Positions 1 through 64,000 of a stretch of DNA of 64,000 nucleotides are shown piece by piece. The stretch is from Sulfobacillus benefaciens (GTDB lineage: Bacteria > Bacillota > Sulfobacillia > Sulfobacillales > Sulfobacillaceae): the NCBI GenBank assembly GCA_003023695.1, contig PXYW01000008.1, positions 1 through 64,000 on the forward strand, written 5' to 3'. Each line of letters starts with the position of its first letter. Within the stretch, counting starts at the first letter, position 1. Made by a program: the position numbers and the translations under genes. The notes under the pieces were generated by a model. The model did not search any database, had not been told where the DNA came from, and was given only the letters and a program-made list of their open reading frames with translations.

Positions 1-192
1 GTTCGTGTGCGACAGATAGGCATGTCGCTGTTATCGCACGATCCCGGGAACCGGCATCGTGCATAGTTCTTAGGATCATGTTTTGGCTAATTCTTTTTGC
101 CATGGGGTTGGCTTATTATTGATGTCATTATCTAGACGGTCCTGAGGCTTGGTAACCCCGGAGAACCTGAGGGATGATAGGAAGAACCGCAA

Positions 193-272
193 CTGGGAAA
201 CATCACTCCCGTTTTGCGTAGGCCTTGTGTTATAGGCCGTTCGCAAAACGGGAGTCCCAGCCCGTAGGGCTG
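193..272. repeat. Long palindrome able to form a cruciform or hairpin
   Basis: Bases 205-218 (ACTCCCGTTTTGCG) and 242-255 (CGCAAAACGGGAGT) are perfect 14-base inverted repeats. Inside them GGCCT (221-225) pairs with AGGCC (234-238) around an 8-base loop. Outside them CTGGG (193-197) can pair with CCCAG (256-260), leaving a bulge on the left. A small hairpin AGCCC-gta-GGGCT follows directly at 260-272. No T-run follows, so this is not a standard terminator. It lies in DNA without a convincing gene. It could be a mobile-element end, a REP-type palindrome or a structured RNA. Confidence 0.8.
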
Positions 273-573
273 TTTTCTGCTTTACGCAGGGCCCTGGATA
301 TCCAGGAACCTCGGGAGATCTCATGGCAGCCGGATTAGTCGCAGTGATGACAAAATGAATTGGCGCCAACAGGATCAATAGCCGGGCAATGGGGGCGTTA
401 GTGCTTCACCGCACGGTTCGAGCGGGCTAAATTCAGTGGCCGCATATCAATATGCAAAAAAAATCGGCGTTGAGCGGACCTTTCGGTGACCGGTGCCCGG
501 GCTTCATGGAGCGGATCGTCATTATGGTGGGCCCACCATGACGCACGTTGTGGGGGTGAGAGGGATCGAATCC

Positions 574-660
574 GTCACCACGGCGTCACCACGAAGCGAT
601 GGAACGGGTATTTTAGGAGCGACAAGGTAGACACGCGAAAACTCAAATACGTTGATGGCC
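574..660. repeat. Diverged repeat, copy A
   Basis: This ~88-base segment aligns with 7604-7691 at roughly 75 percent identity by eye. Shared blocks include CACGAA followed by GATGGAA, GGTATTTT, GGAGCGACA and TACGTTGA. Copy A sits immediately upstream of the tRNA-Arg remnant. The function is unknown. It may be an old element end or part of a decayed integrase region. Confidence 0.5.
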
Positions 661-703
661 AAGGACTTCGGGGCATTCGAGCGACACCTTAGACACCTGA
701 GTG

Positions 704-753
704 CGGTTCTTCTAATCCCGGCGTCCCAGGTTCGAATCCTGCCGGGGACACCA
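704..753 (+). tRNA. tRNA-Arg(TCT) 3'-half remnant
   Basis: The 3' part of a tRNA is visible: an anticodon loop CTTCTAA at 709-715 with anticodon TCT at 711-713, a T-arm CCAGG-TTCGAAT-CCTGC, an acceptor strand CGGGGAC, a discriminator A and an encoded CCA ending at 753. The anticodon stem has only three good pairs. No matching 5' acceptor (GTCCCCG) or D-arm exists upstream, so this cannot fold as a full tRNA. Partial tRNA 3' ends of this kind are typical attachment-site duplications left by integrative elements; that reading is inference. Confidence 0.6.
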
Positions 754-1418
754 CCAAAATATGAGACACCGCAAGCGATTTCGGGTTTTTTTGTGTCCCC
801 AACAAACTCAACATTTTTTGGCGTCACTAAGAGAGGTTGAAGCGGGGAAGTTAAACCTTGATGCATCCGAACTGCCTGTTTTAAGGGATCCCCCCTTCAA
901 CGTGGAGGCGCTTAGTTCAAGGTGAATATCAAGAGTTAGTCTGGAGTATCATATATTGTTAAACGTCCAAAATCGGGGGCCCCATTCAGGGGCGACTGCG
1001 AGAGTCCGTCAAGACAATATCTAGGACTTTTTCGCGATGATGAACTGTACTATGATTACTATGGTGAACTGAAGGTGCGCACAATGGCGAGGGAAAAGGA
1101 TTTAGCCACAAAAATTGCAGAGATTACTCTAAAAAAATCCTACAATGTTTTGCCTTTGAGGCCGCATGTCAGGACTGGTAATCCTTTTGCCTATGCTGAG
1201 TCGCACGGTGTACGGGAGACTCTGGCTCAGCAGGCATCGTCCAAGGTACCCGCCGATTAGCCAAAGTCTACTCAGAAGTAACCCGGATGACTATTGCGTC
1301 GTACAAAGCGCTCAACATTCTGGGCGCGTTTACTTTGCCCGACTTACTAGACACGGTCTGCTTTAGGTGTTGTGTTCTCAAGGGTTCCGTTTAGTTCGAA
1401 CCTAATCAAAAATCACAG

Positions 1419-2315
1419 CTAACGTTGTGCACAGGTGGAATTCAACCATTCGCGGAACGTTGACAGCACGATAGGTGTTGATGTGGCAGGAGTTTCACAT
1501 TGTCCCAACCAACTTAAGAGGGCCAACATTTTTGGATGACCCATGCGAATTCCCAGCCTTAAACCCGGAATACGAGGAATTGGTTGCCCCGTCACTTCCA
1601 TCCAAAGTGCGCACAACAATTCCGCTGTCTCGCTACTCCCTATCACCTCAAAGACCTGCCTTTGGGATTCCTTCGGATTTCCAAACGCCCACGCAGCCAT
1701 TCGGCCGACATCTTGGAGAGTCGTCAGCGGAATGCGACTATTCTGTGGCATTACGGCTCGCAGTGTGGCTAAAAACAGTCGGCCGACCAGTGGACGGTGG
1801 CCATCCAGTAGATTTTGAATGGGTCGGGCAAAGGGTAAACTCGCGCCCAAAAAGTCGTCCATAAAGAGACCTGGCCGCAAGATCGTAAAGGGCAGCCCCG
1901 AATGTCTCAATTTCTCCTCGAGGAGGGCCTTGCCATCAATGGCCGCGACATTCTGACGCTGTTCCGCACCGAGTCCTGAACTATAGATGATCTGGGGGTG
2001 GTTGCCGGCGTTGATGGCTGCTTGGATAACATGGGATCCGAGACGCACTTCTTCTTTAAGTCCCAGATCCCAGAAGTTTTGCACACTGAAGATTCCCGTC
2101 ACCGCTGTGATGGCTTTCGTCAAGGCGGGAAGATCTGCCATATCTCCGGTGACGAGGTGGGCTCCCTGACTCTTTAACGCCTGCGCTTTCGGGCTTTCCG
2201 CATTGCGCGTGAGCGCATGCACCGTCCATCCCTCGTCTAGCAGCGCTTTAGCAACGTGGCCTCCCTGATTCTCCGTGGCACCGATGACCAGAATGGGACC
2301 TTTTTGCGGGGTCAC
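1419..2315 (-). CDS. NmrA-type NAD(P)-binding oxidoreductase
   Basis: This is an atypical short-chain dehydrogenase of the NmrA/NAD(P)H-binding family, about 298 residues and probably cytosolic. The glycine-rich nucleotide-binding turn GATENQGG follows the first beta strand. It is followed by the sequence QGAHLVTGDMAD and the segment YSSGLGAEQRQN, as in isoflavone-reductase-like proteins. The classical YxxxK pair is not obvious, so the protein may act as a redox sensor or reductase. I chose GTG at 2315 because it overlaps the upstream stop as GTGA, suggesting translational coupling. An in-frame ATG at 2360 lacks a ribosome site and would add a low-complexity tail. The substrate is unknown. 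Confidence 0.8.
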   Translation of the reverse strand: MTPQKGPILVIGATENQGGHVAKALLDEGWTVHALTRNAESPKAQALKSQGAHLVTGDMADLPALTKAITAVTGIFSVQNFWDLGLKEEVRLGSHVIQAAINAGNHPQIIYSSGLGAEQRQNVAAIDGKALLEEKLRHSGLPFTILRPGLFMDDFLGASLPFARPIQNLLDGHRPLVGRLFLATLRAVMPQNSRIPLTTLQDVGRMAAWAFGNPKESQRQVFEVIGSSETAELLCALWMEVTGQPIPRIPGLRLGIRMGHPKMLALLSWLGQCETPATSTPIVLSTFREWLNSTCAQR

Positions 2316-2791
2316 AACGCCTGTTCCTGAGTCAGATGGGGCCGATGCCATTGATGCCAAAGGAGGAGGTCGGCGATCCCCGTGACTTGAATAATGACAT
2401 AAGACAGGGGAGCATTATGCGTGGCTAGGGTACGAGAACCAATGGAGTCACGATGTGAGCCAGTCCGAGGATTCCCGCGGTCACTTGGCGAGGGGACCGT
2501 GGTGCTGACCGGTCCGATAAGCAGGGCAATCCAGACCCAGAGACCGAGATTGGTGCCATCGGACAAAATGGACAACAGCAAGACCGCCAGGGAGAGAATA
2601 ATCCACAGTACGATGCGCAAGGCTTTGAAGTCGCGGTACAGCGTCATCAGTCCAGCCACCACCCAAGGGAGAAAGAAGAGGAAGGAGACTGGCCCATGGA
2701 CTAAGCGAAAGACATTGGCTACATCGATGATAAGGCTGATGAACAGGATCCCAAAGAGCCATTGGGGCTTACGTGCGTTATCCATGGACAA
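2312..2791 (-). CDS. Small membrane protein with compensating frameshifts
   Basis: Residues 1-95 form several hydrophobic segments (for example WLFGILFISLIIDVANVF and VLWIILSLAVLLLSIL), so this is an integral membrane protein of unknown family. Between about 2410 and 2505 the frame becomes hydrophilic and proline/arginine rich, while the next frame reads a hydrophobic stretch containing AGILGLAHIVTPLVLV. The original frame then resumes with a hydrophobic end containing YVIIQVTGIADLLLW. This pattern implies two compensating indels, from either mutation or sequencing error. Translation may start at TTG 2791 or ATG 2785, with GGGAGG at 2803-2808. It is coupled to the NmrA-type gene downstream. 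Confidence 0.55.
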   Translation of the reverse strand: MSMDNARKPQWLFGILFISLIIDVANVFRLVHGPVSFLFFLPWVVAGLMTLYRDFKALRIVLWIILSLAVLLLSILSDGTNLGLWVWIALLIGPVSTTVPSPSDRGNPRTGSHRDSIGSRTLATHNAPLSYVIIQVTGIADLLLWHQWHRPHLTQEQAL

Positions 2792-3094
2792 TTTGCCACC
2801 ATCCTCCCAAAAGATATTTGTCCGGTCCCGCGACCCACATGTTCACATAGCCGGTGACGCGGCCATTGCCGTGCACCGTGACTTCATTGACATCCCCAAA
2901 GGTGTGGGCGTTGGCGAACGCGGGGCGTCTTCAATGGCAAACGTCCATCCTGACGCGTTGCCTTGAATTTCTGCACGCCCTTGGCTGCTGGCCATTAAGT
3001 AGTCGCCATCGGGAAACGGATGTCGCACCTGGCCCCAAGTGTGATAGGCCGTCACTTGCCTGCCATTATACGAGAAGCTGATGAAGTTGCACAT
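2778..3094 (-). pseudogene. Frameshifted small hypothetical protein
   Basis: The frame from ATG 3094 reads well to the segment GWTFAIED. A one-base shift in a run of four Cs (near 2917-2922) then moves the continuation to another frame, which reads AFANAHTFGDVNEV, then VHGNGRVTGYVNMW and ends GGWWQIVHG at 2778. Adding one C restores a continuous protein of about 105 residues that looks like a beta-rich, perhaps lipocalin-like domain. The family is not recognised. Its end overlaps the start of the membrane gene, so the two probably formed one operon with the NmrA-type gene. Confidence 0.5.
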
Positions 3095-3251
3095 AAAAAT
3101 CCCGACCGTGGATCGCTAAAAAATCATGCCATCCCGTTTCAGTGTATGCATCCGACACTCGGCGATTGCCTCCGGGCAGCGCACCCGCCTGGAAATATGG
3201 CTAGCGGCCCCGAAAGAGACATATCATGAAACCGCTTCTTTCACATTTTCC

Positions 3252-3581
3252 TTATGAATTCACCGCCGAACGGTAGCTGATCCGGCGCACGTTGCCGCGA
3301 GACGGCGCCGTGTCAATGAGGCTGGACGGGAGTCCCAGGTCGAACAGAAGGCATGGAATGCGTATTTTGCGAGCTTGTCCTTCCTTGAGGATTCCGAGAA
3401 AATGCCGAAGATAATTCGGAACGAAGTGTATGTTGTCGAGCGCTTGACGTTTCCACCGGTGGAGTCGACCAGGATGTATCTGGTGCTCAGCCGCAATTTG
3501 AGCGATCGTCTGCTCTTCTTTTAGCATCTCCAGCACCACCTGAGATTTGAACTTCGCGGTATGATGTTGTTGCTTTGGCAT
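3252..3581 (-). pseudogene. IS3-family transposase OrfA remnant
   Basis: The first ~45 residues are a typical IS3-family OrfA helix-turn-helix, with the segments AKFKSQVVLEMLKEEQTI and AAEHQIHPGRLHRWKRQAL. After residue 48 the sequence leaves the family pattern, and the expected leucine-zipper part is lost to frameshifts. The last residues (VRRISYRSAV) resemble the start of an OrfB reading frame. No full OrfB or DDE domain is present. Upstream, on the same strand, a TGGACACC sequence near 3587-3594 could belong to the old terminal repeat. The element is dead. Confidence 0.7.
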
Positions 3582-3988
3582 AAGGTGTCCAGTGCACTAC
3601 TTGAGGCCTCCAAATTTGTCTAGTTTTCCGAAACCACTATAGTTTGGGCCGGAGCCGGAGTTGTTGCAGATGGTCGACATCATTCAGCACCATCAAGGCC
3701 CGGTCTGGAGCCTCATTGTCTCCGTGACGGAAGTGGATGCGGCCAGCCAGACACACGGTGCGACGTGGCGGTGCAGCCAAGCAACCAATTGCTCGGTACC
3801 GCTCTGATTGGACCGATGTCGATAAAATGGACGCCCGGCATAGAGACATTAACCGGTTCGTGTATGATATGCCGCATCAGCCTCGGCTGCGGTCTGATAA
3901 TGCAGGACTCTAGGGATCCGCTGCCGATTATAGATAATTTCGATAGTGGCAAAGACCGCGACTTCCGCTTCGCCGATTGATTATCGGT
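3582..3988. other. No recognised gene between IS remnant and MNT gene
   Basis: Open frames on both strands here are short and match no family I can name. The minus strand around 3640-3850 has protein-like patches (for example LVAWLHRHVAP) scattered over two frames, consistent with a decayed transposase, but this is weak. Confidence 0.3.
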
Positions 3989-3994
3989 TATAAT
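3989..3994 (+). promoter_or_regulatory. Likely -10 box upstream of MNT gene
   Basis: A perfect TATAAT lies 36 bases upstream of the ATG at 4030. No clear TTGACA is found at the usual distance. Transcription would begin near 4001 and give a short leader containing the GAGGG ribosome site. Confidence 0.45.
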
Positions 3995-4029
3995 ATACGC
4001 AGACAAACGACGATTTGAGGGAAATGCCG

Positions 4030-4377
4030 ATGGTCACTGAGGAATTAATCAATGGATATGTAAGAAAAATCGTCGAGACCGTTGATCCCGATGCCGTTAT
4101 TCTGTTTGGATCTCATGCCCGGAATCAGGCGTCCTCAGAAAGCGACATTGATTTATTGGTTCTTTATTCGGGGCGTCGATTACGCGAAGTTCAGCGGAAA
4201 GCTTATGTGGCTCTCGCGGGTCGAACTTATGCCGTTGATCTGATTGTCCGGGATCCTGCCGACCTCCGGGAACGCCTGAAGTGGCCTGATCCATTTGTCG
4301 AAAATATTTTAAGAGAAGGCAAGGTTCTCTATGCCAAACCCCATAGTCCAGGAATGACTCTCTTTCGCCACTCGTGA
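4030..4377 (+). CDS. MNT-family nucleotidyltransferase
   Basis: This is a minimal nucleotidyltransferase of about 115 residues. The signature GSHARNQASSESDIDLLV gives the G-S turn and the two metal-binding aspartates, and a third acidic strand AVDLIV follows. In MNT/HEPN pairs, such enzymes add nucleotides to the HEPN partner and neutralise it; this role is known for related systems and inferred here. ATG 4030 is preferred because GAGGG at 4017-4021 is 8 bases upstream; ATG 4024 is too close to it. The HEPN frame starts at 4331 inside the 3' end of this gene, as in two-gene toxin-antitoxin loci. Confidence 0.85.
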   Translation: MVTEELINGYVRKIVETVDPDAVILFGSHARNQASSESDIDLLVLYSGRRLREVQRKAYVALAGRTYAVDLIVRDPADLRERLKWPDPFVENILREGKVLYAKPHSPGMTLFRHS

Positions 4378-4771
4378 TCTAAAGGCAGCCCGCGTCCTCA
4401 GTCATTTACCAGGTCAGGCATCGACGGCCTGCTTTCATGCCCAACAAGCCGCCGAGAAGGCGCTCAAATCTCTTTATGCCGCCGGTGGTCAAACTCCACC
4501 GAAAACCCATGATCTTGATGTTTTGCGAGACAAAATTTCCGGTGGTCATGATTTATCTTCACTGGCCGAAGCGTGTGCTGTGCTGAGCATGTACGCAGTC
4601 GATTCGCGCTACCCCGGCGCTCATATCCAAGACGATGAAGTATTGCCGGCCATCGCATTCGCCGAAAACATCATCTCCAAGGTAACGACCATCCTGCAGC
4701 AACTGGACGCATCGCAAGGAACATCAAACGGGTACCTTCCAGCTGAACCGGAATCACACTCTGCCGACTGA
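4331..4771 (+). pseudogene. HEPN-domain protein interrupted by TGA
   Basis: From ATG 4331 the frame reads MPNPIVQE, meets TGA at 4355-4357 (codon 9), then continues as LSFATRDLKAARVL and the HEPN core HAQQAAEKALKSLYAAGG with PKTHDLDVL. The total would be 146 residues, normal for a PF05168-type HEPN protein. Tryptophan is common at the interrupted position in this family, so the change is probably TGG to TGA. No good start codon lies between the stop and the domain. A TTG at about codon 65 is too late. The partner MNT gene looks intact, so the pair may be inactivated on the HEPN side. Confidence 0.75.
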
Positions 4772-5673
4772 AGCGCTATACATTACCCCCAACTATCCCA
4801 GAGGGGAAGACGGGCGACTTGAGGATGACTCCGGACCGCAGAACCGGAGCAGCGACTCGGCGCATTCGGGGCGCCTGGCCATCCGGGCGGGATCTTTGAC
4901 GCGGCGAACGAAGCGAGGACGGTCCACCCAATAGTTTGGTACCTTCAACCATATCGTCGGAATAAGGCGAAAGATCACGGGAACAGGATGATTGTGTAGA
5001 TATTGATGGTTACACCGCCGAGCGTATTGCGTTAGACGTTGGCGAACACGAATGCCAGGGAATCCCTCACCAGCCCATGGCGCACCCCTGCCCAGAGCGT
5101 GAACCATGGGACCAATGGGCCATGGGGCGGTCTTCTCCTGGGCGCCCTTGGGTCCTCCACAAGCTGTCGTCGATACCGGGGTTTGGAACAGGGGTTGCCG
5201 ATTCGGCAGTGATGTCTATCTAACCAACATTGACAACCGAGCAATCTTAGCTCGTGTCGCGTCGAGTTGTTCCATCCCGGCGAACCGCTGTGATCGATTC
5301 GCCGACCGAAAGCATCCTGTCACATTACACCTGTGGGCTAATTCCTCGACCCTTGAGGTGCCGAATCATGATCATTGGGATCGGTTAGTTAACGAGGGGC
5401 AAGGACAATGCGTCTCAAACTCGGACACCCACCGACCTTCTTCGCGGGCACGTCCCCAGAGCCCCCCGACTTCGCGCTTAAAGAGTAACTGGCCAGGACG
5501 GCCAAACCTCAAGGCCGCGTTGCTCAACAGTGGATCTCCCTTTCTCCCCTCGCCGTGTTCCTTCATGCCATGTCTGACCCCACGAAATTTTCGCTCAACC
5601 CCGCTCGAGGCAGGAACTTGCAAGCCGTCTGGCGAAATGGATCCAAGAAGAATCCCAGACAAGGAGTACCGCA
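4772..5673. other. 900-base stretch without a convincing gene
   Basis: Open frames on both strands are proline/arginine/serine rich and look non-coding or decayed. One plus frame starting at ATG 5408 reads 26 codons (MRLKLGHPPTFFAG then FALKE), stops at TAA, and continues in the same frame as an apparent protein up to the next gene (for example WISLSPLAVFLHAM). This could be a dead gene, but I cannot assign it. Confidence 0.35.
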
Positions 5674-6012
5674 GTGGATCCCGAACTCAAAGCCTATTTT
5701 GATGGCATATTCCGAAATTTGAGTCAACAAATTGCACAGTCTCGGCAGGAGAATCACGAGACGCGCCACGATTTGACGCAACAAATCGCCGAGTCCCGTG
5801 AGCATGCCGAGCGCTTGAATCAGGAAACGCGCCACGACTTAATAGATCATATGGACCGCCGCATTAACGAAACCCACGTGTTAATCGAAGACGTACGGCA
5901 CGAGGTCCAGCTGTTGGCTGAGGGCATCATCACCATTCACGACCAACTGGGACGCATCCTCGCCGATCACGAAGAACGCATTACCCGTCTTGAGCGACGT
6001 GGGATACTGTAA
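5674..6012 (+). CDS. Coiled-coil hypothetical protein
   Basis: This is a 112-residue hydrophilic protein with no hydrophobic segment. Heptad-like spacing and many Gln, Glu, Arg and His residues point to one long coiled coil. It contains an internal duplication: a QQIAQSR unit with ETRHDL (about residues 18-36), then QQIAESR and ETRHDL again. The start is GTG at 5674 with an AAGGAG ribosome site 7 bases upstream. No function can be assigned. It could be a structural or partner protein. It stands alone, with gene-poor DNA on both sides. Confidence 0.6.
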   Translation: MDPELKAYFDGIFRNLSQQIAQSRQENHETRHDLTQQIAESREHAERLNQETRHDLIDHMDRRINETHVLIEDVRHEVQLLAEGIITIHDQLGRILADHEERITRLERRGIL

Positions 6013-7603
6013 ACGATGGCCCACTGACCAAATGAATCCTATGCCGTCGAACTCGGAAACCTTGTACGGTATGGTCCGGCCATCGGCCAACGCCACGAAT
6101 TGTTACCGACATTCGACACCAAAACAGAGGCCAGCAACTAGCTGGAATAGGAAGCGACCCGGTCGCAGAATTTTTCATTTGCGACGTTCCGTAGGTGAAA
6201 TTCGCCGACTAACGCGGCAATGTGTCTCTCTCTTTGTATGAGTAAAATCCTGCCGATTCCGGGGACCGGAAGATTCTGGCATCCTGTTGACGCCAAAGGG
6301 CACGATCTCGCCGTCTGATTCCCGTGGTTGGCGCGACGTTCCAATTTGCAAGAATTTGTTTGTTGCGAAGAGAAGAGAATATTTGCTGTGATGTTTCGAC
6401 AAATTCCTGTTCGTAGGTTTGTTCGCGCCTATGTGGTGATAGCATAAGCTGACTACGTGAGATTTGGGCGGCAAAGGTGGCGACGTTATGAAAAAAAGCT
6501 GATGGATTCCGTTATTTAACGCCGGAGCAAGGGATCCGATCAAAACCTCGGAGGCGATTGACCGGGTTGAAAGGTATTTGTCCGCATCCAACGAACGACT
6601 TCGTTGGGGCCAGCGGAAGAATGTGCTCGTCAATTTCTTGGAGATCCGCTTTCATCTTTCATCTTATCGATACGGTGTACTAAGGTAGTACTAGAGAAGC
6701 TAGTGACGTACGTGAGGCGCTTGATGAGTACACCAGGGAGGGTTGACTTCTCCGGGACTGGTAATGTTATCCAACTATTACAGCGCCAGGTCAGAGAGGT
6801 ATCCTTTAGGATCTATTGTGTTCATTCAAACGATCGGGCTGGGGAAACAGCGATTTTCCCTATGTGCGGCGCTTTGAAGGCTGGAGTTAGGGGCGGTTGC
6901 AGGCGACTTAGCCCGCCCGTTTCGTCATGGATACCTCGAGTACCAAACAACAGGCGATATTTCTTTCCGCGGAAGTCTCCGGGGGCTACGTGGAGAGTCA
7001 GACAATTAATATTTGCTAATAGGTACACCGCGTTTCGATGCGATGACCATCGATGGATTCAGTATGTCCACGAAATACCCAAGAACCACCGTATACCGGA
7101 CCGGATGTGGTTTAGGGCTGCCCCTCTCTGCTCAATCGATATGCTAAAGTCAATCGCTGTCTGATGCTCCGCGGTTGGTTTGCAAGCGGCGTCCAAAAAT
7201 CTCAGCCATTTGAGCCGTGAGACGACTTAACCGAAAAAAGGTGACTCGTTGTTCTTTGCCAAATGCCACAACAACATGTATTTTGCTGGCTGCACCGAAA
7301 TCGTCTCGCGTCGCTGAACCAAAAATCACACAATCGGTATGTGTTGTTCGGAACAAAATGATCGCAGTCGATTTACTGCGCCAGTAGCGGCGGCAACATT
7401 TCTCTTCTCATCGTTTCTTCGGATAAGCATAGACGGCATTCTACTCATCATATGCCATGAGACGACCTTCATATTTCTTAGGGAAAATCGATGGAACACA
7501 AGGGGGTATCGTGAACAATGAGGGGATGCCCCCCGATCAAAAAAACACCACAGAGAATAGCGCACGAAAAATCAAATCGCCTAGTCGGTGGCTAGTGTAA
7601 CAG
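6013..7603. other. 1.6-kb gene-poor stretch
   Basis: Apart from the dead nucleotidyltransferase at 7150-7390, I see no supported gene. The longest frame (6604-7164, plus) starts with TTG without a ribosome site and has no recognisable domain or coding bias. A minus-strand region at 6180-6640 is similarly unconvincing. Confidence 0.4.
7150..7390 (-). pseudogene. Dead MNT nucleotidyltransferase fragment
   Basis: The minus strand reads FGSATRDDFGAASKIHVVV, then FFRLSRLTAQMAEIFGRR. This follows the MNT pattern (FGS-ARxDFGxxSDIDVLV-FFxLxxLxxxLxxLFGR). The first metal ligands are lost: SDID has become SKIH. The N-terminal piece RLRSFCSEQHIPIV lies in another frame just upstream, so a frameshift is also present. 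The fragment is a different subtype from the MNT gene at 4030. No HEPN or DUF86 partner is seen next to it. Confidence 0.65.
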
Positions 7604-7691
7604 GTCATCACCGGGTCGCCACGAAATGATGGAAATGGTATTTTGTGGGAGCGACAGGGTCGGTGCGCGAAACTTCGTTTACGTTGACAGG
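7604..7691. repeat. Diverged repeat, copy B
   Basis: This is the second copy of the repeat at 574-660, in the same orientation and about 7 kb away. No tRNA fragment lies next to this copy. The two copies could mark the ends of a decayed insertion, or be members of a dispersed family. Confidence 0.5.
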
Positions 7692-8003
7692 CTAGGCCTG
7701 CACTCCTATTGTCTGGTCTGGTTTGAGAACAGACGGTTGCTCTCTACCATTGATGGATCGGCCAAAAACCGGTTTTCGGCACGGTGCGTGTTTCTTTCCT
7801 TGGTCAAGTGGCGTCCGATTGTCGCCGGGATGGATTTTGAGTGTCGTCTCTGTTCGACATGGTAACATAAGAACTCTAGAGCTATGTATCTCTTCGGCCT
7901 ATTTTGGGGTTGTCTAAGACACTTTCCTCAGTGCAACGGGTCTATTAACATTTAACTCAACTGTAGGTATAAATACTATCATTGAGTGTTATAATGGGAC
8001 GGG
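7692..8003. promoter_or_regulatory. Upstream region of the AAA ATPase, with -10 box
   Basis: No gene is seen here. A perfect TATAAT lies at 7990-7995, only 8 bases before the GTG at 8004. Either the message is leaderless or nearly so, or translation begins at GTG 8013. No clear -35 box is present. Confidence 0.35.
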
Positions 8004-9119
8004 GTGATCAAGGTGAATCGGTACTTTCCGGTTGGGGGTCCCGTGTCGGAAGATGACCTCATTGATCGCGAACTATTTCTCGAAGGGCTCACGCGGCGAT
8101 TAAGTGACGGGCAGAATATTTTGCTCGCAGGACCACGGCGCATCGGAAAAACATCATTGGCCTTAGAGGTGTTGCGACGCTTACATCGCGAGGGGTATGA
8201 TGTAGCGCTGGTGGATATGTTCGGCATTACCTCGGTGCGGGAATTGACAGAGCACCTGGCCAACGCCCTCTTGGAAAATCGGACAGGAGTACAGCGCACG
8301 GTGGAAAAACTCCGGGACATGGTTCGTGCGGCACATACGGAAGTGCGCGTTTCGGTACAGGGCATCGAGTTGGGCCTGTCGTTTGCCCGACGTCAAGGTT
8401 CAGAAATGGATTTGCTCGAAGAAGCATTAGCAATTACGGATAAACTGATCCGGGCTTCAAACACCCGAGTGATTCTTGTCTTTGATGAATTCCAAGAACT
8501 GTCCCGGGTTGACGTCAATCTCCCCAAGATTCTCCGCAGCCATCTTCAGCAAAAGCCACATATCAGTTGTCTCTTTCTTGGATCGAAACCGACCTTGTTA
8601 GCTCAATTGTTTTCGCAGGGAAATGAGGCGTTTTTTCGCTATGCGGTGTCTCTTCCCGTTCCGGAAATCCCTCCCGATGCATGGTCGGACTACTTAGTTA
8701 GAAAATTCTCGGAGCGGGGGATCTCCATAACACCGGCCGAGGTAGGAGTCCTTCTGAAACTCACCGGGGGGCACCCCCAAGACACCATGCTAGTGGCCTC
8801 TGAAATTTATTATGCGCTCATCGAGATGGAGAGTCAGGTGGTGAGTCTGACAGTACTAGAAATCGCATATCAACGGGCGCTCGAGAGCCTTATGCGGGCA
8901 TTTGAGGAGCTGTGGGGGAGCCTCAGTGAGCACCAAGGAGCTCAACAACTGATTAAAAAAGTAGCGCACGGAGAGCGCCCCTATGGGCAAAACGCTTCGC
9001 CAGCCCGGGTTGGCCGGATTTTAACCTATGCCATGAACCGAGGTATTTTAATTAAGGTCGGCCGCGGGCAGTATGAATTTTTTGAGCCTATGTTCCGCGA
9101 TTACGTCATGCGGCTGTAA
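8004..9119 (+). CDS. AAA-type P-loop ATPase
   Basis: This is a 371-residue ATPase of the archaeal-type AAA class. The Walker A motif GPRRIGKTS has its lysine at residue 49. Walker B is VILVFDEFQEL near residue 157, and a sensor-like strand LFLGSKPTLL follows. The C-terminal third is helical and ends in a winged-helix-like domain (GQYEFFEPMFRDYVMRL). Proteins of this build are often standalone genes near mobile elements. They may bind DNA or act as STAND-type switches, but the role here is unknown. The start is GTG 8004 or GTG 8013. It is flanked by gene-poor DNA, so there is no operon context. Confidence 0.85.
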   Translation: MIKVNRYFPVGGPVSEDDLIDRELFLEGLTRRLSDGQNILLAGPRRIGKTSLALEVLRRLHREGYDVALVDMFGITSVRELTEHLANALLENRTGVQRTVEKLRDMVRAAHTEVRVSVQGIELGLSFARRQGSEMDLLEEALAITDKLIRASNTRVILVFDEFQELSRVDVNLPKILRSHLQQKPHISCLFLGSKPTLLAQLFSQGNEAFFRYAVSLPVPEIPPDAWSDYLVRKFSERGISITPAEVGVLLKLTGGHPQDTMLVASEIYYALIEMESQVVSLTVLEIAYQRALESLMRAFEELWGSLSEHQGAQQLIKKVAHGERPYGQNASPARVGRILTYAMNRGILIKVGRGQYEFFEPMFRDYVMRL

Positions 9120-9573
9120 TGGGGAGCTCCTTGATATGACCGTATTTCAAACCCAACGGCGGAAGTGATAGGGCATTTGCTCTGGGTGCTTTTTTTCGGA
9201 AACCTTTTTCTCCGTTCGATTTCGACTCAAGTCGTGTTTTTTCAAAACAACCGGACCGTGCGTTCCACAAACAGCCTTTGCCTTATCATGGGAATGGAAG
9301 GGGATGAGTGAGAGATGAAAATATGCGGGGTATGGGATTAACCACCAGTGGGTTGCATGGAAAATATTTGGAACCGAGTTAATTTTCATTGGTCATAATC
9401 GTACCGAATGGATGGGAGTCCCATGGTTTCGAGTTTCGTGCCTGATGTTCTCTTTGCACACGGCACCGGTTCGTTTTATACCAGTATCCGTTCCGTGACT
9501 GCTGGCGACTAGGTAGCCGCTAGAGCAACACTTCAGGATGCCTTTACTAATCGTGGAGGGGTTGACAATTAAT
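9120..9573. other. Intergenic stretch without a gene
   Basis: No supported gene is seen. A run of seven Ts at 9190-9196 follows a weak stem and could help end transcription of the ATPase gene. The ComB-like gene has its own GGAGGGG site at 9555-9561. Confidence 0.35.
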
Positions 9574-10305
9574 ATGAACATCTTTGGTCAAACGTCTTAT
9601 CGTGTACGATTTGAATGGGGTGCCGAGGGAGTACGGCGATTGGCCCCTCTGTCACAGGTGGTTGTGATTGTTGACGTGTTGTCGTTTACGACTTGTGTGG
9701 ATGTGGCTGTGTCCCGAGGGGCTTTAGTATTCCCTTATCGGTATAAAGATGATTCCGCTATCGAATTTGCCCAGTCGATGGAGGCAATGCTGGCAGGCCA
9801 TCGAGGACAGGTCCCGTCGCTATCGCCAGTATCCTTATTATCCCTTCCGTTTCATTCCCGCCTGGTGCTCCCATCACCAAACGGTGCATCATGCACGGTT
9901 ATCGCCCGCGATTTTCAGGTTACAGTGCTTGCGGCATGCCTGAGGAATGCCCGAGCCGTATCGGGCCTTATCCACCACCAGTATCCGGGGGCTACTGTTA
10001 CCGTCATCGCATGCGGTGAGCAATGGCCCAGTGGCGTGCTTCGCCCAGCCATTGAAGATTTAATTGGGGCTGGAGCGATTTTGAGTCAATTTGATTCGGC
10101 GGAGTTATCGCCTGAAGCCAAAATTGCCGTTGGTGCCTATGACCAGGTCAAAAGTGACATTGCTTCATTTTTGGCGGACTGTTCTTCGGGCCGTGAGTTG
10201 ACGGCTGCAGGTTTTCTGGAGGATGTGGCTCTAGCTGGGGAAAGTAATGTAAGCCGGTCGGTCCCTATCTTCTTGGACGGAGCGTACCGCGGGGCACGTT
10301 TATAG
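9574..10305 (+). CDS. comB: 2-phosphosulfolactate phosphatase family protein
   Basis: This ~243-residue cytosolic protein matches the ComB family (PF04029). Landmarks are the strand VVVIVDVLSFTTCVDVAVS, the segment LPSPNGASC, and TVIACGEQW followed by RPAIEDLIGAGAIL. Family members remove phosphate from 2-phosphosulfolactate in coenzyme M or sulfolactate metabolism, using Mg2+. Most bacterial relatives have no proven substrate. ATG 9574 is preferred, with GGAGGGG about 12 bases upstream. An earlier ATG at 9538 has no ribosome site. No other sulfolactate genes are nearby, so the exact role is uncertain. Confidence 0.8.
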   Translation: MNIFGQTSYRVRFEWGAEGVRRLAPLSQVVVIVDVLSFTTCVDVAVSRGALVFPYRYKDDSAIEFAQSMEAMLAGHRGQVPSLSPVSLLSLPFHSRLVLPSPNGASCTVIARDFQVTVLAACLRNARAVSGLIHHQYPGATVTVIACGEQWPSGVLRPAIEDLIGAGAILSQFDSAELSPEAKIAVGAYDQVKSDIASFLADCSSGRELTAAGFLEDVALAGESNVSRSVPIFLDGAYRGARL

Positions 10306-10953
10306 TGCCCTCCAAGCCAAAGGTCAGTTCGTCGAATCCTTACCGATGCTGCATTTACTGTATAATAACGATTGCGCACTTAATTTTTGTCGATCTGGGG
10401 CTGGTTTAAGCATTCTTACCTGTTGGAGAGTTTCCTCATCGTACGTGTGAATCAACTTACCACTCATGTCAATATGCGCTGCTAATCGAAGACCCCGACT
10501 TCCTAGTTCCCATGATCTGTCAACGTTCTCGAATAAATTAATGGGAAGGGCGCTACCGTGTAAGTGGTTTATACTTCCCGCGGGCCATCTAGCATACATG
10601 TACGGATGAATACAAGGAAGTAAATGTGCGCTCTCTTGCGACAATCTCTGGATTTTTGGTTATGGAGGATTCTCCGAGCCTCGAATACTGGATCCCTTGC
10701 GATCCGCCGTCTATGGTTAAGGCGAAACACCGCAAAATTTCTTTGCCACTTTTTGCGTATGTTGTCGTCTTGATATAGATTTGGAGGGAATACGCTTACC
10801 TGATGGCTAGGTTTCGCTTCGCTATGGAAGAGGTTCCGATGAAGACCAGAATGCGACTGGTTTACTGACTGCGATCCAACCGGCATATGCCACCACACGG
10901 CGTAAATGGAATTGCAACGATATCCAAGACCAAGGAGGATACGCTTTCCTGTT
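10306..10953. other. 650-base stretch, possible decayed gene
   Basis: Two minus-strand frames (10324-10644 and 10569-10898) have protein-like patches, such as GLRLAAHIDMSGKLIHTYD, but they are in different frames and match no family I know. They may be one dead gene. Otherwise nothing is seen. Confidence 0.3.
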
Positions 10954-11331
10954 TTACTCTGCCGTGTGCTTTTCTAAAAGCTCTTGAAGTATCCGCATTG
11001 CATTAATTGCCGTGGGAAAGCCGGCGTACGGCACGGTCTGGATAACGGTCTCTTTCAACTCTTCGGGACTTACACCAACATTGAGGGCCCCCTGCAAATG
11101 CACCTGCAACTGTGATTCACGGCCTAGCACGGTTAGAATAGCTACCGTAATCATCTCTCGGTCCCGCAAGGCCAAATTTTCGCGCCGGTAGATGTCACCG
11201 AAGGCAAATTCCACGATATATTTGCCAAGATCGCCCAACTGCTGCGTAATTTCGGGCCCGATTAAGCCATCAACAGTAATGAGTGTTTCTAGCCCTGCCT
11301 CATAACGGCTGGATTCGCGTTGTTTTTCCAT
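10954..11331 (-). CDS. Carboxymuconolactone decarboxylase family protein
   Basis: This is a 125-residue all-helical protein of the CMD/AhpD superfamily. It shows the family pattern ALRDREMITVAILTVLGR, then QLQVHLQGALNVGVSPEELKE and ETVIQTVPYAGFPTAINAM. There is no CxxC pair, so it resembles 4-carboxymuconolactone decarboxylase rather than the peroxidase AhpD. It is the last gene of the minus-strand carboxylase operon, after the DUF35 gene. It may act on a ring-derived lactone or be an accessory protein; its partner reaction cannot be named. It is probably co-transcribed with the upstream genes. Confidence 0.85.
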   Translation of the reverse strand: MEKQRESSRYEAGLETLITVDGLIGPEITQQLGDLGKYIVEFAFGDIYRRENLALRDREMITVAILTVLGRESQLQVHLQGALNVGVSPEELKETVIQTVPYAGFPTAINAMRILQELLEKHTAE

Positions 11332-11396
11332 TGGTCCCTCCCTCTTTCTATCAACGCTGTGAATCGCGTTGAGGTAATGGATCTTAAACTTTCCAC

Positions 11397-11735
11397 TTAC
11401 CGCGCGTCCAGCGGGTGCAAGACAAGACCGTACCGTTCGTCCGGGGAGATGTGTACTACGGTGCCGATTGTCACGCGGTCGAGGTCGGTGAATCGGCTCA
11501 GCCTGCCAACCACGCGAACCTGATTATTAAGCAATACGGTAGCTACCCCATAAGGAATATCGTCTAAATAGTGTAACGGCGCCACATGAAGCACAGTAAA
11601 AGACTCAACCGTTCCCGACACATTCTCTATCATTGTCCCTTCCGTGGACTGGCAAGCCCAACAGTGAAATGGCGCACCCTCTGCGACCGCAGAAATTTTA
11701 TGACATCGTTGACACGCATACAACACATAGTTCAT
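11397..11735 (-). CDS. DUF35 zinc-ribbon/OB-fold protein (thiolase partner)
   Basis: This 112-residue protein has an N-terminal rubredoxin-like zinc ribbon (CQRCHKISA and CWACQST, two CxxC pairs) and a C-terminal OB-fold (GTVESFTVLHVAP, then RVVGRLSRF). DUF35 proteins are known partners of SCP2-type thiolases and hydroxymethylglutaryl-CoA synthases, where they scaffold the complex and bind CoA intermediates. It lies 52 bases after the thiolase gene on the same strand, the standard arrangement. A subunit role in the thiolase complex is inferred from this. Confidence 0.88.
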   Translation of the reverse strand: MNYVLYACQRCHKISAVAEGAPFHCWACQSTEGTMIENVSGTVESFTVLHVAPLHYLDDIPYGVATVLLNNQVRVVGRLSRFTDLDRVTIGTVVHISPDERYGLVLHPLDAR

Positions 11736-11787
11736 TGAAATTACCCCCTTGGGTCAGATTTTACCGACGGCTGTTCTTGCCGGCAGC

Positions 11788-12951
11788 CTATGTCCGAGCG
11801 AGAATATTAATCACCACGGCACCTCCTGTGCCACCTACGTTATGGGTCAGGCCGATCCGTGCCCGCCGTGCCGGTCGATCGGCGGTGCCTCGCAACTGTT
11901 GCACCACTTCATATACTTGGGCTAGTCCCGTTGCTCCCACTGGATGGCCTTTTGAGAGAAGACCACCAGATAGATTCACGGGTCGCTCGCCATCCCATAG
12001 TGTGCTTCCCGACGCGATGTATGGTCCGCCTTCCCCTGGACCACAAAATCCCAAGTCCTCCATGGCGATGACCTCCGCTGCTGAGAAACAATCATGAACT
12101 TCAGCTATGTCAATATCTTCCGGGCCTACATGCGCCGTCTCATACGCAGCTTGAGCAGCATGGCGGACGGCGCTTAAACTGGTAAGGGAGTCCATTTCTT
12201 GTAGCGCTGCTGGGCCTGCCGCCTGAGTAGATGCCAACACCTCAATCATTGTTCCGCCAAGGGCTTTAGCCACATTTTCAGAAACAATGATGGCGGCCGA
12301 TGCCCCATCGGAAATGGGGCAACAATCATATAAGCGCAAGGGTTCGGCGATTAACCGCGACTGCTGGATTTTTTCCCACGTCACCGGATGGCCAAAAAAC
12401 TGAGCCCGAGGGTTGTATTGGGCATTATCGCGATTTTTCTTGGCGACATATGCAAAGTGGTCCATTGTCGTACCATAAACCGCCATATGGCGGCGGGCCA
12501 ACAACGAGAAAAAGCCGGCAAACGTCAGTCCCGTGAGCGGTTCACCGGATGCTTGATCCATGGCGCTGGCTAATACGTTTGTCACTTGTTCAGTAGTGCT
12601 GCCCGTCATAACCTCGGCTCCTACGGCTAGCGCGATGTCACATTGTCCGGTGGCAACTGCCAGAGCAGCCAAATGAAACGCGATGCCACCGGAGGCACAA
12701 GCTCCTTCCACTGCTGTGGCAGGACCAAGTGTTAACCTCAAACCGGAAGCTACCACCGCAGCGAGCATTTTCTGTCCCTGCAGCATGCCTGCGGCAAAAT
12801 TTCCGAAATATAAGTGCTCAACAGCCTCAGAAGACACCTTGGCATCTGCCATGGCGCCTATTCCGGCAGCTATTGCTAAGCTCTTGATGGACGCATCACC
12901 CAGTTTGCCAAACGGAGTACTAAACACGCCTGCAACATAAACCTTTCTCAT
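11788..12951 (-). CDS. SCP2-type thiolase
   Basis: This is a 387-residue thiolase of the lipid-transfer/SCP2 type. The nucleophile cysteine lies in VEGACASGGIAFHLAAL, the catalytic histidine in SKGHPVGATGLAQ, and the C-terminal NVGGTGGAVVINI loop is typical. I chose ATG 12951 (MRKVYVAGVFSTPFG) with GGAG about 7 bases upstream; the longer frame upstream lies inside the ligase gene. In the operon it would cleave a beta-ketoacyl-CoA made by the carboxylase and the CoA ligase, giving acetyl-CoA and a shorter acyl-CoA. That pathway role is inference. Cytosolic. Confidence 0.9.
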   Translation of the reverse strand: MRKVYVAGVFSTPFGKLGDASIKSLAIAAGIGAMADAKVSSEAVEHLYFGNFAAGMLQGQKMLAAVVASGLRLTLGPATAVEGACASGGIAFHLAALAVATGQCDIALAVGAEVMTGSTTEQVTNVLASAMDQASGEPLTGLTFAGFFSLLARRHMAVYGTTMDHFAYVAKKNRDNAQYNPRAQFFGHPVTWEKIQQSRLIAEPLRLYDCCPISDGASAAIIVSENVAKALGGTMIEVLASTQAAGPAALQEMDSLTSLSAVRHAAQAAYETAHVGPEDIDIAEVHDCFSAAEVIAMEDLGFCGPGEGGPYIASGSTLWDGERPVNLSGGLLSKGHPVGATGLAQVYEVVQQLRGTADRPARRARIGLTHNVGGTGGAVVINILART

Positions 12952-13006
12952 CGAAAAGTCTCCTTCTGCTCCCATATTTTCCTCGTGCTCGCTACACCCA
13001 AAGACA

Positions 13007-14584
13007 TCAATGAATCTGACGCGATTCGCCTTGCCAATACGTGTGGCGCAACCGTTTTTTGTCAATTTTTCCATACGCAGTGACGGGTAACGCATCAACA
13101 AACTCAACAAACTTAGGCCGCTTGTATTTTGCTAAGCGCTCCCGAGTCCACAGCAGAATATCCTCGGAACGCACGGGGATCAACGGATCTGGCACCACCA
13201 CTGCTAACACAGTTTCTCCCCAATCTTCATCAGGCACCCCAATGACGGCCACCTGTAACACACCTGGGCAACGTTGCAAAACATTTTCTACCTCTGACGA
13301 ATAGACGTTCATCCCACCGGTAATAATGATGTCTTTCTTTCGGTCCACCAGGTACACGTAACCGTCGTCATCTTGATAGCCCATGTCCCCGGTGTATAAC
13401 CACCCATCCTTTAATACTTCTTGGGTTTTTTCTGGAAGATGAAGATAACCGGCCATGTTATATGGGGTTTTGGCAATGACTTCCCCAACTTCCCCTGGTG
13501 CCACAGGATTACCCTGATCGTTGACGATGCACACCTGTGCCATCATCACTGGTTGTCCGCAACTCGCCAATTTACTTGGGTCGGTTAAACCGCGCACATG
13601 ATCTTCCTTGCGCAATCGGGTAATGAAGTCCGGGGCCTCACTTTGTCCATACAATTGGAGGAACACGGGACCCAACCATTTCATCCCTTGTTCTAAACGG
13701 GCTACCGTGATTGGCGCTGCACCGTAAACCATAGTGCGCAACGAGATACTCATTGGCTCATCGTGCAGTGTCTCCATGACGTCTAACAGGCGGTAAATCA
13801 TGGTCGGCACCATGAATGTCAAGGTAATCCGCCCTTTTTTCAGCCACTGCACTGCCTCCTCGACATTAAAGCGACGCTCTACAATAATACGCGCTCCCTT
13901 TAGCAACCCGGCATTAAGTAAAAATCCCGCGGAATGGGGAAGGGGGGTCATCAGCAAGAAGACTTCATCATCCAATAAGCCAAGTTCAATCACATGTGAC
14001 AGGAAGTTCAGCACCATTGCCGATTGGGTATGTACAACTCCCTTTGGTAATCCGGTCGTTCCACCAGTATAAATGATGAGCGCTTGATCATCGCTTTTGG
14101 TGGGGGGCAAAGGAAGAGCATCAAAGGATTGCTGCATAAAATCGCGCCAAGCAATCCAGCCAGGCGGCAATTCCTCCTCCGATCCCACGACAATAATGGC
14201 CTGGAGATGTGGCAAAGCAGCCGCGAACAGGGACACAATTGGCACAAACGCTGCATCGACTATAAGAACATGGGCTTCGGAATCGCGAAGAATGTATTGA
14301 ATGTCTTCTCCTGACAACATATCGTTTAGTCCCACCCGGGTCGCTCCACAAAACATGATAGCTAAATCACCAATCACATATTCAAAACAATTGGACATCA
14401 GAAGCCCCACACTGATATTTCGAGTCGCTCCTAATGTCGCAAGACCCTGGGCTAAGTGTTGAGCTTGGGACATGAGCTCCCCATAAGTCATCTCTTGGCT
14501 TCCCATTTGTAATGCTACTTTCGTGTTAAACCGACTCAAAGCCTCGGAAAAAAGACTTTGTAACGTAAGCGTATCGCGATTCAT
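13007..14584 (-). CDS. Acyl-CoA ligase (AMP-binding)
   Basis: This 525-residue ANL-superfamily ligase forms acyl-AMP and then acyl-CoA. The P-loop is YTGGTTGLPKGV, A5 includes LQLYGQSEAPD, A7 is YTGDMGYQDDDGY, A8 is DRKKDIIITGGMNVYSSEVE, and the catalytic lysine lies in TAYGKIDKKRL. Its position directly after the five carboxylase-like genes corresponds to bal, the benzoylacetate-CoA ligase in the acetophenone operon of Aromatoleum. The substrate is therefore probably a beta-keto acid, but this is inferred from context. The gap to the thiolase start is short, indicating a common transcript. Confidence 0.9.
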   Translation of the reverse strand: MNRDTLTLQSLFSEALSRFNTKVALQMGSQEMTYGELMSQAQHLAQGLATLGATRNISVGLLMSNCFEYVIGDLAIMFCGATRVGLNDMLSGEDIQYILRDSEAHVLIVDAAFVPIVSLFAAALPHLQAIIVVGSEEELPPGWIAWRDFMQQSFDALPLPPTKSDDQALIIYTGGTTGLPKGVVHTQSAMVLNFLSHVIELGLLDDEVFLLMTPLPHSAGFLLNAGLLKGARIIVERRFNVEEAVQWLKKGRITLTFMVPTMIYRLLDVMETLHDEPMSISLRTMVYGAAPITVARLEQGMKWLGPVFLQLYGQSEAPDFITRLRKEDHVRGLTDPSKLASCGQPVMMAQVCIVNDQGNPVAPGEVGEVIAKTPYNMAGYLHLPEKTQEVLKDGWLYTGDMGYQDDDGYVYLVDRKKDIIITGGMNVYSSEVENVLQRCPGVLQVAVIGVPDEDWGETVLAVVVPDPLIPVRSEDILLWTRERLAKYKRPKFVEFVDALPVTAYGKIDKKRLRHTYWQGESRQIH

Positions 14585-14614
14585 GCCGTTGCCTCCCTAG
14601 AGTGATGCCGTCAG

Positions 14615-15436
14615 TTAGGATCGGTGGCACCACTGTTGCAATTTGTCCAAGACAGTTTCAGGCCGTACTGTAGCAGGAATTTTTCCGTATCCCCATCGTC
14701 GAGAGGGGCTAGGAAGTGGCTGGTCGGTTTCCCAAAATTCCTTGGTTAATCCCCCAGCCACGTCGATGCCTAATTTCCACAGCGCGGACAATTGGTCCAG
14801 CGCACAATCGGGTAATAACAGAAAGTCAAGGCCGACACGTTGAGGATCCAAGATCGGCACTTTTCGTGCGGCCAGTTCGACTCCTTTGGCCCAGCCATAA
14901 TGGTCTGCAAGATTCCAAATCGGCTGGCATGGCTCCCAGCTATTAGGCTCTTCGTCAGCTTCTAAGACTACCCCTGCGATATGACAGGGCATTAGCGTTC
15001 TTAAAAAATCCGCTTGGTACATCGCCGCGCGTTCGACTTCTGTCTCAGTTCCCGTAGTTTGGATATCTTGGAGAAGCTTTTGCGGCGCGGGCAGACTGAC
15101 GAAAACCGGCACGCTATTGCCCCATAGTGTGGTGAGCCCGGTTAATACTGTGGCCAGATGGCCTTGATCAGCCAGTTGTTTCAGTTGCTGCCGCAGTTGT
15201 CGCAGAGGCGGTTCACGGTCCGTTGGAGCCGGGGGCCATTGATAGGCGCCCCGGACTAAAACTATATCGGTGTGTAACAAATCGTGACCCTGCTGAATTA
15301 CCCGAATCATGCCCGCGGTGTCCGATGGATGAGGCAGACCAAACAATCCGGTGGCATAGTCCCAGTAATCTATCCATAACAAACTTCGTAGCCCTTGCCG
15401 GAATTGATCTCTAGCTTCCAAAAATGTGTTAGCCAT
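14615..15436 (-). CDS. Putative fifth (epsilon/Apc5-like) carboxylase subunit
   Basis: This 273-residue soluble protein (~30 kDa) belongs to no family I recognise from motifs. It starts MANTFLEARDQFRQGLRSL and contains SLPAPQKLLQ, then GVVLEADEEPNSWEP and RVGLDFLLLPDCALDQL. Its start overlaps the stop of the HyuB-like gene by 8 bases, and the CoA ligase gene follows. This is exactly where Apc5 (~34 kDa) lies in the acetophenone carboxylase operon, where that subunit is needed for activity. The assignment rests on position and size only. Confidence 0.6.
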   Translation of the reverse strand: MANTFLEARDQFRQGLRSLLWIDYWDYATGLFGLPHPSDTAGMIRVIQQGHDLLHTDIVLVRGAYQWPPAPTDREPPLRQLRQQLKQLADQGHLATVLTGLTTLWGNSVPVFVSLPAPQKLLQDIQTTGTETEVERAAMYQADFLRTLMPCHIAGVVLEADEEPNSWEPCQPIWNLADHYGWAKGVELAARKVPILDPQRVGLDFLLLPDCALDQLSALWKLGIDVAGGLTKEFWETDQPLPSPSRRWGYGKIPATVRPETVLDKLQQWCHRS

Positions 15437-17684
15437 GCGAAGGCTCCATACCGTGTTGAATCTGGGCCAATATTTGTTCTAATTCCGCAATGCGAACGTC
15501 TTTGGGGTCGGGCATCATTACCGGAGTGATGGCGTCGGCCGCCATTTTTGTCTGAGGCATTCCGGCGTATCCTCCCGCATAAATGACATCGCGGTCATTC
15601 CAGGAGCCAAAAAACGGCAGATCCGCGGGCGGCTCGTTGGTTACCCAAGTTTTGACAAACTCCTGATAGGGAACACCCCGTTGCAATCGCCGTTGGCGTT
15701 CTTGTAGGCGCTCTTGCAACGTGGCCTCTTCATCGACCCGCAGGGTATCGGGGTCGTAGACGACGTGGTAGATTTCCGATGCTGTCCACGGAGAAATGAG
15801 TTCTTCTTCCAGATCCTTCATGACTAGTTGTGGATCGCGCTCGAGAACATCGCCATAGCCGCCGCCACTCCCTTGGGTAATCATGTACAGTTCGCCGTCT
15901 TTGGCCAGTTCGAATTGCAACCCCATGTGATGCGTGCTATACGTTGCATTGGGGAATGGACGATCGTTCATAATATCCTCGATGGTAAAGGAAAACCGTT
16001 CCGGATGGATCTGGAACTCTTCGAACACATTGACACCTTTCACCTTACACAACGGGTAGGTGGGACAAGCATATCCGCCAAATAATCCGGTAATCGACGG
16101 AAACTTTGATCCAATACAGGTCGTCATAAATCCCCAGAATGGACTGCCTTTGGTGGTCATCATCATTTGATATCCCTGACCTCCGCGGAATTTGCCAAAT
16201 GCCTGGTTGTCCCGCATTAGTTTTTTAGATACCAACTGCATAAAAGGATTTTCTTCTTCGTTGAACTCTTGCTCTCCAATGTCGGCCATCGCGGCGAAAA
16301 TGGGGGCGATGGAGTGTTCTCCATCATGCGTTTCATGTGCGCCGCCGCCCATGCCATTGAGATCGGCACAGAGATTGCCCACGGTCTCTCCATGCTGGGT
16401 GATGCCCCCATAGATAAACGTGGTAATCATGTTGTACCAAGGTGCAATCAGCTCCGTATAGCGGCGCTCAGAGGAATACAAAAATTTTGCCACCGCTGCT
16501 TGACCCGCGCTAAATGCGGGAAAAAACGTCATCATCGATTGAGCGTTGGGTGTTTCATATGAGGAATTCAAGGTAGATCGCGGTTCCACTACCAATTCAA
16601 TGGGTGCAAAAACCGCTTGATTGCGCGGGAGATCAGGCCAGACAAAGCTGAGGAACAACTGCGACAACATGCCTTTGAGCGATGCCAGTACGGTATTATT
16701 TGCTCGATTCATGAATTCGGGGCTGGATCCACGAAAGTCAAAGACCAACCGATCGCCTGTCTTGGTCAAGGTTAAATTTATTTTGACCAGCACATTTTCG
16801 CGCAGTGTGCTGTCGGCGAACAAGACCGTGCGCACGGTCCCATCTGGCCACTCCCGCAGTCTGCGTTTCACTTCTTCTTTGGTATCCTCCAAGGTCCGTC
16901 GTAAAGTCGCAACCACGGCGTTCACCCCATAATCGGCAATAGCTTCTTCTAGCCGCTGTTTAACCCGTAGGGTGGTGAATAGTTTGGATTTCATGTCCTC
17001 TAGCTGCAACTTGGGTTCCCGCACGGAGTTTTGAAAGTAGGTTACTAAATCTCGTTTCAGCTGATAATTCTCGCCCACTTTTAATGGAGAAATTTTAAGA
17101 CCTTCCATGTAGGGGGATTCTGCCGCTGAAGGCATGCCCCCAGGCTCTACTGCACCATTTTCTCCTTCATGAACAATGGCGCTTATCCAAGCAATAAGTA
17201 CTCCTTCATGAAAGACGGGAATGATAATGCTTTGATCGGTATTATGAATATTGCCGTACCGGGCGTCATTATGCATAAATACATCTCCGGGGCGCACACC
17301 AACGGTCGGCTCATTCATCCAATACTTGCGAATAAACTTCACTGGGTGTTGGGTCAATGTAGAAAACACCAACACGCCTCCTGTGCTCGATAAGGCGAGG
17401 TCACCACTAGCTGAATAGATACCGCAAATGAGGTCTCCCCATTTGGCTCCCGGCGCCGCCCCCATCTGCTCCTCCATCTCAAACGCTTCATTGACCCCTG
17501 ATTGCAATCGGCTGCGGACTAAACTAATGACGCGGGGATCTGTGGTCAATTGAAGCGCACGGGCTTCTTCGTCCGTCTGGGGCGCAATGTCATGCTCTTT
17601 CATTATGTCGGGATCCGGGCCTAAAAACAGTGGAGTTTGTCCTAAAAATTTCTCGAGTAGTTCTTGTTGGTTCATCACAGCCAT
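15429..17684 (-). CDS. HyuB-like ketone carboxylase beta subunit (Apc4-like)
   Basis: This 751-residue protein belongs to the hydantoinase B/oxoprolinase family. Family landmarks are DVFMHNDARYGNIHNTDQ, WISAIVHEGENGAVEPGG, FDFRGSSPEFMNRANNT, GGGAHETHDGEHS and GSGGGYGDVLERDP. In acetone and acetophenone carboxylases, this subunit carries the metal site where the ketone enolate is carboxylated after ATP activation in the HyuA-type subunits. The length matches Apc4/AcxB (~75-87 kDa) better than ordinary hydantoinase B (~500-600). It lies between the second HyuA gene and the putative epsilon gene. Substrate specificity cannot be read. Confidence 0.88.
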   Translation of the reverse strand: MAVMNQQELLEKFLGQTPLFLGPDPDIMKEHDIAPQTDEEARALQLTTDPRVISLVRSRLQSGVNEAFEMEEQMGAAPGAKWGDLICGIYSASGDLALSSTGGVLVFSTLTQHPVKFIRKYWMNEPTVGVRPGDVFMHNDARYGNIHNTDQSIIIPVFHEGVLIAWISAIVHEGENGAVEPGGMPSAAESPYMEGLKISPLKVGENYQLKRDLVTYFQNSVREPKLQLEDMKSKLFTTLRVKQRLEEAIADYGVNAVVATLRRTLEDTKEEVKRRLREWPDGTVRTVLFADSTLRENVLVKINLTLTKTGDRLVFDFRGSSPEFMNRANNTVLASLKGMLSQLFLSFVWPDLPRNQAVFAPIELVVEPRSTLNSSYETPNAQSMMTFFPAFSAGQAAVAKFLYSSERRYTELIAPWYNMITTFIYGGITQHGETVGNLCADLNGMGGGAHETHDGEHSIAPIFAAMADIGEQEFNEEENPFMQLVSKKLMRDNQAFGKFRGGQGYQMMMTTKGSPFWGFMTTCIGSKFPSITGLFGGYACPTYPLCKVKGVNVFEEFQIHPERFSFTIEDIMNDRPFPNATYSTHHMGLQFELAKDGELYMITQGSGGGYGDVLERDPQLVMKDLEEELISPWTASEIYHVVYDPDTLRVDEEATLQERLQERQRRLQRGVPYQEFVKTWVTNEPPADLPFFGSWNDRDVIYAGGYAGMPQTKMAADAITPVMMPDPKDVRIAELEQILAQIQHGMEPSHG

Positions 17685-17726
17685 CGATATTCCCTCCTCG
17701 GCGTTTTCCTGTGGCGTACTTACTTG

Positions 17727-19850
17727 CTACACACGGCGAATCCAGGCCGCACCTTGTTGGTCCATATGAAGTACCCAATCGCGCTCCACCAGGTAGGTAG
17801 TACGAGGGGACTCAATTAAGGCAGGTCCAATAATCTTTGCTCCTTCTGGTACCCGGTCGGCGCGATAGACTGCTGTTTCCACGGGTTGTGCAATACCGGG
17901 AAAGTGGCACAAGCGATGTCCTACTGGATCTGCGTCAGCGTCCGTGTATACAGTCGTGCGGCGAAAGGGGATCCGTCCAGTTTGCACAAATGACAGTACG
18001 CGGATTGCGTTAATACGAATTCCGGCTTCGGGTGCCTGGCTTCCTTGGCCGAATCGGCGTCCATAATCGTCTCCGAATGCCTCAATGAGGTGTAACAAAT
18101 CGGCATCTGATGCTATCCGACGCACCGGGCTAACGACAGAGGTTTGGGTGAGTTGGTTGCCATAACGCATATCTAATTCCAACCGAAATTGAATCGCTTC
18201 TTCAGTCAGTCCTTGTCTTTTCAGATCTTCACGGCCCAGATTTTCCAATTCCGCCACGATATTATTGAATGTCTCGTATTGATCCATTAGGCGCTGCGTG
18301 TTGGAATCGTAGACCCACATAAAGACCGAACGTTCGTGGACATGCATTTGATCCATATTGCCAGCCCCTAATGCAGAAAAGACCGAGCTAAACGGCGGAA
18401 TGAGAATTTGCGATGAGCCTAAGGCCGACGCAATGCCGCAGCAATGCAAAGGCCCATTACCTCCATATGCCAAGAGAGTAAATTGTCGCGGATCGTATCC
18501 CTTAGCTCCCAACTCTTTAGAGATAGCGTGGGCCATATTGGTATCAACTTTTTGTTTGATGAATTGCGCCACTTCGACAACGGATAATCCTGTAAGTTCA
18601 CAAAGCTCATCTTCGATTGCAAATTCAGAGCGGCGGCGGTTCAAGTTGATGTGACCACCCGCATAGTACTCTGGATCGAGATATCCCAAGATTAAATCGG
18701 CATCCGTGACCGTAGGCAAAAGGCCACCCCGGTCATAACACGCGGGACCTGGATCAGAACCCGCACTCATAGGACCAATTTCTATCGTGTTGTATAAACG
18801 ATCAAACCGGGCAATAGAGCCTCCGCCCGCACCTATGGTCTCCAAATGCATCATGGGAACGTTCACCAGCCATCGGTCCATAACCGGATTGAAGTCGTAA
18901 AATTTAATTCCCCCCTTGACAACAATACCAATGTCGAAACTGGTGCCGCCCATATCGGTCGTCACAATGTTATCGATGTCAAACTGATCTCCCAGATGTT
19001 CCGAGGCATTGACACCTGCCACGGGTCCTGAATGAATGGTCTGCAACGCATGAGTCGAGTTGAGTTGGGCCATTCCTCCGGTGTTGTGCATCACTAACAT
19101 GGGTTTTTGGTAACCAGATTCCTTTAGTCGCATCTCTAACGCACTGAGTCCATAGTACATTTGGTCATGTAGGTAGGCGTCCAAGATGGCGGAAGTGGCC
19201 CGGACATATTCTCCCTTGCGGCCTCCAACCTGATGAGACAAAATGACGGGAAAGTTTCCTAAGAGGTGACTAGGATATTCGTCTAAGATGACCTCTTCTA
19301 CGAGGCGTTCATGTTCGGGATTCATTACCGAGTTGACTAAGGCTACTACAAAGGCTCTTGCGCCGCGATCGATTAGGGTGCGGACTTGACTCCTTAGGTG
19401 CTCAACATCCAAGGGCAATACCACCGTGCCTCGATAATCGATACGCTCACGCAAACCGCGAATTAGGGGAATCGATACCAAAGGTTCGGGCCGACGGGCA
19501 CCTGGAAGATCGGCTTGGGCCCCCGGCGATAATCCTTCCCCGTATCCACGCCCACGCATCAAAGGAATGGCGCTTTCGTATCCCGCGGTAACTAACACGC
19601 CTACGGACGGTCCAGTTCTTTCGATCAGGGCGTTGGTTCCTAATGTGGTAGCATATCGTACCGAATCCACTTGGGAGAGCACGCTGTGCGTGGTTTCATT
19701 GATGGATTCGGCCGCTTGGGCCAATGCTTCCATAAATCCATTGGCTAAATTGTGGTGAGTCGTTAGCGCTTTGGCTTCGATGTACTGATCGTCAAAAACG
19801 AGAAAACAGTCGGTAAAGGTGCCGCCGATATCCACACTGACTCTTTTCAT
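17727..19850 (-). CDS. HyuA-like ketone carboxylase subunit (Apc3-like)
   Basis: This is a 707-residue hydantoinase A/oxoprolinase-type ATPase. The N-terminal ASKHA-fold phosphate loop is DIGGTFTDCFLVFD, the second nucleotide loop is TTDMGGTSFDIGIV, and LAYGGNGPLHCCGIA follows. The subunit binds ATP and activates either bicarbonate or the ketone by phosphorylation, as shown for related carboxylases. Its ATG overlaps the stop of the small gamma gene (ATGA), so they are translated together. Its size, larger than the other HyuA gene in the operon, fits Apc3 (alpha-prime). Confidence 0.88.
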   Translation of the reverse strand: MKRVSVDIGGTFTDCFLVFDDQYIEAKALTTHHNLANGFMEALAQAAESINETTHSVLSQVDSVRYATTLGTNALIERTGPSVGVLVTAGYESAIPLMRGRGYGEGLSPGAQADLPGARRPEPLVSIPLIRGLRERIDYRGTVVLPLDVEHLRSQVRTLIDRGARAFVVALVNSVMNPEHERLVEEVILDEYPSHLLGNFPVILSHQVGGRKGEYVRATSAILDAYLHDQMYYGLSALEMRLKESGYQKPMLVMHNTGGMAQLNSTHALQTIHSGPVAGVNASEHLGDQFDIDNIVTTDMGGTSFDIGIVVKGGIKFYDFNPVMDRWLVNVPMMHLETIGAGGGSIARFDRLYNTIEIGPMSAGSDPGPACYDRGGLLPTVTDADLILGYLDPEYYAGGHINLNRRRSEFAIEDELCELTGLSVVEVAQFIKQKVDTNMAHAISKELGAKGYDPRQFTLLAYGGNGPLHCCGIASALGSSQILIPPFSSVFSALGAGNMDQMHVHERSVFMWVYDSNTQRLMDQYETFNNIVAELENLGREDLKRQGLTEEAIQFRLELDMRYGNQLTQTSVVSPVRRIASDADLLHLIEAFGDDYGRRFGQGSQAPEAGIRINAIRVLSFVQTGRIPFRRTTVYTDADADPVGHRLCHFPGIAQPVETAVYRADRVPEGAKIIGPALIESPRTTYLVERDWVLHMDQQGAAWIRRV

Positions 19851-20215
19851 GCAGGGTTTCCCCCTTTGTGAGATGAGTTCTTCCCGGCCATCCGGGCTTT
19901 CAATGCCTCTAGATCGAATTCCATATCATAAGTGGGCGGATGTCCCGGCGGCAAATATTCGGTTTCCACTTGTGTTCCGCATTGAGGACAGTAGAATTCT
20001 AGGATCCTACACCATTTAGGATCAGGGCTAAAGGTAAACGGATACACATCCGCTCGGAGTATAGGTCGATGGATCTCCTGCGGATTTCGGTCATACACTA
20101 GCAATCCTTCTTTATAATTGCGCCGAGCCGATGTCAAATAATGGCCACATCGTCGGCAATGCCAACTTTCTGTCTCTACATCAATTTCCAGATATTCAGT
20201 CATAGGCACACGCAC
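19847..20215 (-). CDS. Acetone-carboxylase-gamma-like zinc subunit (Apc2-like)
   Basis: This 122-residue protein resembles the gamma subunit of acetone carboxylases (PF08882) and Apc2 (~15 kDa). Two zinc-binding knuckles are visible, CRRCGHYLTS and CPQCGTQVE, and the end TEYLPPGHPPTYDMEFDLE is typical. The start is GTG 20215, with GGAGGG 7 bases upstream. It sits between two HyuA-type genes and overlaps the next one by 4 bases. Its presence separates this operon from ordinary hydantoinase or oxoprolinase loci, which lack a gamma subunit. Confidence 0.85.
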   Translation of the reverse strand: MRVPMTEYLEIDVETESWHCRRCGHYLTSARRNYKEGLLVYDRNPQEIHRPILRADVYPFTFSPDPKWCRILEFYCPQCGTQVETEYLPPGHPPTYDMEFDLEALKARMAGKNSSHKGGNPA

Positions 20216-20227
20216 GTGAGTTCCCTC

Positions 20228-22141
20228 CTATCGATGCGTCAGAGTGATGTCCCGATTTTCATTGATGTCAAACTGCCAGCCTTTTGGCACGTAACAGGTG
20301 TAGTACCTGTCCTCAATCACGGCCGAACCGATCCCAGTTGCACCTGGAGCCAGGTCGGCGGCCTGATAAACTAGGATGTCTTCACGTTGGTAGGTGTCGG
20401 GATTAATCACCGAACGTCGGCTTTGTGACACCGCTTTTATCGGTTGGATGGCGGTCGGATTCGAGAGTTGAAAATGGTCGATCTTAGCTATCACGTGCAA
20501 GCGGAGAGTCGCAGGTTCAATTTGGTGTGGGGCGGTATCCCACAACGTATGAGGATTTGACGCAAGAGCGACTTCTTCACCAGAATGACTGCGAATCGAC
20601 CACCGAAGTTCACATGCCTCGAGCCGAAATCCTTCGGCAAACATATCTCGTTGCGCACGATCTTGCAATTCACCTGCGGCGATGGGAATCTCCTTTGGAG
20701 ACCCGACAACGGCATCGTAGGTGTGGGCAATATCACTAAAAGAAATTCCAAAGGCGCTAAATACGGCTGCGAGTCGCGGAATGACAACGGTATCGATATC
20801 GGCTTGTTCTGCGACCCCACATGCACAAAGCGGTCCGGCGCCGCCAAATCCCAGCAATACCGTACCGTTACCAGAAGGCGGCAATGCGTCCGCTAAGGTG
20901 CGCTCGAATTGCTCACGGGTTTTGACGGCCGCTTCGTCCACTGATAGTCCCAGAGGTTCGGCAACAAAGCGACGTAATGCTTCTCGGGCCCGACTCACGT
21001 CTAAAGTGAGTTGGCCACCGAAAAAGGATTGCGGGTCGAAAAGCCCCAAAGTGAGCCAGGCATCGGTGACTGTCGGTTGTTCTCCGCCTCGACCAAAGCA
21101 CGCCGGCCCTGGCAATGCGCCCATGCTGTCTGGACCAATCCGCACTGTGCGTCCACTGGCCGAGATTACAGAACTACCACCCGCTCCAATACTGTGCGAA
21201 TCCAGCAAGTTAATGGCGGTAGGGACTCCTTCAATGGTGCCAAAATGCTGCTCAATAATATTGCCTTCTTGTACTAAACCAAAATCGGTGGTTGTACCGC
21301 CCACATCCATGGTAACTGCTCGCGGCCATCCATAGAGTTGGGCCAATGCACGGGCGCCTTCCAAACCGCCGCGGGGCCCTGAACTATAGGTTTTAAGCGC
21401 CACGGTTTTGGCTACACGAGCCGAATTCCCATCATTGTGAAAGATTAATAGAGGTCGTCGCGCGTGATGTTTGCGCATAATTTCCTGGGCATTAAATAAA
21501 AACCGTTCTACCTCGGGATGCAAAAATGAATTAAACAACGCTGTCCAGGTGCGACGATAATCGTTCGCATCTACTGCTAACTCGTGCGAGTACAAAACCG
21601 GCACGGCCCCCAGCATGTGTCGAGGGAATTTGCGCAAAATAATTCGTTTTATGATCTGTTCATCGCGGAGACGATGCGGGTCGGAAAGACTGACCACTAA
21701 GCGATTGGCTCCCGCACTCAACAGTTGATTGACAGCGCGAACCACGGTTGCTTCATCAATCGTGGAATCGTCAACAATATTCACGGCAATTACTTGATCG
21801 CCGACTAAGCGTTTCCAGAGCTCTTCTGCCTTCAACGTGGTCTGAAACTGTTTGAGGTCGGTTCCCGACCGGACAATAAGTCCGAGGCGTGGCCCCTTGC
21901 GTTGCACCAAGGCATTGGTGCCCACCGTCGAGGAGTAACGAATCCACTCCACTTCTGCCAGAAACTTGTCGAGGTCGACCGATTCTTGCCAATCAAGGGC
22001 AGCACGTCGCAAGACTTCGACAAAGCATTCTGAAAGGTCGTATGGTGTTGTTAGCGTTTTGGTGTGGTAAACCTTATCACCATTGGTCAGACAGGCATCG
22101 GTAAATGTTCCACCATTGTCAATCGTAATCAGTAAGGACAT
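20228..22141 (-). CDS. HyuA-like ketone carboxylase subunit (Apc1-like)
   Basis: This is a 637-residue HyuA/oxoprolinase-family ATPase and the first gene of the operon. The loops are DNGGTFTDACLTNGDK, VTMDVGGTTTDFGLV and LGFGGAGPLCACGVAE. The size (~69 kDa) fits Apc1 (alpha). ATG 22141 is preferred because AGGAGGAAAGGGG lies just upstream; an earlier ATG at 22168 overlaps that ribosome site. In the known enzyme the two HyuA-type subunits form the ATP-hydrolysing part of an (alpha alpha' beta gamma)2 core. The promoter should lie in the 22.14-22.25 kb gap shared with the divergent regulator. Confidence 0.87.
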   Translation of the reverse strand: MSLLITIDNGGTFTDACLTNGDKVYHTKTLTTPYDLSECFVEVLRRAALDWQESVDLDKFLAEVEWIRYSSTVGTNALVQRKGPRLGLIVRSGTDLKQFQTTLKAEELWKRLVGDQVIAVNIVDDSTIDEATVVRAVNQLLSAGANRLVVSLSDPHRLRDEQIIKRIILRKFPRHMLGAVPVLYSHELAVDANDYRRTWTALFNSFLHPEVERFLFNAQEIMRKHHARRPLLIFHNDGNSARVAKTVALKTYSSGPRGGLEGARALAQLYGWPRAVTMDVGGTTTDFGLVQEGNIIEQHFGTIEGVPTAINLLDSHSIGAGGSSVISASGRTVRIGPDSMGALPGPACFGRGGEQPTVTDAWLTLGLFDPQSFFGGQLTLDVSRAREALRRFVAEPLGLSVDEAAVKTREQFERTLADALPPSGNGTVLLGFGGAGPLCACGVAEQADIDTVVIPRLAAVFSAFGISFSDIAHTYDAVVGSPKEIPIAAGELQDRAQRDMFAEGFRLEACELRWSIRSHSGEEVALASNPHTLWDTAPHQIEPATLRLHVIAKIDHFQLSNPTAIQPIKAVSQSRRSVINPDTYQREDILVYQAADLAPGATGIGSAVIEDRYYTCYVPKGWQFDINENRDITLTHR

Positions 22142-22261
22142 CGGATTGAGATCCCCTTTCCTCCTCATACCATTGTTACGGACTGAATGTTATGGTAATT
22201 TAAAATCGAGCAATAATGAATGGCAACTGTTGATAATAGATGAGGGAGATGTTTGTCGGTA

Positions 22262-24184
22262 ATGCATAACAAAGGGTACAGTTCCGCCAATATGCTGACG
22301 TTACTGGATACCATTGGAAAGTGGGTCAGTCAAATTGATTCCGACACTGAAGGCATTTATCGGATTCATCCCCACTGGCCGGCAGATCTCGCTTCGGATC
22401 CTATTGCAGAAGCGCTCTCTGGACTCCTCCGCGCCATACAGCAGCAAATGCGACAAGTTACGGTTCAGCATGCGGCATCCGTCAAAATTATGGGCCAATT
22501 AGCTGAAGATATCGCCAGTTTGGCTCCGCTTCAGGAGGTGTTGCAACGAATTTGCGACACCGCTCGTTATCTTTTGGCTTCGGATATTGGATATATTGCG
22601 CTTTTAAACGACGCTAAAGATGCCATTGTGGTACAAGCCGGGTCTGGAGTCAGTCCTGCGTTAATAGGTGTGCGCCAACGACTTGGTCAAGGCATCGGTG
22701 GCCGGGTTATCCTGACCAAGCGACCTACCGTATTTAAAAACTATCCTGCGGAAGTGCGGCGCGATCCGGAGGTCGAAAATGCGATTGATCGGGAACATAT
22801 CATTTCGGCAATTGCTGTGCCTCTGATTCGTGGAGATCATGCCATTGGGGTTCTATACACAGCGATGCGGAGCATTCATGAATACGGACCGGAAGAGATT
22901 GAGTTAGCCGCCAATTTAGCTATGCTAGCGAGTGTGGCCATTCATAATGCTGCTTTGTACGACCAAACTGCATGGCTCATGAAGATCAACCAAGAATTCG
23001 CTCAAATAGCCTTAATCGATAACGTGCTCGATCACATCTGTGTCACGCTGGGAAAATTGACTAATAGTCGTGTTTCGGTCTTGGATTCTCGTGCGCTGCC
23101 CATTGCGATGGGGAACAGGACAGTATGGGAGATTGATGAGGTCACAGGACCGTTAAAGAAATTTTTTAGTCAAAAGTCTAGCGCCGATTATTCCTTTACG
23201 ACGCCACGCAACGAGGTCGGGATCCTCTCCCCATTGGATAGCAGACGAGGTATCGCCGCTGTCTTAGCGCTAGTCAAGCATCCGCCTTATGCAACGTTAT
23301 CCGAACGCGATTTTGTCGCCATTGACCGGGCCAAACATTTCCTTGAATTAGGACTCAATCAATTGCGTCTGCGCCATGAAGTACACCTGGCCGCCACTTC
23401 TGCATTCTTACAAAACGTTATCGGGGGTCATTTTTCTGCCGAACTTCTAGCGGACCAAGCCCGTCAATTGCAATTGGATCGTCCTGACCGCTATGGTCTT
23501 CTAGTGGCTTATGTCGGTTCCCCCTCCGATGTGAGTCTTCACCGCGTCGCGATCCAAGAGATGTTGGCAGGCGTGCGAATCCCGATACAGCATCACTCGC
23601 TGGTCGCTTCTATGGTGGAGGACAATTGCTTCATCGGGCTTAGTGAAAGTTCCTCAATCGAGACCATGGCTACTTATCTGCACGAAACTTTGACCGCACT
23701 CGTTGCTCCTTACCCTGTATGGATCGCGGTCGGTGAACCATGTCCACAGTGGTTGGAGTATTCTCGGCAGTGGCATAATTGTTTAACCACACTGCAATGG
23801 CATTCCCGCGTCCGTCCCCAAATTCCGGTTATCTCCTCAACAGAATATGGCCTTATTGGGGTTCTTTTTGATGCCTCCAATGTGGACCAAGTAAAACGAT
23901 TCTGCGACGTGACCTTAGGACCGCTCTACGATTACGACCAACAAGCGGGAAGCGATTTACTCCACACACTACTCATCTACTTGGATCATGAATGCGAACT
24001 TCGCTCCAGTGCCACGGCACTCCATATCCACTACAACACATTACGGTATCGTCTGCAGCAAATAGCATCAATCCTGTCAATAGATCTCGAAGAACATAGC
24101 ACGCGTCAACAGCTGCGCATGGCATTATGGTGCCAAGAAGCCTTCGGGTTTCTTTCGCCAGCATCTTCACCGAAACCATCGTAA
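22262..24184 (+). CDS. GAF/PucR-type transcriptional regulator
   Basis: This ~640-residue regulator has a helical N-terminus, a GAF domain at about residues 85-240 (GQGIGGRVILTKRPTVFKN, then AIAVPLIRGDHAIGVLYTA), a long middle part, and a PucR/CdaR C-terminal helix-turn-helix ending HIHYNTLRYRLQQIASIL. Such proteins sense a small molecule and activate neighbouring catabolic genes. It is divergent from the carboxylase operon, 121 bases apart, so it most likely controls that operon. I chose ATG 22262; TTG 22253 is also possible because GAGGGAG lies at 22242-22248. There are no membrane segments. Confidence 0.87.
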   Translation: MHNKGYSSANMLTLLDTIGKWVSQIDSDTEGIYRIHPHWPADLASDPIAEALSGLLRAIQQQMRQVTVQHAASVKIMGQLAEDIASLAPLQEVLQRICDTARYLLASDIGYIALLNDAKDAIVVQAGSGVSPALIGVRQRLGQGIGGRVILTKRPTVFKNYPAEVRRDPEVENAIDREHIISAIAVPLIRGDHAIGVLYTAMRSIHEYGPEEIELAANLAMLASVAIHNAALYDQTAWLMKINQEFAQIALIDNVLDHICVTLGKLTNSRVSVLDSRALPIAMGNRTVWEIDEVTGPLKKFFSQKSSADYSFTTPRNEVGILSPLDSRRGIAAVLALVKHPPYATLSERDFVAIDRAKHFLELGLNQLRLRHEVHLAATSAFLQNVIGGHFSAELLADQARQLQLDRPDRYGLLVAYVGSPSDVSLHRVAIQEMLAGVRIPIQHHSLVASMVEDNCFIGLSESSSIETMATYLHETLTALVAPYPVWIAVGEPCPQWLEYSRQWHNCLTTLQWHSRVRPQIPVISSTEYGLIGVLFDASNVDQVKRFCDVTLGPLYDYDQQAGSDLLHTLLIYLDHECELRSSATALHIHYNTLRYRLQQIASILSIDLEEHSTRQQLRMALWCQEAFGFLSPASSPKPS

Positions 24185-24416
24185 GTATGAGGAAGAGCCG
24201 TGTACGGAGGCTCGAAGAATCCTTAATCTTTGGGATACCCATATCTAATGTGACATGGCATGCGCTCGGAACCAACTGGTTCCAAAGGTATCATGCGTAG
24301 GTCATTCAAATATATGATGGCCTCGTGTTTGTGTGAAAAGTAATGCCGGGGGAATAGCTTTGAACACCCCGGGCCAGCGCGTAACACGGAAAGGTATAAA
24401 AGGAGGTCACGATACA

Positions 24417-24907
24417 ATGGCAAACACCACGATATTTACGGAGGCGCAATGGGCGGGTCTCGGAGCCCAAACTCGGCGAGGGTTCGCCAACATAAACTTA
24501 CGATTGATGAGCCGATAGCATGGGGAGGAACCGATCGTGGTGCCAATCCGGTCGAATTGGTCCTTGCCGGATTATAGGGATGCATAAATGTTCTCCGGAC
24601 CTCGTTTGCTCCGTTGTACCAGGTTGAGCTGTCGCACGTCACGAGTAACATCGAAGGGGATCTCGATCCTGAAGGTTTTATGGTAGTGAACCCGGCAGTA
24701 CGCCCGGGATTTTCAGAGATTTGCTATGCTATTGCTCTTGAGTCGCATAGTCCTGCAGATCGCATTACGGCTCTCGTCGAGCATGTTGAACGCCTGTGCC
24801 TGGTGAAAGACACATTGAGTGGGGTCGCTGTTCTGGCTCGCCCACTCCAAATTTACGCATGTCAGCTCATGGGGACGAGCACAAATATGTCCGTATTCAC
24901 GTTTTGA
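24417..24907 (+). pseudogene. OsmC-family protein, frameshift plus TAG stop
   Basis: A strong site (AAAAGGAGG) precedes ATG 24417, which reads MANTTIFTEAQWAGLGAQTRRG. A frameshift near 24480 moves the continuation to another frame (VRQHKLTIDEPIAWGGTD, then GANPVELVLAGL). A TAG stop follows at 24575-24577, then GCINVLR and the family C-terminus NPAVRPGFSEICYAIALES with HVERLCLVKDTLSG. Both redox cysteines of the OsmC fold (GC and ERLC) remain visible. OsmC/Ohr proteins reduce organic hydroperoxides. This copy cannot make a full protein. Confidence 0.75.
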
Positions 24908-25300
24908 CACGTCAGTGCCCAAGAATTAACCAGGACGTACCGGAGGCAGACGTAAACCGCCGATTGATTTGCAATTTTACATCTTGAAGCATCGATCGTG
25001 GCACTGCAAGAAACCGGAAACGGATTGTGGGTTCGGGTTAGTGGGAGGTGCTAGCTCACAGGCGCCCGTAGCAGACAATCCCGCGTAAGATCGCAAGGTG
25101 TTACGATGCCACGAAGTTTGTGATTATGACTTCCAACGATTACATGGTGAGAACTCTTTTCACCCGGTTTTTGCTATTCCTCAACCCGTTACCGTGATGT
25201 TAGGGGGACCGATCCACCAGTTTGTCTAACGTAACGCTTCAGCGACATATGACCGAATTGAAAGCAAGTTTTCCTAACCACCACCGTTGCCTATCTTGTT
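24908..25300. other. Intergenic, nothing recognised
   Basis: No open frame with family features, tRNA or terminator is seen here. The flanking genes are convergent. Confidence 0.4.
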
Positions 25301-25885
25301 TCATAAATTCTTCTCGGCTCCTGTTGGTTCATGTAGTCGTGCTAACGTAGATAGCAAAGATGGTTTTGCTACGTGAGCCCAAGGATCAATTACCGAGGGA
25401 AGATTCTCCAGTTGGTCCTCTAAGATGTAGAGTCCATGGGTGGGTACTACTCCCCCAAGTTCAACTAATAGGGATCGCAAGTATAACTCGACTGCCATGG
25501 CGTGACGGGGACTAGATCCAAGCATTACAGGAATGGTAACAATTTTTTGTAGACTTCCTTGGCGAAACCAATCTAGGAATGCTTTAAGCAATCCGGTATA
25601 AGTCCCCTTATATGTAGGGCTCGCAACTACCAAAAGGGATGCAGAGCAGACATCACGCACTGCTGAAGCAACGACATCAGATTTTGCGTCAAACATGTAC
25701 GGGGCCATCGTAGCAAGATCGTATAGCCTAGTCTCGCAGATGACGTTTTCTGCGTGAAACATCTGAGTAATAGTATGCGCTATTGCTTCTGCGACATCTC
25801 GAGTGCGAGACATGGGCTTTGGGTTTCCGACAATGATGGCGATCCGAGCAACTTGTGTCTTTGGATTATCTCGGTTTGCGGACAC
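25301..25885 (-). CDS. NADPH-dependent FMN reductase
   Basis: This ~194-residue flavodoxin-like reductase belongs to the SsuE/FMN_red family. The first strand and phosphate-binding loop are IAIIVGNPKPMSRTRDVAE. The second flavin segment is VVASPTYKGTYTGLLKAFLDW. It would supply FMNH2 to a flavin-dependent monooxygenase. GTG 25885 is chosen because GGAGG lies 6 bases upstream (GGAGGctaacgGTG); it overlaps the end of the monooxygenase gene by 20 bases. The longer frame to 25951 has no ribosome site. It looks intact, although its presumed partner is broken. Confidence 0.85.
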   Translation of the reverse strand: MSANRDNPKTQVARIAIIVGNPKPMSRTRDVAEAIAHTITQMFHAENVICETRLYDLATMAPYMFDAKSDVVASAVRDVCSASLLVVASPTYKGTYTGLLKAFLDWFRQGSLQKIVTIPVMLGSSPRHAMAVELYLRSLLVELGGVVPTHGLYILEDQLENLPSVIDPWAHVAKPSLLSTLARLHEPTGAEKNL

Positions 25886-26968
25886 CGTTAGCCTCCAATC
25901 GAGGTAATACTTCTTGAGCAAAATATTCGAGTTCCTTGGTATAGTCCACAAAGGAAAGGGTCATACCTGCAAACCCTGCATTCGCAAACCGAGTAATCTC
26001 GGATGCTACGTCGTCGGGAGTGCCAATTAGGGGACAACTGCCATGACCCGCGGCAAAACGGGATCGAAATGTTTGCAACATTTCCTTTGTGAAAGATTGT
26101 GCATGTAGTCCTTGGAGAGCCATGAGATTGTCCACTGCATTCCAGTCAGCATATTCATCGGCGTAATAATGAAGATAATCTTCGGCTTCTTTTCGTGTTG
26201 GTCGGCAAACGACATGACCAAGAGTAAATACTCCTATGTTTCGGTTGTATGATTCTCGCGCAGACTTAACCATAGATCTGACGACTTCTCGTCCGTCTTC
26301 GGGGCCGGACACAATAGTGAACCCAAAATCGGCATTGCGGGCGGCAAAATCACGACCCTGACGCGAAGATCCAGCGTTCAAAATCGGTATCGTTTGGTGA
26401 TAGGGTTTTGGAAGTCCCTCAACATGGTTTAAATGGAAAAAGCGTCCTTTGTAATCAAAAGGTTTCGTTTCGATCCAAATGCGACGAATGATATCCCACA
26501 ATTCCTGTGCCATCGCATAGCGGTCATCATGATCGGTAGGTAGATCTATACCAAATGTATCGTATTCTGGTTTGTTCCACCTGCAACAATGTTTAATCCG
26601 ATTCTTCCATGTCCGATTTGGTCAGCGGTAGCTAACTGTTTGGCCACAACGATTGGATGATTAAATGCAGTGTGGATAGTTGCAAACACGGTAATCCGCT
26701 GAGTTTGAGTTAAAAGCCCCGTCGCCCATATGGTGGGGTCCAAGACGCCTTCATGGAAACTTGTATCGCCACCATATCCGATCCATCGCGCAATTGGCAA
26801 GAGAAAGTCTATACCGACTTCATCAGCTAACCTTGCCAGCCGCAGATTATCTTCCCAGTTCCGTGACCAGCGCTCAGGAATTTTTGTTACCGCCAATCCA
26901 CTTGAACAATTGGGTGAAAAGAGTCCAATTTGGAAATTCTTCTCGATTAATATCGTGTTGGCGTCCAT
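25866..26968 (-). pseudogene. Luciferase-like FMN-dependent monooxygenase, frameshifted
   Basis: Two adjacent frames make one LLM-class monooxygenase of ~365 residues, of the RutA/SsuD/DmoA type. Part 1 (26968-26546) runs to ADQIGHGRIGLNIVAG. Part 2 continues as GWNKPEYDTFGIDLPTDHDD, RYAMAQELWDIIRRIW, and ends RLEANGVRKPR. The break is at 26578-26581, where one base is missing in the codon before the family's conserved GWNKPE. Such enzymes use FMNH2 and oxygen to oxidise sulfonates, pyrimidines or aminopolycarboxylates. If real, the shift removes activity. Confidence 0.8.
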
Positions 26969-26984
26969 ATGATCCCTACTCCTT

Positions 26985-27490
26985 TTAAGTTAATTGAGAG
27001 AAATGGTCAAAGTCAATCACCGTACCAAATTCTTTGGAATAGTACGTTAATGGGGATAGAGAAGAGTTACTAACAAATAAGTCTATGACTTCTCCGATAA
27101 TAACCGCATGATCCCCAGCGCGTACTTCTTCCGATTTTCGCAAACGAGTGACACTAAACTTCCGCCAATGCGGTAGGTTCCGTAGTCTACTTTAAGTAAG
27201 TTCATTAGATGCCATGGCTTGATCGGGGATGCGCATAATTGCGCCAACAATTGTTGTTCGGTAGTCAAAATGTTAATTACATAGTGGACGGGACGCATTT
27301 GGGCGAGATAGGCGTATGTATCCGACTCGTACGACAAACACACTGAACACAGTGGGGGATTTAACGAGACGGAACTGAATGAGTTGACGGTTGTTGCGCA
27401 CAAACTTTTTGCCGCATCCGCCGTTAAAATGGTTACCCCGGTAGCAAACTTGCTAAGAGCATATTTAATATCTTTGTGCGAAACCACCAT
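26985..27490 (-). pseudogene. Flavin reductase (RutF/HpaC-like), frameshifted
   Basis: The frame from 27490 begins HKDIKYALSKFATGVTILTA and NSFSSVSLNPPLCSVCLS, typical of flavin reductases that serve two-component monooxygenases. After about residue 105 the family sequence jumps to another frame (SEEVRAGDHAVIIGEVIDLF, then SPLTYYSKEFGTVIDFDHF) and ends at TAA 26985-26987. The shift lies near 27170-27220. Full length would be ~167 residues, normal for the family. It is the first gene of a three-gene flavin operon (flavin reductase, monooxygenase, FMN reductase) of which two are broken. Confidence 0.72.
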
Positions 27491-27630
27491 GTATTTCGCC
27501 TTTGACGCAGACGTGTTTACGTATTATTCGTTCTTTGCGGAACGGGTTACTTATTGCGCATCCTATCGAGCGCGTGGGAAGGTTAAAGAAGCAGACGCGT
27601 GGTTTTGAACCAGATCTTCCCCGAAATATA

Positions 27631-27659
27631 TTGACAAATTCGACGTTATCAATTATCAC
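27631..27659 (+). promoter_or_regulatory. Candidate promoter of the NCS1 permease cluster
   Basis: TTGACA at 27631-27636 is followed after 17 bases by TATCAC at 27654-27659, about 70 bases upstream of the permease start. The leader then contains a CACATATAGTG imperfect palindrome (27657-27667) that could bind the GntR-type regulator encoded downstream. The -35 is perfect and the -10 is weak. Confidence 0.5.
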
Positions 27660-27731
27660 ATATAGTGTGTATCGTATAAACCATGAATTGCAACCGTTGT
27701 GAAATAATTGAACAAGGGAGGAGACACCCTA

Positions 27732-29168
27732 ATGGCAACGAATTCGTTAGCCGAACAAATCGAAGATCACGCGCTCAATAGGGTTCCCGATCATCACAGA
27801 AAGTCTGGTTGGGCCCTGTCGTGGATGACAATGGGCATTGTGACCACGTTAGTTCAGCTGCTCATTGGAAGTTACGTAGCTGCTGTTGCTGGTATGGGAT
27901 GGGCTATTGTGTCGGATGTGCTTGTCGCTATCTTTGGAGGCACTCTAGGTTGGATGGTAGCCATGATTAGCCGTCAAGAAGGGCTTTCCAGTACAGTGAC
28001 ATCAAGGTTCTATGGTTTTGGGGCTCGAGGATCAGTGATCGCTTCAGGAATCTTCGGATTCATGATTCTAGGATTTCTTGCGCTAGAAAACTCACTTTTA
28101 TATTACGGAACCATATTTGCGTTCGGCTGGAATAACACGTTGACTTTGCGGATTGTGATCTTCGGAATTCTAACTATTGGCTGGATACTTCTGACGACAT
28201 TCGGGGTCAATTTGATTCTAAAAGTCTCCTCATATTTAATGGTTGCGTTTTTATTGTTGTTGGCCTATATGTTTTACCGCTCTGGATTTGCATCAGGAGT
28301 AACGTTTATCAGCATGATGACTCATGGGTCGTTAATTCCCGGATTAGGTGGAGTTTGGGCTCGGGTAAGTACGGCCATTGTAACATTGGCTGGTTCAGCT
28401 GGTGCTTTAGCTTTAGTTGATGCTGATTATGCTCGATATGCAAAGTCGCCGAAAGATGTCATCATTATGGCTTATGCCGGTAGTTTTATGATGGACGTTA
28501 TAGTCATGATTGCCGGGGCAGTAATCGTGTTTGGCGGTATGGGGCCGGCCATCCATTATTTGATCGCCCATCACATGGCAACCAGCAGCAACGCAGTAGC
28601 CCAAGCCAATGCGCTGGCATCAAACAACACCGGAGCGTTCTTTATCGTCCTCTCTGCGGTGTTTGGATTCATTTTGATGTATGCCGCACAAATTAAGGCT
28701 CAAGTGTTAAATACCTATTCGGGATCGTTGGCCTTGACCAATTTCTTTGATGCACTTGGCCACTGGCGCCCCGGCCGGTTAGCGATGGTGATATTGGGTA
28801 ATATCATTGCATTATTGATGATTTCTGGAGGGATCCTCGGGTTAATCGATAGCTGGCTGAATATCTTAGGTGTTATTACTACCGCATTTGCGGGCGTGAT
28901 GATCGCAGACTACTACATCGTTCGCAAGAAAACCCGAGCTGACCATGCTAGCGTTGAAGCGATTAACGTGGCCGGGGTCATAAGTATCATTGTTGGAGTA
29001 CTTGTGGCGGTTCTGTTAGAAAATGCGCACATCTTTGCATTGGGATTTTTAACCGCATTGATTGTCGTCCTCATTGTCTATCCTATTTTACGCCAATATG
29101 TTGTGAAGCCGGGATCTTTAACAACAGTTGTTGACGCTAAATTAGCAATGAGTGACGTAGAGGGTTAA
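27732..29168 (+). CDS. NCS1-family (CodB-like) permease
   Basis: This is a 478-residue membrane transporter with about twelve hydrophobic segments. The family start is clear: an N-terminal IEDHALNRVPDHHRKSGWAL, then segments similar to cytosine/purine/hydantoin permeases (GSYVAAVAGMGWAIVSDVL; FGFMILGFLALENSLLYYG). These symporters import nucleobases, allantoin, hydantoins or pyridine compounds with H+ or Na+. ATG 27732 follows AAGGGAGGAG. As the first gene of the plus-strand cluster it probably imports the N-containing substrate used by the enzymes downstream. Confidence 0.88.
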   Translation: MATNSLAEQIEDHALNRVPDHHRKSGWALSWMTMGIVTTLVQLLIGSYVAAVAGMGWAIVSDVLVAIFGGTLGWMVAMISRQEGLSSTVTSRFYGFGARGSVIASGIFGFMILGFLALENSLLYYGTIFAFGWNNTLTLRIVIFGILTIGWILLTTFGVNLILKVSSYLMVAFLLLLAYMFYRSGFASGVTFISMMTHGSLIPGLGGVWARVSTAIVTLAGSAGALALVDADYARYAKSPKDVIIMAYAGSFMMDVIVMIAGAVIVFGGMGPAIHYLIAHHMATSSNAVAQANALASNNTGAFFIVLSAVFGFILMYAAQIKAQVLNTYSGSLALTNFFDALGHWRPGRLAMVILGNIIALLMISGGILGLIDSWLNILGVITTAFAGVMIADYYIVRKKTRADHASVEAINVAGVISIIVGVLVAVLLENAHIFALGFLTALIVVLIVYPILRQYVVKPGSLTTVVDAKLAMSDVEG

Positions 29169-29238
29169 GATCTCTTATGTTGGTGGGTGCGGCTTTCCGT
29201 ATACGCCAATTACTGCTAAGGAAGGAAGGTTGTGTGTC

Positions 29239-29949
29239 GTGGCCGAAGAGACTATATCAGGGTCATACAATACTCTCCAATGGCAAGGCGAATCACGGAA
29301 GCCGCCCACACTGGCGGAACACGCGACTCAGCAGCTCCGGGAAGCGATTATAAGTGGCGCGCTTGCGCCTGGAGAAACACTCCTATTGAACGATTTAGCC
29401 AAGAAACTAGATATTAGCATTATGCCTGTTCGGGAGGCACTCAAGAGGTTGCAATACGAGGGACTGGTGGAACAACCCCCGCAAAAAGAGGCGCGGGTAG
29501 CCCCTTTATCACTTGCGGATCTAGATGACACCTATGCGGCGCGAATACTTATGGAAACTCGTGCGATCCGCCGCTCCGCATCCCGATTTAGCGAAGAGGA
29601 TTATACGAGACTTCTAAAGGTCCTCGAGCAATACGAATTTGCCTACGATCATAACGAAGATGCCATGGGCCGTGCACTGCACAAACGCTTTCATTTTGGG
29701 ATGTATCAAGTAGGAGCATCCCCGTGGCTACTAGGGCTAATTAGTACCCTTTGGGATAACTCGGAACGTTATCGGCGGCTTTCCCTAGAGCATCGAGGTT
29801 CCATTCATGATCGCCGCAACGAGCACGCAGATGTCTTGGAAGCATGCCACGCTCGCGACCCAGAAAAGGCAGCCAGGTTATTGGAAAGCCATCTCCGTAA
29901 GACCGCGGAGTTGGTGTATCAATCAGCCGCAAGCGCTTTAGAACAATAA
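29239..29949 (+). CDS. GntR/FadR-subfamily regulator
   Basis: This 236-residue regulator has an N-terminal winged helix (LREAIISGALAPGETL, then LDISIMPVREALKRLQYEGL) and a C-terminal all-helical FCD ligand domain with metal-binding histidines (HKRFHFGMYQ; HADVLEACHARDPEKA; ESHLRKT). FadR-type regulators usually repress a neighbouring catabolic operon until a pathway acid or intermediate binds. GTG 29239 is favoured, with AAGGAAGG about 9 bases upstream; TTG 29230 would be too close. It is sandwiched between the permease and cupin genes and is likely an autoregulated part of the cluster. Confidence 0.9.
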   Translation: MAEETISGSYNTLQWQGESRKPPTLAEHATQQLREAIISGALAPGETLLLNDLAKKLDISIMPVREALKRLQYEGLVEQPPQKEARVAPLSLADLDDTYAARILMETRAIRRSASRFSEEDYTRLLKVLEQYEFAYDHNEDAMGRALHKRFHFGMYQVGASPWLLGLISTLWDNSERYRRLSLEHRGSIHDRRNEHADVLEACHARDPEKAARLLESHLRKTAELVYQSAASALEQ

Positions 29950-29967
29950 GCGCGAAGGAGGACAATT

Positions 29968-31014
29968 ATGGACTACAATGACGAGCAATACGCGCCTGTG
30001 GGGCATAAAATTATCTTTGAGAATGAATTGGTGCGGGTCTGGGAGATTCTTCTTTACCCCGGTGAGGAACTTCCGACGCACCATCACCTGTTGCCTTATT
30101 TAGAAGTCGCTTTGGAAGGGGACCAGAACGAGATCGAATGGGAAGACGGGCACGTAACAAAGTCGTTAGTGCCGTCGGGATCCTTTGCTTATCACGAGGC
30201 TGGTGACATTCACAAGATTCGAAATGCCAGCAACCAGCGATATTGGAGTCGGGTGGTTGAGTTTAAAACGGCGCCATACCGCCACCTGATTGACCCAGAA
30301 GATACATTCTACGATGAAAACTATGCTCACGTTGCCCAAAAAGTTTTATTTGAAAATGATCTCATTCGCCTCTGGGAGATATCACTCAACGTGGGTGAGG
30401 GGCACCCAACGCATCATCATATGCTTCCCTACGTCATTCTTTCAGTCGATGGTGGACATAATCAAATGAAGTGGGAGGATGGGCGGATCACTCGATCATA
30501 TGAAGGCCCTGGATTCGTATTGTTTCGTGAGGCAGGTGGCATCCATCGCCTCTACAACATGGATGAAACCAAGCCATATCTAAACCGTCTAGTGGAATTA
30601 AAGGTACCCGCTTACCCGTTGCCGGACCTTCACCCGGAACATCTTCAAGAAGTGTTAATCAATAGCGGCGATTTAGAATGGCGCGGGAAGTCGTTGCAGG
30701 GCCTGTCAGAAATTAGGTTATGGAACAACGAAGATACCGGTGCGTCTATAAGCTTAGTCAAGTTTGTTAAGGGTAGCGGCATACCTGACCAACACAAACA
30801 CGCATCTAACCAATTTATGTATTGTCTCTCGGGTGAGTACGAGTACACCAATACGGGTATTGTGTTGAAGCCAGGTCACTTCTATTGGAATCCCAAAGGA
30901 AATGTTCATGGACCAACCCTGGCGCGTGAAGATTCTGTGCTGGTGGAGATATATGATGGCCCGCATTATCCTGAGAAACCTTCCTGGTATAAAGACGACA
31001 AGGACGCTAAGTAA
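29968..31014 (+). CDS. Triple-cupin protein
   Basis: This 348-residue protein holds three cupin barrels. Repeats 1 and 2 share the same pattern (KIIFENELVRVWEI and KVLFENDLIRLWEI, then PTHHHLLPY and PTHHHMLPY). Repeat 3 is more distant (GSGIPDQHKHASNQFMYCL). The HHH and HxxxxN-type residues suggest metal binding. Cupins include ring-cleaving dioxygenases and isomerases, but this layout does not identify one reaction. ATG 29968 has an AAGGAGG site. It follows the GntR gene by 18 bases and precedes RidA. It could be the ring-opening dioxygenase missing from the cluster, which is conjecture. Confidence 0.8.
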   Translation: MDYNDEQYAPVGHKIIFENELVRVWEILLYPGEELPTHHHLLPYLEVALEGDQNEIEWEDGHVTKSLVPSGSFAYHEAGDIHKIRNASNQRYWSRVVEFKTAPYRHLIDPEDTFYDENYAHVAQKVLFENDLIRLWEISLNVGEGHPTHHHMLPYVILSVDGGHNQMKWEDGRITRSYEGPGFVLFREAGGIHRLYNMDETKPYLNRLVELKVPAYPLPDLHPEHLQEVLINSGDLEWRGKSLQGLSEIRLWNNEDTGASISLVKFVKGSGIPDQHKHASNQFMYCLSGEYEYTNTGIVLKPGHFYWNPKGNVHGPTLAREDSVLVEIYDGPHYPEKPSWYKDDKDAK

Positions 31015-31070
31015 GATGCTAACGAACTGCTGAGTGCAAATGCTATTCCACGAGGAGGATCATCACCAAC

Positions 31071-31472
31071 ATGGCAAAGGAAGAACTGCGTAATCGGAAA
31101 TTGAACACCCCATTGGGCGTGTTTTCTCAAGCAACTAAAATCGAAGCAAACGGCACTCTAGTGTTTGTGTCTGGTCTTACGTCTAGGGACCCAGATGGCA
31201 AAGTAGTGGGGGTGGGAGATGTCAAAAAACAGACAGAAACTATTTTGGAAAATATGCAGACCATTCTAGCGGATGCTGGAGGAACACTTGATGATGTAAT
31301 GAAGGTGACGGTCTATATTCGCAATATGAAGGATTTCGATGCGATCCATGAAGTGCGTCGCCGGTACTTCAAAGCTCCGTTACCCGCTTCAACGATGGTT
31401 GAAGTATCCATGTTAGTGAGTCCTGAATTGCTTATTGAAATCGAAGCCTTTGCTGTTATTCCCAGTAAATAA
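31071..31472 (+). CDS. RidA/YjgF-family deaminase
   Basis: This is a 133-residue trimer-forming RidA-family protein. The segments GVFSQATKIEANGTLVFVSG, LENMQTILADAGGTLDDV and VTVYIRNMKDFDAIHEVRRRY are typical; the usual catalytic arginine of the RxPxR loop seems replaced in part (PLPASTMVEVSMLVSPELLIEIE). Family members hydrolyse reactive enamines and imines, and some are 2-aminomuconate deaminases or RutC-like enzymes. Next to an ACMSD-like amidohydrolase and an FAH hydrolase, an aminomuconate-type deamination is plausible but not proven. The site is GAGGAGG before ATG 31071. Confidence 0.85.
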   Translation: MAKEELRNRKLNTPLGVFSQATKIEANGTLVFVSGLTSRDPDGKVVGVGDVKKQTETILENMQTILADAGGTLDDVMKVTVYIRNMKDFDAIHEVRRRYFKAPLPASTMVEVSMLVSPELLIEIEAFAVIPSK

Positions 31473-31489
31473 CTTAGGAGGGAAACGGT

Positions 31490-32446
31490 ATGTGGGATCT
31501 CCATGCGCATGTAATTCCCCCGAACGTCATGGAGGCAGCTCAAAATAGTCAAATGGGCCTGAAGGTGTCTCAAGGACAATTGCTTATTGATGGTCACCCA
31601 CTACCTTTCCAGTTATTAACTGACCTTGACGCCCTAAAGAACTATAGCTTTCGATCCGGACTTAACCTTGCTTTGTCAGTACCACCAGGGCTTTTTCGTT
31701 ACCAATTGAGTCGGGAGCAATCTCGTGAGTGGTGCCAGCTGGTTAATGACGGAATGCGCCAAATCATTGAAAGTAGTCAGGGACGCTACCGGGGATTTTT
31801 ACTGGTGCCACTGCAGCATCCCGATCTGGCGGCCCAGTTATGGCACGAGTATAAGGGCCAAGACTGGTTTGGAATTGTTACCGGGACCAGTATTAATGGA
31901 ATGGGATTGGAAGACGACCTATTCCACAGTTTTTGGGAGATTTTCGATCAGTCTCGACAGGTATGTTTTGTTCATGCGGTCGATGCCCCCGATACCCGGT
32001 TAGGCCCGTACTACTTGTCAAATCTATTGGGTTATCCTTATGAGGACATTTTATGCGTAGCCCGGCTGCTGTTTTCTGGGTTACCGATTAGATTCCCTGA
32101 GACTCGTTGGTGTGTCAGTCATGGAGGCGGTGGTGCCGCGGCCTTATTAGGTCGGTGGCAGTGGGCGTACGATACGCACCGACCCGGTATTCAAAGGAAT
32201 GTCCCTCCTCCACGGGAAGTGTTTCAGAAACTATGGTTCGATTGCTTGACTCATGATGAGGGTGCATTGAGTTTGCTTTTGCAACATGCTGCACCGAATC
32301 ATATTGTCGCTGGCTCGGACTATCCGTTCCCAATGGGAATGTCTAGAACTTTTGAAGAGGCTTCAGATGTCGGGCCCCGATTGACCAAAATTATGGCTTC
32401 GGGTGACCAATTACTTCGGATAGACGAAAAGAGGCACGTATTGTGA
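31490..32446 (+). CDS. Amidohydrolase-2 family (ACMSD-like) enzyme
   Basis: This 318-residue TIM-barrel metal enzyme belongs to the amidohydrolase-related (PF04909) family, which includes 2-amino-3-carboxymuconate semialdehyde decarboxylase. The metal motif HAHVIPP is at residues 5-11. Later metal-ligand segments are FVHAVDAPD, CVSHGGGGAAALLGRW and VAGSDYPFPMG, the last aspartate being catalytic. Such enzymes decarboxylate or hydrolyse aromatic and ring-cleaved acids. It overlaps the next gene by 4 bases (ATTGTGA), so the two are coupled. The reaction is likely decarboxylation of a ring-derived acid. Confidence 0.85.
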   Translation: MWDLHAHVIPPNVMEAAQNSQMGLKVSQGQLLIDGHPLPFQLLTDLDALKNYSFRSGLNLALSVPPGLFRYQLSREQSREWCQLVNDGMRQIIESSQGRYRGFLLVPLQHPDLAAQLWHEYKGQDWFGIVTGTSINGMGLEDDLFHSFWEIFDQSRQVCFVHAVDAPDTRLGPYYLSNLLGYPYEDILCVARLLFSGLPIRFPETRWCVSHGGGGAAALLGRWQWAYDTHRPGIQRNVPPPREVFQKLWFDCLTHDEGALSLLLQHAAPNHIVAGSDYPFPMGMSRTFEEASDVGPRLTKIMASGDQLLRIDEKRHVL

Positions 32447-33339
32447 AACTGTATACTATTAAAACGTCTGCTGGTTCAATGAGAGTTGCCGCTTCCCATT
32501 CAATGGACTCGATGGGGTGGGATATAACCTCGCTATTCCCGAGTTTATTAGATGTAATTCGCGGCGGTGAAGAAGCATTACAAATTATTGCACAGGAGAT
32601 CAAATCCAAAACTCCTGATGTGAATCTCAATGAAGTAACGATTCTGGCACCAATTCCAGAACCCATCCGCAATGTCTATTGTGTAGGATGGAATTACCTC
32701 AAACATTTTAATGAAGGAATCGGACGACGCGGCGACCAAGAAGTAGAACTTCCGCAATATCCCACATTCTTTACCAAGAGTACTCGCGCCGTTATCGGAC
32801 CAAATGTGCCAATTCCTTACGACTCAGGGTTTAGTGAGCGATGGGATTACGAAGGCGAGATCGCGGTAATTATCGGTCGAAGTGGTATCAATATTAAGGA
32901 ACATGATGCCATGTCGCATGTGTTTGGCTATACATTGGCCAACGATGTGTCAGCGCGCGACGTGCAACGTCGACATGGTGGGCAATGGCTCAAAGGAAAA
33001 TCCATGGATGGTTCTTGTCCATTAGGGCCGGCTATTGTGACTAAAGATGAAATTCCGGAAGTGCAAGACCTTACCATACGCTGCGAAATTAACGGAGAGA
33101 CACGTCAAGAAGCACGTCTCACACAATTAATTTTTAGTATCCCCCGTTTGATACATGACTTGTCCGAAGCCATGACCTTGTTGCCTGGGGATATCCTCTT
33201 GACGGGTACACCTGATGGCGTGGGGTTTGGGCGAACTCCCCCAGTGTATTTGCAACCTGGAGATACCATGGTCGTTTCTAGTGAACAGTTGGGCCAATTG
33301 GTCAATGTGGTAGGTCCCGATTTAAAAGAAAAGAGGTGA
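32443..33339 (+). CDS. Fumarylacetoacetate hydrolase family protein
   Basis: This 298-residue enzyme has the FAH C-terminal fold. The metal site is WDYEGEIAVIIGRSG (the ExE pair) with DVSARDVQRRHGG and KSMDGSCPLGPAIV, followed by LLTGTPDGVGFGR. FAH-family members hydrolyse C-C bonds of 2,4-dioxo acids or act as 2-oxo acid decarboxylases/hydratases in meta-cleavage pathways. GTG 32443 overlaps the previous stop. It sits between the ACMSD-like gene and the molybdenum hydroxylase genes, consistent with a late step of ring catabolism. Confidence 0.88.
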   Translation: MKLYTIKTSAGSMRVAASHSMDSMGWDITSLFPSLLDVIRGGEEALQIIAQEIKSKTPDVNLNEVTILAPIPEPIRNVYCVGWNYLKHFNEGIGRRGDQEVELPQYPTFFTKSTRAVIGPNVPIPYDSGFSERWDYEGEIAVIIGRSGINIKEHDAMSHVFGYTLANDVSARDVQRRHGGQWLKGKSMDGSCPLGPAIVTKDEIPEVQDLTIRCEINGETRQEARLTQLIFSIPRLIHDLSEAMTLLPGDILLTGTPDGVGFGRTPPVYLQPGDTMVVSSEQLGQLVNVVGPDLKEKR

Positions 33340-33345
33340 TTGAGT

Positions 33346-34230
33346 ATGTTGTTAAAAGAGCTGTCTTATGTACGACCGAATTCGGTCGAGGAAGCAATTG
33401 AGCTTTTGAACACCTACCCTGATGCAGGCATATTAGCTGGAGGCCAAAGCCTGATTAACGTACTGAAAATGCGGATTGGTGCTTATTCAACGTTAGTGGA
33501 TATTTCCGCATTAAAAGAATTACAACAAATTCGGGAAAGTATGGGGTTTATAAGTCTCGGCGCTGCGACAACTTATGACGACATCATCCATTCGCCAACA
33601 ATTATGCTTAATCGGCCAATTTTGGCTGAGACAGCGATAAGAATTGCCGATCAACAAGTACGCAATCGCGGCACCATTGGAGGGAATTGTTGCTATAACG
33701 ACCCAACCTGTCATTTTCCTCCTCTTTTAACCGCTATGGGTGCCACAATGCTGATAGCGGGAAAAGATAAACGTTCGGAAATGACGGCGGAGGAGTTTTT
33801 TACTGGTTATTACCAAACAGCGTTGGAGCCCGGAGAACTATTGGTAGACATTCGGATACCGAAACCGCAACGACCTTATGGGGACGCATTTGTGCCTCTT
33901 TCAGTCGGTGGTACCGATGTATTGAACGCAGTGACGGTCACAGCACATCTAGAATTGAATGCTGAGGGTAAGTTGACTGAAGTACGTCTCGTTGCTGCCG
34001 GAGTGGGTCCCCGTCCCCTACGTATGACGGCTATTGAAAAAGTCCTGGATGGTCAACCGTACCATTTGTCCGATGTTGCGTCGGCGGTGGCGACATTCGA
34101 TATCAGTGCACTGGAACCGCCCAGTGACGTTCATGCATCAGGGGAATATCGTCGGCAAATGGTTCCGGTTCTGACCGAACGAGCTCTGAAGACGGCTTTA
34201 GAACAAGTGGGGAGGGGCTATCGTGAGTAA
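33346..34230 (+). CDS. Molybdenum hydroxylase FAD subunit (CoxM-like)
   Basis: This is the ~294-residue FAD subunit of a three-part xanthine-oxidase-family hydroxylase. FAD motifs are AGGQSLINVLKMR and NRGTIGGNCCYND; the CO-dehydrogenase FAD C-terminal domain follows. It passes electrons from the iron-sulfur subunit to an external acceptor. ATG 33346 is preferred with GAGGTG 8 bases upstream; TTG 33340 is too close. The gene overlaps the iron-sulfur subunit by 8 bases. Cytosolic, possibly membrane-associated through the CoxG-like protein. Confidence 0.88.
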   Translation: MLLKELSYVRPNSVEEAIELLNTYPDAGILAGGQSLINVLKMRIGAYSTLVDISALKELQQIRESMGFISLGAATTYDDIIHSPTIMLNRPILAETAIRIADQQVRNRGTIGGNCCYNDPTCHFPPLLTAMGATMLIAGKDKRSEMTAEEFFTGYYQTALEPGELLVDIRIPKPQRPYGDAFVPLSVGGTDVLNAVTVTAHLELNAEGKLTEVRLVAAGVGPRPLRMTAIEKVLDGQPYHLSDVASAVATFDISALEPPSDVHASGEYRRQMVPVLTERALKTALEQVGRGYRE

Positions 34231-34732
34231 CATACCAAGCCAAAAACGGTCAATTTCTGTGACAGTCAACGGCACAACCTATTATCGTGATGTTGCTGCC
34301 CGAACTTTACTGGTGCACTTTCTTCGAGAAAACCTCAATTTAACTGGTACGCACTTCGGATGTGATACGGGTCATTGCGGTTCGTGCACCGTGATAGCTA
34401 ATGGCAAGTTAATTAAATCTTGCATGATGCTCGCAATCCAGGCCGACGGATTTACCATTGAGACGGTCGAAGGACTAGCTAACCCGGATGGGAGTCTCAG
34501 CCCGATACAACAAGCGTTTTCGGACAACCATGCCTTGCAATGTGGATTTTGTACTCCAGGCATAATGCTTGCTTCAAAATATCTTCTTCAGCATAATCCC
34601 CAGCCGACCGAAGAAGAGATCCGCCGCGGTATTAAAGGAAATTTATGTCGTTGTACTGGTTATGTCAATATCGTCCGGGCTATTCAAGGTTTAGCGGCAG
34701 AAACAGTTCAGAAAGGAGACCTAGTTAAATGA
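34223..34732 (+). CDS. Molybdenum hydroxylase 2Fe-2S subunit (CoxS-like)
   Basis: This 169-residue protein binds two [2Fe-2S] clusters. The plant-ferredoxin-type N-terminal site is CDTGHCGSCTV. The C-terminal helical site is CGFCTPG and GNLCRCTGYVNI. It carries electrons from the Mo site of the large subunit to the FAD subunit. GTG 34223 is preceded by GGAGGGG, and its stop overlaps the start of the large subunit (ATGA). The order M-S-L is the CO-dehydrogenase order. Confidence 0.9.
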   Translation: MSNIPSQKRSISVTVNGTTYYRDVAARTLLVHFLRENLNLTGTHFGCDTGHCGSCTVIANGKLIKSCMMLAIQADGFTIETVEGLANPDGSLSPIQQAFSDNHALQCGFCTPGIMLASKYLLQHNPQPTEEEIRRGIKGNLCRCTGYVNIVRAIQGLAAETVQKGDLVK

Positions 34733-37188
34733 GCACCCTTGTCACGGATCAAAAGACCGAAGCGACCCGTTGGACTGGAAAAAATGTTCCCCGTAAAGAA
34801 GATGAGCGGTTGGTAAAAGGCCAGGGACGTTTTGCTGATGATATTCGTAGGCATAACGAAGCCCATGTTTATTTATTGAGGTCACCTTATGGGCATGCCC
34901 GGATTCGTTCTATTGACGTAACTGCGGCCAATAATTCGCCGGGGGTAATTTGCACTCTTACTGGAGAAGAAGTGGCGGTATTGCAAAAGCCATTTATGGA
35001 AATTGCCCCACCGCCTGGGGGGCTCATGGAAGATTACTGCCTTGCGGTTGGCAAGGTCCACTTCATGGGGGAACCAGTAGTGGCTATCTTAGCGGAAACG
35101 GAAGAGTTAGCTCGTGACGCTGCCGACCTTGTTGACATTGAATACGATCCGTTGCCCGCGGTGGTGGATGGGGAGGCAGCTCTACAATCTGATGCGCCTC
35201 TTGTTCATGAAGAAGCTGGTACGAACGTTGTATGGCACGGAGTATATGACTGGGGGGATATCCAAGGCGCTGTTTCCCGAGCCGATAAAGTGGTAAAAAT
35301 TGATCGCCTCCATTTTCACCGCTTTACTAGTACGCCCATTGAATGTAATGCGGCAGTAGTCGAGTATTACCCAGGGTCCGGTGAATATACTTTCTGGTGC
35401 AATAACACTATGCCTCAATTCGCGGCCATGTTTATGGGACCAGCGTTAGGCATCCCTACGGATCGGCTGCATTTTGTTACCCAAGATATTGGGGGATCTT
35501 TTGGCAATAAGATTACAACCTATGTGTATCTCACGATTTGCGCCATACTGGCTAAAAAGTCGGGAAGACCGGTGAAATGGACAGAGTATCGTACGGACCA
35601 TATTCTCGGAGGTTCCCATGGGAATGAACGCACCTTTCGGAACATTGTCGTACCGGTGATGGCCGATGGCACTATCTTGGGCATTTCCGCCACCGCAATT
35701 GATGACGCGGGAGCATTTCCACGCTATGAACCATTAGGATCGGTGATTTGGTCTCAAGTGGTGCCGAACGTTTATCGGTTTCGCGACGTGAAGATCGATT
35801 TTACTCAAGTTGTAACCAATAAGTGCCCAGTGGGCCCAAATCGAGGGTATTCTCGTTTACAGCATATGTGGATGGTCGAACGAATTGTAGATATCGTAGC
35901 GCACGAATTGCATTTAGATCCCATAGAGGTTCGCAAGAAAAACTATATCCAACCCGAGCAAATGCCCTATGAAACGCCCAATGGGTGTGTGTACGATTCC
36001 GGTGACTATCCCCGGTGTCTAGACCTTGCGTTAGAGCTAATTGATTACCCCAAGTGGCGTGAACGTCAAATCATGGCGCTAGGATCTGGAAAAATTATTG
36101 GAATTGGTATCGGATCGACCTTAGATTCAGGCACGAACAATTTTGGTCAAGCACGGATCATCAACCCCCAATTGCCTTTTTCGGGTAATGGTGAGGTATC
36201 CAACGTAAAACTTGATTTGTATGGTGAGGTTGTGGTAACCATTGGCACCACCCCCCAAGGACAGGGACACGAAACGACTGCTGCCCAAGTAGTATCCGAC
36301 ATTTTAGGCATTGATCCGGATCATGTTCGGGTACTGATAGGGCATGACAACGCGCGTAATGTATATACGGGATTTTCAGGCACCTACGCGAGTCAATTTG
36401 CAGTAACCGGATTGGGGGCCGTGCAAGGCGCCGCAGAAAAATTACGCCGTGAAATTGTTCAGCTTGCAGCAGGCGTATTACAGGCTGATGAGTCGGAAAT
36501 TGAACTCCGGGATGGATCGGCCTTTGTCAGGGGGCAAGAACAGAGGACTATTCCCTTCATTGGGTTGGCGAATATTGTGTTCGCCAATAATGCAACCATG
36601 CCTGCCGGATTAGATGTCTCGTTGAATTGTACCTATACCTACCGTCCTCCTTTTAGTGTTCCAGATGTAGAACGAAAATTTGGCAATTTAACCTTAACCT
36701 ATGCCACACAAATTCACGCCTGCGTGCTCGAAGTCGACGCGCAAACCGGGCACACGACCATTTTGGATTATGCTGCGGTGGATGATTCCGGGCGGTTAAT
36801 CCACCCCCAAATTGTGGAAGGTCAGGTTCATGGAGCGGCTGGATTAGGGATTGGGGGGGCCCTTTATGAAGCATTGGAATATGACGAAGAAGGGCAATTG
36901 CTTACCAGTAATTTTTACAGTTACAAGGCGGTTACGGCTGTGGATGTGCCCATGATGAAGACGGCTGCAATCGAATCTCCTTCACCGTTTAGTCCTAACG
37001 GGGCTAAAGGTATGGGTGAAGGTGGCGGAGCTCCATTGCATGCGATTTGTAGTGCGTTGCAAGACGTAATGCGGCAAACCAGCGGAGCGATTATCACGGA
37101 TTCTTTTAATCCGTCAGAACGTGTGTACTGGCTCATGCAAGACACGACCAAAGGCCGTGAGGGTGTGTCAGTAGAGGAACGAGCATAA
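34729..37188 (+). CDS. Molybdenum hydroxylase large subunit (CoxL-like)
   Basis: This is an 819-residue molybdopterin-cytosine-dinucleotide subunit of the xanthine-oxidase family. It starts with KEDERLVKGQGRFADDIR, contains QDIGGSFGNKITTYVY, and ends with the catalytic-glutamate loop AKGMGEGGGAPLHAICSAL. The CO-dehydrogenase form I loop (AYxCSFR) is absent, and the form II AYRGAGR is also not present; the corresponding segment is PNRGYSRLQHMW. The enzyme is therefore not a CO dehydrogenase and likely hydroxylates an aromatic N-heterocycle such as a pyridine, quinoline or pyrimidine ring. The substrate is unproven. Confidence 0.87.
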   Translation: MSTLVTDQKTEATRWTGKNVPRKEDERLVKGQGRFADDIRRHNEAHVYLLRSPYGHARIRSIDVTAANNSPGVICTLTGEEVAVLQKPFMEIAPPPGGLMEDYCLAVGKVHFMGEPVVAILAETEELARDAADLVDIEYDPLPAVVDGEAALQSDAPLVHEEAGTNVVWHGVYDWGDIQGAVSRADKVVKIDRLHFHRFTSTPIECNAAVVEYYPGSGEYTFWCNNTMPQFAAMFMGPALGIPTDRLHFVTQDIGGSFGNKITTYVYLTICAILAKKSGRPVKWTEYRTDHILGGSHGNERTFRNIVVPVMADGTILGISATAIDDAGAFPRYEPLGSVIWSQVVPNVYRFRDVKIDFTQVVTNKCPVGPNRGYSRLQHMWMVERIVDIVAHELHLDPIEVRKKNYIQPEQMPYETPNGCVYDSGDYPRCLDLALELIDYPKWRERQIMALGSGKIIGIGIGSTLDSGTNNFGQARIINPQLPFSGNGEVSNVKLDLYGEVVVTIGTTPQGQGHETTAAQVVSDILGIDPDHVRVLIGHDNARNVYTGFSGTYASQFAVTGLGAVQGAAEKLRREIVQLAAGVLQADESEIELRDGSAFVRGQEQRTIPFIGLANIVFANNATMPAGLDVSLNCTYTYRPPFSVPDVERKFGNLTLTYATQIHACVLEVDAQTGHTTILDYAAVDDSGRLIHPQIVEGQVHGAAGLGIGGALYEALEYDEEGQLLTSNFYSYKAVTAVDVPMMKTAAIESPSPFSPNGAKGMGEGGGAPLHAICSALQDVMRQTSGAIITDSFNPSERVYWLMQDTTKGREGVSVEERA

Positions 37189-37208
37189 ATGTCAAGGGAG
37201 GGATTTGC

Positions 37209-37949
37209 GTGAGGGTCTCATACGATTTTCGAGATCGGGTTGTGGTGGTCACTGGTGGCGGTCACGGAATTGGTGCGGGACTCTGCCTAGAGGTTGCCAA
37301 AGCGGGAGGCGTGGCGATATCTGCGGATATCGCCCCCGATCCATCGCTGGCCACAAAAAGTGAGCGCATCCAAGTAGAAAAAGTGGACGTTGGTGATGGC
37401 CAGGGTTTACAGAGATTTTTGGAAAGTGTCATTGTGCAGCACGGGCATATAGACAGCTTTGTTCAGGCAGCAGCGATCCAACCCCGTCAATTGATTCAGG
37501 AAATGAGTGCAGAGACCTGGCTGCGGGTGATGGATATCAATCTCAACAGCTTATTTTACGCGGCACAAATCCTTATTCCTCACATGACCCAAAGACATTA
37601 TGGTTCTATCGTGACATTTTCTTCGGGGTTAGCCACGACGGGTTGGGCTAAAGCATCAGCATATGCAACCACAAAGGCAGCGTTAGTCGCATTAATCAAA
37701 TCGATTGCTAAAGAAACCTTGCCTTATGGAGTACGTGCTAACATTGTAGCCCCTGGCATAACTGATACGGATTTGTTTACGGGACCCAATTCCCAGGATG
37801 AGCAAGAATTCTTCCGGGTTCGGGGGGGCGGTGTGGGAACGGTCGATGAAGTGGTTCCGTTGTTAATGTTTCTCATTTCTGACGCCTCTCAATCTCTGAC
37901 AGGCGCTTTGTTGAGCCGTGACTTAATTATTCATCCGCAGGATGTATGA
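37209..37949 (+). CDS. Short-chain dehydrogenase/reductase
   Basis: This 246-residue classical SDR has the cofactor motif TGGGHGIGAG near residue 15, the catalytic YATTK (SAYATTKAAL), an upstream Ser in FSSGLATTGW, and the PGITDTDLF loop. Cytosolic. It uses NAD(H) or NADP(H) to oxidise or reduce an alcohol/ketone or a dihydrodiol intermediate. GTG 37209 follows AGGGAGGG. The stop overlaps the next, longer frame, but I place the start of the flavoprotein gene at 37967, leaving a 17-base gap. Confidence 0.88.
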   Translation: MRVSYDFRDRVVVVTGGGHGIGAGLCLEVAKAGGVAISADIAPDPSLATKSERIQVEKVDVGDGQGLQRFLESVIVQHGHIDSFVQAAAIQPRQLIQEMSAETWLRVMDINLNSLFYAAQILIPHMTQRHYGSIVTFSSGLATTGWAKASAYATTKAALVALIKSIAKETLPYGVRANIVAPGITDTDLFTGPNSQDEQEFFRVRGGGVGTVDEVVPLLMFLISDASQSLTGALLSRDLIIHPQDV

Positions 37950-37966
37950 TCGGGAGGCGACACATC

Positions 37967-39625
37967 ATGGAACGGATTCCTGTGGCCATCATTGGTGGTG
38001 GACCCGTAGGGTTGGCTGCCGGCTTGGAATTTGAGCGATTTCAAGTACCTTATCAAATTTTTGAAGAGGACTCAGGATTATCGTCCAAACCCAAAGCAGG
38101 AACAATCTTACCGCGATCCTTAGAGATATTCAGACAAGAAGGTGTGATTCAAGGGATATTACGCGAAGGGTTGCGTTTTGATGAAGTTCATTTTATTGAC
38201 CGAGTGACCGATAAGATTTTGATGCGGATGTTGATGTACCCAATGGCGGACGAAAGTCTCTATCCGTTTATCTTGAACTTGCCGCAAAGCGATCTTGAAG
38301 CTCTCATGGCAGAAAAAATCTATCAGAGCAAAATTGGGAGATTGAACTTACGTCAACGATTGCTGTCAATTGAACAAGTGGAAGATCATTGTGTTTTGCA
38401 ATTCGAAACCCCTACCGGACATGAGAGCATGGAAGCGGAATACGTGTTGGCTTGTGATGGCGGGCGGAGCGTGATACGACATCAATTAGGTATTGAAATG
38501 GAGGGTGTCACGCATCCTGAGCGATTTTTGGTTGCAGACTTCAAGGTAGATTTGGACCGTCGATCAGGTCGTCAGTTAACCTACTTGTCATATGTGTTTG
38601 ATCCTGAAGAATGGGTTATATTTGTCCGGCAGCCTCGGTTTTGGAGGTTTCTCATTCCCATTCTTCCTGATGCCGCAGAACCTACTGCGTCTATCGTAAT
38701 AGAGAAAATCCGGCGAGTAGTAAAGAATCCGACGTTGCCCATTGAGTTGATTGATATGGGCATTTACAACGTGCACCATAGGACCGCCACAAAGTGGCAA
38801 GATGGTCGCATATTTCTATTGGGGGACGCAGCGCATCTCATTACTCCAGTGGGTGGGTTGGGTCTAAATACTGGTATTCAAGATGCAAATAACTTGGCTT
38901 GGAAGTTGGTGTGGGTTCTCCGCAAGTGGGCTGGCCCAGACCTGCTACGATCGTATGAACGCGAACGAGCTCCGATTGCTCGGTTCAATGCAAGAAACCA
39001 AGCTGAGCGTAACCGGGACGTTATGCGGATGAAGAGTCCAATTAAACGAACCATGCGAAATATCGTGTTGGGGTGGATGGACAGGGCCGAAGGCTTGCAA
39101 TGGCAAGCGGCTCATATGCGATCTTTGCTGGGAACAAGCTATAAGCCAACTCCAAAAAAACCGGGATTATTTAGTCAATTGAAGACCGCCCGGCGTTTTG
39201 TGCGACCTCCGGTAGAAGTTGGCGATCGCTTTCCTGACGGGGAAGTTCTCGATTCCAAGGGCTCGACGCGACGGCTCCATGATTTTATTGATGAAGGGTT
39301 CTTGGCGTTATATGTTCAGGACGTTCGAACCCGCCCCGAGTTGGGAGAAAGCCTGGAGGGAGTCCAAAAGTATCTTTTAACGCGATTCGACGCGGCGTTT
39401 GACACGAATTTGCGTGAGCAGGCGCTATATGATAAGGGCGGTAGATTAATTAGACGTATCGGAGCGGTGGACGGATCCATCTATCTCATCAGACCGGATT
39501 CTCATGTTGCTGCGATTATATCCGAGAAAGACGCGCACAATCTACCAACCATTTATCACCGATTGCTAAGTACAGAAGTCTTTCGCGAAGCTCCAACCGG
39601 TGAATCCCTGACAGCTATATTATAG
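37967..39625 (+). CDS. FAD-dependent aromatic hydroxylase (PheA/MhpA type)
   Basis: This 552-residue group-A flavoprotein monooxygenase has the GxGxxG motif IIGGGPVGLAAGLEFE, the middle DG-type motif LACDGGRSVIRHQLG, and the GD motif GDAAHLITPVGGLGLNTG. The C-terminal part (about 400 on) contains a thioredoxin-like domain common to phenol and 3-(3-hydroxyphenyl)propionate hydroxylases. It would hydroxylate an aromatic ring using NAD(P)H and O2. ATG 37967 is preferred, with CGGGAGG upstream. With the molybdenum hydroxylase it forms two sequential hydroxylation steps on the pathway substrate (inferred). Confidence 0.88.
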   Translation: MERIPVAIIGGGPVGLAAGLEFERFQVPYQIFEEDSGLSSKPKAGTILPRSLEIFRQEGVIQGILREGLRFDEVHFIDRVTDKILMRMLMYPMADESLYPFILNLPQSDLEALMAEKIYQSKIGRLNLRQRLLSIEQVEDHCVLQFETPTGHESMEAEYVLACDGGRSVIRHQLGIEMEGVTHPERFLVADFKVDLDRRSGRQLTYLSYVFDPEEWVIFVRQPRFWRFLIPILPDAAEPTASIVIEKIRRVVKNPTLPIELIDMGIYNVHHRTATKWQDGRIFLLGDAAHLITPVGGLGLNTGIQDANNLAWKLVWVLRKWAGPDLLRSYERERAPIARFNARNQAERNRDVMRMKSPIKRTMRNIVLGWMDRAEGLQWQAAHMRSLLGTSYKPTPKKPGLFSQLKTARRFVRPPVEVGDRFPDGEVLDSKGSTRRLHDFIDEGFLALYVQDVRTRPELGESLEGVQKYLLTRFDAAFDTNLREQALYDKGGRLIRRIGAVDGSIYLIRPDSHVAAIISEKDAHNLPTIYHRLLSTEVFREAPTGESLTAIL

Positions 39626-39637
39626 GAGGAATTATCC

Positions 39638-40093
39638 ATGAAAATTGCGGAAAATGGCACGTTTTTCGTGCATGCTACTCAGCAAGAGGTTTTGGCACTT
39701 GTGACCGATCCTGAATTTTTGGCGCGTACCTTACCGGACTCCAAAGGGTATCGGGTGACGGGTGCGGATTCTGCGGTTGTTGACATGTTGATTGGGGTTT
39801 CGCATATCAAGGGAACCATGCCAACAACTCTGGCCATTCTTTCGCGAGACGCTGAAACCCCGTTAACTGTAAGAGTTACGGCTCAGGGCTTAGGAAGTCG
39901 TGTGGACATGACACTGACGTTTCAACTGCAAGAACAGCCAGAGGGAACCCAGGTGAATTGGTCCAGTGATGCAATGATAAGCGGGGTATTGGCAAGCGTG
40001 GGATCGGGTCTTTTACGCCCACTCGCTAAACGGAACTTTGATGGCATTGTGACCGCGATACAAGAGGCAATTGAGGCAGCATACCGTCACTAA
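39638..40093 (+). CDS. CoxG-like SRPBCC protein
   Basis: This 151-residue START/SRPBCC-fold protein starts MKIAENGTFFVHATQQEVLALVTDPEFLARTLPD. The family includes CoxG, which anchors CO dehydrogenase to the membrane in carboxydotrophs; other members bind hydrophobic ligands. The C-terminal extension that anchors CoxG is absent, so membrane attachment is unsure. It lies 12 bases after the flavoprotein gene with an AGGAGG site. Association with the Mo hydroxylase is likely from gene context. Confidence 0.8.
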   Translation: MKIAENGTFFVHATQQEVLALVTDPEFLARTLPDSKGYRVTGADSAVVDMLIGVSHIKGTMPTTLAILSRDAETPLTVRVTAQGLGSRVDMTLTFQLQEQPEGTQVNWSSDAMISGVLASVGSGLLRPLAKRNFDGIVTAIQEAIEAAYRH

Positions 40094-40114
40094 CGAAGGA
40101 GGCGTTTGCCGCAT

Positions 40115-40930
40115 ATGGACCTAAAACGTCTCGGAATTAGTGCTATTACTTCTCGTAATTGGTCAGCCTGGCAAGATCTTGAAGTGTACTGCCAAATGGG
40201 CATTCAGGGTATCGGACTCTGGCGAGATAAACTCGTAGACATTGATCTTAAAGAATATCGTCGGCACTTAAATGCGTGTGCCATGACGGTCACTAATCTA
40301 TGTTTTACCGGCCAATTTACACTGGGAGTGGATGCTGCTATTCGCGATGGCCTTCAAGCCTTGACAGTGGCAGAAACCGTTGGGGCTGATACGATTCTGG
40401 TAATTAGTGGTCCGATTGATCATCTCACCATGAAAGAAGCTGATGAACGAGTTGTTGTCGGATTGCGAGAGTTAGCCGTTGAAGCGAGTACTCGTAACAT
40501 CAGCCTGGCGCTAGAGGCATTGCATCCCATGGATATGACCCAGTGGACGGTGATTCCAACGTTGGACAAGGCATTGGATTTAGTTGACCGAGTCGATCAC
40601 GATAATGTTGGCGTCATGCTGGATCTTTATAACACATGGTGGGACCCGCGGTTATCTCAGGCAATCCAGCGTGCTAGAGGCCGTATTTTGTGTGTTCAAT
40701 TAGCCGATTGGAGAAATCCTACCCGGTCATTTACTGACCGAACGGTGCCAGGCCGAGGTATCGCACCATTGGCAGACCTCATTAGTCAAATAGAATCGGT
40801 GGGGTATTCTGGATGGTATGACCTCGAGATATTTTCCGATGAATTGTGGGCCCTGGAGGACTATGGTTCGGTGTTGGACGAGATGATTCAATGGTGGTCA
40901 ACGATAGGGGAGGAATCTCCAAGTGAGTGA
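40115..40930 (+). CDS. Sugar-phosphate isomerase/epimerase-like TIM barrel
   Basis: This ~271-residue protein belongs to the xylose-isomerase-like TIM barrel (AP endonuclease 2) family. Metal-binding landmarks are SLALEALHP (Glu), VGVMLDLYNTW (Asp), and VPGRGIAPLADLI with YDLEIFSDELW (Glu). Such enzymes isomerise hydroxy-keto acids or cleave ring-opened products. ATG 40115 follows GGAGG at 40097-40101; the TTG at 40106 is less likely. The stop overlaps the next gene start by 8 bases, so the genes are coupled. The exact reaction in the cluster is unknown. Confidence 0.82.
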   Translation: MDLKRLGISAITSRNWSAWQDLEVYCQMGIQGIGLWRDKLVDIDLKEYRRHLNACAMTVTNLCFTGQFTLGVDAAIRDGLQALTVAETVGADTILVISGPIDHLTMKEADERVVVGLRELAVEASTRNISLALEALHPMDMTQWTVIPTLDKALDLVDRVDHDNVGVMLDLYNTWWDPRLSQAIQRARGRILCVQLADWRNPTRSFTDRTVPGRGIAPLADLISQIESVGYSGWYDLEIFSDELWALEDYGSVLDEMIQWWSTIGEESPSE

Positions 40931-42509
40931 TGCTGATGTAGTGGTCATTGGATCGGGGCATAATGGGTTATCCGCTGCTATGTATTTGGCGAAGGCTGGA
41001 TGGAAGGTAGTAGTCTTAGAGCAATCGCAAGTTCCAGGAGGAGCGGCAAAATCCGGGGAGGTTACTAAGCCGGGTTTTATCCATGATCTCTACGCGACGA
41101 ATCTGGGCCTGTTTCTGGGCTCCCCTGTGTACCGGGATTTTGGGCCAATGCTGACCCAGTCAGGCTTGGCCTTAGAGGTTTCCTCCGAACCCTATGCGAG
41201 CGTTTTTCCCCATGGAACAGCCCTATCCATGTACACTGACGCAGAAAAGTCGCTTGCATCTATCGCTAATTTTTCTCCCGAAGATGCCGAAGCGTGGCAA
41301 CATTTGGTTGACTATTTTCAAAGAGTCTCACCTTATTTATTCCCCTTACTGCAAATGCCGGTTCCATCCTTCGAATTTGGGCGTGGGATTTTTCGTATGA
41401 CCCGCGCTTTAGGATGGACTGGAACCCAAGAACTATTGAGCTTGCTGTTGCAATCGCCCAGGGAATTTGTTGAATCATGGTTTTCGTCAAAGGAAATGCA
41501 GGCGTTGTTGATTCCTTGGGGGTTTCACTTGGACTACGGACCCGATGTGTCCGGGGGAGCCACCTTTCCTTTTTTGGAGTCGGTTGCGGATCATCTCAAT
41601 GGAATGGCCATCGCGCGAGGAGGTATTGGTCTTCTTGTTCACAGCATGATAAATATAATAAAAGGGTATGGTGGACAGGTTGAAGTTAACGCGCCAGTAA
41701 CCCAGATTTTGACCGACAACGCTGGGCATGCCACTGGAGTCAAACTATCCGATGGCCGAACCATTGCTGCAAGACGGGCTGTATTAGCAAACGTCAACAT
41801 CCGTACATTATTTGAATCACTCGTAGATCCGACCGTGGTAAACCACGGATTTTTGAAACGGATTCAGAAGTTTAGGTTTGGGCCGGGTACGATGATGGTC
41901 CATTTAGCATTATCGGGGGAGGTTCCTTGGCTAAATCCGAGCGTTACACGTTCAATGTATGTGCATATAGGGCCCTATGTGAATGATGTCGCCCGCACCT
42001 ATCAACAAGCCGTCGCAGGTTACCTCCCTGATAGTCCACTTTTGGTGGTGGGTCAACAATCTCAATGGGACCACAGTCGGGCCCCCGATGGTATGCACAC
42101 AGTATGGATACAAGTGCGGGCAGTCCCGGGACATCCTATCGGGGATGCGGCAGGGAGCATTGTTACCACAGATTGGAGCACTATGGGGCCTCTTTATGCT
42201 CAGCGTGTTTTGGATAAATTGGAAGAATATGCCCCTGGTGTTACTAGCCGCATCTTAGCAATGACGGTTATGACGCCGCAAGATTTGCAAAATGACAATC
42301 CTAATTTAGTAGGTGGCGATAGCATATCGGGAAGCCACCACTTAGACCAATTTTATTTCCTTCGTCCGGTGCCGGGATGGTCTCGTTATCGTACCCCTGT
42401 TCCCGGGCTATGGGTTGTAGGGGCCTCGACGTGGCCAGGTGGAGGGCTAAATGCGGTCTCTGGATATTTGGCGGCACAGGCTTTGTTAAAGAGCCGAGGG
42501 CGACATTAA
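40923..42509 (+). CDS. Phytoene-desaturase-like FAD oxidoreductase
   Basis: This is a 528-residue NAD(P)/FAD-dependent oxidoreductase of the phytoene-desaturase/CrtI superfamily. The dinucleotide motif is VVIGSGHNGLSAAMYLAKAG, then EQSQVPGGAAKSGE. The C-terminal FAD segment is PGLWVVGASTWPGGGLNAVSG. The superfamily covers desaturases and amine oxidases. No carotenoid gene is present nearby, so a role in dehydrogenating a ring or a small acid of the pathway is more likely. GTG 40923 follows a GAGG site. It is the last gene of the cluster; the next gene is convergent. Confidence 0.8.
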   Translation: MSDADVVVIGSGHNGLSAAMYLAKAGWKVVVLEQSQVPGGAAKSGEVTKPGFIHDLYATNLGLFLGSPVYRDFGPMLTQSGLALEVSSEPYASVFPHGTALSMYTDAEKSLASIANFSPEDAEAWQHLVDYFQRVSPYLFPLLQMPVPSFEFGRGIFRMTRALGWTGTQELLSLLLQSPREFVESWFSSKEMQALLIPWGFHLDYGPDVSGGATFPFLESVADHLNGMAIARGGIGLLVHSMINIIKGYGGQVEVNAPVTQILTDNAGHATGVKLSDGRTIAARRAVLANVNIRTLFESLVDPTVVNHGFLKRIQKFRFGPGTMMVHLALSGEVPWLNPSVTRSMYVHIGPYVNDVARTYQQAVAGYLPDSPLLVVGQQSQWDHSRAPDGMHTVWIQVRAVPGHPIGDAAGSIVTTDWSTMGPLYAQRVLDKLEEYAPGVTSRILAMTVMTPQDLQNDNPNLVGGDSISGSHHLDQFYFLRPVPGWSRYRTPVPGLWVVGASTWPGGGLNAVSGYLAAQALLKSRGRH

Positions 42510-42594
42510 CGTATTGGGGAATCTTCCCATTAATTTTAATGCGGTGCCGTCTTGCGGCTCGAGATTGATAGTGTCTTATTGAGGATGCTCCATC

Positions 42595-43131
42595 CTAAAA
42601 ACTCGGAGGTGTCACGGTTACCAAGTAAATGCAGGGTTTTGTTGAAGTATTAACATAACGATGGGCACGTCTGGAATCGAAATAGATACTATCACCTTTC
42701 AGTAAGGTGTAGGAATCGGTTGCAAATTCTACTACTAAAGTCCCTTCGAGAACAACTGCACATTCTTCGGAATTATGCTCCCACAGTTCTGGAGAGGAGG
42801 CTGCGCCCGGCTCTAGTGTGCCTTCTAAAACTTCTAAACGACCGAATCCCGGTGAAACGCGGCTATAAGCGACAGCGCCCGGTGATGCAGTTAGTGAGGG
42901 GCGCCGGTTATGGGGGACAACGGCTACACTAGTTTCAGGAGTCTCTTGGAATAAGCTAAATAATGGTATATTAAAAGCTTTAGCGAGTTTTCTCAAAGTG
43001 TCTAAACTAGGATCTAATTGGTCTCGTTCTACTTGGCTTAACAGAGCAATTGACACTCCAGCTGCTTCGGAAAGCTGCTTCAAGCTCATGCCCCGATCAT
43101 GGCGTAAATTTCGCAAACGCTGTCCTAACAT
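42595..43131 (-). CDS. XRE-cupin regulator
   Basis: This 178-residue regulator has an N-terminal HTH_XRE domain (LGQRLRNLRHDRGMSLKQL, then GVSIALLSQVERDQLDPSL) and a C-terminal cupin (PELWEHNSEECAVVLEGTL, then LLKGDSIYFDSRRAHRY). Proteins of this build (PuuR/SinR-like) sense small amine- or amino-acid-type ligands. It is divergent from an APC permease, with a clear promoter and a perfect palindrome between them, so it most likely controls the permease operon. It is convergent with the preceding oxidoreductase. Confidence 0.9.
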   Translation of the reverse strand: MLGQRLRNLRHDRGMSLKQLSEAAGVSIALLSQVERDQLDPSLDTLRKLAKAFNIPLFSLFQETPETSVAVVPHNRRPSLTASPGAVAYSRVSPGFGRLEVLEGTLEPGAASSPELWEHNSEECAVVLEGTLVVEFATDSYTLLKGDSIYFDSRRAHRYVNTSTKPCIYLVTVTPPSF

Positions 43132-43329
43132 GTTTAATGGCCCTCCGTGTTCAATCGTGATGCATTTGTTATTCTACCCGTTTTTGCATAAGTGATGACA
43201 GACTTGAGAATTAGCAAACATTAGTTGTTTATGTGAAGCCAATGATGGAATGAATGAAGTAAAGGCCTTTAATTAGTTATTTGTGATGAGTAATCTGTGA
43301 TAACGGTGGAAAGTTCATAATTGAGTGTA

Positions 43330-43389
43330 TTGACGGGGGCATTTGTCTTTGGTACGATACCTCTGGGGATTTTATACACACTATAAAAT
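43330..43389 (+). promoter_or_regulatory. Promoter and operator of the APC permease operon
   Basis: TTGACG (43330-43335) and TACGAT (43353-43358) are 17 bases apart. Ten bases downstream lies a perfect 8-base inverted repeat, ATTTTATA-cacac-TATAAAAT (43369-43389), placed where a repressor would block the start of transcription. The divergent XRE-cupin protein is the natural candidate to bind it. The rest of the 305-base gap holds no gene. Confidence 0.65.
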
Positions 43390-43436
43390 TTCACAACAGG
43401 TATCATTAATCTGGTGGATTAGAAGGAGGATGGAAT

Positions 43437-44897
43437 GTGGCGGTGGAGCAAAGGTCACGCGACTTGGCCCGAAATGCGTTGGGGTTGGTTCACGTAATAT
43501 TTCAATCTGCATCTCAAATGAGCCCGACGGGAACGGTCGTGTCGGGTCTGACGGCGATAGCGGCGTATGCCTCAGGATCGATGCCCTTGGCTATAGTGTT
43601 GGCTTTAATTGCTTCTTTTCTAGGAGCCAATACCCTGATTCAGTTTTCAAAGAACATTTCCAGTGCCGGTGGTTACTACACCTGGATTGCTCATGGTGCT
43701 GGGCCTTACGCAGGCGTTCTAAGCGGGTGGCTATATATCCTGTATCAAGGACTTAATGCCCCGGCTCTTATTTTGTTTTTTGGCTATGTAGTGCGGGCTC
43801 TACTTGAGATGGGATTGGGAGTTACCCTAGCAGCATGGACGTGGTGGCCGTTTTCCATGATTTCTGCTCTATTTGTTTGGTTCATTGCCTATCGGGGAAT
43901 TAAGCAATCGTTGGTGTATTCTATGATTGTTGGTATCGTGGAGATCGTTGCCCTCTTGGTTTTGGCTATACTTCTGATCGACAAGGCGGGCAGTCATAAC
44001 ACGTTGGCTACTTTTACTCCGCGGCTTTCCACCGCCGGTTGGAGTGGGATTGGTCTCGGAATGATTTTTGGGCTGTTTTCGTTTGCCGGTTATGGAGCGT
44101 CAGCGACCTTGGGCGAAGAAGCTAGAAACCCCGATCGTTCTATTGCACAAGCAATTATATTATCGCTGGCTATAATTGGCTTCGTTTTGATCGTTGTCGG
44201 ATATGCGACGACTGTGGCATGGGGAGTAGGCAAGATGAGCAGTTATGCCAGTTTGCCTCTTCCTTTGCTTAACCTTGTGCACAATGTTCTGTCATCATCA
44301 TGGTCAGTTTGGTTTTGGGTTCTCACAATTCTTATTGTTAACAGCACGCTTACGGCAATCATTGCTATCACTAACGCACAAGTTCGAGTATTGTTCGCCC
44401 TTGGACGTGACAAAATAGTACTTCCCAATTCGATTGGCATGACCCACCCTCGCTATCGCACTCCTGACCGCGCGATTCATCTGCAATCCATTATCGGGAT
44501 AGTGATTGTTACCATTGTCGGATTTTGGTTGGGCTCATTCAGCGGATTCTTGTTTCTTGCGGAATTAGTCACGCTATCGAATTTGATTATTCATATTATG
44601 GCAAATGTATCACTAACCCGGTATTACCGTAAATTAGGGAAATTGCGCATTATGGTACATGGGGTTATTCCTATTTTAGCTAGTCTGATGTTTCTTTTTC
44701 CTATCTATTTTTCTATTTTCCCCGTCCCCAGTTTTCCGGATAATATTCCACCTTACATCTTGTTAGCATGGCTCTCTATTGGTGCGGTAATGTTGGTACG
44801 GATTATGCGACGTTCTCCCGAAACGTTTGTAGCGGTTGGTTCAATGACGAACCAATCGCGTGAGGAAACGGCTGCTGAATCTGGGCCAACATATTGA
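43437..44897 (+). CDS. APC-family amino-acid permease 1
   Basis: This 486-residue polytopic membrane protein has about twelve hydrophobic segments, with the APC start pattern (ALGLVHVIFQSASQMSPTGT) and a core segment QFSKNISSAGGYYTWIAHG. The motif GYGASATLGEEARNPDRSI is the typical conserved cytoplasmic loop of APC transporters. It imports amino acids or amines by proton symport. GTG 43437 follows AAGGAGG. The stop is followed directly by the threonine-synthase-like gene. The second permease of the operon (47241) is a diverged relative. Confidence 0.88.
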   Translation: MAVEQRSRDLARNALGLVHVIFQSASQMSPTGTVVSGLTAIAAYASGSMPLAIVLALIASFLGANTLIQFSKNISSAGGYYTWIAHGAGPYAGVLSGWLYILYQGLNAPALILFFGYVVRALLEMGLGVTLAAWTWWPFSMISALFVWFIAYRGIKQSLVYSMIVGIVEIVALLVLAILLIDKAGSHNTLATFTPRLSTAGWSGIGLGMIFGLFSFAGYGASATLGEEARNPDRSIAQAIILSLAIIGFVLIVVGYATTVAWGVGKMSSYASLPLPLLNLVHNVLSSSWSVWFWVLTILIVNSTLTAIIAITNAQVRVLFALGRDKIVLPNSIGMTHPRYRTPDRAIHLQSIIGIVIVTIVGFWLGSFSGFLFLAELVTLSNLIIHIMANVSLTRYYRKLGKLRIMVHGVIPILASLMFLFPIYFSIFPVPSFPDNIPPYILLAWLSIGAVMLVRIMRRSPETFVAVGSMTNQSREETAAESGPTY

Positions 44898-44908
44898 GGT
44901 GCCCTGGA

Positions 44909-45898
44909 ATGCTGAGAAGATCAGAGGGCTGCCCAGGACAACAATGGTACACTCCCCTTATCCGCGCCCATCGGCTGGCCGACTGGTGGGGCTTGGAATC
45001 CCTTTGGCTTAAGAACGAGTCTTTAGGATTATCCGGCTCGTTTAAGGATAGGGGCGCTGTTGTAGCGGTGCGTGAAGCAATAAGTAAGGGGTATAAGAAG
45101 ATCTTAACTGCATCTAGTGGCAATGCCGGGGCAGCCACGGCTGCCCGTGCGGCCATGTATGGAGTTCATGCCATCGTTCTCGTAGATCCGCAAGCCCCAA
45201 CAGAGAAATTGAGGCAGATTAAGGCTTATGGTGCAGAAATCAAAATGATTGAGGGTTTGTTCAACCAACCTAGTGAGCAGTTTGTCAGAACTCTTAAGTC
45301 AATAGCAGTTGAAGAAGATGCTTACTTGGCATTCTATTGGGAACCAGTTAATTCTGCCATTATCCAAGGATTCGAGGTCATTGCGGAAGAGATCGTTTAT
45401 CAATTAGGAATTGCTCCAGAAGTTGTGCTTATTCCGACGGGGGGAGGGGACCACTTCGTCGCCCAGGGAAGAGCATATCTTCGTCTATGGCGTCAGGGGG
45501 TGATAGAACACGTGCCGCAGTTAATCGCGGTCCAACCCGAAGGAGCTTGTCCATTGGTTGACGCTGTAAAGGCGGGGTTGCATTACATACCGTATAGAGC
45601 AAATCCGACAAGCATCGCTTCAGGCCTGCGCGTAGCATTTTCTGGACAACACGCTCTCAGCCTAATCGAAGACTCTGAGGGGACTGGAATGCACAAACAC
45701 ATGGCTGTTACGGTTACAGAAGATCAAATACGTAAAACGCTACGGCTGCTGGCGACGCTAGAAGGCATTTGGATTGAACCGTCTGGTGTTGCCGCACTTG
45801 CGGCAATCCCAGATCTTCTCGAAATGGGGGCTTTTGGTCCCGATGCTCTAATTGTTGCACCGTTAACCGGAGCGGGATGGAAGGATCCCCCGCAATGA
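44909..45898 (+). CDS. Threonine-synthase-like PLP enzyme
   Basis: This fold-type II PLP enzyme (about 329 residues) has the PLP lysine in SGSFKDRGA near residue 50, the phosphate site SSGNAGAATAARAA, and the glycine-rich PTGGGDHFVA segment. It is shorter than most threonine synthases and lacks the long N-terminal extension, so it may be a threonine dehydratase, diaminopropionate or other beta-elimination enzyme. ATG 44909 is preferred; TTG 44894 overlaps the permease stop. It is translationally coupled to the permease, so its substrate is probably the imported amino acid. Confidence 0.82.
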   Translation: MLRRSEGCPGQQWYTPLIRAHRLADWWGLESLWLKNESLGLSGSFKDRGAVVAVREAISKGYKKILTASSGNAGAATAARAAMYGVHAIVLVDPQAPTEKLRQIKAYGAEIKMIEGLFNQPSEQFVRTLKSIAVEEDAYLAFYWEPVNSAIIQGFEVIAEEIVYQLGIAPEVVLIPTGGGDHFVAQGRAYLRLWRQGVIEHVPQLIAVQPEGACPLVDAVKAGLHYIPYRANPTSIASGLRVAFSGQHALSLIEDSEGTGMHKHMAVTVTEDQIRKTLRLLATLEGIWIEPSGVAALAAIPDLLEMGAFGPDALIVAPLTGAGWKDPPQ

Positions 45899-46045
45899 CC
45901 TTGTCGGCGATAGGAGCAAGATTCGTTAGGGTAGAATTTGGCCTAGGAACGATTAATCGCTAAGATCCACCTATGGTTGTCGGCGAACTATATGATTTGG
46001 ACAATTAGTAAAACGTTGTGGTTAGGTTTAAAGGAGGTCGTTTTA

Positions 46046-47185
46046 TTGAAGGCGGAGGCGTTTCGGAAACATTTCCCCATTTTTCGTGATAGTGTTCATC
46101 TGTGCAGTTGTAGCGAAGGAGCGCTGTCTGACCGGGTCATAGTGGCTATGAGCGAGTTCATGACAAGTTGGAGAACCCAAGCAGCGCCATGGGAATCATG
46201 GATGGAAGAGGTGGACCGGGCACGGCAGCAATTTGCCAGGCTAATTCGAGCTGACGAGAAAGATGTGGCTGTAGTGTCTTGTGCATCCGAAGGAGCCTTC
46301 CATGTTGCTTGGGACCAAGACTTTACTAAAGGGCGATCAGTAATCGTTACTAATGACTTGGAGTTTCCGTCAGTTGCTCATGTCTGGCTTGCAGCGCGTC
46401 CCCGTGGTGCCGATGTCCGGTTTGTTATGCAACACAATGGAGTTGTGGCCCTTGAAGACTACATTAACGCCATTAATGAGAGAGTGGCTTTGGTATCGGT
46501 GCCCCTAGTATCCTATGCCAATGGTTTCCGATTTCCGGTGGAAGATATTGCTAAAGTTGCTCACAAGTACGGGGCTCGGGTTGTGGTCGATGCTTACCAA
46601 GGGGCTGGTGTGATTCCGATTGACGTCAATACGCTACATGCTGACTACGTGATTTCTGGTTCGCTTAAATACCTTTTAGGTTCTCCGGGAATGGCTTTCT
46701 TATGGGTGCGGCCCGGAATCGTTCATGGAGAAGATCCTGCGCTTACCGGGTGGTTTGCAAGATCGAACCCATTTGCGTTTACACCAAGGGTACTTGACTA
46801 CGCAGCAGATGCACGACGATTTCAAACAGGTACCCCCGCAATTCCCGCTGCATTTGCTGCCGCTGCGGGGATGTCACTGATAAATGAAACCGACGTGCAT
46901 CATGTGTTTACGCACATTTCAGCGCTGGCTGATACGCTACAGGAGAGAGTTCAAGCGGAGGGGTATCATCTCTATTCTCCTGATCAACGAGATCAGCGGG
47001 GGCCGCAGGTGACAGTGTGGGCCGATAATGCAGAACATTTATCGGATTATTTGAGAAAACGGAATATTTTTGTTAGCCCACGCGGTAAGGCAGTTCGCAT
47101 GAGTTTGCATTTTTATAATAACGAAGAAGATATCGAACAAGTCGTGAGAACCCTGGCAGACTATCGAAATTCGACCCGTGATTAA
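46046..47185 (+). CDS. Class-V aminotransferase-fold PLP enzyme
   Basis: This ~379-residue fold-type I enzyme of the class V group is related to isopenicillin-N epimerase, cysteine desulfurase and kynureninase. The PLP aspartate region is VVVDAYQGAGVIPID and the PLP lysine is in SGSLKYLLGSPGMAFLW. It lacks the long active-site cysteine loop of desulfurases. TTG 46046 follows AAAGGAGG by 8 bases; upstream residues of the longer frame lie in a leader. It may cleave or racemise an amino acid imported by the neighbouring permeases. A kynureninase role is conceivable but unproven. Confidence 0.82.
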   Translation: MKAEAFRKHFPIFRDSVHLCSCSEGALSDRVIVAMSEFMTSWRTQAAPWESWMEEVDRARQQFARLIRADEKDVAVVSCASEGAFHVAWDQDFTKGRSVIVTNDLEFPSVAHVWLAARPRGADVRFVMQHNGVVALEDYINAINERVALVSVPLVSYANGFRFPVEDIAKVAHKYGARVVVDAYQGAGVIPIDVNTLHADYVISGSLKYLLGSPGMAFLWVRPGIVHGEDPALTGWFARSNPFAFTPRVLDYAADARRFQTGTPAIPAAFAAAAGMSLINETDVHHVFTHISALADTLQERVQAEGYHLYSPDQRDQRGPQVTVWADNAEHLSDYLRKRNIFVSPRGKAVRMSLHFYNNEEDIEQVVRTLADYRNSTRD

Positions 47186-47240
47186 CTGATCGTATGACAA
47201 GGACTGTAGTTAAAAACTTTATAACATGGAGGTGAGTTTA

Positions 47241-48647
47241 TTGTCTCAGGAAAAACTTAAGGCTAACACTTTGAGTTCTATCGACGCACTCGCCTTGTCG
47301 ATTGCGTTACTGGCTCCAGTTATGGGTGTTGCACTAACTACTCAATTTGCGGCCAGCAGTGCAGGAGGCGCTACACCTTTATCATTTGTACTTGCGGGCA
47401 TCGCGACACTTAGTTTAGCTTACGTTATCATTCAGTTTACCCGGAACTTGCCATCTGCAGGGTTTGCATATACTTATCTTTCGGCCGGACTTAAGCCCAG
47501 CATTGGGTTTATGGGTGGATGGACCTATGCATTTGCGTTCGCCATTGGTATTCCCATGGTCCTTGGGGTAGCAAGCCTCTACATGGCTCAACTCTTCCAA
47601 AATATCTTTGCAGTCAGGCCGAGTTGGGCTGTGTTTTTCGTCATATTCCTGGTCATTGTTGTTCTTCTCTCAATATACAACATTAAAATTTCTACGCGGG
47701 TGCAGCTTTGGACCGCCATTATTTCTGTAACTGTCGTTGTTATTGCATCAATCATTACTCTTGATAAAGGTGGAGCAGATGGCTTGACGCTTGCGGCATT
47801 TTCGTTTAGTTCATCGTCGCGAGGCGTGGCCGGAGTTGGATACGGAATGATATTCGGATTTACGTCGTTCATTGGCTTTGAAGCAGCCGCGGTGTTAGGC
47901 GAAGAAACCGCTGAACCAAGAAAAACTATACCCAAAGCTATTTTGGGAGCGGTGATTTTTGCAGGACTATTTTATATTTTAGTTACCTATGCTCTTGATA
48001 TGGGCTACGGCCTTTCGCGTAGTCAAGAATGGGCGGGAGCCGCGGCACCGCTAAACTATATGGTTACACGCTATGTGGGTCAGGCTATGGCGAACATTGT
48101 GGATCTAATGGTGGTATTATCCGCTTTTACTTCAGGGCTTGGCGGGATAAATCTCGTGGCGAGAATTGTCTATTCGATGGGAGGGCAGTCCGCACTGCCG
48201 AGGGTATTAGGAAAAATTCATCTCCGATATCATACGCCTATGAATGCAATCCTGATCATCGCTGTGCTGACATTGGCCATCGGATTATCATTGGGGACCA
48301 GTTTGGGTCCCGCTGAAATGTTTGGCTTCTTGGCATCAACAGGATCCCTGGGCATTATCGCTGTATATGTAACAATTGCAGTAGCTGGTATGGTGTTTTT
48401 TCGCCGAACTATCAGGCAAGGATGGTCGCTTATCAAGCATATCGTGGTCCCGTTAATAGGGATAGTTTTGGGATTATTTGCGCTCTATACCTCAATTTAT
48501 CCTGTACCACCACAGCCTTTCAATTTGACTCCCTACATTATGCTTGGTTGGATTATTGTTGGCATTGTCGTAGTAGCGGTGATGGCTAAGCGTCACCCGG
48601 GTAAAGTGCAGATGCTTGGAAAAGTGCTGAGTGAGGAAGCAGAATAA
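47241..48647 (+). CDS. APC-family amino-acid permease 2
   Basis: This ~468-residue polytopic membrane protein with roughly twelve hydrophobic segments belongs to the APC family. Landmarks are LAYVIIQFTRNLPSAGFAYT, FGFTSFIGFEAAAVLGEE and TAEPRKTIPKAILGAV. TTG 47241 is chosen because GGAGGTGA lies 5 bases upstream; the in-frame ATG 47226 precedes the ribosome site. It is a paralogue of the permease at 43437 and ends at a strong terminator. Substrate unknown, probably an amino acid or amine. Confidence 0.87.
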   Translation: MSQEKLKANTLSSIDALALSIALLAPVMGVALTTQFAASSAGGATPLSFVLAGIATLSLAYVIIQFTRNLPSAGFAYTYLSAGLKPSIGFMGGWTYAFAFAIGIPMVLGVASLYMAQLFQNIFAVRPSWAVFFVIFLVIVVLLSIYNIKISTRVQLWTAIISVTVVVIASIITLDKGGADGLTLAAFSFSSSSRGVAGVGYGMIFGFTSFIGFEAAAVLGEETAEPRKTIPKAILGAVIFAGLFYILVTYALDMGYGLSRSQEWAGAAAPLNYMVTRYVGQAMANIVDLMVVLSAFTSGLGGINLVARIVYSMGGQSALPRVLGKIHLRYHTPMNAILIIAVLTLAIGLSLGTSLGPAEMFGFLASTGSLGIIAVYVTIAVAGMVFFRRTIRQGWSLIKHIVVPLIGIVLGLFALYTSIYPVPPQPFNLTPYIMLGWIIVGIVVVAVMAKRHPGKVQMLGKVLSEEAE

Positions 48648-48649
48648 GC

Positions 48650-48673
48650 AGGAGGCCCAAATGGCCTCCTTTT
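48650..48673. terminator. Rho-independent terminator (probably bidirectional)
   Basis: AGGAGGCC (48650-48657) and GGCCTCCT (48663-48670) form an 8-base stem with a 5-base loop, followed by TTT. It lies between the convergent permease and cyclase genes. The T-run is short on both strands. Confidence 0.85.
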
Positions 48674-49302
48674 CAGTCTGTTATTGACGTGGCGATAACA
48701 CGTGCGGGGGAACCATTTGAATTTTTGACTTTGAGTGGTAAAGCGATGACCTTAAAAGTGGAAGGTAGATTTGGATGATACGCAAGATTTTCTACGATAA
48801 GAAGCGGTTCTTTTAGTAGTCGATGATGATTAGGAAAAGTCTCGGTGGTGACGGGATCAACTGATGGGGCATCAACTAAAACCATGGAAACCTGTCGCGA
48901 TATTAGGTACTGCGCTGCCTCGGCATTGAGCACTGGATATGGCTGGAAGTATTGTGGGCTACCCCAATACTGGAACTGGCCAGTTAGGAGCAATACGCCA
49001 TCCCCAGGGATATAATGGGCAAGATATGCCTCAATATATGATACCGAAATTTCTTGGACGTGTTGGCAGTTGATTGTGTGAACGCGCTTAACGAATGAAT
49101 CAGGTGAAAAGCGGTCTAAAGATTTTCCGTCGGCGTAAAAGTGTGTCGGTGCATCGATATGGGTACCGAGATGGTTCCAGAAAGAAAATTCCGACATTCC
49201 GTAACCGTCTCTTGATGGAGTGGCGAAATCGTGTAGAACAGGTTGGGGAATACCTGGGTAAAGCAACATATCTTCACTAATGGTATAGGTTAAATCCCAC
49301 AT
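48673..49302 (-). CDS. Cyclase-family (kynurenine formamidase-like) hydrolase
   Basis: This 209-residue protein of the cyclase family (PF04199) has the metal site HLGTHIDAPTHFYADGKSLD near residue 44. Kynurenine formamidase and isatin hydrolase share this motif. The start ATG 49302 reads MWDLTYTISEDMLLYPG. Predicted to be a cytosolic metal-dependent amide or ester hydrolase. It faces the APC permease gene across the terminator. In this context formylkynurenine or another N-formyl or lactam compound is a possible substrate, but no tryptophan dioxygenase is in the window. Confidence 0.85.
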   Translation of the reverse strand: MWDLTYTISEDMLLYPGIPQPVLHDFATPSRDGYGMSEFSFWNHLGTHIDAPTHFYADGKSLDRFSPDSFVKRVHTINCQHVQEISVSYIEAYLAHYIPGDGVLLLTGQFQYWGSPQYFQPYPVLNAEAAQYLISRQVSMVLVDAPSVDPVTTETFPNHHRLLKEPLLIVENLAYHPNLPSTFKVIALPLKVKNSNGSPARVIATSITD

Positions 49303-50114
49303 AGGTGACGATCCTTTCCCAATGATTTTGATTTAAGGATAGATATCTTTGTTAAGTATGTATAGATCGTACTGTTTAACCAAGCACGATCCAGTGGATA
49401 CTTCACACAACAATCGAATGTAGATGGACTGCACCAAAAAAAGGTAGATCCAACCGCAAAATATCTGTTCCCTAGTCAAACGCTTTAAGCGACCGAAGGT
49501 GGGTCTATTGGTTGCTCTCATGTTTGCTCTAATGAAAGACTCTTGGAAAGCACATCGAGAATTTTAATTTGGGTGCTAATGAATCGCTTGTCACAATGCA
49601 CGGAGAGTATTCGGTACTGAATTTTAGCGCTCCGGATGCTCGAATGGCTGCGTGGGCATACGAAATCACGAGTTGGTGCAACCTCGTTATCCACAGTGAG
49701 CTTGGAGGACGGGTCTCTCTGATAGTTCAGAAGTGTTGGGATCGGGGTCGAACTGCATTACGATATTGGCTTACAGGTTGTAGTCTATACCTGTGTACGG
49801 TCGAAGCCATCGACCTGAGTGAATGAGGATCGGCGGCAGTGAATTGCCTCATTCTAATGGTTCGGGTCGGACTGGTCGTCTAATTGGTGCGTACACAGAG
49901 TGCGGAATTTGCGTGATCGCGGAAACTTGCGCAGATCTCCAGGTGTTACTGTACGGAGTGTCTATTCCATCGGACGTCTTCACGCTCATTACCGGACTGG
50001 CAGTTTCGATGCACACGATTATTCCGCAAGCGGATTGCGATTGAACAGATGGGTCGGACCCTGTAATCTAGGGATCAGAGTTTGCGACCATAAGGCTGGG
50101 GAGGGACGGCAGGT
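49303..50114. other. 800-base stretch without a clear gene
   Basis: Short frames on both strands (for example 49569-49826 plus) show no family features. A GGGGAGGG site at 50099-50106 belongs to the thioredoxin gene. Nothing else is seen. Confidence 0.35.
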
Positions 50115-50774
50115 ATGCCACAACATTCGTCACGGCACCAAAAACGATCCTATCGCTGGCTATATGTTGCAAGCGTGGTATTGATCTTGGCGATCGTATG
50201 GATCGGGATCAAAGCTTATCACAATGCACATAAACCGGCGGCAGACCAAGGGATTCGACCAGTGGCACGACTGTCACTAACTCCAGGTAAACCATTTCCG
50301 TGGCAGTACAAACCCTACGCCTTGGATGGGCAAAGGCAACTTCTGCGGCGGGGAAAACGGGCAACCATTGTGGTCATGATGGCATCATGGTGTAAATTTT
50401 GTGCCTATGACGATAAATATGTGTGGCCGGTACTCATGAAGACGTCCGGAGTGACTGTCGATATCATTGACGTGGCACCAAACGCCGGGATTGGTAATCC
50501 AGGTCCGGTTTCGCCGCCTTTTAGCGGTGCTGACCATATTGGCAAACCTATTAATCGGGCTGGGATGATAGCGGTGATGCGGGCGTATCGGGTCGACTTT
50601 CATCTGACCCAGCCCAATGTCGCCATCTATGTTGACCGTGAGGGATTGGCTCGATGGCCAATTACGTACTTTCCCACGATTGTGTTTATTAACCGGCAGG
50701 GGGTAATCAGTAAAATTTCCAATGGGGCATTACAACTTTCCCAGGCCCAAGAGTTGCTTCAGGAGACGTTGTGA
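50115..50774 (+). CDS. Membrane-anchored thioredoxin-like protein
   Basis: This 219-residue protein has one N-terminal membrane anchor (WLYVASVVLILAIVWIGI, residues 14-31) and an extracytoplasmic thioredoxin domain. The active site is WCKFC with cysteines at residues 93 and 96, followed by the cis-proline region WPITYFPTIVFI. Probably keeps secreted proteins reduced or serves cytochrome maturation. The start ATG 50115 has GGGGAGGG upstream. It stands alone; the next gene is 385 bases away. Confidence 0.8.
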   Translation: MPQHSSRHQKRSYRWLYVASVVLILAIVWIGIKAYHNAHKPAADQGIRPVARLSLTPGKPFPWQYKPYALDGQRQLLRRGKRATIVVMMASWCKFCAYDDKYVWPVLMKTSGVTVDIIDVAPNAGIGNPGPVSPPFSGADHIGKPINRAGMIAVMRAYRVDFHLTQPNVAIYVDREGLARWPITYFPTIVFINRQGVISKISNGALQLSQAQELLQETL

Positions 50775-50967
50775 GACGTCGATATACGAAATCTTATGCT
50801 AGACATTGAGGTGCGATGGTCAATGATGCCTAATTGGATCTAAAGAGGACAGTAGACTGATGGGGAACATTGCAGTCGCCCCGATTTTTAGGGTGAATGG
50901 GTACCCCGGGGCAGCCTGGGTTCACAGACTGTCTGGCGCACCTCTATTTCATAGCTCAAGCACACAG

Positions 50968-51117
50968 TGGAGACATGGCAAATGTCCTGGGAGAGGATGA
51001 CCTCTGTGGCATGGTTAGACTGGCTCTACAATCATAAGCGTATCCAGAGGGCAGAGGGCAACACATATCACGTGTTGTACAATGGTATAACCGATAATAA
51101 AAACATTTAGTGGTCGC
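50968..51117 (+). pseudogene. IS3-type transposase C-terminal fragment (possible)
   Basis: One frame reads MSWERMTSVAWLDWLYNHK and then RIQRAEGN. This resembles the end of IS3-family OrfB proteins (WxDWYNxxRIHxxLG). Only about 30 codons are recognisable and no OrfA or DDE core lies nearby, so this is a weak call. It would be a second IS relic besides the one at 3252-3581. Confidence 0.35.
51075..51103 (+). promoter_or_regulatory. Candidate promoter for the 94-residue protein
   Basis: TTGTAC (51075-51080) and TAAAAA (51098-51103) are 17 bases apart, about 55 bases upstream of the GTG at 51159. Confidence 0.35.
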
Positions 51118-51158
51118 AGTTATACCAACAACTGGGAACCGCGTGAGGGGACCAAATC

Positions 51159-51443
51159 GTGAAAGTGTCATCTCGCAGCGCAGTTAAAACTGCCGAGGCA
51201 ATGGTCAAGAGACTGAAGCCGGGAAATCAATTGGTGATTGTTAACTTCAAAAAAGACCGGAGTGTCTGTGTTATTCGCGATCTCGAGGGCGGACTACGAG
51301 TAGTGGAGGCTGGGTTCCGCCACACATCGCAGGAGACAGACGATAAGGCGATTGGCAGCATCCTTAAAGAAGTTATTCCCTATGAATTCCCCCGTAGCCA
51401 TGAATTAGGGTTTTCCGTCAAACAAATACCCCCATTAGGGTAA
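51159..51443 (+). CDS. Small hypothetical protein
   Basis: This 94-residue hydrophilic protein begins MKVSSRSAVKTAEAMVKR and has a short beta-rich middle (NQLVIVNFKKDRSVCVIRD). GTG 51159 is preceded by GAGGGG. The family is unknown. It ends about 120 bases before the CBS-PAS-HD gene, on the same strand, with a promoter and palindrome in between. It may be a separate regulatory protein, but nothing more can be said. Confidence 0.55.
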   Translation: MKVSSRSAVKTAEAMVKRLKPGNQLVIVNFKKDRSVCVIRDLEGGLRVVEAGFRHTSQETDDKAIGSILKEVIPYEFPRSHELGFSVKQIPPLG

Positions 51444-51493
51444 TCGTGTCGGAATGCACGGCCACGCTTTTAAAGACTGTGGCTGACTAAACT

Positions 51494-51523
51494 TTGCTTG
51501 CCAATTGGCAACATTGCTAAAAT
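51494..51523 (+). promoter_or_regulatory. Promoter with perfect palindrome for the HD-domain gene
   Basis: TTGCTT (51494-51499) and TAAAAT (51518-51523) are 18 bases apart. Overlapping the -35 and the spacer is a perfect 14-base palindrome, TTGCCAATTGGCAA (51498-51511). This is an ideal position for a repressor site. No regulator is encoded directly beside it. Confidence 0.55.
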
Positions 51524-51563
51524 AAAAGGCGATCTGACACTTAACTCCGGGAAGTGAGAATAG

Positions 51564-52979
51564 ATGAAAACCTCGTTCATAATGGATAGCGACTATCTTT
51601 CGGGGTACCCTGAGGACTCTGCGCTCTTAATCCATTGGATGGTGAAATCGAGCCCGCATCGTACCCTTTATGTTGTTGACCACGACCAACGGTTAATGGG
51701 GGTGGTGCGTATAGAGGATGCCCAGGCCAAGTTGTCCGCAAATTTGGAACAGCTAATGGTGCCTCAGGACGAAGTGGCCATGGTATCTCCTGATGATGAA
51801 GTGGAGATCTTGCTGCCATTATTTCGCACCCATCCCGATTGGTCTTCCATTCCCGTGGTCTCCGAAGGGAAATTGTTGGGGATAGTGTCGCGCGAGTGGG
51901 AGCCGCCGCCGGAACCCGTTACTGACGAAAACTGGAGGAATATTCCGCTGGCTCAGTTGCAGCAGTATGTGTTGGATGCGCTGTATACTGGGCTCATTAT
52001 CGTCGACGATCAAGGCGTCACCCGTATGCTGAATCCTGCCGGGGCTGAGATCTTAGGCGTGGATCAAGCGAAAGTCGTGGGAAAACCGTATGAGGAGTTG
52101 GCCCAATATTTGTTTCCTCATATGCGGGACTATTTAAAAGTCAGTGCAGTGCCTAAGGTACTGGTGGGCGCCGCCGACCGCGGAGAACGACAATTGTTGC
52201 TGCCAAATGGCCGTCATGTGCTGTTCAAATTCGCTACGATTCGTGACAAGAAAAAATTACGCGCTATATTGATTACCTTTATGGATATTACTCCACAAAA
52301 GCAAGCGGAAGCCAGTGCCCATCAACAGCAGCGCGAACTAGAAATGGCATTTGGCCTCACCTTGCCCAACAGCAAAGTCGAAGCTAAACTCAAGTCTTCT
52401 CCCGAATATCAGGATATCTATGATCCGGAAACCGGACGAGCACGCGTTACCGGCGTCATTCCAGACGGAACTTATCATCATGTGATCAATGGTTTGCGAA
52501 TTATGGCGGAACTCAAAGACATCGGGGTATTTCAATTGGTAGGGATTGATAAAGACACGTTGGTTCAAGCCTTTATTTTTCATGATATAGGCAAAGCGCA
52601 GCCCATTTTACAGGTAGGGGAGTTGTTTATTCCCCAAGATACGTTTGAACCTGGATATCTTCATGCGGCTCGTAGTGCGGACTGGGCCCGCAAGGACTAT
52701 CATGTGACCGCGGATGTAGAATGGCTGGTCCGTTATCATCATACCCCCGAAACGGAGTTGCCGCCTGATTTCCCCTCGGCGCTCAAGCCTATGATGCGCA
52801 TCTTTCAACTTGTTGACGGATTGTCTGCCGGCATGACACGCCGCAGTGCCTACGTTGCGCCCATGTCGCTTAACGGCAGTGTTTTAACCATTGAGGAGTC
52901 CAGCCTCGACCGTCGCTATGATCGCCGTTATCGTTTGGCTATTTATACGGGAGAGATGATTCCTCTGCCAAAAGATTAG
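51564..52979 (+). CDS. CBS-PAS-HD signalling protein
   Basis: This 471-residue cytosolic protein combines an N-terminal CBS pair (LYVVDHDQRLMGVVRIEDA; SSIPVVSEGKLLGIVSREW), a PAS domain at about residues 135-240 (LYTGLIIVDDQGVTRMLNPAG), and an HD-domain phosphohydrolase (FIFHDIGKAQPI, then LVRYHH) in the C-terminal half. CBS pairs bind adenosine ligands and PAS senses ligand or redox, so the HD part is probably controlled by both. It has no GGDEF or EAL domain. Its target nucleotide cannot be deduced. Confidence 0.82.
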   Translation: MKTSFIMDSDYLSGYPEDSALLIHWMVKSSPHRTLYVVDHDQRLMGVVRIEDAQAKLSANLEQLMVPQDEVAMVSPDDEVEILLPLFRTHPDWSSIPVVSEGKLLGIVSREWEPPPEPVTDENWRNIPLAQLQQYVLDALYTGLIIVDDQGVTRMLNPAGAEILGVDQAKVVGKPYEELAQYLFPHMRDYLKVSAVPKVLVGAADRGERQLLLPNGRHVLFKFATIRDKKKLRAILITFMDITPQKQAEASAHQQQRELEMAFGLTLPNSKVEAKLKSSPEYQDIYDPETGRARVTGVIPDGTYHHVINGLRIMAELKDIGVFQLVGIDKDTLVQAFIFHDIGKAQPILQVGELFIPQDTFEPGYLHAARSADWARKDYHVTADVEWLVRYHHTPETELPPDFPSALKPMMRIFQLVDGLSAGMTRRSAYVAPMSLNGSVLTIEESSLDRRYDRRYRLAIYTGEMIPLPKD

Positions 52980-53090
52980 CACTAACAAATTATGGCATTC
53001 AGGTCCGAAACTGTTTCAAGTTTTTTTCGTGTGATCCAAATCTGCCCGGGAAACGTCTTTAATCATAGACGAACTAAGGGGGCAGATGAG

Positions 53091-54023
53091 GTGGCAGCAC
53101 CCGAATTATTGGTAGATAATTTGTCTTATCGTGTTGGCAAGCAGACGATTCTCGAAAATATCAACCTCTGCCTTAGTGGGGGCATCTTTGGTTTGTTAGG
53201 TGCCAACGGGGCGGGGAAATCCACCTTACTGAAGTTAATGGCGACGGTTATGGGCCCGACATATGGTGACATACGGGTTGACCAGTGGCAGAGGCCTCAT
53301 GATGATCGTCAAATCCGTGGCATGTTGGGTTATGTTCCGCAACAGTATGGTTTGTTGGAACATCTTACGATAAAAGAATACCTGCATTATGCCGCCGTAA
53401 TGAAAGGAAGTGTCCATAACGCAGCGGCAATTCAGCAAGTCAGTGACTGGATGGGATTGGGAGAATGGTTTAATACCCGGATTGCCAAACTTTCGGGAGG
53501 AACCAAGCAGAGGGTGGGTATTGCCCAGGCGTTGTTGGGTACTCCGCCCCTTTTGATTTTGGATGAACCGACTTCAGGGTTGGACCCTAGTGAACGGGTA
53601 CATTTAAAAAACCTCTTGCAGCAGTGGTCGTCAACTGCCACCATCGTATTATCCACTCATATTGTGTCCGATATCGAAGGACTCGCCGATACCGTGGGCA
53701 TCTTGGACCATGGGCAATTGTTGGCACAAGGCTCAGTAACTTCCATTGTCCGTAAGGCTGATGGTTTAGTGTTTCAGCGGAGTTTCTCCCTTGGGGACTG
53801 GGAGCAAGAAGCCGATCGATGGATGATTCGGCCAAATACCATCCAACCCGTTCCGCGTGTTGTTGTGCGGATTGCATCGTCTGGCAAGTCCGTTACGGTA
53901 CGTTACCTAACCAGGGAACCCGACGAGTACTCTGTCATGGCATCTGCGGATCTCGAAGATGGATACCTGGCACTGGTGAATTTTCCAGAACTGAGGGATA
54001 CCGATGCAACGTTTGCAGAGTGA
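53091..54023 (+). CDS. ABC transporter ATP-binding protein
   Basis: This ~310-residue ABC ATPase has Walker A LGANGAGKSTLLKLMATV, Q-loop PQQYGLLEHLT, signature LSGGTKQRVGIAQALLG, and Walker B LLILDEPTSGLDP. A C-terminal domain follows (residues ~230-310), as in exporters of the drug/lantibiotic type. GTG 53091 is preferred with AAGGGGG upstream. The gene overlaps the permease by 20 bases. It drives the two membrane subunits downstream. The exported cargo is unknown. Confidence 0.88.
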   Translation: MAAPELLVDNLSYRVGKQTILENINLCLSGGIFGLLGANGAGKSTLLKLMATVMGPTYGDIRVDQWQRPHDDRQIRGMLGYVPQQYGLLEHLTIKEYLHYAAVMKGSVHNAAAIQQVSDWMGLGEWFNTRIAKLSGGTKQRVGIAQALLGTPPLLILDEPTSGLDPSERVHLKNLLQQWSSTATIVLSTHIVSDIEGLADTVGILDHGQLLAQGSVTSIVRKADGLVFQRSFSLGDWEQEADRWMIRPNTIQPVPRVVVRIASSGKSVTVRYLTREPDEYSVMASADLEDGYLALVNFPELRDTDATFAE

Positions 54024-54714
54024 ATGGGCAAGAACCCCCAAAACCGCGTTATTGATAATCACTGGAGTAGTGATATTGTTATCCGTTATGGCCATTATCA
54101 GCAAAGGCCAATTACCGGTTCCTTACCCTAGCGCGTTAGATTCCCGGCACTATTGGATGAGGGCATCGGGATGGTATTTTGCCAATTTGTTGGGGTTGCT
54201 TGTGCCGCTGTTGTCATCACTGCCCGTCCTGGTGATGGAGTCAGATGTCCTCGCCTCCCGCCGTGTGATTTACGTCACTTACCCGATGTCCAGCTGGACT
54301 CTTTTTCTGTTGCGAATCGCTTCATGCTTAAGCTTTTCTGTGGGTTGGATGCTAGTGATAGAGGTCATCGCCAGGATCATGAGGTTTTCATTTCCTGCAG
54401 GGAGCGATGTGCTGTTAGTGATTCCTGACATCCTCTTCATCACCTTTGCGGTTTTGGCAGCGATAGAGTGGACGACGGATTTATGGGCGGGATTCGTCGT
54501 GATTGTTCTTGTGGCGGGCGTTGGGCTTGGGGTCCGCAATTTGCCGTTTCCCCATCCCCATCGGGACGAACTGGTGCTGTTTGCCGCTCGTGATCAACTA
54601 TGGTCTTGGCCGCTGCTAGAAAACCGGATTGTGGTGGCCTTGGCGTCTCTTTTGATCGCGGGACTTGCAGCATGGGGATTTCATTGGCATCGCCAAAGGG
54701 GGAGCTACCAGTGA
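54004..54714 (+). CDS. ABC-2-type permease subunit
   Basis: This 236-residue integral membrane protein has about six hydrophobic segments (TALLIITGVVILLSVMAI; WYFANLLGLLVPLLSSLPVL; IPDILFITFAVLAAI). It overlaps the ATPase gene upstream and the permease/M1 fusion downstream (GTGA at 54711), so the three are translated together. It forms the channel with the fusion protein. No substrate can be assigned. Confidence 0.75.
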   Translation: MQRLQSEWARTPKTALLIITGVVILLSVMAIISKGQLPVPYPSALDSRHYWMRASGWYFANLLGLLVPLLSSLPVLVMESDVLASRRVIYVTYPMSSWTLFLLRIASCLSFSVGWMLVIEVIARIMRFSFPAGSDVLLVIPDILFITFAVLAAIEWTTDLWAGFVVIVLVAGVGLGVRNLPFPHPHRDELVLFAARDQLWSWPLLENRIVVALASLLIAGLAAWGFHWHRQRGSYQ

Positions 54715-56669
54715 CTATAGTCGGGCAAATATGGGCTGAAACGCAAGTGCTGTGGCGATATCATTGGCGCAGTCGATCTTGGTGGATTTGGCTGATCGCC
54801 GCCGCAATTTGACCTATGGGTTATGTGGTTTTTCTAGGCGGGCAGGGTACTTCGCCGTTGATTTTATGTCTGAATCTCACAGTGTTGCCCATTGCACCCC
54901 TCCTTTATGTGCTCTTAGGCAGCCGCCTTTCGGAAATTGAGCGGGGCGGCCGTGCACGTTGGATTAGCGGCGCCTGGCCCGTCCGGCCAGGGGTGCGTGC
55001 CGCAGGTCAAGTAGTGGCGCTGCTGGCCATCAGTCTAAGCGGAGCCGTTATCACTTTGTTGTGCACGTTATGGCACGTGGATGCCGGGTTTTGGACAAGC
55101 AGGTCTTGGCCCCTTTACACTGCACGAGATGGCGTGAGTATTTTGTTTTTGGGTAATCTTCTGATGCTCTCTTTTGGATATCTTTGGGGACAGTGGATAT
55201 TTAGCATCTGGAAGAGCGTTATTGCCTTGCTGATCCCGATATTGGCAGCTGTGGCCACCGTGGCCATCCGTCCCCCCACATGGTGGTACAGCGGATGGGC
55301 TCCGCTGTTTCAAATAAGCCCCTTCAGTTGGTTTACGGACACGTTGTCCCCGGTGTGGGGATTTGGCCCCTTTGAGAGAGATTTGACCCTGATTGCCGGG
55401 TGGGCTATTCTGCTAATCTTGGCCTGGTGGGTGTCAACTTGGGCCGGTATTAGTCGAACCGGGTTGAGCAAAATCTTAGCTGGGTTTATAGTGACGGCTG
55501 TGATTGCAATGTCTCTTCCGCTCGGCCATGAGTTGTGGCAAGAGACTCAGGGTATCACGCAAAATCAAGTCATTGCCTGGGCTCACCATGGTCCAAAAGC
55601 ACCTGTGGCGATTACCGCATCACATATTTTGCTTAGCATGGAGCATGGTTCCGGGATTAGCGGCCACGGGATTTTTACCATGACCAGTCGAGGCACAGTG
55701 TCACATTTTCCGCTGTTTTTAAACCCCGAACTTCGTATTACAGAGGTGAAGGTCAATCGCCAGTCAGTGGTATGGCAGCCAGCACAGCAGTATGGATGGA
55801 TCTGGGTGGATCATCCCCTTAGCAAGGATCAGACCGTGAAAGTGAGCCTGGCCTGGACCGGTCGATTAATATTATGGGGTGAATATCATAGCACTGTCAG
55901 CGCATTTATCTCGCCTAACGGGGCACTATTATCTACCGCGACTTGGTACCCTCTGACCTCGATCCAAAAGAAGGAGACCTGGCAAGTGCATATTCGGGCG
56001 CCCAAAGGGTTAGTCGCAGTCAGTGGCTATGGCAGTTTCCAAGGCACTGGCACCTTGACGGGACGTGGGCAGGGTATGAACCTGGCACTGGGGCACTTGG
56101 CACCGACACCATTTTCCGGTGCAGTGATCTACGCTGGCGGAGACGAAGTGGGGCAAGTCCTGCACGCATTGCACCGGGCCACGGCTCTTAATCGGTTGAT
56201 GCGGGATCTAGGTCCGCCGTATCCCGGAGTGCTGGTATGGAATGGCGCAATGGAATGGGAACCACCGTTTGTATCGCTTTCCCGGGCAGCATGGCCTTCT
56301 GACAACCTCGAGTCCCCTTATCCGGCAGGGCCAGGAGTCGGCACCGCTTTAGCCGATAACACAGTGAATCAGCCGGTGCTCCAGATGGCCAGCGGGCTCT
56401 CTCGCCGCCTGCTTAATCTTTGGCTTACCGGAGGGCAAAGCTTGGTGAGAGAGGGCTCCATGACTCATCATTTGGTGTCAGCCATGTTGACACGCTATGG
56501 GTTAGCGGACAACTATCGATTGGGCCCCTTGATTGGGGAAGTGGGCGGTTTATCGCCCGCGGGTTTTCATTGGAGTGCGGTGCGGTTCAGACACTTGCTG
56601 CAACGGGGAACCTTGACGAGAACTCAGATAGACCAAGTCCTCAAAGAGGCTCGGGTGCGATATCCTTAA
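54711..56669 (+). pseudogene. ABC-2 permease fused to M1-peptidase-like domain, TGA-interrupted
   Basis: From GTG 54711 the frame reads MTIVGQIWAETQVLWRYH and on to WIWLIAAAI. It meets TGA at 54810-54812, then continues in the same frame as PMGYVVFLGG for 617 more codons. Restoring a tryptophan gives a ~652-residue protein with an N-terminal ABC-2 membrane half and a C-terminal soluble half. That half resembles M1 aminopeptidases, with a GAMEW motif (NGAMEWEPPFVSLSR) in place of GAMEN. No HExxH zinc site is visible, so peptidase activity is unlikely. Without readthrough, translation could restart at ATG 54816, without the first ~35 residues. Confidence 0.7.
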
Positions 56670-56690
56670 ATTGAAGCACAAGGAGGGCGA

Positions 56691-57242
56691 ATGGTGCCAC
56701 CCACGGATGAAGAACTCTGCCGCCAAGTGGCCGAAGGGCGCAGACACGCAATGGGGCATTTGTTTGATCGGTATGCAGAGCCCCTGGCCCGCCTGATAAG
56801 GATGGCAGGAAGCCCGTCCGAGATGGTGGAAGACCTGGTGCAAGAGACTTTTCTTAAGGCTTGGAAGGCACTTGAGCGCGGGCAGCAACCCCGGAGATTT
56901 AAAACCTGGATTCGGCAAATAGCGCTCAACAATTTAGCGGATTATTGGCGAAAGCCCCAAAGTCGCCAGCGTGAGTTGCTTGATGAATCGCTTGCCGAAA
57001 TTGGGACAATTGATAGCAATATCGACGATCGAATTCTCCTTGAGCAATTGTTAGCAAGCTTACCCAGCGATCTGCGGCACATTGTGATACTGCATTTTTA
57101 CCAAGATCTGTCTTTGGCGGATATCAGCGAGGTGGTCGGTGTACCCTTAGGTACGGTGAAATCGCGGCTGGCTCGAGCGTATCGTTTAATGCATGACACG
57201 TTGGCATCATGGGAAGAAGGAGAGGGTTATCATGTCCGATAA
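56691..57242 (+). CDS. ECF RNA polymerase sigma factor
   Basis: This 183-residue ECF sigma factor has sigma-2 (MGHLFDRYAEPLARLIRMAG, then EDLVQETFLKAWKALE) and sigma-4 (LPSDLRHIVILHFYQDLSL, then VPLGTVKSRLARAYRLMHD). ECF factors are usually held by a membrane anti-sigma factor encoded next door. The following gene (57232) encodes a four- to five-segment membrane protein with a basic cytoplasmic N-terminus and overlaps it by 11 bases, so it is the best anti-sigma candidate. ATG 56691 has an AGGAGG site. The ABC exporter upstream is a likely target of the sigma factor. Confidence 0.9.
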   Translation: MVPPTDEELCRQVAEGRRHAMGHLFDRYAEPLARLIRMAGSPSEMVEDLVQETFLKAWKALERGQQPRRFKTWIRQIALNNLADYWRKPQSRQRELLDESLAEIGTIDSNIDDRILLEQLLASLPSDLRHIVILHFYQDLSLADISEVVGVPLGTVKSRLARAYRLMHDTLASWEEGEGYHVR

Positions 57243-58053
57243 AGGGAAGGAATATGAGAAGTGGCACAGAGAGTGGGCCGACGAGGACCAAGACCATACC
57301 CCAAGGCTTTGGCAAGTCCTAGATGCGGGCCGTGATAATACCCCTTTGTTGAGTGCCCAGGCATTGAGGCGGATGCGACGGGAAATTACAGGGCCTCCAT
57401 GGTGGGTGCGAGACTGGAATGGGCTGCGCTACTCCTATGCCCTATACCCATGGAAAGCACTGGTCACCATAGGTTTTGCCATGATTGTGGCGTTTGTTCT
57501 GAACCGCTTGGTAGCCATTAGCGTACTATCGCGCGCGCACGTGGCGCTGGTGGGTCTTTTGGCACCTTGGATCGGGATGGGAGCCAGTTTTGTAATGATG
57601 GGGTGGAGCAGCACGGCCTGGCGCCGCATTGAGGCTGTAGCGCCTATGAATATTCACCGCCGTATTTTGGCCGAGTGGGGTGTATTGTCGATTATGGTAC
57701 TGGTGATGGCCGCGGTAATGTTGTGGATTGTTCCGGCTCCAGGGATAGCCAACACCGCCATGATGGCTGCCTGGATAGGACCCTATCTCCTCGCGTCAGC
57801 CTTAATGATTCGAATCTCCCTGCGCTGGGGTATTGGGTGGGGATTGGCGGTAAATGGCGCCATATGGGGACTGCAATCGGTGTGGGGGATGTATGGGCTA
57901 ATGGACAAAATGCCTCACGGTTGGCAGGGGGCACTCTGGTATGCCACCGTAGTGGGCCCAGGGATAATCCGTCAAGCGCAATGGAGTGCGGCTGTTTTAG
58001 CTGTGGTGATTGTGGGAGTATCAAAGAGGGTCCATGGAAATCGGGTTGGTTAA
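57232..58053 (+). CDS. Membrane protein, possible anti-sigma factor
   Basis: This ~273-residue protein starts at ATG 57232 (AAGGAGAGGG upstream). The first ~80 residues are hydrophilic with REWADEDQDHTPRLWQVL, then several membrane segments follow (ALVTIGFAMIVAFVLNRL; ALVGLLAPWIGMGASFVMM; IMVLVMAAVMLWIV; LAVVIVGV). A zinc-type HxxxCxxC anti-sigma motif is not seen. The context (overlap with the sigma gene and next to an ABC-like ATPase) suggests a sensor that binds the sigma factor, or the permease part of a second transporter. The role is inferred. Confidence 0.6.
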   Translation: MSDKGKEYEKWHREWADEDQDHTPRLWQVLDAGRDNTPLLSAQALRRMRREITGPPWWVRDWNGLRYSYALYPWKALVTIGFAMIVAFVLNRLVAISVLSRAHVALVGLLAPWIGMGASFVMMGWSSTAWRRIEAVAPMNIHRRILAEWGVLSIMVLVMAAVMLWIVPAPGIANTAMMAAWIGPYLLASALMIRISLRWGIGWGLAVNGAIWGLQSVWGMYGLMDKMPHGWQGALWYATVVGPGIIRQAQWSAAVLAVVIVGVSKRVHGNRVG

Positions 58054-58672
58054 AGCACGAGGGCTAGGATTTGCGCATCCGGTGTCTTGTCGCCTGAATC
58101 CGGGAGTCACATGGCTCTCAGGATCGAATGCCATGGGATTGGCCACAATGCTCCAATGGTGGTCCCTATCCAGGGTTCCTACATATGGCACATTATTTGT
58201 CGATGAGCAAAAATGGCAAGACCTTACCCCTCGGCGCCAAGCGTATTACAGAAGAAAAATCGGATTCAAACCGCGGGTTGATACATTGCCCGAACATATT
58301 CGGGTGGAACGAGCGCTGGCGTATTGGGCGGCGCTATGGGAATGCGATGACCCGGCGTTCACGGCAAAGAATGTCATGGAGGATTGGGGACTGGATCTAA
58401 TAGCTGATCGGCGTTTGGGCACTTTGTCATTGGGTGAACAGCAAAGGCTGCTGTTGGCGGCTAGCTCTCTGATGGACCCCGAGGTGTGGATATTGGAGGA
58501 ACCCTGGAATGGTCTGGATACTGAGGCACGTGTTCTGTTAATGGACCGCATAATGCGCATGCCACCAGATGGTTCTGTGGTGGTGTCTGATGTAGCCTGG
58601 CCAGGAGACTTGCTGGAGTGGGATTGCCATGGCGACATCACCGGCTGTGAGGTAATCTGGGTCTATCGATGA
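58034..58672 (+). CDS. Degenerate ABC ATPase lacking the Walker A lysine
   Basis: This ~212-residue protein keeps the ABC fold but not the catalytic residues. The Walker A segment is GSNAMGLATM (residues 30-39), where the usual GKS/T is GLA; the invariant lysine is Leu36. The signature is LSLGEQQRLLLAASSLM, and Walker B reads WILEEPWNGLD, with D changed to E. Such proteins probably bind nucleotide weakly or act as structural partners. It overlaps the membrane protein gene by 20 bases, so the two likely form one complex. The start ATG 58034 has an AGAGGG site. Confidence 0.8.
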   Translation: MEIGLVKARGLGFAHPVSCRLNPGVTWLSGSNAMGLATMLQWWSLSRVPTYGTLFVDEQKWQDLTPRRQAYYRRKIGFKPRVDTLPEHIRVERALAYWAALWECDDPAFTAKNVMEDWGLDLIADRRLGTLSLGEQQRLLLAASSLMDPEVWILEEPWNGLDTEARVLLMDRIMRMPPDGSVVVSDVAWPGDLLEWDCHGDITGCEVIWVYR

Positions 58673-58763
58673 ACAGGGATTCCTGTTATCGGGCTTGCAG
58701 GGAAATGGGCGCTTTGTCGCGAATTTCTCTAGTAAAATGGTGTGATGTCGAAAGGAATCAAAA
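58673..58763. other. Short gap with weak hairpin
   Basis: ACAGG-gatt-CCTGT (58675-58688) could form a 5-base hairpin after the degenerate ATPase gene. There is no T-run, so termination is uncertain. Nothing else is seen. Confidence 0.35.
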
Positions 58764-59087
58764 ATGCCAATCTATAATAAGCTGGTACGTGATAAGATCC
58801 CAGAAATTATTGCCCAAAGTGGGAAGATGTGTCGTGTTCGTTCCCTGAGCCCAGTTGAAATTGGGCCTATGCTTCGAGCCAAGCTGCAAGAAGAACTAAC
58901 CGAATACTTAGAGGCGCTAAATGATGCAGAGGCGGCTCAGGAATTGGCTGATATATTGGAAGTCATTTTTGCGTTAGGTACTGTGCATGGAGTCGAGCCT
59001 GATCGACTTCTCGCATTGCAGCAAGAAAAACGCGATGCCCGTGGTGGATTTGCCGAAGGACTATTTCTCATTGATGTCGATGACTGA
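58764..59087 (+). CDS. MazG-like nucleotide pyrophosphohydrolase
   Basis: This 107-residue protein starts MPIYNKLVRDKIPEIIAQSG, the usual beginning of MazG-like house-cleaning pyrophosphatases related to HisE. The metal-binding pattern ExxE...ExxD appears as EELTEYLEA and ELADILEV. It hydrolyses (d)NTPs to NMP plus PPi. It overlaps the following helicase gene by 14 bases, so the two are probably co-translated. This pairing is uncommon and could be a defence or repair unit. A site GAAAGGA lies before ATG 58764. Confidence 0.88.
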   Translation: MPIYNKLVRDKIPEIIAQSGKMCRVRSLSPVEIGPMLRAKLQEELTEYLEALNDAEAAQELADILEVIFALGTVHGVEPDRLLALQQEKRDARGGFAEGLFLIDVDD

Positions 59088-61524
59088 TCCGAGGTTAGTG
59101 ACCCATAACTTAGCTCAGGTGTTGCAAACGCAGTTGGCGCAGTCTCGAGCGGCCTATTGGTTGGTGGCGTTTACCATGGCTTCGGGAGTGGAGATCTTGT
59201 TGCCTCACCTGAAGATGGCGATGGAACATGGCACCGATGTGAAAATTTTAACCGGTGACTATCTTTATGTGACCGAACCCGAAGCCCTGGCTTTGTTATT
59301 AGAAGAAATGCCCACGGCTGAAATTCGCATATGGATGAGCCAAGGACAATCGTTTCACGCCAAATCATACCTGTTTGAACATCAAGTGGGCGATTATACC
59401 AGTATCGTAGGATCCTCCAACTGGTCGCGCTCGGCGTTAACCGGGGGTGTGGAATGGAATCTCATGGTGCGAGGCAGTGATCTGGATAGTATAAATCGAT
59501 TCATGCACATGTTTTATGCTGATCGCACGGTTCCCCTAAATCGGGTAACGCTCACGCGATATCAGGAGGAACGTGAGCAGTTCCGCGCGAGTTCCCCGGA
59601 TTGGATCAGAGAATGGACGCGGGCAGAATCCGCCCGTGTAATGATCGAGGGCTGGTGGGAGGATCTGCTGCCAGACTACGGGCCCCTCACTGCTCACGGG
59701 GCGACGCGACTCATGCCCCGTCCGGCTCAGGTGGAAGCCCTGAAGGCTCTTCAGGCAACGCAAGCCGAGGGGTATCAAAAAGCTTTGGTGGTACTGCCAA
59801 CTGGGTTGGGGAAAACCTACCTTGCAGCATTCTTTGCTAAAGCATTCCAACGCATTTTGTTTGTAGCCCATCGTGAGGAAATATTGAACCAAGCCCTCCA
59901 AAGTTTTCAACAGGTATTGCCTCAGCGTCGAATAGCGAAATATCGAGGTAAACCGGAAGATCTTCATGCAGATGGCCTTTTCGCTTCTGTTTACACGCTG
60001 GCTGGCGCAGCTCATCGAAATCGCTTTAACCCATCAGATTTTGATCTTGTCATTATCGATGAATTTCATCATGCTGCCGCTAGTTCATATCAAAAAATCT
60101 TGCAGCATTTCCGCCCCAAATTTCTTTTAGGATTGACGGCGACGCCTGATCGTACGGACGGGAGAGACATCTTTGGCTTGTGTGAGGGCAATTTGGCATA
60201 TCGGCTAACCTTGCCCGAGGCTATTAATCGCCAATGGCTGGCACCATTTTGGTACTACGGAGTTTATGATCCCATTGACTATACCTCTATACGTTGGCGG
60301 CAAACCCACTACGATGAAGAAGAACTGCTTCGAATGCAGACACAATCCAGTCATGCTGAAGTGGTTTATCGGGCGTGGCAAACGCATCATCTGACTAAGA
60401 CTTTGGGATTTTGCAGCTCTGTGCGGCATGCGCAATTTTTGTCGGAGATATTTCAACAAAAAGGTATCAGAAGCGCCTGGGTGGACGGGGAATCCGGTAT
60501 GGCGAGGCGCCGTCAGATCATTCGGGATTTGGAGCGAGGAGAACTGGATATTGTTTTTAGTGTCGATCTATTTAATGAGGGAATCGACATTCCAGTAGTC
60601 GATACTATTTTGTTGGTGCGTCCTACCCAATCTTCGATCGTATTTATTCAGCAACTGGGACGTGGACTACGCTTGTCTTCGGGTAAAAGCCATTGCGTGG
60701 TCATCGATCTTATTGGCAACTACCGCAACGCGGACGCCAAATTGGAATGGCTTGGGGTGTCCATTCCTTCGGCGGCAGCGGCTAATGCATTCACTGCAGT
60801 GAGAGCAAGTTTGCCCCAAGCATGCCGAATGGATTTAGCGATCGAAGTGATTGACGTCTTAACCCGTATGATCCGCCAACGCACTCCCAGAAAGACTTGG
60901 GTGCTCAATGCATATCACCAATTGAAAACTGAATGGGGAAGACGTCCCACCTATTTAGAGTTTCATTTGCATAGCGGTGTCGATTCGCGGCTGGTTCGCC
61001 AAGAATTTGGATCATTTGTTGGGGTTTTAGAAGCAGCTGACGATCTGTCCCCTCATGACCAAGAGATATGGAGCCGATATCACGACTGGATTTCGGAAGT
61101 AGAAAAAACCCCGATGGTAAAGAGCTACAAAATGGTGTTGCTCCAAGCAATGCTCAACCGGGGCCCAAAGACCTGGTGGGAGTCGATCACGCCGACCGAG
61201 GCAGCCCCATATTTTCATCGCTATCTGACCAGCATGGAATATCGCAAACGGATAGATTTCTCTGACAAAGCCACGAGAGCGCTGTGGGATTACCGGGAAT
61301 CCAAAATGGCCAGCCTGATACGGCGAATGCCCATGAGCCAATGGAGTTCAAGCAGTGCTGGGTGGGTGACATTGGATGCCGAAGGATTTCAAGTGCGGTT
61401 GACTGCTAGAGACGAAGGCGTGCTAACCACACTTTATGAATGGACACGGGAAATAGCTGAATATCGATTGCATTGGTATTTTGAGCGTAAGGAACGGTCA
61501 CAGGGTAGTTTTACATCAGATTAA
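59074..61524 (+). CDS. HKD nuclease fused to SF2 helicase
   Basis: This ~816-residue protein has three parts. Residues ~1-165 form a phospholipase-D-like domain with one HKD motif (FHAKSYLF, then GSSNWSRSAL). Residues ~210-580 are a superfamily-2 helicase: Q/motif I VVLPTGLGKTYLAAF, motif II IDEFHH, motif VI QQLGRGLRLSSGK. The last ~200 residues are an uncharacterised helical domain. Two HKD units must dimerise to cut DNA in most enzymes of this type. ATG 59074 is preferred (ATG 59080 is close); the longer upstream frame overlaps MazG. It may be a DNA-repair or anti-phage enzyme; no methyltransferase lies near. Confidence 0.87.
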   Translation: MSMTDPRLVTHNLAQVLQTQLAQSRAAYWLVAFTMASGVEILLPHLKMAMEHGTDVKILTGDYLYVTEPEALALLLEEMPTAEIRIWMSQGQSFHAKSYLFEHQVGDYTSIVGSSNWSRSALTGGVEWNLMVRGSDLDSINRFMHMFYADRTVPLNRVTLTRYQEEREQFRASSPDWIREWTRAESARVMIEGWWEDLLPDYGPLTAHGATRLMPRPAQVEALKALQATQAEGYQKALVVLPTGLGKTYLAAFFAKAFQRILFVAHREEILNQALQSFQQVLPQRRIAKYRGKPEDLHADGLFASVYTLAGAAHRNRFNPSDFDLVIIDEFHHAAASSYQKILQHFRPKFLLGLTATPDRTDGRDIFGLCEGNLAYRLTLPEAINRQWLAPFWYYGVYDPIDYTSIRWRQTHYDEEELLRMQTQSSHAEVVYRAWQTHHLTKTLGFCSSVRHAQFLSEIFQQKGIRSAWVDGESGMARRRQIIRDLERGELDIVFSVDLFNEGIDIPVVDTILLVRPTQSSIVFIQQLGRGLRLSSGKSHCVVIDLIGNYRNADAKLEWLGVSIPSAAAANAFTAVRASLPQACRMDLAIEVIDVLTRMIRQRTPRKTWVLNAYHQLKTEWGRRPTYLEFHLHSGVDSRLVRQEFGSFVGVLEAADDLSPHDQEIWSRYHDWISEVEKTPMVKSYKMVLLQAMLNRGPKTWWESITPTEAAPYFHRYLTSMEYRKRIDFSDKATRALWDYRESKMASLIRRMPMSQWSSSSAGWVTLDAEGFQVRLTARDEGVLTTLYEWTREIAEYRLHWYFERKERSQGSFTSD

Positions 61525-61541
61525 GTAAAGAGAACCGCCTG

Positions 61542-62192
61542 TTATCCAGGAGCCCCATTTTCTGGTGTAAGAGATGCGAGGTAGTCGCGGAGACCGGAGA
61601 TAAGCGCGGCAAGTCCCACGCGAAACGCACGTTCAGCGCGTGCCGAACCTTCGACATAGCCGCTTTGCACGATTTCTAAAAATATCGGGGAATCCCCTAC
61701 CAGTTGCTCTGCCGCAATCATTTGCGGAGGCGCTACCAAGTCAATGGCGGATCCGAGGACGAAAGATTCCACAGCGGTGACGGCTGGCAAAATGTGTGTT
61801 TTGGGCCAACCATCGCGAAGCATCCCCTGAAAAACAGCATCGTACATACGGAGAGTGTCTCTTGAACTGACAGGAATTACCGAGAGCAGCTTGATGGTGT
61901 TTGGGTGGCGGGCAAACGCAGCCCGGTAGGAAAACGCCCATTGTTCCATCGCTTCGTACCATGGTTTACTAGCAAAGAGGCTAGCGTCGATAGAGCCTGC
62001 TACGAGCTCTCTAATTCCCTCGACGATCTCATACTTTGACGAAATATGGTTATAGAGAGAAGCGGATTTTACGCCAAGCGCCCGGGCAATTTGGGCGATG
62101 GAGAATGCCTCTTCGCCACGCGCATCAATTAGCCGCAATGCGGTAGTCACGATGCGCTCTCGCGTAAGTTTGGGAGAGCTTGGTCTGCCCAT
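61542..62192 (-). CDS. TetR-family transcriptional regulator
   Basis: This ~216-residue regulator has an N-terminal TetR helix-turn-helix (ERIVTTALRLIDARGEEAFS, then ARALGVKSASLYNHISSKY) and a C-terminal TetR_C_1-like ligand domain. ATG 62192 (MGRPSSPKLTRERI) has GAGAGGAG upstream; a longer frame to 62243 is less likely. It is divergent from the amidohydrolase at 62436, and paired ACTTGAGT-type sequences lie in the gap, so it probably represses that gene and itself. Confidence 0.87.
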   Translation of the reverse strand: MGRPSSPKLTRERIVTTALRLIDARGEEAFSIAQIARALGVKSASLYNHISSKYEIVEGIRELVAGSIDASLFASKPWYEAMEQWAFSYRAAFARHPNTIKLLSVIPVSSRDTLRMYDAVFQGMLRDGWPKTHILPAVTAVESFVLGSAIDLVAPPQMIAAEQLVGDSPIFLEIVQSGYVEGSARAERAFRVGLAALISGLRDYLASLTPENGAPG

Positions 62193-62245
62193 TGCCTTTT
62201 TGCACTCCTCTCGTTCTAATGCTGGCCATCCAATAAGACTCAATC

Positions 62246-62387
62246 AGTATACCGCTTCTCTTGCCAAGATGACTTGAGTAATGACAGCGACTTTGCGACT
62301 TGTCTGTTTTCATCGAGTCAGTGATGGCTTAAAGAACAAAGAAAATTATCGAAATAGATTGACTCAAGTTTCTGGATACGATAGATT
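62246..62387 (+). promoter_or_regulatory. Divergent promoter region with candidate operators
   Basis: For the amidohydrolase gene, TTGACT (62359-62364) and TAGATT (62382-62387) are 17 bases apart. ACTTGAGT (62272-62279) and its exact reverse complement ACTCAAGT (62362-62369) occur once each; the second overlaps the -35 box. On the minus strand, a TATACT -10-like box is found at 62246-62251. The divergent TetR protein could bind the ACTTGAGT pair. Confidence 0.5.
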
Positions 62388-62435
62388 TCAATTTAAAAAA
62401 CTAACATTAGTAGTTAAGGAAAGGGAGAATGATAT

Positions 62436-64000
62436 TTGGTTACGATATTGACCAATGCGAAACTATGGGGAAGACCGAGCTCCGAGCAATCCATGGCCAT
62501 CAACGAGGACACCATTGTGGCTTTCGGTAAAGCTGCAGAGGACTTGGGGGATAAGGGTGCCAAAGTTGTTGACCTAAACGGTGCGACAATTTTGCCGGGA
62601 TTTGGCGATGGACATGCACATCCCATGTTTGCGGGTTTAGAGCAGCAGTTTGCTCCGGTGCGCGGTGCTACCAGCATCGACGACATTGCCCGTCGGGTGA
62701 AAAACTATGCGGACCAACACCCCGATTTGCTGTGGATTCAGGGGTGGGGATACGATCCTACGTTAGTATCTGATGGGGTATTTCATGCTAAATGGCTTGA
62801 TAACGTCATGCCGAATCGCCCCGTAGTGTTACGAGCAACAGATTATCACACGCTTTGGGTCAATTCGATGGCTTTGGCAAAAGTGGGGATTAACCGGGCA
62901 ACTCCAGAGCCAAAGCTTGGAGAAATAGTTCGCGATGCCCATGGCAACCCCATCGGCACCCTGAGGGAATGGGGTGCGGTGAATCTTATGATGCGCCATC
63001 TTCCACCAATCGACACTCAGCAAAGGATAAGGGCACTGACATGGGCCAGCCAAAGGTTGGCGGAGGTGGGCATTACTTGGGTGCAAGACGCTTGGATCGA
63101 TCCCGAAGCTATTGACGGCTATCTTCGTGCTGTACACAGGGGAGCATTAGGCGTGCGCTTTAACCTGGCATTTCGCAGTGATCCTGACCGGTGGCGAGAC
63201 CAGGTGCAGTTGTTTGCAGAGATGCGAAGGACGATTGCGGAGATAAAAAGCCCTTATCTTACAGGGCGTACAGTAAAATTTTTTGCCGATGGCATCATTG
63301 AGGCGGGAACAGCCGCCATGCTTGAACCTTATTGCGATTGTCCCAATAACCAGGGAATGGCTAACTGGCCCACGGAAGAATTCAAGGAAGCCGTGATTGC
63401 CTTTGACCGCGCAGGATTTCAAATCCATATTCATGCCATCGGAGATGGGGGCGTTAGGATGGCAGTGGATGCCATTGCAGCGGCCACTGAGGTTAATGGC
63501 CCCAGTGATCGCCGACCGGTCATTGCCCATGCCCAGCTCATTGCCCGCTCTGATCTGGATCGATTCAAACGCTACGGAATCATAGCCAACTTTGAGCCTC
63601 TATGGGCGCAGTTAGATCCGCTGCAAACGACCCTGACGATTCCCCGTTTGGGACCCGAGCGGGCCAGTCGGCAATATCCTATTGCGTCGCTCATGCGTCG
63701 GGGGGTGCCGATTTCCTTTGGCAGCGACTGGCCAGTCTCGGCTGTAGCGCCTCTATCGGGAATTCGAGTAGCGGTCACGAGACAGACACCCGACGGCGAA
63801 CCGGTCGACGGATGGATTCCCGAAGAACGAATTAGCGTTAGCGATGCCATCAATGCTTACACCACGGGGAGCGGCTATCAAGCCTTTAACGGAAACGGAG
63901 AAGGGCTGGCGATGGGGAAACCTGCCGATTTTGTGGTACTGGATACTCATCCTGAACAGGTGGTACCCAGCCATATTGATAAGATCAAGATTTTAGAGAC
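62436..64000 (+). CDS. YtcJ-type amidohydrolase, runs off the window
   Basis: At least 521 residues of an amidohydrolase-3 (YtcJ-like) enzyme are encoded; the 3' end is outside the window. The metal motif is GFGDGHAHPMFAG. Further landmarks are KFFADGIIEAGTAAML (a lysine bridge position), IHIHAIGDGGVRMAVDA (HxH), IAHAQLI and FGSDWPVSAVAPL. The enzyme is a binuclear or mononuclear metal hydrolase acting on amide or imide bonds. TTG 62436 follows AAAGGGAGA by about 8 bases. It is divergent from a TetR regulator, which likely controls it. Substrate unknown. Confidence 0.88.
   Translation, partial: MVTILTNAKLWGRPSSEQSMAINEDTIVAFGKAAEDLGDKGAKVVDLNGATILPGFGDGHAHPMFAGLEQQFAPVRGATSIDDIARRVKNYADQHPDLLWIQGWGYDPTLVSDGVFHAKWLDNVMPNRPVVLRATDYHTLWVNSMALAKVGINRATPEPKLGEIVRDAHGNPIGTLREWGAVNLMMRHLPPIDTQQRIRALTWASQRLAEVGITWVQDAWIDPEAIDGYLRAVHRGALGVRFNLAFRSDPDRWRDQVQLFAEMRRTIAEIKSPYLTGRTVKFFADGIIEAGTAAMLEPYCDCPNNQGMANWPTEEFKEAVIAFDRAGFQIHIHAIGDGGVRMAVDAIAAATEVNGPSDRRPVIAHAQLIARSDLDRFKRYGIIANFEPLWAQLDPLQTTLTIPRLGPERASRQYPIASLMRRGVPISFGSDWPVSAVAPLSGIRVAVTRQTPDGEPVDGWIPEERISVSDAINAYTTGSGYQAFNGNGEGLAMGKPADFVVLDTHPEQVVPSHIDKIKILE

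Follow-up and report, generated by a model that had tools for sequence, protein, structure and literature searches.

A predicted five-subunit ketone carboxylase of acetophenone carboxylase architecture in Sulfobacillus benefaciens, probably acting on a short aliphatic ketone

The first 64 000 nucleotides of Sulfobacillus benefaciens contig PXYW01000008.1 (GCA_003023695.1), here called the window, carry an operon that, judged by sequence comparison, probably encodes a biotin-independent, ATP-dependent ketone carboxylase with the five-subunit architecture of acetophenone carboxylase (Apc), together with pathway enzymes; the carboxylase is likely to act on a short aliphatic methyl ketone, not on acetophenone.

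All ten gene coordinates were confirmed: nine closely spaced genes on the minus strand and one divergent gene on the plus strand (Table 1). Coordinates and family matches agree with the layout drawn in the first-pass annotation (core subunits, ligase, thiolase with DUF35 partner, CMD protein and divergent GAF/PucR gene), and the Gram-positive lineage read there fits the host, a member of Bacillota. The gaps between consecutive genes, from the apcA-like to the CMD gene, are 12, -4, 42, -8, 30, 55, 52 and 65 bp. The apcA-like gene probably starts at the ATG at 22141 (637 aa), which is preceded by AGGAGG; the thiolase ORF as listed begins too far upstream, at a TTG (13110). Promoter- or terminator-like matches in the operon region did not rise above shuffled controls, so the transcript boundary is a predicted one; one minus-strand promoter match in the divergent intergenic region (22226-22197), itself below consensus, was within chance level. 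GC content gave no signal of recent transfer (0.511 in the operon, 0.498 in the window, 0.498-0.517 in the rest of the contig).

Table 1. Genes and intergenic region of the predicted ketone carboxylase operon
Feature	Coordinates	Strand	Length and basis
apcA-like (alpha', HyuA-like)	20228-22168	-	646 aa from first ATG
apcB-like (gamma-like, Zn-finger subunit)	19847-20215	-	122 aa; PF08882
apcC-like (alpha, HyuA-like, predicted ketone-activating subunit)	17727-19850	-	707 aa; best PDB match 5L9W gamma chain
apcD-like (beta, HyuB-like)	15429-17684	-	751 aa; PF02538, 256 bits
apcE-like (fifth, epsilon subunit)	14615-15436	-	273 aa; fold match 9FOU
AMP-forming acyl-CoA ligase, proposed beta-ketoacyl-CoA synthetase	13007-14584	-	525 aa; PF00501 and PF13193
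SCP2-type thiolase	11788-12951	-	387 aa; CASG and HDCF motifs
OB-fold/DUF35 partner of thiolase, Zn-ribbon cysteines	11397-11735	-	112 aa; PF01796, 34.3 bits (cut-off 27.1)
CMD-family protein	10954-11331	-	125 aa; PF02627, 78.9 bits
GAF and PucR-type regulator, divergent from apcA	22253-24184	+	643 aa; PF13185 (GAF_2) and PF13556 (HTH_30) above cut-off
Divergent intergenic region, presumed operator/promoters	22142-22252	.	position only

Apc-type genes are ordered apcABCD(E), i.e. alpha', gamma, alpha, beta and then epsilon (PMC5214803). The window keeps this order and, like the ApcABCDE-Bal system of Aromatoleum aromaticum, follows it with a CoA ligase; it adds the thiolase, OB-fold, CMD and PucR genes. 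For each of A, B, C and D the best solved relative in the PDB is the cognate Aromatoleum subunit (5L9W): A scores 303 bits against the alpha subunit (32% identical to ApcA), C 546 bits against the gamma chain (38% identity) and D 290 bits against the delta chain (30% identical to ApcD), while B is 54% identical to ApcB. The 122-residue B protein matches PF08882, as had been supposed, at 132 bits (cut-off 21), and its Cys20, Cys23, Cys76 and Cys79 are the four zinc cysteines. The ATP motifs DNGGTFTD and DVGGT are present in A, the phosphate motifs DIGGTFTD, DMGGT and PGP in C, giving the two ASKHA kinase subunits expected of an Apc-type enzyme; the D/H/D/H metal site of D is kept as well. The fingerprint R/KERiDsxG, characteristic of alpha and not of alpha', appears in C as RERIDYRG and is missing from A, though the strict pattern fails in many relatives from clade W (defined below). 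D is longer than ApcD (684 aa) and does not show the shortening by ~50 aa relative to the Acx beta subunit (ca. 720) that marks Apc beta.

The fifth subunit had no match in Pfam or NCBIfam, nor in the PDB by sequence, profile included. Its AlphaFold2 model (pLDDT 73, pTM 0.74) was compared with 350 542 PDB chains; solved ApcE (9FOU) ranked first (E 4e-7), with URO-D folds after it. On this model, the 273-residue protein is the epsilon subunit, with the same fold as ApcE. For epsilon, the most divergent subunit, structure is thus retained where sequence comparison fails. Taken with the cognate matches of A-D, the fold bears out the Apc-type composition and gene order proposed in the first-pass annotation.

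Quick maximum likelihood trees with SH-aLRT support, sampled from the collection matches listed, placed all Apc-type D subunits apart from those of acetone carboxylase (Acx) and the hydantoinase group (Hyd) (support 99). Window D falls inside a clade of its own, hereafter clade W (support 100), separate from Apc proper. Window A and C also group with their clade-W counterparts, A with other alpha' subunits and apart from Acx/Hyd; in the C tree Acx and Hyd sequences lie among C clades on long branches (86), and C alone does not settle the branching. Among the matches listed, clade W spans Pseudomonadota, Actinomycetota, one haloarchaeon and the window's Bacillota genome, with operons in Rhodococcus jostii RHA1 (plasmid pRHL2, RHA1_RS41495-RS41475), R. 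qingshengii, Arthrobacter spp., Zoogloea sp. LCSB751, Neorhizobium petrolearium, Parvibaculum and Halorientalis marina. They share with the window the ABCDE order, including the E-type gene after D, and nearly the same pocket signature, with D 48-61% identical; they vary in keto-acid activation (acetoacetyl-CoA synthetase, CoA-transferase or AMP ligase) and carry regulators of sigma-54/AcoR or MalT-LuxR type where the window has PucR. In the open-licence literature we found no clade-W enzyme with tested activity.

Could the window enzyme nevertheless be a true carboxylase of acetophenone (or another aryl methyl ketone), feeding benzoylacetate through benzoylacetyl-CoA to benzoyl-CoA and acetyl-CoA? 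The five subunits and the order apcABCDE-bal (PMC5214803, PMC4729919) speak for it; benzoylsuccinyl-CoA thiolase is found among SCP2-type thiolases with OB-fold partners, and the window holds, at 28-42 kb, a cluster of catabolic genes that includes aromatic-type hydroxylases. However, all four NCBIfam equivalog cut-offs for ApcA-D were missed (354/1250, 155/250, 579/1500 and 321/1500 bits), and on these scores, the low identities of C and D and the separate clade, the operon is not an acetophenone carboxylase proper. The ketone pocket differs too. Where Apc has L81, F281, N282, P285, I333, Q344 and T345, the window has T, I, H, P, M, H and L. These seven positions read T(I/V)HP(I/M)HL in 18 of 18 aligned clade-W sequences, as well as in RHA1 and Neorhizobium, and T, M, H, P, I, Y and M in Halorientalis; in Apc proper they read (L/M)(F/Y)NP(I/V)Q(T/S), and in Acx aliphatic residues occupy them. 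The clade-W pocket, nearly invariant within the clade, lacks the Phe/Tyr of Apc; Asn282, Gln344 and Thr345 are replaced as well.

Neighbouring genes also favour a short aliphatic over an aromatic substrate. An acetoacetyl-CoA synthetase or 3-oxoacid CoA-transferase adjoins 8 of 23 clade-W loci versus none of 10 Apc-proper loci among the matches listed; two such acetoacetate-CoA ligases score 790 and 783 bits (TIGR01217 cut-off 521), and the CoA-transferase is above the TIGR02429 cut-off. A zinc alcohol dehydrogenase occurs near or inside the clade-W operons of Arthrobacter and Streptomyces. Genome-wide family searches (genome 94.7% complete) found no BoxB (25 of 499 bits) and no member of the HGD-D/BcrBC family (PF06050); matches to PF01869 (BcrAD) were rejected as benzoyl-CoA reductase, since that family is a wide one, matching in 10 of 14 control genomes, and its partner PF06050 is absent. 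Acetophenone as substrate is thus disfavoured, and we regard this alternative as unlikely. The first-pass annotation was right as to composition and order, and in committing itself to no particular ketone; its comparison with the acetophenone enzyme itself was too close, given the separate clade, the different pocket, the acetoacetate-type neighbours of clade W and the two missing benzoyl-CoA routes.

The window's own ligase is neither an acetoacetyl-CoA synthetase nor a CoA-transferase, which counts against the aliphatic-ketone reading. Its counterpart in Halorientalis marina, a ligase encoded immediately upstream of the same carboxylase, is 45% identical to it (444 bits); the set of ligase, ABCDE, OB-fold protein and thiolase recurs there, and the thiolases are 42% identical. 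With its catalytic Cys, HDCF motif and adjacent OB-fold protein (weakly matching ChsH2, 6OK1), the window thiolase is of SCP2 type; its best PDB match is acetoacetyl-CoA thiolase 6ESQ (269 bits), as against 182 bits for BbsB. In a clade-W locus of Arthrobacter wenxiniae (L058), the thiolase likewise has a CMD gene next to it. Thiolases and ligases accompany other Apc-type operons too, so the window combination is not unique.

From comparisons that covered subunit identities, clade, motifs, the E fold and neighbours, we infer a reaction, a substrate class and a mode of regulation; any role of the CMD protein is conjectural. The C subunit would use ATP to activate the ketone as enol phosphate; A would use a second ATP, thought in Apc to yield carboxyphosphate; D with its metal site, B with its Zn finger and E with its URO-D-like fold would complete the complex, in which CO2 and ketone form a beta-keto acid. 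The AMP-forming ligase would convert this acid to its CoA ester, beta-ketoacyl-CoA, which the thiolase, paired with the OB-fold protein, would cleave to acetyl-CoA and acyl-CoA. Acetone, 2-butanone or similar are candidate substrates, and the GAF/PucR protein probably turns the operon on upon ketone or its alcohol. The alpha' residues proposed for bicarbonate in Apc, Glu248 and Lys281, are Ser and Asp here; because of these replacements the second half-reaction may differ from that of Apc.

Further observations weigh against a short aliphatic substrate. The same genome has a separate AcxABC-like acetone carboxylase locus (L003; 46% and 41% identical to AcxA and AcxB), so that acetone is perhaps already served; and positions 282 and 344 (5L9W numbering) are His in all 18 aligned clade-W sequences, unlike in both Apc and Acx, which might accommodate a larger or a polar ketone. 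One could thus speculate that some other ketone, e.g. a polar or cyclic one, is carboxylated, the two histidines binding a polar group. The MMPL or DUF1302 membrane-transport neighbours of some Rhodocyclaceae-type clade-W loci could be taken in the same sense, or could mean a hydrophobic substrate, but the acetoacetyl-CoA synthetase and CoA-transferase neighbours suggest small 3-oxoacids, and we hold a polar or cyclic substrate to be rather improbable.

Misreading of an ATP-dependent amide or lactam hydrolase (hydantoinase, oxoprolinase or caprolactamase; 6YRA, 7HK5) as a carboxylase is very unlikely. HyuA/HyuB folds are common to both, and the C subunit gives a 426-bit match to CapA; however, Hyd enzymes are encoded by two genes, without gamma, alpha' or epsilon subunit (PMC5214803). 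The window operon has all three, including the PF08882 protein that these hydrolases lack; its D subunit branches outside the Hyd group, as the first-pass annotation had anticipated, and the pairing of CoA ligase and thiolase is in keeping with a keto acid rather than an amino acid. An AcxABC acetone carboxylase proper (5SVB, 5M45) was rejected by gene set and tree: it shares the HyuA/HyuB/gamma core, the metal site and the (here predicted) ATP-dependent ketone carboxylation, but has three genes, no alpha' or epsilon and a separate clade (window D 26%, C 29% identical), and the Acx-like locus of this genome lies elsewhere. The hydroxyacetophenone carboxylases HpeCBA/XccABC, which place ketone carboxylation upstream of CoA activation, as predicted here, came into consideration through a PPDK/PEP-utiliser-type gene near the Arthrobacter clade-W loci; they are biotin-dependent enzymes of another class (PMC9618137, PMC8461187), and that gene is absent from the window operon. 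That the operon is decayed or an idle acquisition is scarcely credible with all nine genes open and catalytic motifs intact, even if, among 42 genomes of the order that were searched, no other carries this carboxylase type, relatives have scattered repeats that match the window's first 8 kb, and a luciferase-like gene close by contains a frameshift.

A short aliphatic methyl ketone remains our preferred substrate class for the window enzyme. More tentatively, as a possibility that we would put somewhat short of even, clade W as a whole could be an uncharacterised class of five-subunit aliphatic-ketone carboxylases in bacteria and haloarchaea, with an alpha' subunit that works without the bicarbonate site proposed for Apc. 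A single Apc-type enzyme had been characterised at the time of its structure, and the authors urged caution on the function of distant relatives (PMC5214803). The clade is large and spans the divide between bacteria and archaea, its members share a sharply conserved pocket that sets them apart, and it occurs in culturable strains, among them the laboratory organism Rhodococcus jostii RHA1; use of aliphatic ketones by five-subunit carboxylases and bicarbonate activation by alpha' become open to direct test. If the proposal is true, the five-subunit architecture would be separated from aromatic substrates and the view of the second half-reaction would need revision.

The nine minus-strand genes very probably encode an Apc-type ketone carboxylase with its downstream CoA pathway. 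All ten genes named by the first-pass annotation were found where it placed them, the minus-strand genes being spaced by -8 to 65 bp; Pfam matched the gamma-like 122-residue protein to PF08882, as its own check demanded, and found both the GAF and the PucR domain in the divergent gene.

Features of the operon, of other parts of the window and of one further locus of the same genome
Feature	Coordinates (strand)	Family matches or content
Subunit A (alpha'), 646 aa (637 aa from the likely start)	start most likely 22141 (-)	HyuA domains; AGGAGG ahead of start, as read from sequence
Subunit B (gamma), 122 aa	(-)	PF08882
Subunit C (alpha), 707 aa	(-)	HyuA domains
Subunit D (beta), 751 aa	(-)	HyuB
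Subunit E (epsilon), 273 aa	(-)	no family match in Pfam or NCBIfam
AMP ligase	(-)	AMP-binding domains
Thiolase	start most likely 12951 (-)	thiolase domains; family matches begin at this start
OB-fold protein	(-)	OB_ChsH2_C
CMD protein	(-)	CMD domain
Divergent regulator gene		GAF + PucR-HTH
Repeated segment	1-8000	pieces scattered repeatedly over relatives' genomes, as expected for mobile or repeated elements
FMN reductase	25301-25951	adjoins the luciferase-like gene
Luciferase-like monooxygenase	25866-26968 (-)	nearest dimethylsulfone monooxygenase SfnG, below cut-off; two reading frames, apparent frameshift (decayed gene or sequencing error)
Catabolic cluster	27708-42509 (+)	permease, GntR regulator, cupin, amidohydrolase, FAH hydrolase, three-subunit CO-dehydrogenase-like Mo hydroxylase, SDR, FAD aromatic hydroxylase, CoxG, TIM-barrel isomerase, amine-oxidase-like protein
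AcxABC-like acetone carboxylase locus (L003)	C152:8459-13291	46%/41% identical to AcxA/AcxB; next to GAF/HTH regulator gene and CYP119-like P450

The likeness of subunits A-D to acetophenone carboxylase (Apc), proposed earlier, held for every core subunit: the best solved relative was the cognate subunit of the Aromatoleum aromaticum enzyme, 5L9W (A, 303 bits; B, 137; C, 546; D, 290). The best NCBIfam models were ApcA-D, all scoring far under equivalog cut-offs. Checking the operon against the defining features of the Apc type taken from PMC5214803, we saw the gene order, two ASKHA subunits, zinc cysteines, alpha fingerprint and separate branch; the beta-subunit length rule of that paper is not followed by D.

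Searching GTDB genomes with an alignment of PF08882 yielded at least 50 loci, which are a sample. In a maximum likelihood tree of D (quick search), one branch (SH-aLRT 99) parts all Apc-type sequences from acetone carboxylases (Acx) and hydantoinases/oxoprolinases (Hyd); the window D lies outside both groups, on the Apc-type side, as the earlier reading of this HyuB subunit requires. Among the loci listed, it belongs to a clade of 18 (support 100, long stem), clade W; the enzyme of A. aromaticum and those closely related to it (Apc proper) fall outside. In one tree built from A and C together, window A joins clade-W alpha' and window C clade-W alpha (100 each), and the A/C duplication predates the clades; Acx and Hyd rows sit among the C clades on long branches, so that C alone leaves the deeper branching order unsettled.

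Members of clade W include Zoogloea, Rhodocyclaceae, Parvibaculum, Rhodobiaceae, Arthrobacter, Rhodococcus, Streptomyces, Corynebacterium and others; it is plasmid-borne in Rhodococcus jostii RHA1, Neorhizobium petrolearium, Cupriavidus necator and the haloarchaeon Halorientalis marina. No clade-W enzyme with known activity was found in the open-licence literature, and no carboxylase of this type in the 41 other genomes of the order examined. The 126-kb contig that holds the window is part of a 4.1-Mb genome (94.7% complete, 3.8% contaminated) of a Gram-positive lineage. An 845-aa protein of the window is 88% identical to proteins of two genomes of the same genus; the contig thus stems from this lineage, and a binning error is unlikely.

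Other Apc-type loci differ in layout. Clade IV (L030 on G021 C155, L070, L077, L080), which also occurs in the window's bacterial family, has the second HyuA-like gene downstream of D, not upstream of B. Clade III (L062, L064, L067, L075, L078, L081), from Desulfarculaceae, Proteobacteria and Dehalococcoidia, has operons to which a ligase, a thiolase or both are joined, and in which no epsilon gene could be recognised. One further Apc-type locus (L069) is on a contig labelled as a Klebsiella pneumoniae MAG, a bin probably mislabelled or contaminated.

Conserved partners of the 273-aa protein follow D in nearly all clade-W loci, with 22-26% identity to it, and a profile search by sequence gave no match. 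Its AlphaFold2 model, built on an 11-row alignment of these partners (pLDDT 73, pTM 0.74), was compared by Foldseek with 350,542 PDB chains; the top three were chains of 9FOU, ApcE, the epsilon subunit of acetophenone carboxylase (best E 4e-7, ∼11% identity), followed by uroporphyrinogen decarboxylases. The predicted fold thus points to an ApcE-like fifth subunit independently of gene order.

The putative acetophenone site of the alpha subunit is lined by seven residues (PMC5214803). At these positions Apc proper has L/M F/Y N P I/V Q T/S and the Acx-like rows have L I/L V/I P M/V A M, whereas all 18 aligned clade-W rows, the window included, have T I/V H P I/M H L, a signature shared by RHA1 and Neorhizobium; Halorientalis has T M H P I Y M. 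Clade W therefore has an aliphatic residue at 281, as in Acx, in place of the aromatic one of Apc proper, and two histidines new relative to both. The alpha' residues put forward as the bicarbonate site, Glu248 and Lys281, are present in those Apc-proper rows that were examined. Clade W has Ser and Asp instead, and a third clade has Asn and Asp, so this proposed site is not general to Apc-type enzymes.

Clade-W operons have varied activating enzymes as neighbours: acetoacetate-CoA ligase at three loci (two scored, both above the TIGR01217 cut-off) and a 3-oxoacid CoA-transferase subunit at five (two scored, both above the TIGR02429 cut-off; that of RHA1 appears truncated). None of ten Apc-proper loci had either at comparable score. 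The Halorientalis locus has the five subunits and an AMP ligase that shares 45% identity with that of the window; an OB-fold protein and a thiolase, the latter 42% identical to the window thiolase, are on the other strand. Clade-W operons thus fill one need in several ways: a 3-oxoacid is activated with CoA, as a ketone carboxylase requires downstream. A zinc alcohol dehydrogenase is present at Arthrobacter and Streptomyces loci (in Streptomyces, between D and E); the Arthrobacter loci (L038, L039, L041) also have a ∼900-aa PPDK/PEP-utiliser-type protein nearby. CobW-type GTPases adjoin both clade-W and Apc-proper operons and a ZIP transporter adjoins two operons, as would suit a metal-containing D subunit; the D/H/D/H metal ligands of D are conserved.

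Given an Apc-type carboxylase, the acetoacetate-type neighbours, the kinship of the window thiolase (acetoacetyl-CoA thiolase, 269 bits, versus benzoylsuccinyl-CoA thiolase, 182 bits) and the aliphatic pocket make a short aliphatic methyl ketone the likely substrate. A family search of the host genome (94.7% complete) found neither BoxB above cut-off nor a PF06050 protein, so that benzoyl-CoA derived from acetophenone would lack a route of those two kinds. The Acx-like locus of the host genome, which has a PucR-like regulator of its own, speaks against acetone itself. With 2-butanone or a higher methyl ketone as substrate, retention of both the Acx-like and the Apc-type loci would be explained.
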